Assembly (NCBI GenBank): GCA_037349105.1
Contig: JAYJMM010000097.1
Location: forward strand, 1,922,001-1,986,000
Length of the DNA: 64,000 nucleotides
Source of the DNA: Limnomonas spitsbergensis
Taxonomy: Eukaryota; Chlorophyta; Chlorophyceae; Chlamydomonadales
Direction: 5' to 3'
Of the stretch, positions 1 to 64,000 are shown piece by piece. Both the position numbers and the translations under genes were made by a program. The stretch's first letter is position 1. Every line of letters begins with the position of its first letter. A model generated the notes under the pieces. The model did not search any database, was not told where the DNA came from, and was given only the letters and a program-made list of their open reading frames with translations.

Positions 1-2710
1 GCACCCAGCGTAACAGCGGCAGGGGCAGCAGCAGGGCCCTCCCATGCTGCGCTGAACAGGCCGCCGGTGACAGCACCCAGCGCACAACGGGAGTGCCAGC
101 AGCAAGGCCCTACCATGCTGCGCTGAACTGGCCGCCGGTGACAGCACCAAGCGCGACGGCGGTTGTGCCCGCAGCAGGGCCCTCCCATGCTGCGCTGTAC
201 AGGCCGCCGGTGACGGCACCCAGTGCGACGGCGGAAGTGGCAGCAGCAGGGCCCTGCTATGCTGCGCTGAACAGGCCGCCGGTGACAGCACCCAGCGCGA
301 CGGCGGTAGTGCCCGCAGCAGGGCCCTCCCATGCTGCGCTGAACATGCCGCCGGTGACAGCACCCAGCGCGACGGCGGCAGTGCTCGCAGCAGGGCCCTC
401 CCATGTTGCGCTGTACAGGCCGCCGGTGACAGCACCTAGCGCGACGGCGGCAATGCCAGCAGCGGGGCCCTCCCATGCTGCGCTGAACAGGCCGCCGGTG
501 ACAGCACCCAGCGCAACGGCGGCAGTGCCAGCAGCAGTGCCCTCCCATGCTGCGCTGAACAGGCCACCGGTGACAGCACCCAGCGCGACGGCGGTAGTGC
601 CCGCAGCAGGGCCCTCCCATGCTGCGCTGTACAGGCCGCCGGTGACGGCACCCAGCGCGACGGCGGCAGTGGCAGCAGCAGGGCCCTCCCATGCTGCGCT
701 GAACAGGCCGCCGGTGACAGCACCCAGCGCGACGGCGGCAGTGCCCGCAGCAGGGCCCTCCCATGCTGCGCTGAACAGGCCGCCGGTGACAGCACCCAGC
801 GCGACAGCGGCAGTGCTCGCAGCAGGGCCCTCCCATGTTGCGCTGTACAGGCCGCCGGTGACAGCACCTAGCGCGACGGCAGCAATGCCAGCAGCGGGGC
901 CCTCCCATGCTGCGCTGAACAGGCCGCCGGTGACAGCACCCAGCGCAACGGCGGCAGTGCCAGCAGCAGGGCCCTCCCACGCTGCGCTGAACAAGCCGCC
1001 GGTGACAGCACCCAGCGCAACGGCAGCTGTGGCAGCAGCAGTGCCCTCCCATGCTGTGCTGAACGGGCCGCCGGTGACAGCACCCAGCGCGACGGCGGCA
1101 GTGGCAGCAGCAGGGCCCTCCCATGCTGCGCTGAACAGGCCGCCGGTGACAGCACCCAGCGCAACGGCGGCAGTGCCCGCAGTAGGGCCCTCTCATGCTG
1201 CGCTGTACAGGCCGCCGGTGACGGCACCAAGCGCGACGGTGGCAGTGGCAGCAGCAGGGCCCTCCCATGCTGCGCTGAACAGGCCGCCGGTGACAGCACC
1301 TAGCGCGACGGCGGCAATGCCAGCAGCGGGGCCCTCCCATGCTGCACTGAACAGGCCGCCAGTGACAGCACCCAGCGCGACGGCGGCAGTGCCCGCAGCA
1401 GGGCCCTCCCACGCTGCGCTGTACAGGCCGCTGGTGACGGCACCCAGCGCGACGGCGGCAGTGCCCGCAGCAGGGCCCTCCCATGCTGCGCTGAACATGC
1501 CGCCGGTGACAGCACCCAGCGCGACGGCGGCAGTGCCCGCAGCAGGGCCCTCCCATGTTGCGCTGTACAGGCCGCCGGTGACAGCACCTAGCGCGACGGC
1601 GGCAATGCCAGCAGCGGGGCCCTCCCATGCTGCGCTGAACAGGCCGCCGGTGACAGCACCCAGCGCAACGGCGGCAGTGGCAGCAGCAGGGCCCTCCCAC
1701 GCTGCGCTGAACAGGCCGCCAGTGACAGCACCCAGCGCAACGGCAGCTGTGGCAGCAGCAGGGCCCTCCCATGTTGCGCTGTACAGGCCGCCGGTGTCGG
1801 CACCCAGCGCGACGGCGGCAGTGGCAGCAGCAGGGCCCTCCCATGCTGCGCTGAACAGGCCGCCGGTGACAGCACCCAGCGCGACGGCGGCAGTGCCCGC
1901 AGCAGGGCCCTCCCATGCTGCGCTGAACAGGCCGCCGGTGACAGCACCCAGCGCGACAGCGGCAGTGCTCGCAGCAGGGCCCTCCCATGTTGCGCTGTAC
2001 AGGCCGCCGGTGACAGCACCTAGCGCGACGGCGGCAGTGCCCGCAGCAGGGCCCTCCCATGTTGCGCTGTACAGGCCGCCGGTGACAGCACCTAGCGCGA
2101 CGGCGGCAATGCCAGCAGCGGGGCCCTCCCATGCTGCGCTGAACAGGCCGCCGGTGACAGCACCCAGCGCAACGGCGGCAGTGGCAGCAGCAGGGCCCTC
2201 CCACGCTGCGCTGAACAAGCCGCCGGTGACAGCACCCAGCGCAACGGCAGCTGTGGCAGCAGCAGGGCCCTCCCATGTTGCGCTGAACAGGCCGCCGGTG
2301 ACAGCACCTAACGCAACAACGGCAGTGGCAGCAACAGTGCACTCCCACGCTGCGATGGACAAGCTGCAGGTGATAGGACCCAGCGCAACGGCGGTAGTGC
2401 CAGCAGCAGGGCCTTCGCATGCTGCGCTGAACAAGCCGCCGGTGACAGCACCCAGCGCAGCGGCGGAAGTGGCAGCAGCAGGGCCCTCCCACGCTGCGCT
2501 GGACAGGCGGCCGGTGACAGTACCCAGCGCAACGGCGGTAGTGCCTGCAGCAGGGCCCTCCCACGCTGCGCTGGACAAGCCGTTGGTGACAGCACCCAGC
2601 GCGACGGCGGCAGCGGCAGCAGCATGGTCCTCCCACGTTGCGCTGAACATGCCGCTGGTGATAGCACCCAGCGCAACTGTAGCTGTGGCAGCACAAGGGC
2701 CCTCCCATGG
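1..2710 (+). repeat. 72-bp minisatellite array (about 37 units)
   Basis: A 72-bp unit (24 codons) is repeated from the first base of the window to about 2710. Units differ at scattered positions (AAC/TAC, CAT/CAC, CCC/CCA/GCA/CTC, GCG/GCA). The last five or six units, from about 2300, are more diverged, as expected at an array edge. The array runs off the left edge of the window, so its full length is unknown. It coincides with the repeat protein ORF described separately. Confidence 0.95.
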
Positions 2711-2861
2711 GATCCCCCTCTCTGCGCTGGACTGTCTGAGTGATATGTTCATGCCGTCTGTTAGTAGGACCCGGCAAACAACAGTTCCAGGTTCCTGGGC
2801 TGGTCGGGGCAAAGTGGCTGGTAGAGGAGTGATTGGAAAGAAGTCAACCACTAAGAAGTAG
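93..2861 (+). CDS. Ala/Pro-rich 24-residue-repeat protein, 5' end probably outside the window
   Basis: An open frame of 922 codons consists of about 36 copies of a 24-residue Ala/Pro/Thr/Ser-rich unit with a conserved PPVTAPSATA core, followed by a unique 50-residue C-terminal tail rich in Arg, Lys and Ser that ends in a basic GKKSTTKK. The array frame leads into unique sequence and stops at TAG. By eye, about half of the unit-to-unit differences fall at third codon positions of this frame (GCG/GCA, ACA/ACG, CCC/CCT, CAT/CAC, CCG/CCA), which favours + strand coding. The opposite strand is also open over much of the array, so coding is not certain. The ATG at 93 lies inside the array and is unlikely to be the true start. 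The composition would suit a wall or secreted repeat protein, but no signal peptide can be seen and no family is recognised. Confidence 0.4.
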   Translation: MPAARPYHAALNWPPVTAPSATAVVPAAGPSHAALYRPPVTAPSATAEVAAAGPCYAALNRPPVTAPSATAVVPAAGPSHAALNMPPVTAPSATAAVLAAGPSHVALYRPPVTAPSATAAMPAAGPSHAALNRPPVTAPSATAAVPAAVPSHAALNRPPVTAPSATAVVPAAGPSHAALYRPPVTAPSATAAVAAAGPSHAALNRPPVTAPSATAAVPAAGPSHAALNRPPVTAPSATAAVLAAGPSHVALYRPPVTAPSATAAMPAAGPSHAALNRPPVTAPSATAAVPAAGPSHAALNKPPVTAPSATAAVAAAVPSHAVLNGPPVTAPSATAAVAAAGPSHAALNRPPVTAPSATAAVPAVGPSHAALYRPPVTAPSATVAVAAAGPSHAALNRPPVTAPSATAAMPAAGPSHAALNRPPVTAPSATAAVPAAGPSHAALYRPLVTAPSATAAVPAAGPSHAALNMPPVTAPSATAAVPAAGPSHVALYRPPVTAPSATAAMPAAGPSHAALNRPPVTAPSATAAVAAAGPSHAALNRPPVTAPSATAAVAAAGPSHVALYRPPVSAPSATAAVAAAGPSHAALNRPPVTAPSATAAVPAAGPSHAALNRPPVTAPSATAAVLAAGPSHVALYRPPVTAPSATAAVPAAGPSHVALYRPPVTAPSATAAMPAAGPSHAALNRPPVTAPSATAAVAAAGPSHAALNKPPVTAPSATAAVAAAGPSHVALNRPPVTAPNATTAVAATVHSHAAMDKLQVIGPSATAVVPAAGPSHAALNKPPVTAPSAAAEVAAAGPSHAALDRRPVTVPSATAVVPAAGPSHAALDKPLVTAPSATAAAAAAWSSHVALNMPLVIAPSATVAVAAQGPSHGIPLSALDCLSDMFMPSVSRTRQTTVPGSWAGRGKVAGRGVIGKKSTTKK

Positions 2862-3049
2862 TCTTTGTAGGAAGATTTGATGACATGCATCATGCCCTAG
2901 TGGGGCTTGTTTTTTAAAGACTCCCATGAGGAGTATTATATTGGCATTGCTGATAGATTCAGTGCTGCTTTGTAAAAACTGACAACTTTGGTCTAATACG
3001 GTACATCTGACATCCCTTGAGTCGGAGGTACTGCTAATGTAAGATGATT

Positions 3050-3612
3050 GAACTTGGCAAGCCGGCGAGCGCTTAGTGCATTCAATATTGCTGCTGTGTC
3101 ATGGGCTTGCGACCAAAGCTTCCTGGTTTATTCAAGTAGAACTAACATGTAGCAGAGCGGCTAACTACCCCGAACCATACTGCAGACAAGCTAGGGCCCC
3201 CGGCCACCAAAAGAGGACATCATGTGCATGAACTAAAGCGCTCAGAGCGGGCGCTTAGTGTAGGCATAATTGCTGCTGCGTTCCAGGCTTTATGCCAAAG
3301 CTTCTTAATTTATTCAGTTACAACTTGTAATGGGCTGTATAGCTTACTGCCCTGAGGAATACTGCAAACAAGCTTGAGCCACTGGCCACCAGGACTTCTA
3401 ATGTCATGTGACAGGACATAACCGGATGTGAATGAACTATTCGGCAAGAGTGGGTGCTTGATGCAGACACTCGTATCCGGCGCTCCTGCATTCTGGGCTT
3501 GTGCCCAAAGCTTCTTAATTTATTCATTGAGATACACCAGGTTGCAGTTGAGCTTAGTACACTGATACATACTGCAGATGAGCTAAGGCCTGTGGCCACA
3601 AATAGAGGACGT
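3050..3612. repeat. Three diverged tandem copies of a ~185-bp unit
   Basis: Three consecutive segments (about 3057-3235, 3240-3425, 3430-3612) share an ordered series of motifs: GCGCTTAGTG or similar, CAAAGCTTC followed by TTTATTCA, ATACTGCA then ACAAGCT, and GGCCACCA or GGCCACAA near the end. They are strongly diverged, so the duplication is old. They lie 3' of the repeat-protein ORF and are not obviously coding. Confidence 0.7.
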
Positions 3613-4538
3613 ATTATGGCTTGTGAATAAACTTAAGCCCGACTAAAGGATTTATCGCCTCTCTTTCAAAGAGATAGGAAGATTTACTAGTTGAACACAT
3701 CTACCATGCTAGACTGATCGCGGTAGGTCAATGATCCTGCTTGTTTACCACTACTGAACATGACAAGTATTCATCTGCTTGTGACTAGGAGAGGATAATC
3801 AAAGAGGACCGAACATATTTATACAAGTCATGAAACTGAGTGGCAAACTACTTGAAGTACCTCTTCGACTTGCTTGCTTACTACGGGCCCCATTCATGCA
3901 GGTGCCGATGGGGATAAGCTACACCGTGATCATGGATTATCAATCCAACTTCATTCACTTAGTTGAGCTGTGAAGGGACTACAATGCCGTGACATCAGTC
4001 TTCCCTGAAATGTTTGCACCATTAAGTGTTTTCTGGAAAACTGCGCAAACTTTCGGATGCCGACAGACATCAAGCACTCAATATTACATCATCATTATAC
4101 CACCGGTAGCGTCAGCCTTTTCAATGCGAGAGCCTAGGCCGGACCCAATCAGGCATGAAAGAGAGCCGACAGAACCCCACTGAAGGGGTGATGCCAATAA
4201 GTAATTATGGCGTAGTGCCAAGTAATCGCATTTAACGCAAAACTAGCCGTATCAGTCAATGACGATACATTGATGGGCTGAGTTATATGGCTGAGCCGCC
4301 TCAGCTGTGGCCACACTGCAACCAGTAATAGATTGGGACAAAAGAATACACAAAATTGCCACATCGGTGCTGTGTCAGTCAGCGAACAAATGTCCACTCG
4401 TCATTGAAGCACACACAACACAGAAAATTAGACAGCTAATCGGTAAGCAAATCTTCCTCAATAATGGTTTTCCACCCTCTACTGCCTACCAAAACACTAC
4501 TTTGGCATGCAAGCCTACTTCCTTTTCCCAAATAACCC
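3613..4538. other. Gene-free stretch
   Basis: Between the 185-bp repeats and the first exon-like sequence I see only short open frames without recognisable motifs, and no tandem repeat. It separates the repeat-protein locus from the minus-strand exons to its right. Confidence 0.5.
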
Positions 4539-6683
4539 CTATTCAGGCAGACATCCGGACAGCCCAGTGCCCTGGCTAGTCCAACCTGCTGTGAACCTGT
4601 CATCTTGGACATCACCCATGGCAGCGAACCCCATGAAGGCAGCAATAGGGTAGACGCACTGAATCTCTGTGTCCATCTCACGAGGGTTGTCAAACCGCAC
4701 TGTGGTGGTGTACCGGACGTTGACTTGGAGGCCATCCTGGTCCGTGAATGTGGACTTGATCTTCTGCATCTCTACAAGAACAAACAAACAGCATCACACA
4801 AAAAAATCATGCAAGCTGAAGCATGCGTTAAAGAGTAGGCGAAGTTTAAGTTAAGCCTTCTTGCATCGGCACTCGGGGAGTGCAAGCTAGCATGTAACAG
4901 GGCCACATCATAATCATCTTTGAGTTTGACTTGCCTGCGCGTTGAAGGCTCAAGTTCTCCAGGCAGGTCAGCGAATTCACGCTCATATCGACCGGCCTGC
5001 AGTGGCACTTGATGGACCGCCTGCTTTGTCCGTTGTGCATGGATTGCAGGACATTCAACACCGACGATTGGAATCGTACAAAGTCGTCAGCCTGAGCCCT
5101 GGCGTCCCTGCATGTGAACAATGAAACACGGGTGGGAGGGGACTGGGTAGTGGCAGGGGAACAGGGCAGTAACGGGGGGACAGGGCAGCAGCGGGGGGAC
5201 TGGACAGCAGCAGAGGGGTAGGGCAGTAGCGGAGGGACTGGGCAGAAGCGGGGGATTGGGCAGTAGCGGGGTCTGGGCAGTGGCGGGGGGAATGGGCAGT
5301 AGCGGGGGGACAGGGCAGCAGCGGGGGGACTGGACAGCAGCAGAGGGGTAGGGCAGTAGCGGAGGGACTGGGCAGTAGCGGGGGATTGGGCAGTAGCGGG
5401 GTCTGGGCAGTGGCGGGGGGAATGGGCAGTGGTGGGTGAACGGGGCACAAGCGAGGGCGCGGGGTAGTGGCGGGGGAGCTGGGCCACTACATACGTGATG
5501 GAGATTGGAGATGATCTGTTTCACCAAGAGGATGATCTGAATGTCTGTGGCCTTGTCCTCCCCAAATAAGAACTTGGTGACCTTGCCCTTATCATCATTG
5601 TAGAGTCCATGCAGACACCATGCATGGCAATGAACATGCATGGTACTGGTGCATGCATGGCAGAATTAAATGCATGAGAATTGCGCGCACACCATGCTTC
5701 GAAATGGTGATAGAACCTACATATACATCTTCATCAGGGTAATTTTGCTGTAATTAAGCTGCATTCTAGCTGACTGCCATGGGGACCTGATGCAGGAAGC
5801 CCTTGTGGGCATACAAAAACTGCTGCATGGATGATGCCTGGCAGTCAAGTTAACACGTAGCCCTGTCCGTTACCTAGATGGATCCGTCCGGGTCAAGCTT
5901 CGAACCACGGTAAAAAGGTATCAGCGGGGCCGTCGAAACTCCTATGACCGAGAGGTAGGAGGTTGCACTCTTCTCCTTGCAGATGTAACCTGCGTCGTCA
6001 TCACTCCAGTTGTCCTGCGGGGAATGCAACATAGCAGTCACTGTTAGTAACAGTTAGGATCCGACGTGAAGCCTTAACGCCTGCTGCCCTTGAAAATGGT
6101 TTCTCCTGAAGATCTTGTACAACATCTACTGCCACCTTTCCGCGACGGTGCTTGTGGGGCAAAAAGTACTCACCAAATGAGAGCGCTTCTCCTGCATGAA
6201 GGCTTTCCCGATATCAGCATGGTCCACTATGAGGCGACCCTCGATGATGGCGGAGTAGGGCAGGCGATCCCCCTTCGCATCAGTGACGTACATCATCACG
6301 TAGCCGACGAGAACAATAACCATGCCGGGATGAACGAACCAGCGCGAGCCATCGCTGCCAGTCACAATACCTGAATTCCGAGCGGGACTACGCAGGTTGT
6401 CCACCTGAGGAAAATAAAATAAGGCGTGTTACACTACCAATAATTGGCGGGGGGCTGTGCACAAGGCAGCCGGCCTCATAGTATTAAAATTGTCACTTAC
6501 CGTCACATGGATGTGCCTAGCGAGCACCTCGTTGGGGATGCTCTCGTCCACAATCAGCATGGGTGAGGCCAGTCCGGCTGCGATCAGCGCCACCAGGTCG
6601 GCCTCCAACCATATCGTATCCCTGTCCAGCATGTCGAGGAACCTCCAGTGCGTAACCCCATCCTTTGTAAACCTCCCAGCAAC
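4539..6683 (-). CDS. Unrecognised multi-exon gene, or two adjacent genes
   Basis: Six minus-strand segments read as exons. In transcript order: 6683-6501 (61 codons, ending ACG before GTAAGT), 6404-6174 (77 codons, CAG before it and GTGAGT after it), 6014-5874 (CAG before; frame stays open to a TAG that directly precedes GTAACG), about 5641-5495 (ending before GTATGT), 5091-4935 (CAG before; best 3' end is a GC-type donor, GCAAGT) and 4771 downward (TAG before; frame open to 4539). Joins 1-2, 2-3, 4-5 and 5-6 keep the reading frame. The in-frame TAG at 5876-5874 means either that the first three exons are the end of one gene and the rest belong to a second, or that the gene is broken there. 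The protein text looks natural (WRFLDMLDRDTIWLEADL, VRYTTTVRFDNPREMDTEI), but I do not recognise the family. A retroelement begins at 7089, just upstream, so 5' exons may have been displaced. Confidence 0.5.
5145..5460. repeat. G-rich intronic minisatellite with 130-bp higher-order period
   Basis: Units of about 20 bp built from GGGCAGTAGCGGGG-like blocks are organised into a larger period of about 130 bp: the segment starting at 5171 recurs almost unchanged at 5301. It lies between two minus-strand exons (ends at 5495 and 5091) of the unrecognised gene. The + strand is very G-rich and has many runs of four or more G. Confidence 0.85.
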
Positions 6684-7088
6684 CTATCTGGTTGTGGTCT
6701 CCGTCATGTCAGGCTTCGTGAATGCCCATACTCTGTTTGTTTTCAAATGCTTCGTGGCTGCTCCTATTGGTAGTAACGCAACGGGCGAAGTGGTAAGAGA
6801 TGTCTCATCTTGGTTCGCCATTTACTGCTGTGGAATAATAAATACTGCGTGGACGGCCGTCATTAGACCAGTCTGTGTCAGGCTATACGACGTACCGACG
6901 TACCGACTGCTACGTTATCGAAGCGACTGCGGACATCGACGGTTTAAAACACGGCAATATGTAGCGACTGCTCTAAGGCGACAATCAGACTGCTCAGCGA
7001 CTTTTCGGCGACTGCTGGACGACTGCTGTATTGCCGATTTCTATTTCAAATTTCAGTCAAAAGTCGACCACCCAAGATAGAATGCCAT
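6684..7088. other. Gene-free stretch upstream of retroelement copy A
   Basis: About 400 bases between the 5'-most exon-like segment and the sharp start of homology to retroelement copy B. It is less GC-rich than the flanking retroelement. I see no coding frame supported by a motif. Confidence 0.4.
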
Positions 7089-7458
7089 GAGGGAGGATGA
7101 GCTGTCAATTTCCGAGGCAAGAGAGTACACCGGCGGAACGCAGCCTAGCAGGCCCAGCAGTAACCAGCCCGGAAGACAGGCGGGATCAGGAGGAGAAATG
7201 GGACACCAAGAGCCAGCTCAACAGCGCTCAGAAGGGGGCAGCCGCCCCAGAAGTGTGGCAAGCGAGATGCCGTCCGGGGGCGGGCAGTCCCAGAGAAGTG
7301 CAGACCGCAGAGACAGCCGGGGCCAGCGAAGCCGGAGCCCAGCCAAGGACGGAGGCGGCGGGTCAGGCTCTGACCCCAGCAAGTCGGACTCTGAAGACAC
7401 AGAGGGGCGCGGCCCGGGCTCCAGCAGGGAATCCATGAGGCAAAAAGGGAGAGGATAG
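7087..7458 (+). pseudogene. Central linker region of gag, copy A
   Basis: A 123-codon frame encodes a low-complexity Ser/Arg/Gly/Gln-rich stretch equivalent to the spacer between the N-terminal and capsid-like halves of gag in copies B and C. It ends in TAG immediately before the capsid-like frame, which is in a different phase. In copy C the equivalent regions are in one phase, so copies A and B share a frameshift close to 7430-7440. The first residues belong to the host side of the junction. Confidence 0.5.
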
Positions 7459-7460
7459 CC

Positions 7461-9236
7461 TTGGAGCAGGCGGAGACGCACTTGCAGCTGCAGAAGCAGA
7501 TGATCATGCAGCTGGCTGGGGGGACCAGGTTCACCAAGATCCCAACCAGCCAAGGCAACGTGCCGGTGCTGGATATGTCCCAGCCTGGGGCGGTCGCAGC
7601 TAGGCAGTACTGCCAAGCCTGCAGCTCCTGGGGCTCGCACAACCGGCTGGCATTATCCGACGAGCCGCCAGCACTGGCTGTGGTAGCCGGGGAGATTGCA
7701 GGGTCCTGCCAGTCCCCCTCAGCCATGGCCCTGCTGGTGCGGTCCCTGATCAGCATGTGGAACGACAAGCCAGCCAGCATGGAGCCGCTGGTGGTCGCCA
7801 TAAAGTCAGCGCCTCAGGGTGACAGGGCCACCCAGGAGGTCGTGAGGATCAAGAGGGCGTGGTCACCCCTGGAGGTAGGACCGCCGTGCGAGGTGTCCTT
7901 GCTTACCCTGTGGATCAGGGTGGTGAAGAAGGAGGTGGGCAAACCAACCTCAGACGAGAGAGCAGCGGTCTCCAACCTCAAACTGGGAGACGGGACCACC
8001 CTTGACCCTGGGGTCAAGCCGGAAGAGACAGTGGAGGCGTTTGCCCACATGGTCCTGTCCACGGCAGAGCTGCTGCAGATCTCCAGGGATGCCGTTGACC
8101 ACTTCGGCAGACGGCACTCGGTGGCGCACATGTTCTATGAAGGGCTGCATGGGGCCGTCAGGGCCAAACTGAGCGCGTTTGTCATCACTGTGCCAGACTA
8201 CCTGAGCATGACGGATGAGGAGCAGGTTGCAGTGCTGACGCGGCAGGTGCTACTGTGGGAAAGGTTCGCCTTGGAAATGGGGAACCTGACCGCCATGGAC
8301 TCCAGGCAAGGGCCAGGAGAGCAACAGCAGAGGAGCCAGGGGGAGATGCAGGCGGGGCGTGGCAGACGGGATAGGCCAGGCCAGTGGAAGGCCAGGTTGA
8401 GGCCGGACGGGCTAGGAGTCGCCACCGGCCAGAACGGCACCCAGCCCGCCAGGCAGGAAGGAAGAGCCAAGGGAGTCACATGGGCGGACCAAGCAGCCGC
8501 TCGGACCACCATCACCCATGGAACTGAGGGCGCTCCCAAAGCGTGCTTCCAATGTGGCAGCCTGGAGCACCTGGCAAGGGACTGCAGGACGCCCAGGGCT
8601 AGGGATGAGCGCCGCCCAGCACCCCTGGCTACGGACATCGCTACGGGACAGGCCAGGCCGCGGCAGCAGCCGTACTCGCTGCCGCCGAAGCCGCAAGGAC
8701 AGGCAGCAGGCATACCCTATGACAAGAACCAAGGCAACAGGCAGTTCCCAAGACAGCAGCAGGGACAGGCGGGGCATGGCCAGCAAGCAGCCCACATGTC
8801 CCACCTCACCGGCCCTTCAGAACTAGCGGAACCGGAAGGATGGCACCAGACGGTTGCCGAGATGCTGAGCGAGTCGGTAGCATTGATGACGCAGGTTGGG
8901 TTGGCATCCAGGCCAGAGGCATATAAGCAGGCGGCGCACAACGCCAGACCCTGGTTCTTCAGACCCTCGTCTAGCAGCGAGGAGGAACCCGAACCACTCG
9001 TTATTGAACACACTTCCAGGAAGGGAGCCAAGAGACTTGCCTTACGCCGGCTGGTTGAAGGGTTGTGTGATGTCCGCACGCAGGTGCTGTATCTAAACGA
9101 GAGGATCACGGCTTTGGCACACACTACCATGCCTATGGGATCAACTGAAGACCGCGGTGAGCCCAGTAGGAGTGGTCGGGCGCGCACGGTGACCATCACT
9201 CCCCCAGGCTGCAGTATTTCAAGAATGACAGTCTGA
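7461..9236 (+). CDS. Retrotransposon Gag-like protein with CCHC zinc knuckle, copy A
   Basis: An open frame of 591 codons as counted from a TTG at 7461; the true frame extends a little upstream without an ATG. The N-terminal half is a helical, capsid-like region (conserved TLWIRVVK, KPEETVEAFAH, DYLSMTDEEQ blocks, shared with copies B and C). A canonical nucleocapsid knuckle C-x2-C-x4-H-x4-C (CFQCGSLEHLARDC, bases 8544-8585) follows an Arg/Gln-rich segment. The C-terminal third is Gln/Gly-rich, followed by a region that would lead into the protease. The role, packaging of retrotransposon RNA, is inferred from the knuckle, the position before a retropepsin-like frame and the multicopy state. 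It differs from copy B by scattered substitutions and a short change at the 3' end (around 9230) that creates its TGA. Confidence 0.75.
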   Translation: MEQAETHLQLQKQMIMQLAGGTRFTKIPTSQGNVPVLDMSQPGAVAARQYCQACSSWGSHNRLALSDEPPALAVVAGEIAGSCQSPSAMALLVRSLISMWNDKPASMEPLVVAIKSAPQGDRATQEVVRIKRAWSPLEVGPPCEVSLLTLWIRVVKKEVGKPTSDERAAVSNLKLGDGTTLDPGVKPEETVEAFAHMVLSTAELLQISRDAVDHFGRRHSVAHMFYEGLHGAVRAKLSAFVITVPDYLSMTDEEQVAVLTRQVLLWERFALEMGNLTAMDSRQGPGEQQQRSQGEMQAGRGRRDRPGQWKARLRPDGLGVATGQNGTQPARQEGRAKGVTWADQAAARTTITHGTEGAPKACFQCGSLEHLARDCRTPRARDERRPAPLATDIATGQARPRQQPYSLPPKPQGQAAGIPYDKNQGNRQFPRQQQGQAGHGQQAAHMSHLTGPSELAEPEGWHQTVAEMLSESVALMTQVGLASRPEAYKQAAHNARPWFFRPSSSSEEEPEPLVIEHTSRKGAKRLALRRLVEGLCDVRTQVLYLNERITALAHTTMPMGSTEDRGEPSRSGRARTVTITPPGCSISRMTV

Positions 9237-9262
9237 GTAACCACTCGCAATGTGTAGGGCTC

Positions 9263-9634
9263 ATGGTCACTGGCAAGGGCAGGGTGCTAGTGGCCCAAAA
9301 GGCGCTTATGGACACTGCCTGCTCCTGTCATGTCATCACAGTCAATATTGCCGAACAACTAGTGGCCATGGGGGCCAAGCTGGTTCTGACCGATGAAAAA
9401 ATCAGGACCACCGACAATGCGGGCGCAGCCTTGCATGGCATCCTGTTCATCTACGTGGTGTACGGGTACGGAAGCCCGAACGTAGTAATAGAAATGGCGG
9501 TGGTCAGGGTGGTCAAGACGCCTCCAGACGCATACGAGCAACTGTTCGGAAAGCTTGAGTACCTTCAGTACGGGGGGTCCTGGAGGCCGCAGGTCGGCTA
9601 TCCTTGTTCCCCCATGGAGGGACTGACGGGCTGA
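9263..9634 (+). CDS. Retropepsin-like protease fragment, copy A
   Basis: A 123-codon frame follows gag. It contains an ALMDTACSCHVI segment that resembles the aspartic protease active-site loop of retroelements (usually D-T/S-G; here D-T-A, followed by CS as in many Ty3/gypsy proteases). A hydrophobic stretch, LFIYVVYGY, would correspond to a later strand. The usual Gly after the catalytic Asp-Thr is replaced by Ala, so activity cannot be assumed. The frame runs into a non-coding minisatellite rather than reverse transcriptase. Copy B holds the same gene, split by a DNA transposon. Confidence 0.5.
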   Translation: MVTGKGRVLVAQKALMDTACSCHVITVNIAEQLVAMGAKLVLTDEKIRTTDNAGAALHGILFIYVVYGYGSPNVVIEMAVVRVVKTPPDAYEQLFGKLEYLQYGGSWRPQVGYPCSPMEGLTG

Positions 9635-9714
9635 CACTGCCGTTGGTGCTAGCCTCCCCGGCAGGGGGCTACCAGGCGGCAGCAACGTCATGGGCCGGCC
9701 TGGGTGACCCCCAC

Positions 9715-10099
9715 CTGCTCCACGTCATCCCATCCTGCTTCTCAACAGCAAAAGCACTTCACCTGCTCCCCACTCCTCCCATCTTGCTTCTGAACAGCAA
9801 AAGCACTCCACCTACCCCTCCGTCCTCCCATCTTGCTTCTCAACAGCAAAAACACTCCACCTGCTCCCCGTCCTCCCATCCTGCTTCTCAACAGCCAACG
9901 CACTCCACCTGCTTCCCCGTCCTCCCATCCTGCTTCTCAACAGCCAAAGCACTCCACATGCTCCCCACTCCTCCCATCCTGCTTCTCAACAGCCAAAGCA
10001 CTCCACATGCTCCCCCGTCCTCCTATCATGCTTCTCAACAGCAAAAGCACTCCACCTACCCCCCGTCCTCCCATCCTGCTTCTCAACAGCAAAAGCACT
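9715..10099 (+). repeat. 49-bp minisatellite at the 3' side of copy A
   Basis: About eight imperfect units of a C-rich sequence (core CATCCTGCTTCTCAACAGC then AAAGCACTCCAC) follow the protease-like frame. The same array occurs in copy B at 40965-41436 with one or two more units, so it belongs to the element and varies in copy number. It stops abruptly at the start of the 221-bp repeat. Confidence 0.85.
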
Positions 10100-10320
10100 T
10101 GTCGCACCATAAAGCAGTAAACGCGCCAATATGGTAAACTCCGTAATCTCCAGTAAAGGCGCCTTAGAGAGGTGTCCTTCTACTCACAAACAGGCTCCTT
10201 GTACATCAGACAAGAGCTGTTAACTGGCTACTGTAAGGTTCAGCCCTAGCATGGAGTCTCTCTGCCTAGGGATAAGTCTGGGTGTCCCTGTCTCGTGGGT
10301 ACCGCCCCTACTACTTCACT
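10100..10320 (+). repeat. 221-bp direct repeat, left copy (LTR-like)
   Basis: Begins TGTCGCACC and ends CTACTTCACT. It recurs at 11931-12151 with two mismatches noticed by eye (CAG/CGG near its 51st base and ATGG/AGGG further on). A more diverged relative lies on the minus strand at about 43761-43995. Two near-identical direct copies around a 1.6-kb interior are what a small LTR element would leave, but no primer site, gene or target duplication is visible. Confidence 0.8.
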
Positions 10321-10878
10321 ACGAGATGTGCGCATCAGGTCCGTGGCGGACTTCTTCCTCACGACAGTGATGGACGCCTACGGGCAGACTCAGTGACTAC
10401 TCACTGGCTGCGGGTGCTCAACGAGTTAAGCTTCGAAACTTGTATTTGAATGTCAGGCAATATCTTTGGGAGGCACAGGCATTCTGGCTGTCTGGTCGCG
10501 ATCCAGCTGGGCTATGATAAGGGCACTTACCACGTCACACGCGGTGAGGGTACGGGATCGTAGACTGCGAACTACTGTTCGGCAGGGATCTCGTTCCTCA
10601 ACTGAGGTCTTGTTCTCCTGCTATCTCAGCGGAGGTTGAGCTAGTCTTGACTTGATATAGGTACTGACGTTATGAACACCTCAGGCCTCATGCATTGCCT
10701 GGATGCCGGCCGGAGCTTGTTACATAAGAGGTCTGTCCTTTTGAAAGGGACGAAGTAGCTAGTTTGGCAATTGCCGGGATATATATTGAATCGGCAAACC
10801 CTAATTCAGAGTACGGGAAAGCTAAACCCCTAGCGTGAGCGGGTTTCTAGGTTCCAGTTCAAATATGGAGACTCCGCA
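10321..10878 (+). mobile_element. Interior of the 221-bp-repeat element, left part
   Basis: No coding frame. Two blocks (about 10330-10440 and 10720-10878) are homologous to the minus strand of 27560-28230, including GTCCGTGGCGGACTTCTTCC and an AAGGGACGAAGTA motif. The dispersed family is therefore older than the insertion at 10879. The last five bases (CCGCA, 10874-10878) are the left copy of the target duplication of that insertion. Confidence 0.6.
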
Positions 10879-11846
10879 TGTAACAGAGCTGACAGCATGG
10901 GAACGGAGCTGAATGTTGTTACATGCATAGTTATCATCTCCATGCATGCCATGCTAATTTTATTGCTAGTCGTGTATTACTCTACACGGACTGAAGCGTT
11001 TCTCTGACGAACATAGTATTGACAGTTTACGAATGGTAGCTTTGCTTCACTCTATTACGCCAGGTGCTGGTAGCTACGCTTCACTCTATGTAGTAGCTTC
11101 CAGCCGACATGCTAGCTTTATTCCTTTCTTATCCGAATCTGACATGACTGTTTAAAAGGCCTGCCATGGCCTTCTTATACTGTGGCTTTCTGTGCCCAGG
11201 GAGATCATACTTGGAATTGTTTAGGACTCATCTGTTGGACCGCCGTCCGTCTTTGTAACAAGCAAGCGATCGCCCCCTCTCCGGACTCCCCGACTCAGAA
11301 GCTCTCCCCGGTTCCTTTCACTTGAAGCTCACGCTCACAAGTAAGCGTGGCTCATGTTACAATTGGTTTCAGAGCCACGCTTACTTGTGAGCGTGAGCAT
11401 CAAGTGAAAGGAACCGGGGAGAGCTTCTGAGTCGGGGAGTCCGGAGAGGGGGCGATCGCTTGCTTGTTACAAAGACGGACGGCGGTCCAACAGATGAGTC
11501 CTAAACAATTCCAAGTATGATCTCCCTGGGCACAGAAAGCCACAGTATAAGAAGGCCATGGCAGGCCTTTTAAACAGTCATGTCAGATTCGGATAAGAAA
11601 GGAATAAAGCTAGCATGTCGGCTGGAAGCTACTACATAGAGTGAAGCGTAGCTACCAGCACCTGGCGTAATAGAGTGAAGCAAAGCTACCATTCGTAAAC
11701 TGTCAATACTATGTTCGTCAGAGAAACGCTTCAGTCCGTGTAGAGTAATACACGACTAGCAATAAAATTAGCATGGCATGCATGGAGATGATAACTATGC
11801 ATGTAACAACATTCAGCTCCGTTCCCATGCTGTCAGCTCTGTTACA
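10879..11846. mobile_element. Head-to-head LTR palindrome with 5-bp target duplication
   Basis: Left part: a complete 483-bp LTR (10879-11361) with the terminal inverted repeat TGTAACA ... TGTTACA. It is followed by ATTGGTTTCAGAGC (11362-11375), which closely resembles the initiator-Met-tRNA primer binding site of plant LTR retrotransposons (TGGTATCAGAGC). Right part: the same LTR in opposite orientation, 11373-11846, lacking about nine bases of its 3' end and joined at a shared GAGCC. The arms are 474 bp each around a 20-nt spacer; I found one mismatch (at 11399). CCGCA flanks the whole unit on both sides (10874-10878 and 11847-11851), so it was integrated as one piece with LTR 5' ends outermost. 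No internal genes remain. Confidence 0.9.
11362..11375 (+). promoter_or_regulatory. Primer-binding-site-like sequence (Met-tRNA type)
   Basis: TTGGTTTCAGAGC directly follows the TGTTACA end of the left LTR, in the place and spacing expected for reverse-transcription priming. It differs by a single base from the TGGTATCAGAGC form common in plant elements. Its last bases overlap the junction with the inverted LTR. Confidence 0.7.
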
Positions 11847-11851
11847 CCGCA

Positions 11852-11930
11852 GGGAAGCTGCGAAGTCTCCGCGGTCGCAAACTGCGGCCTAAACGGTTTT
11901 GGCACGTATACCGTAATATACCGTGACAGC
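11852..11930 (+). mobile_element. Interior of the 221-bp-repeat element, right part
   Basis: A short stretch that continues the interior interrupted by the palindrome. The segment ending ACCGTGACAGC at the right repeat matches the minus strand near 27560-27620. Joined across the palindrome insertion it regenerates a GC-rich stem (CTCCGCAGGGAAGCTGCG) that also exists, in related form, at about 27630-27650. Confidence 0.6.
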
Positions 11931-12151
11931 TGTCGCACCATAAAGCAGTAAACGCGCCAATATGGTAAACTCCGTAATCTCCGGTAAAGGCGCCTTAGAG
12001 AGGTGTCCTTCTACTCACAAACAGGCTCCTTGTACATCAGACAAGAGCTGTTAACTGGCTACTGTAAGGTTCAGCCCTAGCAGGGAGTCTCTCTGCCTAG
12101 GGATAAGTCTGGGTGTCCCTGTCTCGTGGGTACCGCCCCTACTACTTCACT
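11931..12151 (+). repeat. 221-bp direct repeat, right copy (LTR-like)
   Basis: Partner of 10100-10320, same orientation and about 99% identical. It is preceded by GACAGC and followed by a C-run. The high identity implies a recent origin of this element relative to the diverged relatives elsewhere in the window. Confidence 0.8.
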
Positions 12152-12932
12152 CGCCCCCCCGCTCCTCAGCGTTAAGCCTATCGGTCATGCGCTGGGAGCC
12201 GGAAAAAGGGGTCGGTACTGTTTAGGAAGAAATTTCTGGCAATATGTACACCTCAGAAGATCAAAGTAAAAACAAATCTGCCTGGTTCAGGCCTTCTCCG
12301 CCTTTGCCTGGTTCAGGCTATATACACACATCTGCCTGGTTCAGGCCGTCTTCAAAGCAAAAATCACAAAATCTCCGCAGGCAATGCGCACATACTGCGC
12401 ATCATTCTAAGCATCTCAGCTGCTCAGCACCAAATGTGGCTGTTAATCAGAATCATCTGGCCAGGCTAGGTATAACCGCTGCTCTCGCCCCACTGCGCCA
12501 TAGACGCCTGGTCTTTAAGGCCACAGGAAATGTGCGCCGCAGCAGCGGCATTCTGCCTCCTTGAGTACGATCACTACCCCACAAAATCAAGTCTTGTCGC
12601 CCATTGCTCCAGCATATGTCCTACCGCAGCCTTGCTGCTGCGGCTCTTTGAGAAACAAATTTTCATAACCCGTAGCTGCCCTAGGTCTTGTCGCCACCTA
12701 GCATAATCCGCCATTGGCCCGCTGGCCGCCGGCCCAGCACCTGCCGTGTACTAGGACCAGATGCGCTGCGCCTGAAAGTGTCTTCTGCTGCTCAGTTTCC
12801 TGCCCTTTCCTGCCGGTTACGGTGTGGGTATCGTCATATGCTCAGCGGCCTTGCCGCTCTGGGCTTGGCCTTCCCTGAGGTTCAGGTATCGGTGCACCCT
12901 TCAAGTGCCGATTCCTCCTCTTTGTTGGAAGC
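12152..12932. other. Gene-free stretch between elements
   Basis: About 780 bases without a convincing frame. A short duplicated phrase (TCTGCCTGGTTCAGGC, three times between 12278 and 12350) gives the only internal structure. The region separates the 221-bp-repeat element from gag copy C. Confidence 0.4.
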
Positions 12933-15647
12933 CTAGCGCCACCTTGGCCCATCTATGGACCGCTCGCGGGGTGACACTGGCCTCTCCTCATCCAAGGAAT
13001 ATCTTCCTCCAAAAAGTCTCTGCTTCCAAGAAGCCTCTCGCTCCTCTTCCTCCTCATCCGTCTCTTCCCCCTCTTCCGTCTCATTCTCCTCTTCTGCCGC
13101 AGGCCTGTGATCTGTGACAGACAAGTCCCCCATTTCCAGGGCGAACTTCTCCCACAGCACCACCTGCTGCGTCAGTACAGCGATGTGCTCCTCATCGGTC
13201 ATACTCAAGTACTCTGGCACCGTGATCATGAACGTGCTCAGCTTGACCCTGGTGGCCACTGGCAGCCCCTCATAGAACATGTGCGAGACCGAGTGCCTTC
13301 TGCCAAAGTAGTCCACTGCATCCCTGGAGATCTGCAGCAGCTCTGATGTGGACAGTACTCTGTGCGCAAACGCCTCCACTGTCTCCTCTGGCTTGACCTC
13401 TGGATCCAAGGTTGTTTTGACTCCCAGCTTGAGGTTGGTGATCGCGGATCTCTCATCCGAGGTCGGCTTCCCCACCTCCTCCTTTACCACCCTGATCCAC
13501 AGGGTAAGCAGGGAAACCTCACAGCACTGCTCCTCTGCTGGAGCGGCCCACTGCCCCCCGATCCTTTCCATCTCCTTGGTGGCCCTGTCCACTGCGTGGG
13601 GCGCTGCCCTGATGGCCACCATCAACGGCCCCACACTGGCAGGCTTGTTGTTCCACAACCTGGCCAGGGATCGCACGAGCATGGCCATGGCCGAGGGTGA
13701 CTGGCAGGATCCAACAATTTCCCCTGCCACCACGGCCAACGCCGGTGGTTCATCCGACAGCGCCAGCCTGTTGTGTGATCCCCAATAGCCACACGCTTGG
13801 CAATATTTATTGGCTGCAACCGCGCCCGGGTGTGACATATCCAACACCGGCACGTTGCCTTGGATAGCTGGGATTTTGGTATATTTGGGCACCCCTGCCA
13901 GCTGCAGGACCATCTGCTGCAGCAGCTGCAGGGTCATCCTTGCCTGCTCCCTATTGAGCCTCTTCATTTCCTGGTCGCTGGACTCCCGCCTGGCCCCTGG
14001 CCCGCGCCTGTCCGCTCCACCTGACCCTGACTCGTCTGAACTGGAGTCTGATCCAGATCCGCTACTGTCGCCCCCTGATGGGCTGCGACTGCGCTGGTAC
14101 TGGCTGTTTCTGCGGCCAGCCCCATCATGGGCTTGTCCGCCCCCGGACGACTGTCTGCCGGCCCTGCCCGCGGAGCCTCTGCTCCTCTCGGGTGGCGGCT
14201 GATCAGCCTCATCTCTGCTTTTTCTCTCCTCTGGGCCAGACTCCCGAGGCTGTGATCCTCTGCCGGATTCTGCCTGCCCCCTGGGCGGCTTCTGGCCTGG
14301 CCCGCCTGGCTGTGTCCTCCTGCCGTATTCTGCCGGCCCCCTGGGCGGCTCCTGGCTCTGCCAGCTTGGCTGGTTCTTTCCGTCTGCCTGCCCCCTGGGC
14401 AGCTCCTGGCTCTGCCAGCTTGGTTGTTCCCTGCCGTCTGCCTGCCCCCTGGGCGGCTCCTGGCTCTGCCAGCTTGGCTGGTTCTTTCCGTCTGCCTGCC
14501 CCCTGGGCGGCTCCTGGCTCTGCCAGCTTGGCTGTTCCCTGCCGTATGCCTGCCCCCTGGGCGGCTCCTGGCTCTGCTAGCTTGGCTGGTTCTTTCCGTC
14601 TGCCTGCCCCCTGGGCGGCTCATGTCTCTGCCAGCTTGGCTGTTCCCTGCCGTATGCCCGCCCCATGGGCGGCTCCTGGCTCTGCCAGCTTGGCTGGTTC
14701 TTTCCGTCTGCCTGCCCCCTGGGCGGCTCCTGGCTCTGCCAGCTTGGCTGTTCCCTACCGTCTGCCTGCCCCCTGGGCGGCTCCTGGCTCTGCCAGCTTG
14801 GCTGTTTCTTTCCGTCTGCCTGCCCCCTGGGCGGCTCCTGGCTCTGCCAACTTGGCTGTTCCCTGCCGTATGCCTGCCCCCTGGGCGGCTCCTGGCTCTG
14901 CCAGCTTGGCTGTGTCCCTCCTGTGTAATTCCTGACCCCGGAATCTGACAGCACCTCCTCTCTGGCCTCTCTGGACCCTGGGGTGGGCGCGGCCCTTGCC
15001 TGTTGCTGCCACCTTTGGACCTCCCTGAGCTCCTCAGGTTGCTGCACAGCTGTTTCATAACCTTCCCACTCTTGATCCTCCACTTCTTCATCCTCGGGTT
15101 CAGATCCATGCTCCTCCTGATCTCCCTTCACCCCATTGTCCCACTCATCTGCGAAGGCCTTAACGGCCAGGGCTGCCTCGCGTCCTGCTCCTCCCTTGGA
15201 CGCCTGTCCAAGGGCGGCCAACAGCGTCGCCCTGTCCTGCCCCGTGTGTGGAATCCCCTTCATGGCCTTCGTTGCCCATTCCCTCAGATGATGGGCCCTG
15301 AATTCCTCAATCGCATTCACCTGATCGCTGAAGTGGGAGAAATACCTGGAGCAAACTTGCTTCCACAGGTTCTCCGCCCCCCGCAGAATCCCCCTCCAGC
15401 CGATCGGCTGCAGATCCTCCTCAATCAGCTCCTGTAGATCTGCCACCTTCACCGCCCTGGAGTGCTCTGACTCTCTGGGGCCTTCCTCCTGTGCCCACGC
15501 TGGATTATTGGAAAATCCATACATGCCGCCCCCTCGGCTGCCGCCTCTCTTCACTTGGCCGCTAAATTCCTCCTTGGATCTCTGCACATGCCTGCCCACA
15601 CTGGGGAGAAACCTGGACAAGGGTGTTCCATACACCGTGGACCCTAC
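12933..15647 (-). pseudogene. Gag-like protein, copy C (diverged, one nonsense codon)
   Basis: Minus-strand homologue of the copy A/B gag. The frame runs from the junction at 15647 through an N-terminal region (motifs DLQPIGWRGIL, AIEEFRAHHLREWATKA, GIPHTGQDRATLLAALG), a 51-bp tandem-repeat linker, and the capsid-like half (KYTKIPAIQGNVPVLDMSHP, CEVSLLTLWIRVV), ending in a Glu-rich stretch and TAG at 12933. All halves are in one phase, unlike copies A and B. The frame is broken once, at 14577-14579, where a Trp codon of the linker repeat reads TAG. The zinc knuckle is absent; the frame ends before that point. The 5' end is cut off by the direct repeat that starts at 15648. Confidence 0.75.
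14320..14930 (-). repeat. 51-bp tandem repeat inside gag copy C linker
   Basis: About twelve units of 51 bp encode a 17-residue block (core QPSWQSQEPPRGQADG, alternating with GREQ and GKNQ endings). Copies A and B have no such expansion, only the single related sequence TGGTQPS. It is therefore a lineage-specific expansion within the gag spacer. Confidence 0.85.
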
Positions 15648-16376
15648 TGTCACGACGTATGACTGCACCGTGCGTTTGACTGCGCCAACTGCTTTTTCGG
15701 TTGGAAGTTATGTGTGAACCTGAACAAGTGTGTTTGCCGTCTTAGGGGATCCCGAACTGGGTCCTTTACTTTTTCTTTCTTACTTGATCTCACGGCCTTC
15801 AATAGACTCTTAACGTTTCCAGCTATTGTCCCTGATTATCGATCTGCAAGTTAATCGTCAACCAAAGTCTTACTAAGGGGAAACTGGCAGAGCAGCTAGG
15901 CCAACAGCGACCCTATAAGCATCAACAAGTCTCCTAATACGAAGCTGGCAGTGCATCTAGGCCAACAGTCGACTATCTGCAGCAATTAGAGTTATTCCTG
16001 CCTCTTAACAAGGCATATCTCCAGCCTTAGAGCTGGATATTACCACCAACCCACCATCACATCTCCAATCTACAGCCTTTCCTTTGGCTCCAAGTCGACC
16101 ATCTGATTTATCAGAGATATCTTCAATCACCAGAAGTCGCCAAGCAAGCGACTCATCACCACAGATCAACGGCCACAATCGCCCAAGATCGTCCCAAGAA
16201 ACCCATAAGTACCTCAAGTGTCGAGGCTTTATGAGATCTTGTCAACAGTATCGAAGAAGTCCAGGTGAAGTAGCAAGAGCTATCACCTGTTATCGAGCTG
16301 ATTTCACTGAGTTACAGCAGTGGATCGAGAAGCTCTTACTAAAAGCTCTGTACGAGTTTATTAGTACTTGTTTAAG
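15648..16376 (+). repeat. 729-bp direct repeat, left copy (LTR-like)
   Basis: Begins TGTCACGACGTATGACTGC and ends TTAGTACTTGTTTAAG. It recurs at 25995-26736 at about 97% identity by eye with small indels. It cuts off gag copy C at its left edge and precedes a gag-like gene. It starts with TG, but no terminal CA and no clear primer site follow, so an LTR identity is probable rather than proven. Confidence 0.7.
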
Positions 16377-16449
16377 AAAGAAAAAGTCCGATTAGTCGCA
16401 CCTCTAGTCGACTGTAGCGGAAATCGGTCGTTCCAAAACCGATAAAAAG

Positions 16450-18591
16450 GTGAAAAGGGGCGGCCAAATGGACGAACCAGCACCCCAAATCGTGAAGGAG
16501 ATTCCGAAGAATACTGTTTACCCGAGAACTAGGTCTGCTATAGCAGCTGCTGCTGCTGAAGCCGCTGTAGCAGGGACATCATCTGGCCCTCCGGTTTTGC
16601 CTGTGCAAAGCAAGCCTTTGTGGCAGCAGCAGATGTACAACATGGCTGGACCAGCCAGCAAGGCATGCATGGACAAGCTTAAGCTCAGGCAGGAAGCAGT
16701 GGATCGTGCAAATGCAACGTTGGAAAGCATATCAGAGACATGCATTCTGAAGGAATATGATGACGCATGTATTAAAGGACAGGTGTTGCAAGACGAACGT
16801 AACGAAGCTATCAATGATGCACTCATAGCGTCACCTGCAAAGGTGGACAGGACTTTCATTGACAAGTTGACGTTAAAGGAATGGGAAATGCCATTTGATA
16901 ACCCTGTCTTTCAGTACCTAAGCAAGGAGAGGTCCAAGTACGCGAACACTGGGACTCCGTCTAAGCAAGCCACTAGGCTAGCGGAACAGAGTTTCGGAAC
17001 TGCCATTGAGGGTGGTTCTCACTCAGGGTCTGCTACGTCAGTAGATGCGCCCATGCGAGCACCTGAAATATCTCATGTTGCAAATCTATCGGGGGGGTGG
17101 GCTCCCGTTGCAGGGGGGTGGGCTCCCGTTGCGCATGCCTCAATGCCTTTCGCGGTGCACGAGCCTATGGCTCAGCATGCACCAGTGTCCGTGCCTGTTG
17201 CTGCTGTCGCCCCTGCTCCTCCTCCCACTGCTGCACCTGTCCAGGGTGCACATGGAAGGATAGAGCCTGCCGGCGCAAAACACACCGTGTCAGGGCCTCC
17301 GCTTCCGCCTCCGCGTTCCCCAGCGTCGCTGACAATGGGTGTAACGCCTCCGCCACCGCCCCAAGTCCCGTCAAGGTCGGCTGGACGCATGCACAACAAC
17401 GCACATGTCTGCCCACTGGCTGGACGGTACGAGGACACTGTGCTTCGCATGCAAGGCCTGGCGTCTGTATCAGAAGAACTGGAAGGTGATGGGTCTGGGG
17501 GAAGCACTGGTGAGGACATTACCGCCGGAGACCCCCAAGCACAAGGTAATCGTTCCATGGGACCTGCTGCATCACAGTCATTCCATACTGCAGTGGGCAC
17601 AGAGCACTCGAACTGGAACGCTACCCCTGTTCAAGGTATGGAGGGTTCTGTGCAGGAGAGCTTCAGGGTGAGAGCAGCCCGTGATAGAGAGGCTCTTGCC
17701 CATAGACTACTCCAGGAACATGATCGCCGGCAGCAAGGTGAGGAGGCAACACGAAACGTTGCGATGATCACTGAGCCGCTGCCAATGAGGGCAGCTACCA
17801 GAGGTGCGGCCGCTGTAGCGTTCCAGGTACGTAGGCAGCAAGAGCCGTTCCAAGAGGATCAGAGTAGGTTCAGGCCTGCTCAACATGTACCTCAGGATCC
17901 CGGATGGAATGGGTTTCATGCTGCGTCCTCAGGAGGAGGAGTGCATACCTCGTTTCAACACACGGTGAGAGAGTCTGGCCAAGGTCAGAGGCAATCTCAG
18001 TGTCAGGGTCAAGGCCAGGGTATGAACCAGAACCTGCGCTATGGACAGCAGGATCGGGGTGAGTTCCACGGTGGTGGAACTGGTACTGGCGATAGCCAGA
18101 GGCCAGGAGGAAGCAATCAACCGCATGGTGGTGGACCACCTCCAGGTAGGGGTCAGCCTCCAGCCCACCGCTGGGTGTCAAGACATGGTGTCCTTCACGG
18201 ATCAGCAGCTACTGGCAGGGGTCCTCCTGTAGGAGGAGATCCTGGTGGGGGTCCTCATTCCGAGACTGCTACGCCGGGTCAAGTAAATTGGCTCACAGAT
18301 GTCCGGTTGGACGGGAAGACGTTGATTGACTCCTCCAAAGTTGTTGAATTCTCAGCGACTGAGAGCATCATCTCCCACCGAATTTGGGAACGGTCACTCA
18401 GGTTGTTCTGGGGGAATAACGTGCACAGGTTGCATGATGCTGTGTCTGCCCAGGTGAGCATCATCATGAGCACAATTCTGCCAGCAGGGGTCGCTTTTCT
18501 CAAGAAGCACTTTGCTGAGCTGGAATATCTGTGCCCCAGTGCAATGCCGCCCATGGTGAGAGCCATAGAGGGACGGCAGTACCAGAAATGA
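16450..18591 (+). pseudogene. Gag-like ORF 1 of the 11-kb element (5' part)
   Basis: A frame of 713 codons starting at ATG 74 bases after the left direct repeat. The N-terminal ~190 residues are helical and charged, with an Ala-rich tract. The middle is Pro/Gly/Gln-rich low complexity, and the last ~100 residues are hydrophobic-helical (RIWERSLRLFWGNNVHRLHD). It ends at a TGA that follows an AAA run. The next frame continues the same kind of protein without a gap, so the two ORFs look like one gag broken by a one-base indel at about 18585-18590, or joined by ribosomal frameshifting. Assignment as Gag rests on the zinc knuckle of the following frame. Confidence 0.55.
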
Positions 18592-18619
18592 CTTCCTGCA
18601 GGATGGCACTCAGACCATC

Positions 18620-19612
18620 ATGGGGAATATGAGGAGGAACAAGATGATCTTGATGGGGGTTGAGGAAGCCGGAGTAAGGGAGTATGAGCCTTATCCATTA
18701 CAGGATGAGCCTTACAGCTTCATTGAAGCTCTGTTAATGGTGGCCAAGCGCTACCTCAATGTTGCAACATCAGCCGAAATGGCCATCTGGACCCAGGGCT
18801 GCATCATGGGTAAGCAGAACCAGCTTGATAGGACAGTGCTGGTCAGTGAGAACCCAAGGCAGTTTGGCATCAGATGTCTCTCGGTTTACTCAGCGTTCCA
18901 GGGATCTAACAAGATTGCCTACAATGGGACCATTGAGAGGACGTCCATCATTGACGTGATCATGCGAGGGGTCCCAGTATACCTCCAGGAGGTGTGTGAG
19001 AGGGAGCTTCAGGCTTTGGGTGTTGAAGATGACAACTTCAGCGTCCAGGCTAGTGTGATCATCGAGGCCATGCAGAATGCCTATGAGTACCGTGTCAGAA
19101 CACAGGTCAGGAAGGGTGTCAGGTATGAGGACCTGGCCGCAGAAGGAAGCAAAGATGCTGGTAGAAGGGGTCAGAATGCGACATCCCGGAGCCACGCCAC
19201 TGAGGTGAGGGCAAGTGCAGAGGGTTACCCTAGCACAATGCACCCGCGACGCGGCCCGGCCGCAGGATCAGCCAGGCCCTACCAGGCCGGCAGAGGAGGG
19301 GGCGAGTACAGCAATGTGCAGCGACCCACAGGATCGGGTTACCCATCCAGCAAACCACTGGCAGTTAAGAATTGTCAGATCTGCCACGGTGATCACTACT
19401 TGGACAAGTGTGACCAGTTGACTGCCTTCCTCGCTTCGGCGGCCAGAGGTAAGGCAATGGAAGCTGCAGAGAGGGGGACCAAGACTGCAGCAGCCAAAGT
19501 TGCGGTGGACGGTGTCCCAATGCCGACTGCTGCAGTGGCAAGAGCCAAGGCTGATCCAGGTGAATTGCAAAGAGCTGTGCCTTATGTGTCTCTGGGGCCT
19601 GATTACAACTAA
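18620..19612 (+). pseudogene. Gag-like ORF 2 of the 11-kb element with CCHC-like knuckle
   Basis: A frame of 330 codons, open upstream of its ATG to the end of the previous ORF. The first ~180 residues are a capsid-like helical region. A basic Gly/Arg/Ser linker follows, then a zinc-knuckle variant, C-x2-C-x3-H-x4-C (CQICHGDHYLDKC, about bases 19376-19414), one residue shorter than the canonical spacing. The C-terminal tail is Ala/Lys-rich. No protease or reverse transcriptase follows, so the element is internally deleted or rearranged. It is unlike the copy A/B/C family in sequence. Confidence 0.6.
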
Positions 19613-20339
19613 GCCAGGGGCAGAGGCGCAGTTCAATCTGGACAACCACTATGCTGCATGTGCAGTAGAAGAGGAGCAGAGTGGTGTCAAGTTCCAACAA
19701 CAGGAACGAGGTGAGGACTATGAGCACAAAGATGATGCTGCCTACAGAGGTCCAGGTCTCTCAGCCAATGCCACAGAGTACCAAGGTGCCAGCCGTGAGG
19801 AAGTACACGGTGCACAGCTGTACATGTACCCTGATAGATGGAATGAACCGGGTGACCCTGACAAGTCTCCTGAGCATGAGGCCCAAGGATGCTTCATGTC
19901 AAATTACCACTGACTGGGAGTCCCCGGTATCCACCAGCTGTAAGCTATGGCTGCAGTACTGGGGAATTTGTGGGATGAGTTTGCTAAAAAATAGGGGTTC
20001 CCAGATGGGTTTTAAAGGGAATCCCGGGTCCCGGCCGCGTTAACGTAACTGCCTTGCCCATGCTGACTGACCATTGCAAGCAGCTTTCCCCATTGTGTGC
20101 CCCGACCCAAGGTGCCTGGGTCAGCGTGACGGGCATGCCAGCCTGACCAAGACAGACCAGAGTAACGTAACCTCCGGTAAAAGTTCTCTACTTGTTTTGA
20201 TGGAAGCCTTGTAATCACCTCAAGGTATGTGGGTTCGGTCCTCGCTGTCCTGAGGGACGCTTCGCCTTGGACTCGGTCCAATCCTGAATGGACAAAATGG
20301 TTCATTGCAATTTAATTTTGTGATTCCGACATGAGCTTG
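19613..20339. other. Degenerate sequence after gag-like ORF 2
   Basis: A short frame (to 19913) continues out of phase with the end of gag, with no recognised domain. The rest has no supported gene. Expected pol domains are missing here. Confidence 0.4.
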
Positions 20340-20660
20340 ATGAATGCATCTATCAGATCGTGCATCAACTGATTGCTGTGTTGTACACATCTGCCAGTAC
20401 AAATCATGCAGTACACTGCTGTACATGCCTGCCAGGACTTGCATGTTGTACGTGGCCACTATTGATATTTATACCGTATGGTACACATGTTACACATGCA
20501 GTACAACAGCTGTACCTCGTGCATGGTGTTCATGCAACTCACATCTGCTGTTTAAGCTAGCCAGTACATTTCTGTAGTGCATATCTGTTGTATATGTCTG
20601 ATGTACATTTCTGCAGTACACATCTGCCAGTACACACATGCAACACATAGCTGCCAGCTG
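20340..20660. repeat. Irregular CATCTGCCAGTACA / TGTACATG repeats
   Basis: Short words such as GTACACATCTGC, TGCAGTACA and TGTACATGCCTGCC recur about every 20-30 bases in no strict period. This looks like decayed tandem sequence. Nothing coding is apparent. Confidence 0.6.
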
Positions 20661-23448
20661 GCCTTCGCCTATAAGGCGCCTTCATTGGATTTTATGTTAT
20701 TTATTCCCATGGCTTTCTATACCAGAATTTTAGACAGCCCCTTCTCAACCTTCGACCCCTGGTTTTGCCTCAGGTTGGGGGGGAAGATGGGCTGTCATGA
20801 GTTCAGCCGCATAGTGGCTTAATTTGTGTTGAACTGCTGCATATGACAGGCGGTTCCCGCTGAAGCTGGCGGAAATGCCATGGATGGCCTCAAGGACTTC
20901 GTCACTCTGAGCCACCACCACAGCCATCATGCGGCAGCAAGAGAGCCGCCGCCAATCATCCAATCGTGAGAAGACAAGCGGTTGCGGGCAGGATGCAAGA
21001 TGGGCGACGTCAAGCCGCGTCTTTAATTAGGCGTAAGGCAACTGGCGGCGCCTAAGGCTCCAACGACGGCAGAGGTGAAAACCCGGCCGGCCGAAGGAGC
21101 CTGACTGAAGGGCCAGTGCATATAGTGCCTCAGGGCAGGCATGGGGCCCGGACGTCCGGTGGTGACGAGGCACCTCCTCTAGTGAGGGCGCCCAAGCCAC
21201 CGCTCAGCGAAGAGGAGCGGGAGCAGCGCAAGGCACGCAAACAGCTGAGGAATCAGCGGAAAGCCAATCGCCGGGCAGCCGGCCACGAGGGCTTAAACCA
21301 GGATCTGGACAGCTACGTGTGGAAAGGCCCAAGGGCCAAAGCTGCCGCTGCCGGAGCCGCGAATGCTTCAGTTGCCTACGGTGGCAACAGCTTCTAAAAG
21401 CGGCCAGCGCCACCATCAGCGCTGCCGCTGGAGCTGCTGCTAGCGTCGTCACTGATGTACATGAAGACCATGACTTCAAAGAGGGTGTCTGTGCTGGCGC
21501 CGCTCGTAAGGGCAACATTGGAGGGACATCTACTAGTCGTCATCTGCCTGGTAACATAGCCAAGAGAACAATAGTTCTGCTTGTCTTCTTTTACCTTGGC
21601 TGCGTGCATGTCCCTATCACCCCTTTACCTGATGGGGCTATGTACCCGAACAGTTGGCCTAACTGGCTCAACCCGTAGACGATAGACTGCCTGTCTTGGT
21701 TGATTTTCTATGTGCACCCTTAAGCTCACTAAAACCTTGATGGGTGTGTCCTAGGTTTTATCTATACCTCTCCCATTTCACCCGAGAGGCTCAGTACCAA
21801 ACCTTTGTCCGGCATCTCTTGATTTAATTATCGTGATTGCATGCCTTGCACTGCCATTGTGCACAATTCCAGATGGTGCAGCATTTCTTACAGCGCAAGT
21901 AGTGGGATTTCAGTTTCAGCTTGATATCACTTTTGCTGCATTTGTGCAATCAGCAGATCCTGAAACTGTAGATCCTAAAACACGCAGATCGACTGCTTGC
22001 AGCTCGTCACCTGCAGATGTACAACCTGTAGATCTAGGGTTACAGATCTTGAAGTAGTCAAACTGCAACTCTTAAAAAGAATCTCTTCACAGCAGATGTA
22101 CAGTCTGCAGATCTAGAAATGCAGATCCTAAAACATGCAGAGCTAATGCTGCAGACTTAAAAATTGCATGTTATAAACTGCAAGTCTAAAAATTGTAGTC
22201 ACTTAAATGCAGATCTTGAAAATCCAGATCAACATATTCATTTCATGAATTCCAAAACCTGACCTGCTAATTTTGGATCAGATCCTGACCTGCAGATCTT
22301 GAGTCAGAGTTTGAACTGCAGATCTGTGAATCAGATTTTAAATGGGAAACTATGTTAATGTATTTCAAGTTTACTTCATGAAGAAAACCCGAGCCGCATG
22401 CATCTGCTACCTTCACAGCAGTACATGTCACCTATTAAAAAAAATCGATCACCTTAATCAGCATTCAGAAGTGGCCTGGCCTTTTTGAAAACCAGGCCAT
22501 GGTTGTGCTTTGCCTTGTTTAGCTTTCCCTTGCTTGCACAGGCCAGATAACTGGTAGCGTCACAGCCCCCAAACCAGCGTCTGCTTTTGTGTAACATTTA
22601 AATTCAGCCGTCAAATCTGCTATATGATTCTCGTTGCTTCTGTTTGATCGCATGGGTTCGCTGCCTGACAAAACATGCTTTGCTCCTTCTGCCAGCAGGT
22701 GTCCAGTTTGGCTTATCATCCCTGAGCAGCACCTGGTTGAAGCAAGTTGCATGGGTTGCACTCATGGTATGCTGTGCAGAATATGCGTTATCTCCATGTG
22801 ACTTCCGTTCACCAGCTGGAACTCGCACAGTTTGAGCATTTGCAGTTTGTTGACCTCGCTGAGAATTAAATATGAACATTTGTCATGCAAAAATATTCTC
22901 TGACTGTTATTTAATTCTTTACAGCATGCTTCAGTGCTAAACATCTACTGAATCTGTGAGATTCTTGTTTCATTCTTGGGTTCAGCTGCCTGATTGAGAA
23001 ATTCTGTCTCTCTTGATTATGTTGGTACCAACAGCATAGCACGCCACCTGGGGTTTATCAGGGTCATTCCGTGCCCACCCGCCCCCCTGGTGTTTCTATC
23101 ATGCATTGTCAGGAAATTTTATTTCCGGACAATTCATGCTTTGCTGTCATTTACTGGTTTGGTTAAGATCTGTGCTGCCATAGCTAGCTCCTTTCTCATC
23201 TTCAGCCTCGTTGCTTTGTGCTCTGAGCTGGGGGGGGGGGAGGAAGATCATCCTAGCAATCGGCGCTGGCTTCGCGCCACTGATTGCTAAAGCCACCGTG
23301 ATCTTTTATATTCAGCTCAGGCCCTCGCTGCCGAACCTAGGGCCATGAGGTCTGTCAAGGCTTGCATACCAATTGTTGCATGAGCTACTGTCATACCGCG
23401 CAGAATGCTCAAGTATGCATCTGAGTCTCCTGATCATGAAACGCTTAT
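20661..23448. other. Mostly gene-free stretch inside the 11-kb region
   Basis: The segment 21116-21397 holds a small basic frame (EEEREQRKARKQLRNQRKANRR) that could be a remnant of another element, but it cannot be assigned. Between about 21940 and 22345 the word GCAGATC or CTGCAGATC recurs at least ten times in an AT-richer background, which resembles decayed short tandem sequence. The remainder up to 23448 is AT-richer than the flanks and shows no supported gene. Confidence 0.4.
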
Positions 23449-23952
23449 GTGACTGTGCAGAACATGGGACATGTATGTGCCATGGATAGCACTCGGGTAC
23501 CGAGACACAAGCATGCCAGCACCTTGATGAGTCCCTACCAGCTGCTGTTTTCCTGTGAACCAGTCATCCCTCCCGCTATCATGGAAAGGTTGAATGGGGA
23601 TCAGGCAGTGGATTACTTGGATGTGGATGCTGCTGCTGAACTTGTACTGTTCCGTTCTGATTTGCTAGCCAAAAACTGCGTGATGGTCGGCCAGAATCTT
23701 CTGGTGGCTCAACAGCGAGATACCCTGCGTTACGCAAGGCTCCGTAGTGGTGGTTACCTTCCATCAATAGCTAAGTATACTGAGGGGCAGTTTGTGTATG
23801 TGCGGGATGAGAACCGGCTGCACTCCACTGCAAGACCTTACGTGCTTCGAGTGTTTGATGTACAACCAAGTGTAGTCATTGTCCTGGTTGGTCGCAATGG
23901 GGTGACTGTGGCTGAGAACGCTATTAAATGCTCACCATGTCACCTGCCATAG
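23449..23952 (+). pseudogene. Retroelement integrase C-terminal fragment
   Basis: A frame of 167 codons whose opening (HASTLMSPYQLLFSCEPVIP) matches the end of the integrase core of Ty3/gypsy elements, where a host-like S/T-P-Y/F-E/Q-L-L-F/Y-G motif is typical. It continues with a QQRDTLRYARLRSGGYLP segment and a beta-rich domain (GQFVYVRDENRL, ending CHLP), in the position of the integrase C-terminal barrel. The catalytic DDE residues and the zinc-binding HHCC are upstream and absent, so the gene is 5'-truncated. The next frame starts within its last 25 bases. Confidence 0.65.
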
Positions 23953-24218
23953 AGGGACTCTTACCCCCATTAAAAAGATGGCAAAAGCCAGCACCAGATT
24001 TCCCTTGCCAGAGATGTCTGTTGCCTGATAATGCTAAGAAAATGATTCTGTGTGGTAGCTGTGGTCGAGGCACTCACACGTACTGTTTGGTACCACGGCT
24101 TACTACTGTCCCTGCTGTTACTGGATTTGTGAGCAATGCAGGACTGCTGGAGCTGACGCTACTGGTGCTGCACGACGTGATGTTGCGGCGGAACTGGAGG
24201 AACCAGTGGCCGCCGTGA
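23928..24218 (+). pseudogene. PHD-finger segment of a pol polyprotein, frameshifted
   Basis: Residues 27-53 of this frame show C-x2-C (CQRC), C-x2-C (CGSC) and H-x2-C (HTYC) spaced as in a PHD finger, followed by P-x-L-x2-VP. The last Cys pair is found one base out of phase: bases 24122-24139 read W-I-C-E-Q-C, the standard W-x-C-x2-C ending. A single-base indel just before 24122 therefore splits the finger. It directly follows the integrase C-terminus. PHD fingers in other contexts read histone H3 tails, so a chromatin-targeting role for integration is possible, but that is inference. Confidence 0.6.
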
Positions 24219-24315
24219 CAGGTTACCAGCTGCGGCCTGCTAAGCAAAAGAAGGCAGGAAGGGTGATGGGAGCCGCCAATGGCGGTGGCCCTGTTGAGGG
24301 TGAAAGAAGAAGGAC

Positions 24316-24975
24316 ATGCTGAAAGACGGGGAAGAGGAAGCGGATTGTCTTGCCGGGACCGCCTCAGGCGGTGCCGGAAGCAATGCGGTTGAGCTTGCCG
24401 GGACCGCCTCAGGCGGTGCCGGAAGCAATGCGGTTGAGCTTGCCGGGACCGCCTCGGGCGGTGCTGGAAGCGGTGAGGTGGTCCGGATTGCTATGCCTGG
24501 AGTTTGGCGAGAGCGCGATGAGGCTGCGGTCTACTTGGGCAACAGGATGCCGGGAGGATGGTCGTATCAACTCTACCCTCCTTCACCTCTCACCATTGAA
24601 GACAGCGACTGCAACACCCTGCTGGACTGCCTTGACCTATCCCTGTCCCCCAGCATTCTTTTGCTGTTCAAGGATAATGGGCAAGCCACCGGGCTTCTGC
24701 AGAACAGTCAGCTTTACCCTTACCCTCGATCCCTCCACGTTCTCACCAACTCTGGCATCGGTGTCAACGTCCCTGCAGACTATTGTGCTGACCCACTGCA
24801 ACCCTCCACCTACGAGTTTCTGCTACGACAGCATGGGCTGCATGTCCTTATCACAAACCCTCCTGCTGAATACGCTGACATCTCCTGCGCTCTCGCGGTC
24901 AAGTACGCGCGTCACGTGGCCTGCTGCTTAGTCACCCAAGATTTCCTCAAGTGTCATCCAGCAAGGTTTCAGTAG
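24316..24975 (+). pseudogene. Methyltransferase-like C-terminal segment of pol (tentative)
   Basis: A frame of 219 codons. It begins with three 15-residue repeats (AGTASGGAGSNAVEL; bases about 24350-24477) and continues into a globular-looking region that ends at TAG. Residues 178-183 read LITNPP, a loop resembling the N-P-P-Y/W motif IV of N6-adenine methyltransferases, with Ala instead of the aromatic residue. It is followed by a hydrophobic helix and CCLV strand (ALAVKYARHVACCLV). I recall similar segments after integrase and PHD in algal retroelement polyproteins, but I cannot check this here. The active-site aromatic is missing and there is no upstream S-adenosylmethionine motif that I can recognise, so activity is doubtful. 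Confidence 0.35.
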
Positions 24976-25994
24976 CTGTCCCAACTACGAAGAGAAAGGC
25001 GGCTTGTCATTTTGCAGTCTGTCAGCTTCACAGCAGGTCTGGGAGCTAACCGGTCCATTCACGGCTGTTGCAGCAATAAAGTGTGGATCCTCGTGTTTGC
25101 AACAGCGGCTATCCGTGCCCGGATGATCCCACCGATGCACACGTTCATCCGTTAAGCCAATACTGTGCTGCTCTCTAGTGTCAGAATATAGTTGTGTTTC
25201 CTTCGTTTACTTTGACAATTGACGGTGTATCTGAGCTGAATTGTCACTGGATCTGGGGGGGAACTGGGAATTAGGACAGATCTTTGTATTTATTGGTGCT
25301 GGAAATTGTGAGCTGAAGTTGGAACTGGATGATTGACAAAAAGTGTCTTACGATAAGAAACTATTATGTATTTACCCAAAACTGTATATTTTAGGATGAT
25401 ATTTGATTCAAACAAAACAAAACTAATTTCGTGCAGTTTTCAATATCTGGGGGGGAATTGTTGTGCATAATACGCACTTTTAGGGTTTAGGAGGTGTGTA
25501 CCGTGAGGTGGCATTCTCATATGTCTGGCGCGAGCCTATAGGCATCCTCGATCAGGTGTTAGGTAGGTGATCGGGAAGTTTGAGATGGTGTGGATCGGGA
25601 AACCGATTGCACTAGAGCAGGGCTGATGTAGTCTTCTGGACTTGGGGTCGATTGGGCTCTGGGGGAAGGTGAACAGTACCGATGGTGACGTGAACTGGGC
25701 TCTTCAGCTTGAAGAGGGTCCCTTAAAGCGACTGTGGCGAGTTACGGTAATGCGTAGAAGTCACAGCTAACGTACGCATTATATCGGAGGTTATTTTTCC
25801 TACCGGTACTTGTGCCCCATGGACTCTGGGCATGGCCCAGGGGTGGGAAGTCTGATAACAAGACGCAGTTCTTAAAACGCTGTCGTGCTTGTTCATTACC
25901 GCCTCCAGTGTTTTTCGATCTGGGGGGGGAATGTCTTGTGTTATTTTCGCTTGGTGCACCTATTCCTTAGGGTGCACCCCTGTGCCGCGACAGC
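24976..25994 (+). other. 3' untranslated part of the pol fragment with polypurine tracts
   Basis: No gene. Three nearly identical purine tracts (CTGGGGGGGAA, at about 25254, 25450 and 25922) resemble the polypurine tract that primes plus-strand synthesis next to a 3' LTR. The second is followed by TGTTGTGCATAATACGC and the third by TGTCTTGTG, either of which could be an LTR start. A block of three suggests tandem or nested ends. Confidence 0.45.
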
Positions 25995-26736
25995 TGTCAC
26001 GACGTATGACTGCACCGTGCGTTTGACTGCGCCAACTGCTTTTTCGGTTGGAAGTTATGTGTGAACTTGTACAAGTGTGTTTGCCGTCTTAGAGGATCCC
26101 GAACTGGGTCCTTTACTTTTTCTTTCTTACTTGATTTCACGGCCTTCAATAGACTCTTAACGTTTCCAGCTATTGTTCTTGAATATCGATCTGCAAGTTA
26201 ATCGTCAACCAAAGTCTTACTAAGGGGAAACTGGCAGAGCAGCTAGGCCAACAGCGACCCTATAAGCATCAACAAGTCTCATGATACGAAGCTGGCAGTG
26301 CATTTAGGCCAACAGTCGACTATCTGCAGCAATTAGAGTTATTCCTGCCTCTTAACAAGGCATATCTCCAGCCCTACAGCTGGATATTACCACCAACCAA
26401 CCATCACATCTCCAACCGACCAACCTACAGCCTTTCCTTTGGCTCCAAGTCGACCATCTGATTCATCAGAGATATCTTCAGTCACCAGAAGTCGCCAAGC
26501 AAGCGACTCACCACAGCAGATCAACGGCCACAATCGCCCAAGATCGTCCCAGGAAACCTATAAGTACCTCAGGAGTCGAGGCTTTACGGAATCTTGTCAA
26601 CAGTATCGAAGAAGTCCAGGTGAAGTACCGTAGCAAGAGCTATCACCTGTTATCGAGCTGAGTTCACTGAGTTACAGCAGTGGATCGAGAAGCTCCTACT
26701 ATAACCTCTGTAAGAGTTTATTAGTACTTGTTTAAG
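25995..26736 (+). repeat. 742-bp direct repeat, right copy (LTR-like)
   Basis: Same orientation as 15648-16376 and about 97% identical over its length, with a few extra bases (for example near 26412 and 26625). After the shared end TTTAAG it continues CTTAGTACTTGCC, unlike the left copy. No target duplication is seen outside the pair, so one end may be truncated. Confidence 0.7.
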
Positions 26737-26739
26737 CTT

Positions 26740-27200
26740 AGTACTTGCCAACTACGGAGATGTGGTGTGGGACACTACTGACCTCCGGCTGCGGCAGTGC
26801 TTCAACAGCAGGATGCAGTCCAGCCTGCTTCGGCACCTGCAAAAGACTGCAGGGCTGCCTGCGTCCGCAGCCAGCTGGGGGGTAGTGAGGGAGCTGCAGA
26901 TCCAGCTGTAACAGCGAGACAGGTGGCCCAACGAGCTCTACTTATACCACGCAGGGGCGGCACCGGCAGCACTGCGAGACAGCCCACTCATGGCTAAGGC
27001 TGGCATGCAGCTCGCGGTCAGACAGAACACCGGAGGGCGCACCTGGTGCAGTGAACTGCTGGGTGCACTCGAGGTGTTGGAGCGGGGAGCAGCTGTCCCT
27101 ATACAGCGACTGTCACAGCCTTTACAGCCGTTACCCGCCAAGGAGGTGCTGGCGCTAGTGGACGGAGCCTACAATGAGGCGTTGCTGGACTCCTCTGGGC
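26740..27200 (+). pseudogene. LINE-like reverse transcriptase C-terminal remnant
   Basis: A translated stretch (LRQCFNSRMQSSLLRHLQK, then WPNELYLYHAG and, after a stop at about 26910, MQLAVRQNTGGRTWCSELLGALEVLERG) reads like the thumb-to-tail part of a non-LTR retrotransposon reverse transcriptase, with short helical blocks and Trp/Cys-rich tail. One TAA interrupts it. The catalytic domain is absent. The assignment is from general resemblance only. Confidence 0.3.
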
Positions 27201-27559
27201 CGGGAAAACCTCAGGGATCCCGCCACCGAACACAGGTCTGCGGAACACAAGCCTCCTGTGCCTGCTGGTTTCAACCTGCAGAGGGTGCTGTGCTGGCGCA
27301 GGAGCCAAGAGCCGCACCAGCAACAGGGAGTGTGCTTTTGTGCGCTCAGACTTATGGCTGCGACTTGGCACCATCTGCGCAGCCGACTCTAGAGGATGGG
27401 GTGCCCCAGCTTTCTAAGAAGATGTGGTCCAACTTGATGAGGGCCAGGCCCCATGGGCTGGGTATTCTGACTTCCTTTTATTTCTTGCCTTTTTCTCTGC
27501 TGCTTCTCCTTCTCTCGTCTCTCCACTTTCCAACTAGGCAGTTGCACGCTTACCGGTAA
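27201..27559. other. Gene-free stretch
   Basis: An open frame passes through but shows no motif after the LINE-like part. It includes a pyrimidine-rich run near 27477-27530. It ends at the boundary with an inverted relative of the 10-12 kb element. Confidence 0.35.
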
Positions 27560-28234
27560 TGCAATACGTGATGTCACGGTATAATGCAGTAAACGTGCCA
27601 GAACCGTATTAGCCGCCGCCGCGGCCATGGAGGCTCCGCAGCTTCTCTGCGGAGCCCACTTTTCTAGGTTAGGAGCCCAGCTTCCCACTTTCGGGAAATT
27701 CTGAGCCAGGATTTCCCGTACTAAGTAAATAAGGGTTTGCCGGGACCTTTCAATCCCGGCTCGCACGCTTGACACTTACTTCGTCCCTTTTAAGTGGACA
27801 GACCTCTAATTGTAAACAACATCGGCCATTATCCTGGATATGCCCGGTGAAGAGCATTAAGTCAGTTCCGCGTCAACAAGTCAAGCCTAGATCAGCTACT
27901 CAGCCGACATAGCAAGCCTAGGACTACCCTGCAAGATGCCCGACTCGACCTAGGACAACGTCAGCAGTCCACGTCTACGGCATCCCCCGCATTACGCGGT
28001 AAGTGACCCAGATCGGCCTGCCAGGTTAGCTACCAGGAAGGCCAGAAGTCTAGCTTTACAAGTGCTCAGCACCGTGTCTGTCATCTAGAAGTTCCAGCCA
28101 CAGCTTAACGCGCTGCGCATCCTCGGCCAATGTGTAGTCACTGAGCCCGCCCGTAGGCGTCCGCCACTCTGTGGGGAAGAAGTCCGCCACGGACCTGAAG
28201 CAACCATCGCGTGTCCACTTAAAAGGGACGAAGT
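27560..28234 (-). mobile_element. Inverted, diverged relative of the 10-12 kb element
   Basis: Read on the minus strand, it matches 11885-11925 (CGGTT.TGGCACGT and ACCGTGACA), 10720-10878 (GTCTGTCC, GGGACGAAGTA, GGCAAACCCT, AGTACGGGAAA, CTCCGCA) and 10330-10440 (GTCCGTGGCGGACTTCTTCC, GACGCCTACGGG). It lacks the LTR palindrome found in the other copy, so it represents the ancestral uninserted structure. No coding frame is seen. Confidence 0.65.
27778..28234. repeat. Perfect 23-bp inverted repeat pair
   Basis: Bases 27778-27800 and 28212-28234 are exact reverse complements (core CGTCCCTTTTAAGTGG), 411 bases apart. They could be the ends of a small non-autonomous DNA element or a fragment duplicated in inverse orientation. 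No target duplication is seen at the outer edges. Confidence 0.6.
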
Positions 28235-28856
28235 GGATCTAGTCTGATCAGCCTGACCCAACGAATCCTGCTTAAGGTGTATGTGCTGTGAAGCCTGGAA
28301 TTTTTTCTCCATGACAAGCGGATCTGCCTTGGACAGCTAGAAATCACTGAGCAGAGGATTCTTCATAGATAATTCCAAGTCAATACCTGCTTGCGCTGGG
28401 CGTGGCAACCCAGAAGCAGAAGTAGCTTGAAGAATCAGGCTGTTGAATTATAAACCCAGCTGATTAGTGCCTGTGCACCTGGTCTGCCTTTGTGGTGAAG
28501 TGCAAATTACCCAAGTGTTGACAGAAGTGAGGTGTGGATCTGGGATCCAAGTTTAAAAGCGGCAACCCAAGACTGTGTGCAGGAAGCAGACATCGCGACC
28601 TGGAGCTGCAGAGTCTGAGCATGAAGCCGCGCACCTGACAATGCAGGGATCAGCATGGCATCCCAGCGAGTCGAAAGGTGGGAGAAGTGGGTGAAGGCAA
28701 GATTTTGCCAGATCACCGGATTATACATTAGGGCGAGGGGTCATTCCGCCAGATCAATTGAAATTGCCTGTCCTTGTGGCCGGTCTAGCAAGTCCTCACC
28801 AGGCTGCAGACGGTAGAGGGAGCAGAAGCGTGCTGTAAGCTGCGTCAAAGGTTGCT
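28235..28856. other. Region upstream of gag copy B
   Basis: About 600 bases with no supported gene, preceding the long gag frame on the + strand. It may contain the untranslated leader of copy B, but no LTR boundary or primer site was recognised. Confidence 0.4.
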
Positions 28857-30734
28857 GTGTGCCAACACAGACAAACGAGCGAATTGTTCAGAAATCTAGC
28901 AGAAATGCAGGACCCAATCATAGATCCCGACCGCCACCAGCACCCTGAAGCATCCAGGTGTAGCAGCACGCTAAGAGGGCTGGATTCCGTGACACCCCTT
29001 GATGCTGCGATAGCCGAGGAGGCGATGCAGATTTCCCTAGGACTGTCAGGAGCACCCTTGGATGATGGCATTTTGCATGTAGCAGTGACTCGCAGAGGGA
29101 TCGGACGAGGCGGCCCAGTCATGGACACCCCCAGGCTGAGCCAAGAAGTGGAGCAGTGGCCAGTCCCTGAGGAAGGAACCTTTGACCCGACCTCACAGCC
29201 GCCCACGGATAGGTCGCAGACCTGTGTGGCGGGGGAGGGCAGCGGTTCAGAAGGAACCCCGACGCAGGACCTGCCTGGAGGGGCAGGAACGCGGACAGGC
29301 GGGACTGAACCGGAGCTCCAGGTGTTGATCAAGAGGGAACCCGGACCCGAGCCCAGGCCTGAGCCCGCAGTGGTCAGGTTGGAAAAGGAGACGGTCCAGC
29401 CAGTGGCGACCCAGCTGGACTTGCAGAGGTACCGGGAGCCGCAGGTCCAAAGGGAGTTAGCCGGGCCGGCAGTGGTCCAACGGGACTTGGAGACATGCAG
29501 TGACCCAAGGGCCAAGCGGCAGCCCGCCGCGCCTGTGGGACAGCCGTGGGCGGATCTGGTCTCTGAGGACGAGCTGCCAGATCCCAAGCACGACATGCAG
29601 CTTCCAAGGGGAATGCCGCCAAGGCCTGTGTTGCACCGGCGGAAGCAGGCAAGGCCGCTGCGCGTCCCGGTCGAGGAGACGGCCGGAGCCTTGGCATATG
29701 GCACACCCATGTCCAGATTCACCCCCAGCCTCGGCGGGCAAGGGCAGGAGGCCGGGGCCGGACCTGCCGGGAAGGAAATGGGGAGCGGCAGTCGGAGGGA
29801 CAGCATGTACGGGTACTTCAACAACCCGGCGTGGATGCCTGTACCCGGAGAAGCCGAGCAGTCAGGAGGACGCTGGCTGCTGGACCCAGCAGGGCGAGCG
29901 GCGGACGAGCTACAGCCGATAGGATGGACGGGGATCCTGCAGTGGGCTGCACGCCTGTGGCAGCAAGTATGCTCCAGGTATTTTGCACACCTCAGCGATC
30001 AGGCAAGGGCCATCGAGGAATTCAGGAGCCACCATCTGGCAGAGTGGGCAACAAAAGCCATTATGGGAATCCCTCACACGGGGCAGGACAGGGCAACGCT
30101 GTTGGCAGCCCTTGGCAGGGTGTCCAAGGGAACAGCGGGAGAGGAGGCGGCCCTGGCTGTCAAGGCTTTTGCAGATGAGTGGTGCACCAGCGTGGTCGGG
30201 GATGAGGAGCAGCCTGGATCTGAGCCAGTGGAGGGGGAAGAGCTCCAGGAGTGGGAAGGATTCGAGGCGGCCAGGCTGCAGCCCGATGACCTCAGGAAGG
30301 TCCAGAGGTGGCAGGAGCAGACGGGAGGAGCTGTTACAGCTGCAAGCCAGGCCCTGCGGGAACGCCTGGAGGCCAGCAGTGAGCCCAGTCTCAGGAGCCA
30401 AAAGAGGGAACAAGGGTGCAGGCCCAGGCCAAGCAGCCCAGCGGCCAGCGAACAGCTAAGGGCGACCAGCCTGTCCCTAGCCAGGCCAACGGAGCAGAGC
30501 TCGGAGCCAAGAAGGGCAAGCAGGCAGGAGTCCTGTGCTATGATGCGCATCGTGGACAACAAGGAAAACAGCAACCAGGAAGGCCAGGTGGACCACATCG
30601 CGGAGTTCCTGCGGGCCCAGGCGGCCCAGGCAGGGGGCAGGGCGGAGAGAAGGAGCCACTGCCCAGGCCAAGGGAGGCGAGTCCTGCAGGAAATCGAGCC
30701 GGCAGGGAATACCGGGAGAGGCGACCCGCAATGA
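28857..30734 (+). CDS. Gag N-terminal half, copy B
   Basis: A frame of 625 codons. The first ~290 residues are Pro/Glu/Arg-rich and disordered-looking. From residue ~290 a conserved block shared with copy C follows (GALAYGTPMSRFTPSLGG, MYGYFNNPAW, ELQPIGWTGILQWAARLW, AIEEFRSHHLAEWATKA, GIPHTGQDRATLLAALG). The end is Gln/Arg-rich and terminates at TGA. The same phase continues into the linker (30909-31112) after a second stop (TAG at about 30876, a Gln codon in copy A), so copy B carries at least two stops before the capsid-like half. No known domain is recognised; its place upstream of a zinc-knuckle ORF suggests part of a large Gag. Confidence 0.55.
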   Translation: MCQHRQTSELFRNLAEMQDPIIDPDRHQHPEASRCSSTLRGLDSVTPLDAAIAEEAMQISLGLSGAPLDDGILHVAVTRRGIGRGGPVMDTPRLSQEVEQWPVPEEGTFDPTSQPPTDRSQTCVAGEGSGSEGTPTQDLPGGAGTRTGGTEPELQVLIKREPGPEPRPEPAVVRLEKETVQPVATQLDLQRYREPQVQRELAGPAVVQRDLETCSDPRAKRQPAAPVGQPWADLVSEDELPDPKHDMQLPRGMPPRPVLHRRKQARPLRVPVEETAGALAYGTPMSRFTPSLGGQGQEAGAGPAGKEMGSGSRRDSMYGYFNNPAWMPVPGEAEQSGGRWLLDPAGRAADELQPIGWTGILQWAARLWQQVCSRYFAHLSDQARAIEEFRSHHLAEWATKAIMGIPHTGQDRATLLAALGRVSKGTAGEEAALAVKAFADEWCTSVVGDEEQPGSEPVEGEELQEWEGFEAARLQPDDLRKVQRWQEQTGGAVTAASQALRERLEASSEPSLRSQKREQGCRPRPSSPAASEQLRATSLSLARPTEQSSEPRRASRQESCAMMRIVDNKENSNQEGQVDHIAEFLRAQAAQAGGRAERRSHCPGQGRRVLQEIEPAGNTGRGDPQ

Positions 30735-31114
30735 CAGGAAAGGAGGGAGGATGAGCTGTCAATTTCCGAGGCAAGAGAGTACACCGGCGGAACGCAGCCT
30801 AGCAGGCCCAGCATTAACCAGCCCGGAAGACAGGCGGGATCAGGAGGAGAAATGGGACACCAAGAGCCAGCTCAATAGCGCTCAGAAGGGGGCAGCCGCC
30901 CCAGAAGTGTGGCAAGCGAGATGCCGTCCGGGGGCGGGCAGTCCCAGAGAAGTGCAGACCGCAGAGACAGCCGGGGCCAGCGAAGCCGGAGCCCAGCCAA
31001 GGACGGAGGCGGCGGGTCAGGCTCTGACCCCAGCAAGTCGGACTCTGAAGACACAGAGGGGCGCGGCCCGGGCTCCAGCAGGGAATCCATGAGGCAAAAA
31101 GGGAGAGGATAGCC

Positions 31115-32908
31115 TTGGAGCAGGCGGAGACGCACTTGCAGCTGCAGAAGCAGATGATCATGCAGCTGGCTGGGGGGACCAGGTTCACCAAGATCCCAAC
31201 CAGCCAAGGCAACGTGCCTGTGCTGGATATGTCCCAGCCTGGGGCGGTCGCAGCTAGGCAGTACTGCCAAGCCTGCAGCTCCTGGGGCTCGCACAACCGG
31301 CTGGCATTATCCGACGAGCCGCCAGCACTGGCTGTGGTAGCCGGGGAGATTGCAGGGTCCTGCCAGTCCCCCTCAGCCATGGCCCTGCTGGTGCGGTCCC
31401 TGATCAGCATGTGGAACGACAAGCCAGCCAGCATGGAGCCGCTGGTGGTCGCCATAAGGTCAGCGCCTCAGGGTGACAGGGCCACCCAGGAGGTCGTGAG
31501 GATCAAGAGGGCGTGGTCACCCCTGGAGGTAGGACCGCCGTGCGAGGTGTCCTTGCTTACCCTGTGGATCAGGGTGGTGAAGAAGGAGGTGGGCAAACCA
31601 ACCTCAGACGAGAGAGCAGCGGTCTCCAACCTCAAACTGGGAGTCGGGACCACCCTTGACCCTGGGGTCAAGCCGGAAGAGACAGTGGAGGCGTTTGCCC
31701 ACATGGTCCTGTCCACGGCAGAGCTGCTGCAGATCTCCAGGGATGCCGTTGACCACTTCGGCAGACGGCACTCGGTGGCGCACATGTTCCATGAAGGGCT
31801 GCATGGGGCCGTCAGGGCCAAACTGAGCGCGTTTGTCATCACTGTGCCAGACTACCTGAGCATGACGGATGAGGAGCAGGTTTCAGTGCTGACGCGGCAG
31901 GTGCTACTGTGGGAAAGGTTCGCCTTGGAAATGGGGGACCTGACCGCCATGGACTCCAGGCAAGGGCCAGGAGAGCAACAGCAGAGGAGCCAGGGGGAGA
32001 TGCAGGCGGGGCGTGGCAGACGGGATAGGCCAGGCCAGTGGAAGACCAGGTTGAGGCCGGACGGGCTAGGAGTCGCCACCGGCCAGAACGGCACCCAGCC
32101 CGCCAGGCAGGAAGGAAGAGCCAAGGGAGTCACATGGGCGGACCAAGCAGCCGCTCTGACCACCATCACCCATGGAACTGAGGGCGCTCCCAAAGCGTGC
32201 TTCCAATGTGGCAGCCTGGAGCACCTGGCAAGGGACTGCAGGACGCCCAGGGCCAGGGATGAGCGCCGCCCAGCACCCCTGGCTACGGACATCGCTACGG
32301 GACAGGCCAGGCCGCGGCAGCAGCCGTACCCGCTGCCGCCGAAGCCGCAAGGACAGGCAGCAGGCATACCCTATGACAAGAACCAAGGCAACAGGCAGTT
32401 CCCAAGACAGCAGCAGGGACAGGCGGGGCATGGCCAGCAAGCAGCCCACATGTCCCACCTCACCGGCCCTTCAGAACTAGCGGAACCGGAAGGATGGCAC
32501 CAGACGGTTGCCGAGATGCTGAGCGAGTCGGTAGCATTGATGACGCAGGTTGGGTTGGCATCCAGGCCAGAGGCATACAAGCAGGCGGCGCACAACGCCA
32601 GACCCCGGTTCTTCAGACCCTCGTCTAGCAGCGAGGAGGAACCCGAACCACTCGTTATTGAACACACTTCCAGGAAGGGAGCCAAGAGACTTGCCTTACG
32701 CCGGCTGGCTGAAGGGTTGTGTGATGTCCGCACGCAGGTGCTGTATCTAAACGAGAGGATCACGGCTTTGGCACACACTACCATGCCTATGGGACCAACT
32801 GAAGACCGCGGTGAGCCCAGTAGGAGTGGTCGGGCGCGCACGGTGACCATCACTCCCCCAGGCTGCAGTATGTCAAGAATGACAGGAGTAACCACTCGCA
32901 ATGTGTAG
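31115..32908 (+). CDS. Retrotransposon Gag-like protein with CCHC zinc knuckle, copy B
   Basis: A frame of 597 codons, counterpart of 7461-9236 and differing by a small number of substitutions. It holds the same capsid-like blocks and the knuckle C-x2-C-x4-H-x4-C at 32198-32239. The shared phase break before it (around 31085-31095) is identical in both copies, so the break predates their separation or one copy derives from the other. It ends at TAG six bases before the protease-like frame. Confidence 0.75.
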   Translation: MEQAETHLQLQKQMIMQLAGGTRFTKIPTSQGNVPVLDMSQPGAVAARQYCQACSSWGSHNRLALSDEPPALAVVAGEIAGSCQSPSAMALLVRSLISMWNDKPASMEPLVVAIRSAPQGDRATQEVVRIKRAWSPLEVGPPCEVSLLTLWIRVVKKEVGKPTSDERAAVSNLKLGVGTTLDPGVKPEETVEAFAHMVLSTAELLQISRDAVDHFGRRHSVAHMFHEGLHGAVRAKLSAFVITVPDYLSMTDEEQVSVLTRQVLLWERFALEMGDLTAMDSRQGPGEQQQRSQGEMQAGRGRRDRPGQWKTRLRPDGLGVATGQNGTQPARQEGRAKGVTWADQAAALTTITHGTEGAPKACFQCGSLEHLARDCRTPRARDERRPAPLATDIATGQARPRQQPYPLPPKPQGQAAGIPYDKNQGNRQFPRQQQGQAGHGQQAAHMSHLTGPSELAEPEGWHQTVAEMLSESVALMTQVGLASRPEAYKQAAHNARPRFFRPSSSSEEEPEPLVIEHTSRKGAKRLALRRLAEGLCDVRTQVLYLNERITALAHTTMPMGPTEDRGEPSRSGRARTVTITPPGCSMSRMTGVTTRNV

Positions 32909-32913
32909 GGCTC

Positions 32914-33135
32914 ATGGTCACTGGCAAGGGCAGGGTGCTAGTGGCCCAAAAGGCGCTTATGGACACTGCCTGCTCCTGTCATGTCATCACTGTCAATATT
33001 GCCGAACAACTAGTGGCCATGGGGGCCAAGCTGGTTCTGACCGATGAAAAAATCAGGACCACCGACAATGCGGGCGTAGCCTTGCATGGCATCCTGTTCA
33101 TTTACGTGGTGTACGGGTACGGAAGCCCGAACGTA
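32914..33135 (+). pseudogene. Retropepsin-like protease, copy B, 5' piece
   Basis: The first 74 codons match copy A, including MDTACSCHVI. After 33135 the frame enters transposon sequence. The remaining piece begins at 40719, in phase if the transposon and one copy of the target triplet are ignored. It is broken by insertion, not by point mutation. Confidence 0.65.
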
Positions 33136-33153
33136 CACTGTGAAGAATATCCA
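33136..33153 (+). repeat. Left terminal inverted repeat
   Basis: CACTGTGAAGAATATCCA, exact reverse complement of 40698-40715. It is preceded by the target triplet GTA. Confidence 0.9.
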
Positions 33154-33159
33154 GGCCTT

Positions 33160-33650
33160 ATCCATCCTTATAATCGACAATAAGGCCACAATAAGGCAAG
33201 AATAAGGATGGATAAGACTTGTATTATATGGGATAAGCCGAGGATAAGAATACTGCAAATCATGGGGATTACATCACTTAGGGATAAAGGTTGTTTAAGG
33301 AGTCCTTATAGCTCCTTATAACCATTATAAACGAAAAGCAAATCTTTATATGTCTTTAAGGAGGTTTTAAGCTCCTTATAACCACTGTTAGGCGCAATTA
33401 AAATACCCTTAAACTCAAGCTTAAAATACCCTTAAACTCAGGCTTAAATTGCCCTTAAACTCTGGCTTAAAATGCCCTTAAACTCTGTATCCTTAACACA
33501 CGCTTATCCATAGAGTCAGAATAAGGTGGTCATAAGCCCCTTATAACCATTATAAACGAAAAGCAAATCTTTATCCGCTTCAAGGTGTCTTTAAGGCTGC
33601 CTTAATGCACGGCTTAAAGCTGCATGCCGACACTCATTTCAGTACATCAT
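33160..33650. repeat. Left subterminal repeat zone
   Basis: Multiple short direct and inverted motifs: ATAAGG in both orientations, CTCCTTATAACCATTATAAACGAAAAGCAAATCTTTAT twice in part (about 33312 and 33538), and four to five copies of a CCCTTAAACTC-GGCTTAAA unit of about 28 bp (33408-33490). In CACTA elements such motifs bind the element's own DNA-binding protein; that role is assumed here by analogy. Confidence 0.7.
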
Positions 33651-33903
33651 ATCCAATTGTCCTCTTGCAAAAGATCCACTATTCACTATCTGACACATCA
33701 TCCTCCAAGTCACCAAACCCATTCTCCTCAGCAGCAGCAGCTACTCCAGCATTCATCAGAGCATACTGCTGTCTATGAAGGGGACGTAGGTTTCGCCTAG
33801 CCCCATCACCAGAAGAGTCGTCATCCTGAGGGCAGCAAAGAGGCAGCAAATGCATTTTTCAAGATATGCGATGAAATTATAACAAGTAGCAAGGACATAC
33901 CAA

Positions 33904-35475
33904 TCACACTAGTAATATCAGAGACACAAATATCGCAAGGATAAGCGAGGGAAAAACATTTACCTGTTCCACATGCTCGGCCATGTCCGCCATGTTGAGG
34001 GACTTGAGGCTGACCATCTTGTGACCCTTCGCCGCCTCGGGGCCGCCCGGGCCAAAGCCAAGGCGCTTCGCTGCCAGGTTGGCTTGTCTCCTCATTCCCA
34101 CCTTAGTTGCAGCAGCATCGGAAGCGCTTGGCATATTTGGCATCACACGATCCTTCCCCTTCCTGCCTTTCTTCGCCTTCTTGAATGCCCGATCTGCCTG
34201 GGCTGGTTCTGGAACTGCCAAAGGTCCCATGGCTTGTTCAGGTGCAACGGCTGCCAGAACTGCCAGGGGTGGCTGATGTGGTGCGGCGGCTGCATGGGCT
34301 GTTGGCTGCGCTTGCTGAATCATCTGGGCAGTTGTTGTCGTGGCAGTGGGCGGTGTTGCTTCTGGATAAGTAAGTGTCCTCTTCGCTTTTGCTCTCTGTA
34401 AAGCATACAAATGCTAGTTTAGGCCAACATGGTTTATTTGTTGTGTAACTATTAAAGCAGATAATACGGTATACATGATCCACCTTTGTAGAAACTCATT
34501 TCAATCAAACAAGTCACAACAACTGGAACTCACCGCCATCAAGTGGGACAGTGCGTCAGGGATAATGTCAGGTGTTGCAGTTGTTGTGACCTGGGCCGTC
34601 GTTCTTGGCAGCATAGATGATCCCCTCGAAGATCTCACGCATGAGGCGGACCCCTTCAGGATTTGATACCTGTTGTTCTGATGCATACCCTTTCAGTGCA
34701 AGGTAAAACCTACATGCAGAGCAAGGCAGACATTTTGGGGCTTGCATGCAAATACACCACCGTGGTTGTGGATGCCAGCACATGCATGGAAGTAGGTGGC
34801 AAATAAAACTCACCCTTCGTCGTCCCTTGGCCAGCAGTTATCTGTCAGCATGATTGCAATCTTGTGGCTCCTGTAACAATGAAGACATACATGATGAGAA
34901 GAGTAGATGATCGTTCATATACCGGTATATCATGCCATACTGATAAATAATTGTCTTACTCACTAAGAGGAAACTCCTCAGCACGAGCTACGTTTCCCTA
35001 GTACAAATGATGCCTTATTACTCGCCTGGCAGAGGGTTTCTTGTCCGTTGTCGTCGTTGCCTCTCCCGTGCGGGAGCGAGATCGGCTATGCTGGCCCTCA
35101 CACTGAAGTGCGTCGCCTTTGGGAACTGCGGAGAATAAATATATTTAGTACACCCATAAACTAATGCCATGCACGTTTCACTCAGATCTGATCTGGCAGC
35201 TTTCATTACTTACGCAGTGCAAGCTTCACCGCAGCCTTGACAGTAATAGAGGGCCGCTCCCCGTCGACGAAAGCATCCCCTAGGAAATCCAGAGTGTGGC
35301 TGGAACCACAACAGAAGTCCGATATCTGCTGGGCAAATTGCTGGGGATCCACTGTGCACTCTTCTCCGTTGATCGAAAGTGATAGCTCGTAAGAAACAAT
35401 GGCCGTGGTTTTGGATAGGACATCCTTGATCATCCGAAGGACGTCGGTGGGGGACGAATTAGGAAGACTGGTTTG
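33904..35475 (-). CDS. Unrecognised multi-exon gene inside the CACTA-like element
   Basis: Minus-strand exon-like segments, in transcript order: about 35470-35218 (EECTVDPQQFAQQISDF region, ending before GTAAGT), about 35127-35040 (after CAG; Arg/Ser/Thr-rich), about 34869-34813 (after ACAG; SHKIAIMLTDNCWPRDDEG, ending before GTGAGT), about 34710-34533 (after GTAG; FYLALKGYASEQQVSNPEGV, ending before GTGAGT) and about 34393-33964 (Ala/Pro-rich, then basic FKKAKKGRKGKDR, ending before GTAAATG). The basic cluster could be a nuclear localisation signal. Exact phases across the joins were not all resolved. It could be an element-encoded accessory protein or a captured host gene; no transposase motif is seen. 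Confidence 0.45.
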
Positions 35476-35645
35476 AGACAGGAACCGTCATTGTCGCCTG
35501 CGTGGATGAATAATCTTAAGCGTATACTGCCTATCATTTAAAACACCGAATGCAGAACAAGGCGCTGTGTTACGCTAGCGCAAGTGCATGTGGTGGAACC
35601 ACATAGCAAATACGTGTCCACACCTTGTTCCACACCGTATGAATT

Positions 35646-35697
35646 CTTTCATACTTGACAAAACCACTGAATTCAGTGTTTTTGTCAAGTATGAAAG
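35646..35697. repeat. 52-bp near-perfect palindrome over a start codon
   Basis: Two 26-bp arms meet at GAATTC with no spacer (35646-35671 and 35672-35697), with one mismatch. The ATG of the following + strand ORF (35691) is inside the right arm. As RNA it would form a strong hairpin that buries the start codon. It lies between two divergent coding regions. Confidence 0.85.
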
Positions 35698-36041
35698 GGG
35701 TGTGGGAGTGGACATCAATCGACGACGACGTCACGGTCGTTAAGGTGGTGGAGGGTCTTTACCTGGGCGTTGCCGAGCTGCTGGCTCAGTTTTCCAAGAT
35801 GACTGCCCCAGAGCTAGGAGAATTTATGAAGCTTAGCGGGTACTACGTTGTCGAGCTTTTTGAAAGCGCAGAGGAACAGTTTACTTCTGGCCTGGGTGGC
35901 CTCTTCTCCAGTGCAGAAGACCTGGGATCCTATCTGTTCCAGCTTACCAAGGGGATGAAGGAAGAGGATATCAACATCTTTGATGAAGTCGTCTGCACCA
36001 ACAACGCCCGGGTGGATACATGTAGTCGGATGGTGCACTAG
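35691..36041 (+). CDS. Unrecognised acidic protein ORF in the CACTA-like element
   Basis: ATG at 35691 opens a frame of 116 codons, acidic and helix-rich (VWEWTSIDDDVTVVKVVEGL, LAQFSKMTAPELGEFMKLSG, FTSGLGGLFSSAEDLGSYLFQL). It runs without a stop until it enters the first unit of the 138-bp satellite, where it ends, so the last ~12 residues are satellite-derived or an exon ends near 36000. It diverges from the minus-strand gene at 35475, with about 200 bases between. No family recognised. A longer frame from a TTG at 35655 exists but is less likely. Confidence 0.45.
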   Translation: MKGVWEWTSIDDDVTVVKVVEGLYLGVAELLAQFSKMTAPELGEFMKLSGYYVVELFESAEEQFTSGLGGLFSSAEDLGSYLFQLTKGMKEEDINIFDEVVCTNNARVDTCSRMVH

Positions 36042-37680
36042 TAGGGGACTAAGGTAGCCCAGAGGCCATTGATAACACACTAGTGATGCGCTGCAAAGTG
36101 GAAGCCAATCAATATCGCTGCCGTTCCAGCTAACTTGTGTTAAGAGGTCCCTACATGGATGCATGTAGTCGGATGGTGAACTAGTAGGGGACTAGCCCAG
36201 AGGCCATTGATAACACATGAGTGATGCGTTGCAAAGTGGAAGCCAATCAATATCGCTGCCATTCCAGCTAACTTATGTTATGAGGTCCCTTCATGGATGC
36301 ATGTAGTCGAATGGTGAACTAGTAGGGGACTAGCCCAGAGGCCATTGATAACACATCAGTGAAGCGCTGCAAAGTGGAAGCCAATCAATATCGCTGCCGT
36401 TCCAGCTAACTTGTGTTATGAGGTCCCTTCATGGATGCATGTAGTCGGATGGTGAACTAGTAGGGGACTAGCCCAGAGGCCATTGATAACACATCAGTGA
36501 TGCGCTGCAAAGTGGAAGCCAATCAATATCGCTGCCGTTCCAGCTAACTTATGTTATGAGGTCCCTTCATGGATGCATGTAGTCGGATGGTGAACTAGTA
36601 GGGGACTAGCCCAGAGGCCATTGATAACACATGAGTGATGCGCTGCAAAGTGGAAGCCAATCAATATCGCTGCCGTTCCAGCTAACTTGTGTTATGAGGT
36701 CCCTTCATGGATGCATGTAGTCGAATGGTGAACTAGTAGGGGACTAGCCCAGAGGCCATTGATAACACATCAGTGATGCGCTGCAAAGTGGAAGCCAATC
36801 AATATCGCTGCCGTTCCAGCTAACTTGTGTTAAGAGGTCCCTTCATGGATGCATGTAGTCGGATGGTGCACTAGTAGGGGACTAGCCCAGAGGCCATTGA
36901 TAACACATCAGTGATGCGCTGCAAAGTGGAAGCCAATCAATATCGCTGCCGTTCCAGCTAACTTGTGTTATGAGGTCCCTTCATGGATGCATGTAGTCGG
37001 ATGGTGAACTAGTAGGGGACTAGCCCAGAGGCCATTGATAACACATGAGTGATGCGCTGCAAAGTGGAAGCCAATCAATATCGCTGCCGTTCCAGCTAAC
37101 TTGTGTTATTAGGTCCCTTCATGGATGCATGTAGTCGAATGGTGAACTAGTAGGGGACTAGCCCAGAGGCCATTGATAACACATCAGTGATGCGCTGCAA
37201 AGTGGAAGCCAATCAATATCGCTGCCGTTCCAGCTAACTTATGTTAAGAGGTTCCTTCATGGATACATGTAGCAGTGTAATGGTGCACAAGTAGGAGATT
37301 GTAGCCCAATAGCTCTTGATAACACAACAGTGATGCACTCCAAAGTAGAAGCCAATCAATTAATGTCGCTTCCTTTACAGCCCACTTGTGTTAAGAGGGT
37401 CCTTCATGGATACATGTAGCAGTGTAATGGTGCACAAGTAGGAGATTGTAGCCCAATAGCCATTGATAACACAACAGTGATGCACTCCAAAGTAGAAGCC
37501 AATCAATTAATGTCGCTTCCTTTACAGCCCACTTGTGTTAAGAGGTTCCTTCATGGATACATGTAGTAGTGTAATGGTGCACAAGTAGGAGATTGTAGCC
37601 CAATAGCCATTGATAACACAGCAAAGATGCGCTGCAAAGTAGAAGCCAATCAATTAATATGTGTAACGTAATTGATACAA
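36010..37680 (+). repeat. 138-bp tandem satellite (about 12 units)
   Basis: Units of 138 bp (for example starts at 36145, 36283, 36421, 36559) contain GGTCCCTTCATGGATGCATG, CTAGTAGGGGACTAGCCCAG and CCAATCAATATCGCTGCC. The first nine are very similar. The last three (from about 37250) form a separate variant with ATTAATGTCGCTTCC. Located wholly inside the transposon. Confidence 0.95.
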
Positions 37681-37929
37681 TAGTCAAAACATGGCACATG
37701 GCCTTTCGATGGTCCCACCATACGTCATGGCATGGCCTTCGAGATTGTATAGTGTAAGAATATTACCGGCAGAACTCTTGACCAGATTGCAACGAACATG
37801 ATGTGAGAGCACACTGTGCCGAGTTTCTGCAGTCCGGCACAAGCCTTTTAGCATGTGTATTGCCAATCGGATTGTCTGTGTAAGAGAGCTTTACCATTAC
37901 AATCACTAATTGTCTCCGTATGTTGGCAG
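37681..37929. other. Spacer between satellite and minisatellite
   Basis: About 250 bases of mixed sequence with no gene or repeat that I can support. Confidence 0.4.
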
Positions 37930-39115
37930 TAATGTCAAGCGCCTGTCAAGCGCATTGAGGGGGATCCTGTCGCTGCCACCGTTGCCGCTGTTGCGCCGGG
38001 TGTTGCTCCCAAGTGCATGCCTCCCAAGCGCAGCGGGGGGGATCCCTGTTGCTGCCACTGCTGCCGTTGTTGCACCGTGTGCCGCTCCCAGCTGCCTGCC
38101 AAGCGCAGTAGCCAAGCGCAACGGCCAGTCAGGCGCAGCGAGGGGGGGGCCTGCTTCCTCCACCACTGCCACTGTTGCGCCGGGGGGCGGTCCCAGCAGC
38201 CTGCCAAGCGCAGCGGCGGGGATTCCTGTCGCTACCACCGCTGCCGCTGTTGCGCCGGGTGCCGCTCCTAGCTGCCTGCCAAGCGTAGCGGGGGGAATCC
38301 CTGTCGCTGCCACCGTTGTTGCTGTTGCGCCGGGTGCCGCTCCCAGCTGCCTGCAGAGCGCAACGGGGACGATGCCTGTCGCTGCCACCGCTGCCACTGA
38401 TTCGCCGGGTGCTGCTCCCAGCTGCTTGCCAAGTGCAGCGGGGGGGATCCCTGCCGTTACCACCGCTGCCGCTGTTGCGTTGGGTGCCGCTCACAACCGC
38501 CTCTTAAGCCCAGCCAGGGAGGCCCTGCTGCTGCCACCGCTGCTACTGTTGCACCGGGTGCCGCTCCAAACGGCCTGTCAAGCGCAGCGAGGGGGGGCCC
38601 TGCCTCCGCCACCGCTGCCGCTATTGCGCTGGTTGCTGCTCCCAGCTGCCTGCCAAGTGCAGCGAGGGGAGCCTTGCAGCTGCCACTGCTGCTGCAGTCG
38701 TGTTGGGTGCCGCTCACAGCAGCCTGTCAAGTGCAGCGAGGGAGGGCCCTGCTTCAGCCACCGCTGCCGCTGTTGCGCTGGGTGCCGCTCTCAGCGGCCT
38801 GTCAAGCGCAGCGAGGGGGGATTTGCATCTGCCACCGCTGCTGTCTTTTGGCCGGGTGCCCCTCCCAGTGGCCTGCCAAGCAAAACCAGGGGGGCCTTGC
38901 AGCTGACACCACTGCTGCTGTTGCGCCGGGTGCCACTTTCAAAGGCATGCCAAGCGCAGTGAGGGGGGTCCCTTCTGCTGCCACCATTGCTGATGTTGCA
39001 CCCTGTGCTCCTACAAGCGTACAGTCAAGCGCAGCGACGGGGGTTCTTACTTCCGCCACCGCTGCTGCTGTTGCACGGGGTGCCGCTCCCAGCAGCCTGC
39101 CAAACGCAGCGAGGG
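37930..39115 (-). repeat. 75-bp GC-rich minisatellite (about 15 units)
   Basis: Units of about 75 bp carry GCGCCGGGTGCCGCTCCCAGC, CTGCCAAGCGCAGCG and GGGGGGATCCCTG cores. On the minus strand they encode Ala/Gly-rich text (GRQLGAAPGATAAAVAATGIPP), but the phase shifts several times, so no single frame spans the array. The encoded text resembles the 24-residue repeat of 1-2710 in composition and in a shared AP-ATAAV core. It lies inside the transposon. Confidence 0.85.
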
Positions 39116-39470
39116 GGCAGGGACAGGAGCAGGAGGGGACGAGGGGCAGGGGCAAGAGCATGAGGAGGACGAGGGACAGGGACTGCAGCAGGAGGGGACG
39201 AGGGGGCAGGAACATGAGCAGGAGGGGGATGAGGTGGCAGGAACATGAGCAGGAGGGGGACGAGGGGGCAGGAACATGAGCAGGAGGGGGACAAGGGGGC
39301 AGGAACATGGATCATGAGGGTGATGAGGGGACAGGGACAGGGGGGCAGGAGCAAGAGCAGGAGGGGGACAAGGGGGCAGGGACAGGAGCATGAGGGGGGC
39401 AAGGGAGCAGGGGCAGGTGGGGGATGATGGGTCAGGGCAAGAGCAGGAAGGGGATCAGGGGACAGGGGCA
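39115..39470 (+). repeat. G-rich minisatellite (~30-bp unit)
   Basis: Tandem blocks built from GAGCAGGAGGGGGACGAGGGGGCAGG-like words with AACAT or GACAG variants. The + strand is almost purely purine with many G runs, so triplex or quadruplex structure is plausible. Encoded text in any frame is low complexity. Confidence 0.85.
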
Positions 39471-40697
39471 GGAGGATAGCTAAGGAAACATATGAAACGC
39501 GGTCAGTGTAGGCACGTGCATGGCCCGGCTATATCACAGCTTCGACAAAAGGACAAATTGATGACCGGCCTATGAACAGATGCACCAAGCATTTCGACCG
39601 TAGGCTGCAACGTAACTGAAACCCTAAACAAATACCCCCTCGTGCGCAAGACGCCCTCACCTAGTGTGCCAGCAGCTCCACTTTCCCTGTGGTCAGCTTT
39701 TCGTTGGGACTTGGGAGTCCTCCAGCTTGCGCATTAATTCCTTGATGCAGACGCCGTATTGGCTGCCTGAATGCGGACATTTGGAGACCTCATGAAGGCC
39801 TGGGTCTTGCATACAACCTACATGGGAAGGTGTATGGTATGGGCGGGATGCACGAGGGGTGCATACGGGATGTACATAGGGTTTTTAGGGTCACCAGGGG
39901 CTGGCATACACAATTGATTCGGGGTTGCATTCAGGTTGGCATGGGGTTATAATGCATGCAGGTGCAAGTAAGTGCATGGAGAGTTACAAGGACCTGCTAG
40001 AGCTGCATCGGATTGCATGGGGAGTTGCATGGGGGAATGCATAGTGTTGTCTGGTATTGCATGGGGAGTGCATGAACCTGCAAATGCCAGTGTGCATCTG
40101 GTAGTCAGCAGACGGCAATGGCCGTTGTTGCTGCTGTTGTTGCTGTTGCTGCTGCGCTGCTGCACAAGCATCTGCACCTGCCAGTCTGCCATTGTTGGTA
40201 CTGTTGTTGCAACAGCCGTTGTTTCTGCACCTGCTGATGATGATGAGGAGGAGTTGCCTCCTCACGAGTCGGAGCATTTGTAGTCAAACCTGCTGATGCT
40301 GAAGCTCTTGATTTTCCGTCGTCGGCAGTTCCCGTTGTCGCTGCGTAGCAAGACCTGAACGAGTTCGGCATGCTGTGAACTGTTCTCTACTCAATCACAG
40401 CCCATTCTGATACTGAATCAAGCGCTTTTAAGATTGAACGAACCAAGCGTGGACGATTGAAGAGTTACGGGGTTTATCTCAACCACGTGGAAGGGCGCAC
40501 ACCGCAGTTGTAGCAGCCCATACGGTACCAACCACTACACGCGCTTTTGGATAGGCCATTTCAATTGAACATGATACATATAAATGTTGTAGCAACCAGC
40601 AGGCGCGAAGCGCTCTATCGGGAGGCAAATTGGTGCCCCCTTAAAGCCGATTTAAAGCGTCCTTATTGGTTAAGGGTGCTTAAGCGTGTATAAAGTG
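39471..40697. other. Right part of the CACTA-like element
   Basis: Includes irregular TGCATGG repeats (39820-40080), a GTTGCTGCT-type trinucleotide run (about 40120-40165) and a right subterminal zone with TTAAAG, TCCTTATTGG and GGTTAAGGG motifs. Short frames exist but none with a recognisable domain. Confidence 0.5.
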
Positions 40698-40715
40698 TGG
40701 ATATTCTTCACAGTG
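40698..40715 (-). repeat. Right terminal inverted repeat
   Basis: Reverse complement of the left terminus, followed by the duplicated target triplet GTA at 40716-40718. Confidence 0.9.
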
Positions 40716-41440
40716 GTAGTAATAGAAAAGGCGGTGGTCAGGGTGGTCAAGACGCCTCCAGACGCATACAAGCAACTGTTCGGAAAGCTTGAGTACCTTC
40801 AGTACGGGGGGTCCTGGAGGCCGCAGGTCGGCTATCCTTGTTCCCCCATGGAGGGACTGACGGGCTGACACTGCCGTTGGTGCTAGCCTCCCCGGCAGGG
40901 GGCTACCAGGCGGCAGCAACGTCATGGGCCGGCCTGGATGACCCCCACCTGCTCCACGTCATCCCATCCTGCTTCTCAACAGCAAAAGCACTCCACCTGC
41001 TCCCCACTCCTCCCATCTTGCTTCTGAACAGCAAAAGCACTCCACCTACCCCTCCGTCCTCCCATCTTGCCTGCTTCTCAACAGCAAAAACACTCCACCT
41101 GCTCCCCGTCCTCCCATCCTGCTTCTCAACAGCCAACGCACTCCACCTGCTTCCCCGTCCTCCCATCCTGCTTCTCAACAGCCAAAGCACTCCACATGCT
41201 CCCCACTCCTCCCATCCTGCTTCTCAACAGCCAAAGCACTACACATGCTCCCCACTCCTCCCATCCTGCTTCTCAACAGCCAAAGCACTCCACATGCTCC
41301 CCCGTCCTCCTATCATGCTTCTCAACAGCAAAAGCACTCCACCTACCCCCCGTCCTCCCATCCTGCTTCTCAACAGCAAAAGCACTCCACATGCTCCCCG
41401 TCCTCCCATCCTGCTTCTCAATAGCAAAAGCACTCCATGG
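40716..41440 (+). mobile_element. Retroelement copy B, right part (protease end and minisatellite)
   Basis: Resumes the protease-like frame in the middle of its last third (VVRVVKTPPDAY) and continues with about nine to ten units of the 49-bp minisatellite (40965-41436). It ends abruptly at about 41440 against a reverse-transcriptase gene fragment that runs in the opposite direction. Confidence 0.8.
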
Positions 41441-42985
41441 CAGGTTCGTCAGCACATCGCTGATCATTGACCTGGCCCTGGCCCTGCTATTGAAAGCCTT
41501 TTCTACCGAGCTTGCTGGCTGTGCTTGCTCATCATCCTCATCCATTGCGCTGGAGATAGCTTGGCCGCATGGGGCCACTATACATGCTGCCTCAGCGGCC
41601 CGCAGCCTTTGCACCCCCCTTCTGCCCTCCTGTGCTAGGCGCACCACCTGGTCCGAGTGCCACTGGTCCACCCTGCTCAGCCCAGTGAGCATAGCCACTT
41701 GCATTCCGTTGGCGGCCCCGCCCGGTACCTTTGGCTTAGTGGCGGCTTCATCCAGTACATCCAGCCGTGCCCCTGTGCGGTCGTCGGTGGACTGGAGTGG
41801 CGACCTAGACGGGATATCTGCATTCTGGTGGCATGCCCCTGACCGGTGGACAATGGTAAAGTCGAGCTCCTGGAGCATGAGCGCCCATCTGGCGTGCTGC
41901 CCTACCAGGGCCTAGTGGTTATCCATGAGGTAAGTGAGGGGCTCGTGGTCCGTGATCAGGTGCACCGCCTTGCACCCAAACAGCATATGGCGGTATGTAC
42001 GGGCGGCATACACTGCGGCTAGCATTTCCCCCTAGAACGACGAGTAGTTCTTCTCGCTTTTGTTTAGGGAGCGCGAGGTGCATGCTACCGTGTATTCCCT
42101 CCCGCTGTCGTCACACTCCCCCAGCACCGCTCCTATTCCCTGTTTAGAGAAGTCGGTGTACAGCAGGAACGGCCGCGGTGGCCCTTGGCCACCCGGCCCT
42201 GTCTCGCTGTAGTCCGGCCAGCGCAAGACCCTGCCGCCCTCGCACATTTCAGTTTTGATCAGCTGAAAGGCCTGGGACTGCTCAGGGCCCCACACAAAGG
42301 GCACCCCCTTGACCAGCAGGGCATTGATGCATGCCCCCTTCTTAGAGAAATCCGGGATGTAACACCGGTAGAAGTTCAAGAACCCCATAACCTCCTGGAT
42401 GTTTTTGACCGATGCGGGCTCAGGCAGTGCCATGACAGTTGCTATCTTGGTTGCGTGCGGCATGAGCCCTTGGGCCGACACATTGTGGCCTAGGTACTCA
42501 ACCGTTGCGCACCCGAACAGGGACTTGTCTGGATGCGCTCTCAGCCCCACCTTATGAAGCATGTCCAACATGAGCTCCACATGCTTGATGTGCTGTGCAG
42601 GCGTGTCGCTGTACACCAGCAGGTCGTCAATGAATGCAGCACAAAAGGAGCTCAGGCCTGCCCTGGCTATCTCTTCTTCCATCATACGCTGGAAGAAGGG
42701 AGGCCCGTTGCGCAGCCCAAAGTTCAGCTTTGTGTACATCCACAGTTCAGGGCCCGGGATGTAACACCGGTATAAGTTCAAGAACCCCATAACCTCCTGG
42801 ATGTTTTTGACCGATGCGGGCTCAGGCAGTGCCATAACCGCTGCTATCTTGGCTGCGTGCGGCGTGAGCCCTTGGGCCAGAGGAGGAGTCAGCCGCCAAG
42901 GGGCAGACAGCCAGGAAGGACAAGGGGGGATAGGAAACCCCGTGAACGGCTGGACGTGCTGAGCACTTGACGAGCCCCACGCCAT
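41440..42985 (-). pseudogene. Ty3/gypsy reverse transcriptase-RNase H, broken and rearranged
   Basis: Minus-strand text holds an RT fragment from the fingers/palm (LNFGLRNGPPFFQRMM, then FIDDLLVYSD, where FIDD takes the place of the usual Y/F-x-DD), the thumb (VEYLGHNVSAQGL, VMGFLNFYRCYIPDFSKK) and RNase H (FLLYTDFSKQGIGAVLGE, then HARWALMLQELDFTIVHRSGACHQNAD). Two TAG codons interrupt it, at about 42033 (after NYSSF) and about 41912. A 123-bp segment of the thumb region (42354-42476) is duplicated at 42753-42879, upstream of the palm, which shuffles domain order. The finger and N-terminal palm regions and the integrase are missing. It lies head-to-head with copy B and so is not the pol of that copy in its present arrangement. 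Confidence 0.8.
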
Positions 42986-43760
42986 ACCTGGAAGAACGAG
43001 CCGGTGCCGGCCCTATGGGAACACCCCCCGGGGCGGCATGACCGGCACAAGTAGACAGCAGGCAGTGGGCCGACGGCCAGCAGGGCATAGCCTAGTACGC
43101 AATCAAGTTTGTTTCCGCAATAAACCATAGCAGCAGGAGCAGCGAGCCAATGGGGTACATAAGGATGACGGCTACGGCGCTAATTAAAAAGTAGTAGACA
43201 TGTATGACATTTGCCTCTTGAGTAGAGATTACCGCAGGACCAACCAGCGGATGGACTAGATTAGGATAAGCCACCGCTGCTACTGCACACATCTCATGTG
43301 GCTTAGGGGCCAGGTGTCAACGGCGCAGTGGGGCGAGAGCAGCGGGCGGTCTATTTTTCGGTCTGAATTTCTGGCTGAATTTCTTTGGGCATAAACCCTT
43401 ACCAGCGTTAGGAATCGGAGGATTGGATTCTGATGGCTTCCTGAATTTACCCAGGCATGACTCTAACGGCGGGTTAACAGATTCTTTTGTGCCCTGATCA
43501 GGCCAGGGAGCGATCGGGAATAGCCCAGGGGCCGTTATAGGGTGTGTGCCGAGCGTGAGCAGAACCTAGGGTTAGCCACGAGATTAAGTGAATTTCTTTT
43601 CTTCAGACCGTCTGGTTTGCAAGCAGATGTTAGGGAGCTTCAAGTTTCTGTATGTACATATCTTTACCAACTTCTCTTTCACGTACCACCCCTAGTCCGG
43701 CTCCCCACGCATGCCCGACGGATGGGCTTAACGTTGGGAGCGGAGGGCGAGTAAAGTAGT
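42986..43760. other. Gene-free stretch
   Basis: Between the RT fragment and an LTR-like block. Short frames only, no motif. Base composition is close to neighbouring DNA. Confidence 0.4.
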
Positions 43761-43995
43761 ACTAGGGGCGGTACCCACGAGCCAGGGGCGCCCAGGCAGG
43801 CCAACCATTGAGGACTTTCCACTTCAGGCTGCCTTTATACCAGTACTCTGTACCAGTTAACCCCGTTACAGCCCTCGTGTAGGACAAGGAAGCCTTAGCG
43901 TACGGTGATGTACCGTAGTTGTGAGTAGAGTGAGCCTCTCTAAGGCGACCGGGCCAGCTTTTACCATTATGGCACGGTTACTGCTTATGGTGCGA
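43761..43995 (-). repeat. Solo, diverged copy of the 221-bp LTR-like repeat
   Basis: Read on the minus strand it begins TGTCGCACCATAAGCAGTAA, contains CGCCTTAGAGAGG and CTACTCACAA, and ends CTCGTGGGTACCGCCCCTAGTACTACTT, in the same order as 10100-10320. The middle is replaced by unrelated sequence. A lone copy is what recombination between two LTRs would leave. Confidence 0.7.
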
Positions 43996-44632
43996 CAGTG
44001 AGGATCCCGTCCTGGCACCATCATCCCACCTCCCGTAACAATCATGTAGGGACACAACCATAGAGATCATAGATTCATAGCACAAAGTCTCGTCTTCATA
44101 TGTTTACGACATGACACCTCGGGGCCCTACTAATAAAGGCTCGGCCACATGGGCGCCCAACTGTCTGGTTGGGATAACAGGACACTGAAGGCAACAGGGG
44201 AAAGGAAAGGAACAGAGGGACACAAAGGAGCTCTTTGTCTTAATAGGTTGATGACGTTACACCTCTGGGCCCTGCTTAAATAAAGCTCGGCCACATCGGC
44301 AAACATAAAGAGATTACCGTCTTGATAGGTAAGAAGGCCTTCCATAAGCCAGAGACCGCAAAAGGCATTCGATCAAAAGCGATCTTCCCATACCTTGTTA
44401 GTGTGTGTGGGGGGGGGTAGGTGGTGGGCTTCCTCCCACTACCAAGGGATGATCGAAAATATACTGGATTCCTGTTGGGGTGGTCCACCAGATTGGCATA
44501 GTCTGTACGGTTTTGGCCTGAGACAGCACAGCCACCATTGTGCTGGCTGTGCTCACATAGAACTGTCTGCAAATGCTACCCTTGCCACCATCCCCCCTGC
44601 GTCCATTCCCGCAGCAATCATCAGCTTCAGCC
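43996..44632. other. Downstream flank of SNF8
   Basis: Two copies of a dispersed motif lie here on the minus strand (about 44107-44155 and 44250-44305). It pairs a TGGCCGAGCTTTA part with a GGGCCCAGAGGTGTAACGTCAT part. No gene is supported. It contains the expected 3' untranslated end of SNF8. Confidence 0.45.
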
Positions 44633-44809
44633 TCATCCCTGCTGGTTGACGGAGAGGCAGGGGAACCAGTACCAACGCTCCCCTCCAGGGGCCTGATCAT
44701 CCACGAGGGCCAGACCTTGACTCAGCATGGCCCCCAGCGCAGCATCCGTGCGAGCAGCCGGCCAGCCAGGCTGGAGCATGATCTCCCGCCTCGTCACGTA
44801 CCCACGCGC
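44633..44809 (-). CDS. SNF8: SNF8 exon 6 (terminal exon)
   Basis: Fifty-eight codons plus TGA, after the acceptor TGTAACAG. The text [20 protein letters not shown] and the [10 protein letters not shown] then RWYWFPC blocks match the second winged helix of VPS22, which in characterised complexes contacts VPS25. Intron 5 is 341 bp. Confidence 0.9.
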   Translation of the reverse strand, partial: ARGYVTRREIMLQPGWPAARTDAALGAMLSQGLALVDDQAPGGERWYWFPCLSVNQQG

Positions 44810-47800
44810 CTGTTACAAACGTGGACCAGGTTCAAACTGTTTTGTTTTGTATTGGATGGATGATAGTTTACATGGGGCAGGTGGACTGCGTCTCAACATG
44901 TGTGCTGAGTCACAGTCATACTGCTGGACATCATTAATTTCAGGGTGCTTCAGCTGCACTGACGGTAAACTACAACCCGGCCTACAGCCGGCATGGCTTG
45001 GTGCAGCTAGCCCTGCTGTTAGGGTCAATGACCATCCATTTACGGTCCCTATCGGCCTAGTGGTGGCCCCATGGCAAACCCCTAAAGATGGTCAGATACA
45101 AACAAAGATACAAAGTATTGATGGATGGCCTCTATCAACCTCCAGCTCACCTGAGCCAACTCCAAGATTTTGTTGCTGTCCATGTTAAGCTCTCCGGGTA
45201 CTGAACGCACGTACTGCTGCTTCCCGATGCAAACAATCTCAAAGTGGCCGCTGCCCAACACCTTGATCTTCTTGATTGCGCGGACCTTTGGGGGCAGGTG
45301 CATGGCTTCAGTTTCCGAGGAGAAAGGGTGTGATGGCAACGCAGGATCCATCAAGGTAATGCATGTGAACTGAACCGTTTTTGCCGCATCAACCAAATAC
45401 CAAGCATTAGCGAGCCACCTTGCCGCACCATCACTTCTGGACCATTTGCATGCCAGGAAATCAAGCGTGCACAACATGCAGCTCGCCACCCCGCAAAAAC
45501 AGTCGGACTACACAGGGCCCGGTGCTGCATGGCGCATGGCACTGTGTGCTGAGCACACAGCACAGCACACAGTGCCATGCGCCATGCAGCACTTGTCCCT
45601 GTACAATCCGCAACCAGAGAGAATTTGCATTCCGAGCCAACAACGTACCACATCGTCTTCACTGACAGGATCTGCCTGCTTGCCGCGCCGCCGGTTCACA
45701 AACTTGAGCAACGCTGGCAGCTCCATGAGGCCTCCACTGGTTTCCCTTGAGGCCCAGCACGCCTCCACAATCTGCACGCCAAGCTCGTAGTAGAAGTCGC
45801 CGATGCCTAGGGTTTTCGCCCACATACCCTAAAGGGCTCACCAGCATGTCAGGACAGTCACTAAACTTAAACATAAGTAAAAAACGAGAGTTAAAAATGA
45901 GAGTTAAACATGAGCGAAATTCCGTGGGTCCCGTTCAATAGCATGCACTTGCGACAGCATAGTTTGAAATCAAACTGCAGCCACACCAGAATTTTGAAGG
46001 CCACCAGAGGCTGCATGCTATGGTAGCTGCAAGGTCCCCCCCGGGCCTTGCATAGATGTGTAGCAAGGTGAGCACAGCCCACCCGTAAGGATGGCTGTCA
46101 GATAAAGGGCCCCCTGCTTCCGGGAGGAAACGACTGCACCCAAGGACTGCACCCAAGGACTGCACCCAAGGACTGCACCCAAGGACTGCACCCAAGGACT
46201 GCACCCAAGGACTGCACCCAAGGACTGCACCCAAGGACTGCACCCAAGGACTGCACCCAAGGACTGCACCCAAGGACTGCACCCAAGGACTGCACCCAAG
46301 GACTGCACCCAAGGACTGCACCCAAGGACTGCACCCAAGGACTGCACCCAAGGACTGCACCCAAGGACTGCACCCAAGGACTGCACCCAAGGACTGCACC
46401 CAAGGACTGCACCCAAGGACTGCACCCAAGGACTGCACCCAAGGACTGCACCCAAGGACTGCACCCAAGGACTGCACCCAAGGACTGCACCCAAGGACTG
46501 CACCCAAGGACTGCACCCAAGGACTGCACCCAAGGACTGCACCCAAGGACTGCACCCAAGGACTGCACCCAAGGACTGCACCCAAGGACTGCACCCAAGG
46601 ACTGCACCCAAGGACTGCACCCAAGGACTGCACCCAAGGACTGCACCCAAGGACTGCACCCAAGGACTGCACCCAAGGACTGCACCCAAGGACTGCACCC
46701 AAGGACTGCACCCAAGGACTGCACCCAAGGACTGCACCCAAGGACTGCACCCAAGGACTGCACCCAAGGACTGCACCCAAGGACTGCACCCAAGGACTGC
46801 ACCCAAGGACTGCACCCAAGGACTGCACCCAAGGACTGCACCCAAGGACTGCACCCAACGACTGCACCCAAGGACTGCACCCAAGGACTGCACCCAAGGA
46901 CTGCACCCAAGGACTGCACCCAAGGACTGCACCCAAGGACTGCACCCAAGGACTGCACCCAAGGACTGCACCCAAGGACTGCACCCAAGGACTGCACCCA
47001 AGGACTGCACCCAAGGACTGCACCCAAGGACTGCACCCAACGATTGCACCCAAGGACTGCACCCAAGGACTGCACCCAAGGACTGCACCCAAGGACTGCA
47101 CCCAAGGACTGCACCCAAGGACTGCACCCAAGGACTGCACCCAAGGACTGCACCCAAGGACTGCACCCAAGGACTGCACCCAAGGACTGCACCCAAGGAC
47201 TGCACCCAAGGACTGCACCCAAGGACTGCACCCAAGGACTGCACCCAAGGACTGCACCCAACGACTGCACCCAAGGACTGCACCCAAGGACTGCACCCAA
47301 GGACTGCACCCAAGGACTGCACCCAAGGACTGCACCCAAGGACTGCACCCAAGGACTGCACCCAAGGACTGCACCCAAGGACTGCACCCAAGGACTGCAC
47401 CCAAGGACTGCACCCAAGGACTGCACCCAAGGACTGCACCCAAGGACTGCACCCAAGGACTGCACCCAAGGACTGCACCCAAGGACTGCACCCAAGGACT
47501 GCACCCAAGGACTGCACCCAAGGACTGCACCCAAGGACTGCACCCAAGGACTGCACCCAAGGACTGCACCCAAGGACTGCACCCAAGGACTGCACCCAAG
47601 GACTGCACCCAAGGACTGCACCCAAGGACTGCACCCAAGGACTGCACCCAAGGACTGCACCCAAGGACTGCACCCAAGGACTGCACCCAAGGACTGCACC
47701 CAAGGACTGCACCCAAGGACTGCACCCAAGGACTGCACCCAAGGACTGCACCCAAGGACTGCACCCAAGGACTGCACCCAAGGACTGCACCCAAGGACTG

Positions 47801-50800
47801 CACCCAAGGACTGCACCCAAGGACTGCACCCAAGGACTGCACCCAAGGACTGCACCCAAGGACTGCACCCAAGGACTGCACCCAAGGACTGCACCCAAGG
47901 ACTGCACCCAAGGACTGCACCCAAGGACTGCACCCAAGGACTGCACCCAAGGACTGCACCCAAGGACTGCACCCAACGACTGCACCCAAGGACTGCACCC
48001 AAGGACTGCACCCAAGGACTGCACCCAAGGACTGCACCCAAGGACTGCACCCAAGGACTGCACCCAAGGACTGCACCCAAGGACTGCACCCAAGGACTGC
48101 ACCCAAGGACTGCACCCAAGGACTGCACCCAAGGACTGCACCCAAGGACTGCACCCAAGGACTGCACCCAAGGACTGCACCCAAGGACTGCACCCAAGGA
48201 CTGCACCCAAGGACTGCACCCAAGGACTGCACCCAAGGACTGCACCCAAGGACTGCACCCAAGGACTGCACCCAAGGACTGCACCCAAGGACTGCACCCA
48301 AGGACTGCACCCAAGGACTGCACCCAAGGACTGCACCCAAGGACTGCACCCAAGGACTGCACCCAAGGACTGCACCCAAGGACTGCACCCAAGGACTGCA
48401 CCCAAGGACTGCACCCAAGGACTGCACCCAAGGACTGCACCCAAGGACTGCACCCAAGGACTGCACCCAAGGACTGCACCCAAGGACTGCACCCAAGGAC
48501 TGCACCCAAGGACTGCACCCAAGGACTGCACCCAAGGACTGCACCCAAGGACTGCACCCAACGACTGCACCCAAGGACTGCACCCAAGGACTGCACCCAA
48601 GGACTGCACCCAAGGACTGCACCCAAGGACTGCACCCAAGGACTGCACCCAAGGACTGCCCCCAAGGACTGCACCCAAGGACTGCACCCAAGGACTGCAC
48701 CCAACGACTGCACCCAAGGACTGCACCCAAGGACTGCACCCAACGACTGCACCCAAGGACTGCACCCAAGGACTGCACCCAAGGACTGCACCCAACGACT
48801 GCACCCAAGGACTGCACCCAAGGACTGCACCCAAGGACTGCACCCAAGGACTGCACCCAAGGACTGCACCCAAGGACTGCACCCAAGGACTGCACCCAAG
48901 GACTGCACCCAAGGACTGCACCCAAGGACTGCACCCAAGGACTGCACCCAAGGACTGCACCCAACGACTGCACCCAAGGACTGCACCCAAGGACTGCACC
49001 CAAGGACTGCACCCAAGGACTGCACCCAAGGACTGCACCCAAGGACTGCACCCAAGGACTGCACCCAAGGACTGCACCCAAGGACTGCACCCAAGGACTG
49101 CACCCAAGGACTGCACCCAAGGACTGCACCCAAGGACTGCACCCAAGGACTGCACCCAAGGACTGCACCCAAGGACTGCACCCAAGGACTGCACCCAAGG
49201 ACTGCACCCAAGGACTGCACCCAAGGACTGCACCCAAGGACTGCACCCAAGGACTGCACCCAAGGACTGCACCCAAGGACTGCACCCAAGGACTGCACCC
49301 AAGGACTGCACCCAAGGACTGCACCCAAGGACTGCACCCAAGGACTGCACCCAAGGACTGCACCCAAGGACTGCACCCAAGGACTGCACCCAAGGACTGC
49401 ACCCAAGGACTGCACCCAAGGACTGCACCCAAGGACTGCACCCAAGGACTGCACCCAAGGACTGCACCCAAGGACTGCACCCAACGACTGCACCCAAGGA
49501 CTGCACCCAAGGACTGCACCCAAGGACTGCACCCAAGGACTGCACCCAAGGACTGCACCCAAGGACTGCACCCAAGGACTGCACCCAAGGACTGCACCCA
49601 AGGACTGCACCCAAGGACTGCACCCAAGGACTGCACCCAAGGACTGCACCCAACGACTGCACCCAAGGACTGCACCCAAGGACTGCACCCAAGGACTGCA
49701 CCCAAGGACTGCACCCAAGGACTGCACCCAAGGACTGCACCCAAGGACTGCACCCAAGGACTGCCCCCAAGGACTGCACCCAAGGACTGCACCCAAGGAC
49801 TGCACCCAACGACTGCACCCAAGGACTGCACCCAAGGACTGCACCCAACGACTGCACCCAAGGACTGCACCCAAGGACTGCACCCAAGGACTGCACCCAA
49901 CGACTGCACCCAAGGACTGCACCCAAGGACTGCACCCAAGGACTGCACCCAAGGACTGCACCCAAGGACTGCACCCAAGGACTGCACCCAAGGACTGCAC
50001 CCAAGGACTGCACCCAAGGACTGCACCCAAGGACTGCACCCAAGGACTGCACCCAAGGACTGCACCCAAGGACTGCACCCAACGACTGCACCCAACGACT
50101 GCACCCAAGGACTGCACCCAAGGACTGCACCCAAGGACTGCACCCAAGGACTGCACCCAAGGACTGCACCCAAGGACTGCACCCAAGGACTGCACCCAAG
50201 GACTGCACCCAAGGACTGCACCCAAGGACTGCACCCAAGGACTGCACCCAAGGACTGCACCCAAGGACTGCACCCAAGGACTGCACCCAAGGACTGCACC
50301 CAAGGACTGCACCCAAGGACTGCACCCAAGGACTGCACCCAAGGACTGCACCCAAGGACTGCACCCAAGGACTGCACCCAAGGACTGCACCCAAGGACTG
50401 CACCCAAGGACTGCACCCAAGGACTGCACCCAAGGACTGCACCCAAGGACTGCACCCAAGGACTGCACCCAAGGACTGCACCCAAGGACTGCACCCAAGG
50501 ACTGCACCCAAGGACTGCACCCAAGGACTGCACCCAAGGACTGCACCCAAGGACTGCACCCAAGGACTGCACCCAAGGACTGCACCCAAGGACTGCACCC
50601 AAGGACTGCACCCAAGGACTGCACCCAAGGACTGCACCCAAGGACTGCACCCAAGGACTGCACCCAAGGACTGCACCCAAGGACTGCACCCAAGGACTGC
50701 ACCCAAGGACTGCACCCAAGGACTGCACCCAAGGACTGCACCCAAGGACTGCACCCAAGGACTGCACCCAAGGACTGCACCCAAGGACTGCACCCAAGGA

Positions 50801-53800
50801 CTGCACCCAAGGACCATCCGGCCACAGAGTGGTACCCAAGGACTGCACCCAAGGACTGCACCCAACGACTGCACCCAAGGACTGCACCCAAGGACTGCAC
50901 CCAAGGACTGCACCCAAGGACTGCACCCAACGACTGCACCCAAGGACTGCACCCAAGGACTGCACCCAAGGACTGCACCCAAGGACTGCACCCAAGGACT
51001 GCACCCAAGGACTGCACCCAAGGACTGCACCCAAGGACTGCACCCAAGGACTGCACCCAACGACTGCACCCAAGGACTGCACCCAAGGACTGCACCCAAG
51101 GACTGCACCCAAGGACTGCACCCAAGGACTGCACCCAAGGACTGCACCCAAGGACTGCACCCAAGGACTGCACCCAACGACTGCACCCAAGGACTGCACC
51201 CAAGGACCATCCGGCCACAGAGTGGTACCCAAGGACTGCACCCAAGGACTGCACCCAACGACTGCACCCAAGGACTGCACCCAAGGACTGCACCCAAGGA
51301 CTGCACCCAAGGACTGCACCCAAGGACCATCCGGCCACAGAGTGGTACCCAAGGACTGCACCCAAGGACTGCACCCAACGACTGCACCCAAGGACTGCAC
51401 CCAAGGACTGCACCCAAGGACTGCACCCAAGGACTGCACCCAACGACTGCACCCAAGGACTGCACCCAAGGACTGCACCCAAGGACTGCACCCAAGGACT
51501 GCACCCAAGGACTGCACCCAAGGACTGCACCCAAGGACTGCACCCAAGGACTGCACCCAAGGACTGCACCCAAGGACTGCACCCAACGACTGCACCCAAG
51601 GACTGCACCCAAGGACTGCACCCAACGACTGCACCCAAGGACTGCACCCAAGGACTGCACCCAACGACTGCACCCAACGACTGCACCCAAGGACCATCCG
51701 GCCACAGAGTGGTACCCAAGGACTGCACCCAAGGACTGCACCCAAGGACTGCACCCAAGGACTGCACCCAAGGACTGCACCCAAGGACTGCACCCAAGGA
51801 CCATCCGGCCACAGAGTGGTACCCAAGGACTGCACCCAAGGACTGCACCCAACGACTGCACCCAAGGACTGCACCCAAGGACTGCACCCAAGGACTGCAC
51901 CCAAGGACTGCACCCAAGGACCATCCGGCCACAGAGTGGTACCCAAGGACTGCACCCAAGGACTGCACCCAACGACTGCACCCAAGGACTGCACCCAAGG
52001 ACTGCACCCAAGGACTGCACCCAACGACTGCACCCAAGGACTGCACCCAAGGACTGCACCCAAGGACTGCACCCAACGACTGCACCCAAGGACTGCACCC
52101 AAGGACTGCACCCAACGACTGCACCCAAGGACTGCACCCAAGGACTGCACCCAACGACTGCACCCAACGACTGCACCCAAGGACCATCCGGCCACAGAGT
52201 GGTACCCAAGGACTGCACCCAAGGACTGCACCCAACGACTGCACCCAAGGACTGCACCCAAGGACTGCACCCAAGGACTGCACCCAAGGACTGCACCCAA
52301 GGACCATCCGGCCACAGAGTGGTACCGAAGGACTGCACCCAAGGACTGCACCCAAGGACTGCACCCAACGACTGCACCCAAGGACTGCACCCAAGGACTG
52401 CACCCAAGGACTGCACCCAAGGACTGCACCCAAGGACTGCACCCAAGGACTGCACCCAAGGACTGCACCCAAGGACTGCACCCAAGGACTGCACCCAAGG
52501 ACTGCACCCAACGACTGCACCCAAGGACTGCACCCAAGGACCATCCGGCCACAGAGTGGTACCCAAGGACTGCACCCAAGGACTGCACCCAACGACTGCA
52601 CCCAAGGACTGCACCCAAGGACTGCACCCAAGGACTGCACCCAAGGACTGCACCCAAGGACTGCACCCAAGGACTGCACCCAAGGACTGCACCCAAGGAC
52701 TGCACCCAAGGACTGCACCCAAGGACTGCACCCAAGGACTGCACCCAAGGACCATCCGGCCACAGAGTGGTACCCAAGGACTGCACCCAAGGACTGCACC
52801 CAACGACTGCACCCAAGGACTGCACCCAAGGACTGCACCCAAGGACTGCACCCAAGGACTGCACCCAACGACTGCACCCAAGGACTGCACCCAAGGACTG
52901 CACCCAAGGACTGCACCCAAGGACTGCACCCAAGGACTGCACCCAAGGACTGCACCCAAGGACTGCACCCAAGGACTGCACCCAAGGACTGCACCCAACG
53001 ACTGCACCCAAGGACTGCACCCAAGGACTGCACCCAAGGACTGCACCCAAGGACTGCACCCAAGGACTGCACCCAAGGACTGCACCCAAGGACTGCACCC
53101 AAGGACTGCACCCAAGGACTGCACCCAAGGACTGCACCCAAGGACCATCCGGCCACAGAGTGGTACCCAAGGACTGCACCCAAGGACTGCACCCAAGGAC
53201 TGCACCCAAGGACTGCACCCAACGACTGCACCCAAGGACTGCACCCAAGGACTGCACCCAAGGACTGCACCCAAGGACTGCACCCAAGGACTGCACCCAA
53301 GGACTGCACCCAAGGACTGCACCCAAGGACTGCACCCAAGGACTGCACCCAAGGACTGCACCCAACGACTGCACCCAAGGACTGCACCCAAGGACCATCC
53401 GGCCACAGAGTGGTACCCAAGGACTGCACCCAAGGACTGCACCCAACGACTGCACCCAAGGACTGCACCCAAGGACTGCACCCAAGGACTGCACCCAAGG
53501 ACTGCACCCAAGGACTGCACCCAAGGACTGCACCCAAGGACTGCACCCAAGGACTGCACCCAAGGACTGCACCCAAGGACTGCACCCAAGGACTGCACCC
53601 AAGGACCATCCGGCCACAGAGTGGTACCCAAGGACTGCACCCAAGGACTGCACCCAACGACTGCACCCAAGGACTGCACCCAAGGACTGCACCCAAGGAC
53701 TGCACCCAAGGACTGCACCCAACGACTGCACCCAAGGACTGCACCCAAGGACTGCACCCAAGGACTGCACCCAAGGACTGCACCCAAGGACTGCACCCAA

Positions 53801-56800
53801 GGACTGCACCCAAGGACTGCACCCAAGGACTGCACCCAAGGACTGCACCCAACGACTGCACCCAAGGACTGCACCCAAGGACTGCACCCAAGGACTGCAC
53901 CCAAGGACTGCACCCAAGGACTGCACCCAAGGACTGCACCCAAGGACTGCACCCAAGGACTGCACCCAACGACTGCACCCAAGGACTGCACCCAAGGACC
54001 ATCCGGCCACAGAGTGGTACCCAAGGACTGCACCCAAGGACTGCACCCAACGACTGCACCCAAGGACTGCACCCAAGGACTGCACCCAAGGACTGCACCC
54101 AAGGACTGCACCCAAGGACCATCCGGCCACAGAGTGGTACCCAAGGACTGCACCCAAGGACTGCACCCAACGACTGCACCCAAGGACTGCACCCAAGGAC
54201 TGCACCCAAGGACTGCACCCAAGGACTGCACCCAACAACTGCACCCAAGGACTGCACCCAAGGACTGCACCCAAGGACTGCACCCAAGGACTGCACCCAA
54301 GGACTGCACCCAAGGACTGCACCCAAGGACTGCACCCAAGGACTGCACCCAAGGACTGCACCCAAGGACTGCACCCAACGACTGCACCCAAGGACTGCAC
54401 CCAAGGACTGCACCCAAGGACTGCACCCAAGGACTGCACCCAACGACTGCACCCAACGACTGCACCCAAGGACCATCCGGCCACAGAGTGGTACCCAAGG
54501 ACTGCACCCAAGGACTGCACCCAAGGACTGCACCCAAGGACTGCACCCAAGGACTGCACCCAACGACTGCACCCAAGGACTGCACCCAAGGACCATCCGG
54601 CCACAGAGTGGTACCCAAGGACTGCACCCAAGGACTGCACCCAACGACTGCACCCAAGGACTGCACCCAAGGACTGCACCCAAGGACTGCACCCAAGGAC
54701 TGCACCCAAGGACCATCCGGCCACAGAGTGGTACCCAAGGACTGCACCCAAGGACTGCACCCAACGACTGCACCCAAGGACTGCACCCAAGGACTGCACC
54801 CAAGGACTGCACCCAAGGACTGCACCCAACGACTGCACCCAAGGACTGCACCCAAGGACTGCACCCAAGGACTGCACCCAAGGACTGCACCCAAGGACTG
54901 CACCCAAGGACTGCACCCAAGGACTGCACCCAAGGACTGCACCCAAGGACTGCACCCAACGACTGCACCCAAGGACTGCACCCAAGGACTGCACCCAACG
55001 ACTGCACCCAAGGACTGCACCCAAGGACTGCACCCAACGACTGCACCCAACGACTGCACCCAAGGACCATCCGGCCACAGAGTGGTACCCAAGGACTGCA
55101 CCCAAGGACTGCACCCAACGACTGCACCCAAGGACTGCACCCAAGGACTGCACCCAAGGACTGCACCCAAGTACTGCACCCAAGGACCATCCGGCCACAG
55201 AGTGGTACCGAAGGACTGCACCCAAGGACTGCACCCAACGACTGCACCCAAGGACTGCACCCAAGGACTGCACCCAAGGACTGCACCCAAGGACTGCACC
55301 CAAAGACTGCACCCAAGGACTGCACCCAACGACTGCACCCAAGGACTGCACCCAAGGACTGCACCCAAGGACTGCACCCAAGGACTGCACCCAAGGACTG
55401 CACCCAAGGACTGCACCCAAGGACTGCACCCAAGGACTGCACCCAAGGACTGCACCCAAGGACTGCACCCAAGGACTGCACCCAAGGACTGCACCCAAGG
55501 ACTGCACCCAAGGACTGCACCCAAGGACTGCACCCAACGACTGCACCCAAGGACTGCACCCAAGGACTGCACCCAAGGACTGCACCCAAGGACTGCACCC
55601 AAGGACCATCCGGCCACAGAGTGGTACCCAAGGACTGCACCCAAGGACTGCACCCAACGACTGCACCCAAGGACTGCACCCAAGGACTGCACCCAAGGAC
55701 TGCACCCAAGGACTGCACCCAACGACTGCACCCAACGACTGCACCCAAGGACTGCACCCAAGGACTGCACCCAAGGACTGCACCCAAGGACTGCACCCAA
55801 GGACTGCACCCAAGGACTGCACCCAAGGACTGCACCCAAGGACTGCACCCAAGGACTGCACCCAAGGACTGCACCCAAGGACTGCACCCAAGGACTGCAC
55901 CCAAGGACTGCACCCAAGGACTGCACCCAAGGACTGCACCCAAGGACTGCACCCAAGGACTGCACCCAAGGACTGCACCCAAGGACTGCACCCAAGGACT
56001 GCACCCAAGGACTGCACCCAACGACTGCACCCAAGGACTGCACCCAAGGACTGCACCCAAGGACTGCACCCAAGGACTGCACCCAAGGACTGCACCCAAG
56101 GACTGCACCCAAGGACTGCACCCAAGGACTGCACCCAAGGACTGCACCCAAGGACTGCACCCAAGGACTGCACCCAAGGACTGCACCCAAGGACTGCACC
56201 CAAGGACTGCACCCAAGGACTGCACCCAAGGACTGCACCCAAGGACTGCACCCAAGGACTGCACCCAAGGACTGCACCCAAGGACTGCACCCAAGGACTG
56301 CACCCAAGGACTGCACCCAAGGACTGCACCCAAGGACTGCACCCAAGGACTGCACCCAAGGACTGCACCCAAGGACTGCACCCAAGGACTGCACCCAAGG
56401 ACTGCACCCAAGGACTGCACCCAAGGACTGCACCCAAGGACTGCACCCAAGGACTGCACCCAAGGACTGCACCCAAGGACTGCACCCAAGGACTGCACCC
56501 AACGACTGCACCCAAGGACTGCACCCAAGGACTGCACCCAAGGACTGCACCCAAGGACTGCACCCAAGGACTGCACCCAAGGACTGCACCCAAGGACTGC
56601 ACCCAAGGACTGCACCCAAGGACTGCACCCAAGGACTGCACCCAAGGACTGCACCCAAGGACTGCACCCAAGGACTGCACCCAAGGACTGCACCCAAGGA
56701 CTGCACCCAAGGACTGCACCCAAGGACTGCACCCAAGGACTGCACCCAAGGACTGCACCCAAGGACTGCACCCAAGGACTGCACCCAAGGACTGCACCCA

Positions 56801-59800
56801 AGGACTGCACCCAAGGACTGCACCCAAGGACTGCACCCAAGGACTGCACCCAAGGACTGCACCCAAGGACTGCACCCAAGGACTGCACCCAAGGACTGCA
56901 CCCAAGGACTGCACCCAAGGACTGCACCCAAGGACTGCACCCAAGGACTGCACCCAAGGACTGCACCCAAGGACTGCACCCAAGGACTGCACCCAAGGAC
57001 TGCACCCAAGGACTGCACCCAAGGACTGCACCCAAGGACTGCACCCAAGGACTGCACCCAAGGACTGCACCCAAGGACTGCACCCAAGGACTGCACCCAA
57101 GGACTGCACCCAAGGACTGCACCCAAGGACTGCACCCAAGGACTGCACCCAAGGACTGCACCCAAGGACTGCACCCAAGGACTGCACCCAAGGACTGCAC
57201 CCAAGGACTGCACCCAAGGACTGCACCCAAGGACTGCACCCAAGGACTGCACCCAAGGACTGCACCCAAGGACTGCACCCAAGGACTGCACCCAAGGACT
57301 GCACCCAACGACTGCACCCAAGGACTGCACCCAAGGACTGCACCCAAGGACTGCACCCAAGGACTGCACCCAAGGACTGCACCCAAGGACTGCACCCAAG
57401 GACTGCACCCAAGGACTGCACCCAAGGACTGCACCCAAGGACTGCACCCAAGGACTGCACCCAACGACTGCACCCAAGGACTGCACCCAAGGACTGCACC
57501 CAAGGACTGCACCCAAGGACTGCACCCAAGGACTGCACCCAAGGACTGCACCCAAGGACTGCACCCAAGGACTGCACCCAAGGACTGCACCCAAGGACTG
57601 CACCCAAGGACTGCACCCAAGGACTGCACCCAAGGACTGCACCCAAGGACTGCACCCAAGGACTGCACCCAAGGACTGCACCCAAGGACTGCACCCAAGG
57701 ACTGCACCCAAGGACTGCACCCAAGGACTGCACCCAAGGACTGCACCCAAGGACTGCACCCAAGGACTGCACCCAAGGACTGCACCCAAGGACTGCACCC
57801 AAGGACTGCACCCAAGGACTGCACCCAAGGACTGCACCCAAGGACTGCACCCAAGGACTGCACCCAAGGACTGCACCCAAGGACTGCACCCAAGGACTGC
57901 ACCCAAGGACTGCACCCAAGGACTGCACCCAAGGACTGCACCCAAGGACTGCACCCAAGGACTGCACCCAAGGACTGCACCCAAGGACTGCACCCAAGGA
58001 CTGCACCCAAGGACTGCACCCAAGGACTGCACCCAAGGACTGCACCCAAGGACTGCACCCAAGGACTGCACCCAAGGACTGCACCCAAGGACTGCACCCA
58101 AGGACTGCACCCAAGGACTGCACCCAAGGACTGCACCCAAGGACTGCACCCAAGGACTGCACCCAAGGACTGCACCCAAGGACTGCACCCAAGGACTGCA
58201 CCCAAGGACTGCACCCAAGGACTGCACCCAAGGACTGCACCCAAGGACTGCACCCAAGGACTGCACCCAAGGACTGCACCCAAGGACTGCACCCAAGGAC
58301 TGCACCCAAGGACTGCACCCAAGGACTGCACCCAAGGACTGCACCCAAGGACTGCACCCAAGGACTGCACCCAAGGACTGCACCCAAGGACTGCACCCAA
58401 GGACTGCACCCAAGGACTGCACCCAAGGACTGCACCCAAGGACTGCACCCAAGGACTGCACCCAAGGACTGCACCCAAGGACTGCACCCAAGGACTGCAC
58501 CCAAGGACTGCACCCAAGGACTGCACCCAAGGACTGCACCCAAGGACTGCACCCAAGGACTGCACCCAAGGACTGCACCCAAGGACTGCACCCAAGGACT
58601 GCACCCAAGGACTGCACCCAAGGACTGCACCCAAGGACTGCACCCAAGGACTGCACCCAAGGACTGCACCCAAGGACTGCACCCAAGGACTGCACCCAAG
58701 GACCATCCGGCCACAGAGTGGTACCCAAGCGCACCTTATTTGAAGCCAGCGGGTCCACACCAATGTTGGCGCACATTTGATGGAAGCGAGCTCTGAACTC
58801 CGGGTCCTTCCGGATCTCAGATCTATGCTTCATGGCAAACTCCTGAGGACAACAAAGAGATTTGTGAAGAAAACCAAGGGGCATATATTCGAACCATTTT
58901 GCTTGAATTGATAGGAATCAAATAAAACTACCGAAGAAGAAGGACTAGCGGGGACAGGAGACACGATTAGGAGACAGGAAGACGTAGAGAGGCAACAGGA
59001 GACAGGAAGACAAGTCAAACAAATAAGCCAAAAGCATGGAGAGAGGAAACCAAAGTCAAGAGAAACCCAATAATACACAACTGAAAGAAATAATCCCAGG
59101 ATACCGGTACAAGAGCACACTTGCCCTTTTGAGGGTGCGGCAGACATCACATTTTAACAAAACTGCATGCAGAGGGTCTATCTTTCTTGAGCTATACTGC
59201 TTAAGTCATGGGCAAGGAGGAGTTTCAACACTGCTCATGTCGCTCATGGCAAGGTTTGATGATCCAATGCACGTCACAGCAAGTGAGCCTTGCAAGGTTT
59301 CAAGATATGAGGCCCTTGTTGAGGGAATGTGGGCCATAATCTCACCTCGAGCTTGGTCTTGAACAGCACCATCTGGTCCTTCATAGCTTGAAGGTTGCTC
59401 GACCTGACCTCATCTCCCACATTCTTGTACGTCGCCTGAGGAGGCAGCACAGGCAAGCCATGGAACGGTGATAAGCATGCCCTGCCGAAAACTCTTTAAT
59501 GCTCACTGAGGGTGATGTAAGGTTAAATGCTGGGCCTTTCAACTCAAGTCAGATGCAGCATCAGAAGTCGATAACAACAGTGCATGGCACAATTTCCCAT
59601 AATGGTGCCAATGCGGGACATGGGCACAAGGCCATGCAATAAAAACACCAAACCGGAAGGCACACGTATGTGTCAAAGGGCATCTTTCGCATCGAGGCCA
59701 ATATCAAGAGAGGAGATAGTAAATCCTCCTACACAAAACAGCATTGAAATCCCATGCATTGTTTAAAGGGAATGGGGCCTTGTCCATACCTTAGCCTGGG

Positions 59801-59840
59801 CAGCATGGTGCAGGCCACTGATGCCGACGCCTCGTCGCAT
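44633..59840 (-). CDS. SNF8: SNF8 / VPS22, ESCRT-II subunit; six exons, intact
   Basis: The six exons join in phase to encode 246 residues, close to the ~250 of plant and animal VPS22. Exons: 59840-59790, 59435-59346, 58842-58735, 45828-45649, 45285-45151, 44809-44633; all introns are GT-AG. Recognised blocks: start [43 protein letters not shown] then [45 protein letters not shown] then GELNMD; ending [10 protein letters not shown]. In characterised ESCRT-II, VPS22 pairs with VPS36 and two VPS25 copies on endosomes, linking ESCRT-I to ESCRT-III in multivesicular-body sorting. An N-terminal helical region (exons 1-3) precedes two winged-helix domains (exons 4-5 and 6). Every intron is ordinary except the third, 12,906 bp, which is almost entirely a 13-bp tandem repeat. 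No frameshift or stop was found in the exons. Confidence 0.93.
45151..45285 (-). CDS. SNF8: SNF8 exon 5
   Basis: Forty-five codons, [13 protein letters not shown] to NKILELAQ, after CCCAAAG and before GTGAGC. End of the first winged-helix domain and linker. Intron 4 is 363 bp. Confidence 0.93.
45649..45828 (-). CDS. SNF8: SNF8 exon 4, downstream of the giant intron
   Basis: Sixty codons beginning [17 protein letters not shown], after the acceptor CCCTTTAG, and ending DPVSEDDV before GTACGT. This is the start of the first winged-helix domain and carries the most conserved block of the family. Confidence 0.93.
46131..58728 (-). repeat. 12.6-kb array of a 13-bp unit filling SNF8 intron 3
   Basis: The transcribed-strand unit is TTGGGTGCAGTCC (+ strand GGACTGCACCCAA), repeated about 950 times at very high identity. 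The main variant changes one base (GGACTG to CGACTG on the + strand). A 29-bp compound unit (same ends plus 16 extra bases) occurs about 21 times between 50813 and 55640 and once at the exon 3 edge (58700-58728). In the 51-55 kb zone, compound units are often 119-120 bp apart (29 + 7x13), giving a higher-order repeat. Because 13 is not a multiple of three and the unit contains no stop in any frame, all six frames are open for kilobases; those ORFs are not genes. Intron 3 runs from 58734 to 45829. Confidence 0.97.
58735..58842 (-). CDS. SNF8: SNF8 exon 3, upstream of the giant intron
   Basis: Thirty-six codons, from EFAMKH to DPLASNK, between CCTCAG and the donor GTGCGC. The donor is six bases from the first TTGGGT of the repeat array. 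Intron 2 is 503 bp. Confidence 0.93.
59346..59435 (-). CDS. SNF8: SNF8 exon 2
   Basis: Thirty codons ([20 protein letters not shown] onward) between CTCAG and GTGAGA. They form the first amphipathic helix of the N-terminal region. Intron 1 is 354 bp. Confidence 0.92.
59790..59840 (-). CDS. SNF8: SNF8 exon 1 (start codon exon)
   Basis: Seventeen codons from ATG, reading [17 protein letters not shown], followed by the donor GTATGG. The MRR-GVG opening is the conserved N-terminus of VPS22 proteins, which fixes the start. Confidence 0.9.
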
Positions 59841-60600
59841 GGGGAGGGCTATAAAAGGAAATTATCCTCCTGCTATAAATTATATCACGGCGACGACTTG
59901 AAATGAGGCTCGGGTGTAGGTGACGCGGGGGAAGTAAGGCATCGCGGGCGATCTCTGATTGATAGAAAGCAGGGCCTGGTCGAATGTTCCTTACAGCAGG
60001 GCCTCCTATCAAGCCTCGTGTCCAGGAGGATGGTACTGTGGCTATGTGTAGGGGGCGCACTGGCTCAGTAGATACTCCCGCTCCCAAACCCTGCAAAGCA
60101 GCGGACTCAACCGCCCCACGTGCCCTGCCCTCGTGTGACTTGCCCCCCAAATCGCTTGGAGAAATACGCTACCGGTTTCTGTCAATAGTGTTGCCGATAT
60201 GTGGGTATTGTGTCATCGATGCTACGATGTTTCCGGGTTCCACACACACTATTGAACCAATTTTGAAGGGAAGCGCCTGCATCACGCTTTTAGACAAACG
60301 CTCCTCCAAGGACTCGCCTACCTACCACCGGAAATCCTCCAGTTTTGCAACGTGGCGTGGAAAACGGCATTTTAGATTTGACGTGATCATCTCATTATAC
60401 AACACGTGCAATCAGGTTGCTGTTGCGCAGCACGAAAAAGGCGTCACGTCGCACACGCCAGCTTGGCATGCCTGAGAGATGGGCCGACAGCTAGACCTGT
60501 GCGCATTATCCAGCCTGCTCATTATCCTGTGATAAGGTCCCAACTCTCCTGTGATAAGGTCCCAACCCATCCCAACAACCAAGGCATGTCCCACAGGCCA
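59841..60600. other. Upstream flank of SNF8
   Basis: Expected 5' untranslated and promoter region of SNF8 on the minus strand. A + strand frame (59984-60475) passes through but has no recognisable domain, and I do not call it. No clear core promoter element was identified. Confidence 0.4.
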
Positions 60601-60941
60601 GTGATCATTTTACCATTATTTGCCGATGTACCACGGCTGCATGTCGTGCCTTCGAGCTTTGAGCGGGCACAGGGGTGTAACGTTTTTGACATGTCGTGCC
60701 TTCATTCTTCACCCACCGAAAAGGGGCAATGCATGGCTATGCATACACAAAGCATGGAGAGGCACCCCCTTTTTGTCTGGTGGGTGAACTTGCTATCCTT
60801 TCTTTCCTAGTTTCCTGTTATGCCTTCTCCCTTGACTTTCTTGCTGACGTGGCCGAGCTTCAGTTCAGCATGGCCCAGAGGTGTAATGTCATGAACACAA
60901 AGCATGGAGAAGCTTATTTAGTTTATCCATGTTGAGTCAAG
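60601..60941 (+). repeat. Dispersed GAGCTT ... CAGAGGTGTAACGT motif copies
   Basis: Copies at about 60650-60695 and 60850-60895 on the + strand share GAGCTT, GGCCCAGAGGTGTAA(C/T)GT(C/T) and a following ATG or TTGAC, and a third occurs at 61517-61555. The same motif lies inverted at 44107-44305 on the other side of SNF8. It may be the conserved 3' end of a short retroelement family. Confidence 0.55.
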
Positions 60942-61196
60942 GTGGGGATGTGGGAGGGAGCGGAGTTACTGATGGCACGCTGCTGCCAGCGGTGTTGGGC
61001 ACGGGGGGATAGCGAGCAGGTAGAGGATGCGCTGCATGTGTGCTTCCAGTGCCCTAGTGTCAGGGAGCAGTTACGGGAGCGGGGGTGGGCGGGTCCTCAG
61101 GGCGCTGCCACTAACTTCCACCAGTTGTACCAGGCTGAGCATGGGTGGGACGCACTTGCTTTTGTGGACTGTGCTGTGGGCATTATTGAGGGTTAG
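60942..61196 (+). pseudogene. Zinc-finger tail of a LINE reverse transcriptase (fragment)
   Basis: A frame of 84 codons contains CQRCWARGDSEQVEDALHVC followed by FQCPSVREQLRERG, a C-x2-C plus H-x-C-x2-C pattern like the zinc-binding tail after the reverse transcriptase in non-LTR retrotransposons. The upstream catalytic part is absent. Assignment is by pattern only. Confidence 0.45.
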
Positions 61197-61559
61197 TCTC
61201 CAGGGTTTCTGAGGCCGATGTCGTTGGCCTTTCTGGCCTTCTTTTTTTGTTGTTGATGTTGTTGTTTGCCCCCTTTTCAGTTTCTTCTCTTCTCCCTTCT
61301 GATCAGTGGGGCGCCCTCGCGGCCAAGCAGGGGTGGGATACGCTTGCTTCTGGACTTTTCTTTTCTTAGAGGCTTTGTTGAGGGCTAGTCTCTAGTGGGA
61401 CTCAGGTGTTGGACTTGGTCTGCTTTGCGTTCCCGGCCTCTCCTTTTGTTCCTTTCCCCCTCTCTTCCTTTAGTTCCTTCTTTACTCCCTTCTGAACAGT
61501 TGGGCGCCCACGCGGCTGAGCTTTGAGCGGGCCCAGAGGTGTAACGTTATTGACTGACG
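61197..61559. other. Pyrimidine-rich gene-free stretch
   Basis: Two partly similar blocks (around 61190-61330 and 61380-61510), each with GGGCTAGTCTC or GGTTAGTCTCCA and a TCTCTTCTCCCTTCTGATCAG-like pyrimidine tract followed by GGGCGCCC. They are probably a duplicated LINE 3' flank. No gene seen. Confidence 0.45.
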
Positions 61560-61880
61560 GCACGGCCAATTTATCCTTGACCCTGTATCTCAAGCGCAAA
61601 CTGCAGGGATTGTGCCTTCCCAGTCCGATGAGAGTGAAGGAAGCAGGATTCAGTTTCTCACCCGTCAGCGCAGGCAGTCAGAGAACTTGCCTTCCCAGCC
61701 CGAGGGTTACCGGTCCTAGGTTTAGCTTCTTACCCTTACCCTTGACCCTACAACTCTCAGTGCAAATTGTCGGGGAATGTGGTTGCCCAGCCAGAGGGTT
61801 AAGGGTTCCAGGGTTCCTTTCTATACCCTAAACTCTTCGGTGCGAACTATTGGGGAACGTTCCTGCCCAGCCCGAGGCAG
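61560..61880. repeat. Degenerate ~88-bp tandem repeat
   Basis: About four diverged units share CTTCCCAGCCCGAGGGTTA, a CCTTGACCCTA or ACCCTAAACTCTC block and TGCAAACTGTCGGGGAA. The CCCTAAAC and GGGTTTAG words echo plant-type telomere sequence but the period is far longer. It overlaps the very end of the sulfotransferase-like exon. Confidence 0.6.
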
Positions 61881-62010
61881 GTCCGAGGGACTCCATGAGG
61901 CGGTACAGCTCTTGGTTGGCCGACGCGTAAAAGCGGTACAAGTGGTCGATAGCCTCCTCGTAATCCTTCTCGTAGTTTTCGGGGTAGGGTTTGCTGTTGC
62001 TCTTGCTCTC
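61828..62010 (-). CDS. Sulfotransferase-like gene, last exon
   Basis: Sixty codons and a stop, after the acceptor CTGCCAG. Core text YPENYEKDYEEAIDHLYRF then YASANQELYRLMESLG corresponds to the C-terminal helix of sulfotransferase domains, where an L-x2-F/Y-Y/F-x-P/S-x-N-x2-L-Y-x-L-M/L pattern is usual. The last ~17 residues run into a degenerate tandem repeat and are not conserved. It joins in phase to the exon at 62531-62614 and encodes a putative Golgi or cytosolic sulfate-transferring enzyme; the substrate cannot be told. Confidence 0.6.
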   Translation of the reverse strand, partial: ESKSNSKPYPENYEKDYEEAIDHLYRFYASANQELYRLMESLGPASGWAGTFPNSSHRRV

Positions 62011-62419
62011 CTGGCAGGAGTTGCAGCGACGCGTCAAATGAAAACCATGAGATTAGTTAGAGGGTTTCCTTTATATCAGTGTTTATTCCAGTCCACATCA
62101 GAGCACCTTAGACAGGTGGCTGGGCAGCCACCACTGGGCCGATGGGGACCAAACCTTGACCGATCAACAGCCAGGTGGCCAAGGTAGCACAGGATGGAGG
62201 CACCTTGCTGCACCAGGCTTATGCGGCCGTGGAGCGCTATTTTGCTGAATTGTAGAAGATAGCCTGATGCAGCCTAATTAAATCATGTTCTGCATGAAAT
62301 GTTCCAAGATGCTCACCAAGTGGGTGATCCCTTCGTCCATACCCCAGCAGGGCATACCGGCATTTTTTTACCTGTATTTATCGATTACGATTCCAGCCGA
62401 GAGCTCGAATCGCCAGCTA

Positions 62420-62421
<2 letters not shown>

Positions 62422-62453
<32 letters not shown>
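62422..62453 (+). repeat. (TG)16 microsatellite
   Basis: Thirty-two bases of pure TG dinucleotide in the intron between the two sulfotransferase-like exons. Confidence 0.98.
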
Positions 62454-62454
<1 letters not shown>

Positions 62455-62530
62455 ATACATGCGTGTGGCAGAATTATTTTTACGGGTTGAGGCCTTGCGG
62501 GTTTCAACCATACACTTGCCGCCTCCTCAC

Positions 62531-62614
62531 CTCGCCTTTCGGTTTCATGAGCTTGGGGTTCTGCCCCAGGAACTTGAGCACCTGCCTCAAGATGCGCTCT
62601 GGGTCTTCACGCAT
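62531..62614 (-). CDS. Sulfotransferase-like gene, penultimate exon
   Basis: Twenty-eight codons, REDPERILRQVLKFLGQ then NPKLMKPKGE, between CTGCAG and GTGAGG. L-R-x-D-P-E then L-x2-V-L-x-F-L-G is the typical segment just before the C-terminal helix in sulfotransferases. The exons with the 5'-phosphosulfate and 3'-phosphate loops were not found in the window; an exon-like piece at about 62705-62815 is possible but unresolved, so the gene is annotated as a 3' fragment. Confidence 0.6.
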
Positions 62615-62859
62615 CTGCAGGATGAAGCATACAGCAGCGATTATTCCAGATTCCTTCAGCTACACATGAGCTTCACATCAGCTACATATCAGCTACAACA
62701 CGGCCTTAGGCCGGCAGGGCTTGTTGAAGTAAGTCATCTTGCCTGGGCCGCCGGCCGTGGGCTGTTCAACATTTGGTTCCCATTTGCCCAGTGGTGGCCG
62801 CCATGCGGCCTCTCATAGGCGACCTCGTGCACACTGAAATAAAACACTGACATTCACTC

Positions 62860-63075
62860 GCAAATTGTCACATCATTGTCATACTTGATGCACATGGCCA
62901 CATGATTGTCACACATCACACATGTGGTCATACAATTGCCACACATCACACACTTGTAACTTATCGCACATGTGGTCACACTTTCGTCACACAGCACCCC
63001 ATTGCCAAACATCATGCGCATGGTTGCACAATGGATATGCAAATATTGCACAACATGCACATGGGTCAGGTGGGC
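62860..63075. repeat. Degenerate CACACATCACACATGTGGTCA repeats
   Basis: About nine imperfect units of roughly 20-24 bp built from CACATG, GTCACAC and ATTGTCA words. Decayed tandem array. Short ORFs over it are by-products. Confidence 0.8.
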
Positions 63076-63340
63076 ATGCACTGGGCACTTGGCAAGGGGG
63101 AGGGTCACTTTTCCCACATGCTCCTCACTCTATACAGGAGCATCAGCCTTTTTCAGGGAAAACAGGAAAAGGGAACTGACGTCTATCACCATCTTTTCCC
63201 ACTTTTTTTCCCATAGAAAACATGACCCACAGAACTGTTTTGGGGCGGAAAATATGATCTGCGGCACGGCCTCCGTGCTGTCCTGCAAAAGCAGTGGCTG
63301 CGGCTCTCCGCATCCAATAATGTTTCCAGTCCATACACTT
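63076..63340. other. Gene-free stretch
   Basis: No supported gene. Two partial repeats of GGGGCGGAAAATATGATCTGCGG-like sequence around 63230-63290 reflect local duplication only. Confidence 0.35.
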
Positions 63341-63435
63341 AAGAGTTGCAGGGGGACAGGTTTAGAGTTCAGATTTCAGGGTTAAGAGTTGAGAATGTAG
63401 GGTTTAGAGTTGAAAATTTAGGGTTGAGATTTTAT
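63341..63435 (+). repeat. Degenerate TTTAGGG-like interstitial telomeric repeat
   Basis: GGTTTAGAGTT, CAGGGTTAAGAGTT, GTAGGGTTTAGAGTTG and TTTAGGGTTGAG follow one another, each a corrupted TTTAGGG pair. Plant-type telomeric repeats are TTTAGGG. Heavy decay indicates an old interstitial site. Confidence 0.5.
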
Positions 63436-64000
63436 CACTTCTGTGCGAGGGGGGGGCAAAAACAACTGGTAACACCCCATCATCGTAAATTGCAGAGCTT
63501 GACGAGAGCTTTCCATATCTGGTTTAAAATGTTTTTGGCCCAACGGTGCCTGACGTACAGCGAGCCAAACAATGAGCTTTTCGTAGATTTCACAAAAGCT
63601 TATTTTACAAATAAAGACCCTCGAGAAAACTGCATGATATGAAGATCTCACTGCATAGAGCAGGCCCAGGGCTTTCCAACGACCCCCTATGCATGGTCAA
63701 CGGTCAAAGTTAAGTACCCCGTCAACGCATGTCAAAACTAGGAGGGGAAGGGGGGGGGGGCAAGCCCCTAGAAAAACCGGTTGCTTTTTTTCTTGAAGCC
63801 GAGATACCCTCCCAAAAGTCCTTAGGTGCAACTCCCATGTCAGACAGATGAGTTTTGGAGAAGTAGGGGGGATGGGGTCACTGTTTTTCCCCTGCCCCCC
63901 CCTCGCTTAGGTGCGTCGATTGACTTTGCTTACAGTGGATCAGGATGCTTCAAACCGAACTTGGTTTCCCACTGCCTATTCTGACGGTGGCAGAATTGCA
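63436..64000. other. Right end of window, no gene seen
   Basis: Contains several G or C homopolymer runs (63449-63457, 63749-63760, 63893-63902) and short frames without motifs. Nothing further can be supported. Confidence 0.4.

Follow-up and report, generated by a model that had tools for sequence, protein, structure and literature searches.

A predicted 12.9-kb intron of SNF8 in Limnomonas spitsbergensis composed largely of a 13-bp tandem repeat lacking recognisable splice signals

If a conserved gene is interrupted by a long intron made up almost wholly of one short tandem repeat, then the question arises of how such an intron can be tolerated, and whether the repeat units compete with the genuine splice sites. 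This question is raised by a gene identified as SNF8 in Limnomonas spitsbergensis, which lies within the 64,000-nucleotide stretch of contig JAYJMM010000097.1 that was analysed here (referred to as the window).

The SNF8 gene and its predicted third intron

Exon-join analysis of the minus strand gives a gene model of six exons, encoding a protein of 246 aa with an intact frame and both start and stop codons. The features of this locus, all on the minus strand, are as follows.

59790..59840, minus strand: SNF8 exon 1, with the start codon; in-frame join, donor AAG/GTATGG
59346..59435, minus strand: SNF8 exon 2; in-frame join
58735..58842, minus strand: SNF8 exon 3; ends AAG/GTGCGC, covers PF04157 positions 39-74
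45829..58734, minus strand: predicted intron 3, 12,906 bp; from its GT-AG ends and the joining of exons 3 and 4 in phase 0
46132..58729, minus strand: tandem array of 920 units of 13 bp (CTTGGGTGCAGTC and variants) and 22 units of 29 bp; from TRF and unit parsing
58701..58729, minus strand: 29-mer at the donor edge of the intron (+6 to +34); from unit parsing and assembly search
50800..55800 (approximate limits), minus strand: array middle, with dense 29-mers, variant units and higher-order block copies; from repeat analysis
46018..58842, minus strand: exon 3 reading frame, open through the whole array for 4,274 codons, with its stop in the unique tail; from the list of open reading frames
45829..46131, minus strand: unique intron tail of 303 nt, with CTGAC (A at -21), a rival GAG at -8 and the acceptor CCCTTTAG
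45649..45828, minus strand: SNF8 exon 4; in-frame join, covers PF04157 positions 83-137
45151..45285, minus strand: SNF8 exon 5; in-frame join
44633..44809, minus strand: SNF8 exon 6, with the stop codon; in-frame join

As an earlier note on this DNA had proposed, the six exons join in phase with canonical splice sites, all five predicted introns being of phase 0 with GT-AG ends. The same note also identified the gene as a conserved member of ESCRT-II, and this identification holds. The protein matches the EAP30 domain (PF04157) over residues 5-226 (E 9.4e-56), and among solved structures its best match, over residues 2-241, is to the SNF8 chain 2zme_A (E 6.6e-71) and not to a VPS36 chain (3.5e-4). 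Related proteins are 76-79% identical to the model and cover 99% of the query, and due to this the joining of exons 3 and 4 is supported at the level of homology only. All five protein matches (5/5) in the 260-Mb assembly fall at this one locus. A possible second copy on C19 is instead VPS36, as 38 residues of it match two VPS36 chains (3.7e-8 and 4.4e-8); with this sole other PF04157 match assigned, the search for another intact SNF8 in the assembly found none. Based on a near-full-length EAP30 domain, a best match to SNF8 and one intact locus, the predicted gene can be assigned to SNF8/VPS22 of ESCRT-II.

The length of 12,906 bp given earlier for intron 3 (45829-58734) was recovered exactly, whereas the range of 340-710 bp given for the other introns does not describe them, their sizes being 354, 503, 363 and 341 bp. 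The predicted ends of intron 3 read AAG/GTGCGC ... CTGAC (A at -21) ... CCCTTTAG/G, and its GT-AG ends, phase-preserving join and branch-point candidate near the acceptor would place it among spliceosomal introns. As assembled, the array accounts for 12,598 bp, or 97.6%, of this predicted intron (about 98% was noted earlier), and 22 of its 942 units are 29-mers and not 13-bp units. No indels are present. Among the 13-bp units, 841 are exact, 73 have G as their first base and 6 carry a rarer single change (five kinds, one occurring twice); together with two 29-mers, these six make up the rare single changes across the 942 units. In the TRF analysis the array has a period of 13 and a score of 22,981, far beyond chance, and, consisting of head-to-tail units within the size range of 10-100 bp, it is a minisatellite. 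The 29-mer at the donor edge is identical to 19 other copies within the array, and two more copies differ from it by one base. The longest pure runs of 13-mers comprise 95, 61, 55, 55 and 54 units, and in the array middle blocks of 773 and 789 bp are copied exactly, at offsets of 854 and 2792.

Splice signals in and around the array

The earlier note had stated that TGCAG is present in each unit, and that the array would therefore present hundreds of potential rivals to the genuine acceptor. However, TGCAG occurs 917 times and CAG 919 times among the 942 units, and the case for real rivals is weak, as all 919 of these CAGs are located more than 300 nt upstream of the acceptor and also upstream of the likely branch point. 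The branch-point motif is YTNAY. It is completely absent from the 12.6-kb array, where not even TNA is found; outside the array, the minus strand of the window has 12.8 occurrences per kb. The candidate nearest to the acceptor is the CTGAC in the unique tail, and a spliceosome scanning from it would meet a single rival AG, viz. the GAG ending 8 nt before the acceptor. In SNF8 introns 4 and 5, no YTNAY is present in the last 60 nt.

Similarly, none of the 1975 GTs in the array is of donor grade, versus 135 of 2793 GTs elsewhere on this strand of the window; the threshold is set by the weakest of 18 genuine donors (leave-one-out, 4.0 bits), 12 of which were placed by eye in one paralogue pair. 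All 18 of these donors have G at both -1 and +5. No GT in the array has this combination; 917 have A at +5, and 73 have G at +5 but lack G at -1. In contrast, the energies of U1 pairing alone differ little between the true donor (-5.3 kcal/mol) and the decoys, of which 917 score -5.0 and the 20 within 29-mers -5.3 kcal/mol (12-nt and 9-nt stretches scored). Due to this, the splice silence of the array rests on the rule of G at -1 and +5 seen in the 18 donors. Further, the silence of the unit requires no selection, as 54% of permuted 13-mers also lack splice signals; selection for stop-free or signal-free units was considered and is unneeded, these traits being found in 54-70% of permuted units.

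Without a match to a branch point or a usable donor in its unit, the array is likely removed as an ordinary intron. Our main reading, to which we assign a probability of roughly 0.7, is that the predicted GT-AG intron 3 of SNF8 contains a single-locus array that likely grew in place and is likely spliced out normally, its unit lacking any branch-point or usable-donor match. The spliceosome would accept such an intron because the true donor precedes every decoy, and the branch point and acceptor follow them in the unique 303-nt tail. As the array is nearly uniform, silence would be an all-or-nothing property, and a unit free of splice signals would do no harm however often it is repeated. A function of the array would not be required in this account.

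Origin of the array and alternative readings

All of the 679 matches to three array units (39-mers) in the whole assembly, all 22 of the 29-mers (with up to 3 mismatches allowed) and the only match (1/1) to the unique tail are at the SNF8 locus. Hence, no copies at other loci, as would characterise an introner-like or dispersed element, were found in the assembly for the unit, the 29-mer or the tail. Although minisatellites and pieces of retroelements are common in the window, this confinement leaves the view that the array is an inserted copy of a dispersed satellite or mobile element disfavoured in this assembly and barely credible. The presence of one 29-mer at donor position +6 points instead to likely growth in place, next to the 5' splice site. 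The array also looks young, in agreement with the recent expansion suggested earlier, as it shows no indel and only few rare substitutions in 12.6 kb. The first step may have been a duplication of donor-proximal sequence, and later growth may have involved both slippage, to which the long pure runs point, and block duplication, as suggested by the higher-order copies in the array middle. The derivation of the 29-mer from two 13-mers was rejected, since its good whole-sequence score (9/5000 shuffles) is obtained only through shared ends, whereas the likeness of its interior to the 13-mer is at chance (2564/5000 shuffles as good). A unit-like 5-mer, GGTGC, just before the donor-edge 29-mer (p ~0.11) was likewise set aside, and with these two results a derivation of the 13-mer from donor sequence is hypothetical.

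The exact block copies in the array middle could also be taken to indicate that the assembler has multiplied these blocks, and that the real array is much shorter or longer. However, the variant units and 29-mers occur in many different spacings, not as one block repeated end to end, and arrays of kilobase length are a common feature of this assembly (over 1 kb in 8 of the 126 sampled), which makes this reading doubtful. We also regard it as improbable that the array is functional, either by forming rods in the transcript that bring the donor near the tail, or through R-loops of a G-rich transcript that slow transcription and tune SNF8 output. The transcript strand is 39% G and 23% C, and the folding energy of a 20-unit stretch is -121.8 kcal/mol (z -3.5 versus dinucleotide shuffles), but against the better null, viz. 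tandem arrays of permuted 13-mers (10 units), 60% fold at least as well; the strong z-score thus disappears against permuted periodic units, and RNA folding was rejected as a mechanism. The single-locus occurrence and young look of the array also argue against a function. Lastly, no stop codon is present in any frame of the array and the exon 3 frame stays open to 46018, so that the array might sometimes be translated, either as a repeat protein by reading on from exon 3, or by decoy donors adding multiples of 13 residues to SNF8 (by arithmetic, the first TGG/GTGCAG decoy would insert 39 nt in frame). This is very improbable, as the stop-free state is unremarkable (70% of permuted 13-mers share it), the array is without a donor-grade GT, and the repeat peptide found one weak match (35% identity) among the best 7991 candidates, which were those scored, and no close relative. 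The open frame through the array may lead gene finders to predict a spurious repeat protein of about 4,000 residues.

Relation to known systems and to the VPS36 array

A survey of green algae (Zhao et al. 2013, PMC3887541) reports that, in Chlamydomonas and Volvox, introns have the highest density of tandem repeats, with an enrichment close to intron-exon junctions. The SNF8 array resembles these in being a tandem repeat within an intron near an exon junction; however, the survey, as outlined by its authors, deals with units of 1-50 bp genome-wide, whereas SNF8 has a single 12.6-kb array forming 97.6% of its intron. In a sample of the present assembly, tandem repeats make up 44,928 of 150,000 bases (~30%). 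Based on this abundance and the published junction-near repeats (PMC3887541), SNF8 intron 3 stands at the extreme of a tendency already known for algal introns. The gigantic introns of Drosophila Y genes, as described by Fingerhut et al. (2019, PMC6508621), are likewise short-repeat introns of coding genes that are transcribed through, but they concern male-fertility genes, extend to megabases and contain satellites common to several loci. SNF8 differs in that its intron is 12.9 kb long, the gene is a conserved one at one locus and the unit is confined there; thus, with its array at a single locus in the assembly, it does not belong with the satellite gigantic introns. Human intronic VNTRs and repeat expansions, as generally described, are similarly locus-specific, but the repeat is a different one and the SNF8 array has no known phenotype in the sources considered. 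A literature search by titles and abstract openings found no paper on this locus.

A second donor-anchored array is present in the sister gene VPS36, located on C19 at about 1656-1657 kb, where the intron array repeats the exon end and donor site 14 times, nine of these copies being identical. Over 30 residues, the exon adjoining it shares 83% identity with a protein named ESCRT-II subunit VPS36; this exon has no match in solved structures, and its match to PF04157 (E 5e-4, 20.3 bits) is below the Pfam cut-off of 26.8 bits. Strong donors recur throughout the VPS36 array, so that splice silence does not extend to arrays of this genome in general, and VPS36 is a better test of splice choice than SNF8. 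It is possible, though we consider it on balance unlikely, that the introns of this alga grow in place by tandem duplication from the 5' splice site to an extent set by the splice silence of the founding unit, one that lacks a branch point, a donor-grade GT and a stop reaching about 900 copies (SNF8) and a donor-bearing one about a dozen (VPS36), the gene then choosing among identical donors. The general question of long repetitive introns in conserved genes is in this way brought to a concrete pair of loci in one genome, viz. SNF8, where more than 900 units are devoid of recognisable splice signals, and VPS36, where exon end and donor are present in nine identical copies. Taken together, these loci could serve to test whether the growth of an array inside a gene is limited by the splice signals that its unit contains.

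SNF8 and the array in its third intron

The assembly comprises 260 Mb in 124 contigs, and the window represents bases 1922001-1986000 of contig C97. The features of the window that concern SNF8 (VPS22) are as follows.

44633-59840, minus strand: SNF8, six exons
45829-58734, minus strand: predicted intron 3
46132-58729, minus strand: the tandem array
45829-46131, minus strand: unique 3' tail of intron 3
45504-45610: inverted repeat in intron 4 (51-nt arms 86% complementary, 5-nt spacing)

The gene encodes a complete protein of 246 residues, and all five of its introns are in phase 0. The product contains an EAP30 domain (Pfam, E 9.4e-56), its residues 2-241 align to the SNF8 chain of the human structure 2zme, and the proteins closest to it show 79% and 76% identity, followed by named green algae (viz. 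Sanguina, Dunaliella, Volvox, Pleodorina and Chlamydomonas) at 61-65%. These matches make a chlorophyte belonging to the same group the likely source of the sequence. A single SNF8 locus was found in the assembly, 5/5 protein matches being SNF8's own exons. A third PF04157 match, on contig C19, was considered as a second SNF8 and rejected, as it corresponds to the sister ESCRT-II gene VPS36 (38 residues matching two VPS36 chains, 3.7e-8 and 4.4e-8).

In transcript order, intron 3 consists of GTGCG, one 29-mer, 941 more units and 303 unique nucleotides. Among the 942 units of the array, 841 are exactly CTTGGGTGCAGTC, 73 are GTTGGGTGCAGTC, six are 13-mers that each bear one rarer change (five different changes, one of them found twice) and 22 are 29-mers (two of them with one change), and no indels are seen among them. 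The flanks of the array are almost pure (the longest runs being of 95, 61, 55, 55 and 54 units), and its central part, at about 3-8 kb of intron 3, is rich in 29-mers and variant units and includes duplicated blocks of 773 and 789 bp. Such an arrangement fits slippage combined with duplication of blocks.

All 679 genomic occurrences of the exact three-unit word fall inside the window, the 29-mer at up to three mismatches is found 22 times in the genome, always at the SNF8 array, and the intron 3 tail occurs once; as each of these is confined to the SNF8 locus, the array is local. Further, the array 29-mer is intron 3's own sequence from +6 to +34. Due to its locality and this correspondence, the simplest account is that the array grew in place, next to the intron 3 donor. 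The resemblance between the 13-mer and the 29-mer is confined to their shared ends.

Splice signals on the two sides of the array

The earlier note proposed that the array presents hundreds of potential 3' splice sites before the real acceptor. The sites themselves are present, as 919 CAGs in the array, but all of them lie upstream of the unique tail, which carries both CTGAC (A at -21) and the CCCTTTAG acceptor; downstream of this candidate branch point, the sole AG that precedes the acceptor is GAG at -8. TNA is absent from the whole array and hence also YTNAY, presumably the branch-point motif, which numbers 0 in these 12.6 kb versus 12.8 per kb in the remaining minus strand of the window, this motif being no sure guide in SNF8 and absent from the last 60 nt of introns 4 and 5.

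The donor side of the array is the more interesting of the two. All 18 placeable donors (5 of SNF8, 1 of VPS36 and 12, placed by eye, in a PF00118 paralogue pair) carry G at both -1 and +5. No GT in the array combines the two: 917 carry A at +5, and a further 73 carry G there but lack G at -1; due to this, 0/1975 array GTs score at or above the weakest genuine donor, versus 135/2793 elsewhere on the minus strand of the window. By U1 duplex energy taken alone, both the 917 TGG|GTGCAG decoys (-5.0) and 20 TGG|GTACCA array sites (-5.3) come close to the true AAG|GTGCGC (-5.3), although the stretches compared were unequal (9 nt for decoys, 12 nt for the true donor). Lacking both YTNAY and any donor-grade GT, the array is, by these measures, splice-silent on both sides.

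It will be incorrect to interpret this silence as evidence of selection for a signal-free unit, as 54% of permuted 13-mers likewise lack YTNAY, stops and G|GTNNG all together; it is an explanation of the array's tolerance rather than a sign of selection. Folding was similarly rejected as a special property: the predicted fold of a 20-unit transcript is -121.8 kcal/mol (z -3.5 versus shuffles), but of tandem arrays (10 units) built from permuted 13-mers, 60% fold as well or better. The open frame from exon 3 runs through the array for 4,274 codons and could be a source of gene-finder error; used as a query, the repeat peptide had one weak match (35% identity), scoring being limited to the 7991 best candidates.

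The VPS36 array and repeats across the genome

An intron array of 643 bp in VPS36 (C19:1656075-1656717; 2133-2775 of the stretch L003) has as its unit an exon end plus the donor CAG|GTACGT. Of its 14 copies, 9 are CAG|GTACGT (genuine donor included), 4 have GA for GT (GAACGT) and 1 is CAC|GT, with C at -1. The segment before it is probably a VPS36 exon, on the basis of a 30-residue alignment (83% identity) with a protein that bears the name ESCRT-II subunit VPS36; its Pfam EAP30 match is below the cut-off (E 5e-4), and no match was found among solved structures. For studying splice-site choice in nature, this array is a cleaner case than SNF8. Partial tandem duplications that take in an exon edge are also found in the PF00118 pair (L022/L023, on C39/C99), whose aligned blocks are mostly 80-92% identical and whose introns are mostly unaligned and differ in length; judged by match ranges, C36/C119 and C84/C114 appear to be further pairs of this kind.

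In 15 further 10-kb stretches (L007-L021), whose positions were chosen in advance on contigs of sufficient length, which biases the sample to larger contigs, tandem repeats make up 44,928 of 150,000 bases (about 30%). The 126 sampled arrays have a median of 130 bp, with eight >1 kb, two >3 kb and none >10 kb, lengths limited by the clipping of long arrays in such stretches. CTAAACCC- or CCCTAA-like, telomere-like motifs occur in several units (e.g. L009, L011, L017 and the VPS36 array). Gaps between 31 abutting exon matches of PF00118 genes are 73-2508 bp (median 390), using 70/72 matches and excluding pairs >12 profile positions apart, some of which span 5-6 kb with exons missed in between. 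SNF8 intron 3 is about 5x the longest of these 31 gaps and, in view of this and the sampled repeat content, is an extreme case of a genome-wide tendency.

Published work describes tandem repeats of Chlamydomonas and Volvox as densest in introns and near intron-exon junctions (Zhao et al. 2013, PMC3887541), intron lengths with medians of 198-343 bp in Chlamydomonas and its kin (PMC8226300), and megabase introns filled by satellite in Drosophila Y genes (PMC6508621). The SNF8 array is thus a new, extreme case of a known phenomenon. What is new here is the full anatomy of the array (restricted to the SNF8 locus, free of indels, anchored at the donor and lacking recognisable splice signals) and its contrast with the donor-bearing array in the sister gene.

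Other elements near the locus

Two open frames (7395-9233 and 31049-32905) with a zinc knuckle at identical residues 383-398 are probably two copies of one gag-like element, and a reverse transcriptase plus RNase H match is seen at 42035-43012 (minus strand). A 72-bp array at 1-2709 (37.6 copies) is open on both strands for >900 codons, its plus-strand frame giving no Pfam match. One 49-bp minisatellite unit is present at two sites 31 kb apart (9711-10099 and 40945-41437). Shortly past the window, an array with a 29-bp G-rich unit (C97:1989964-1995997; L006 3964-9997) runs to the end of the sampled stretch and thus measures at least 6 kb.
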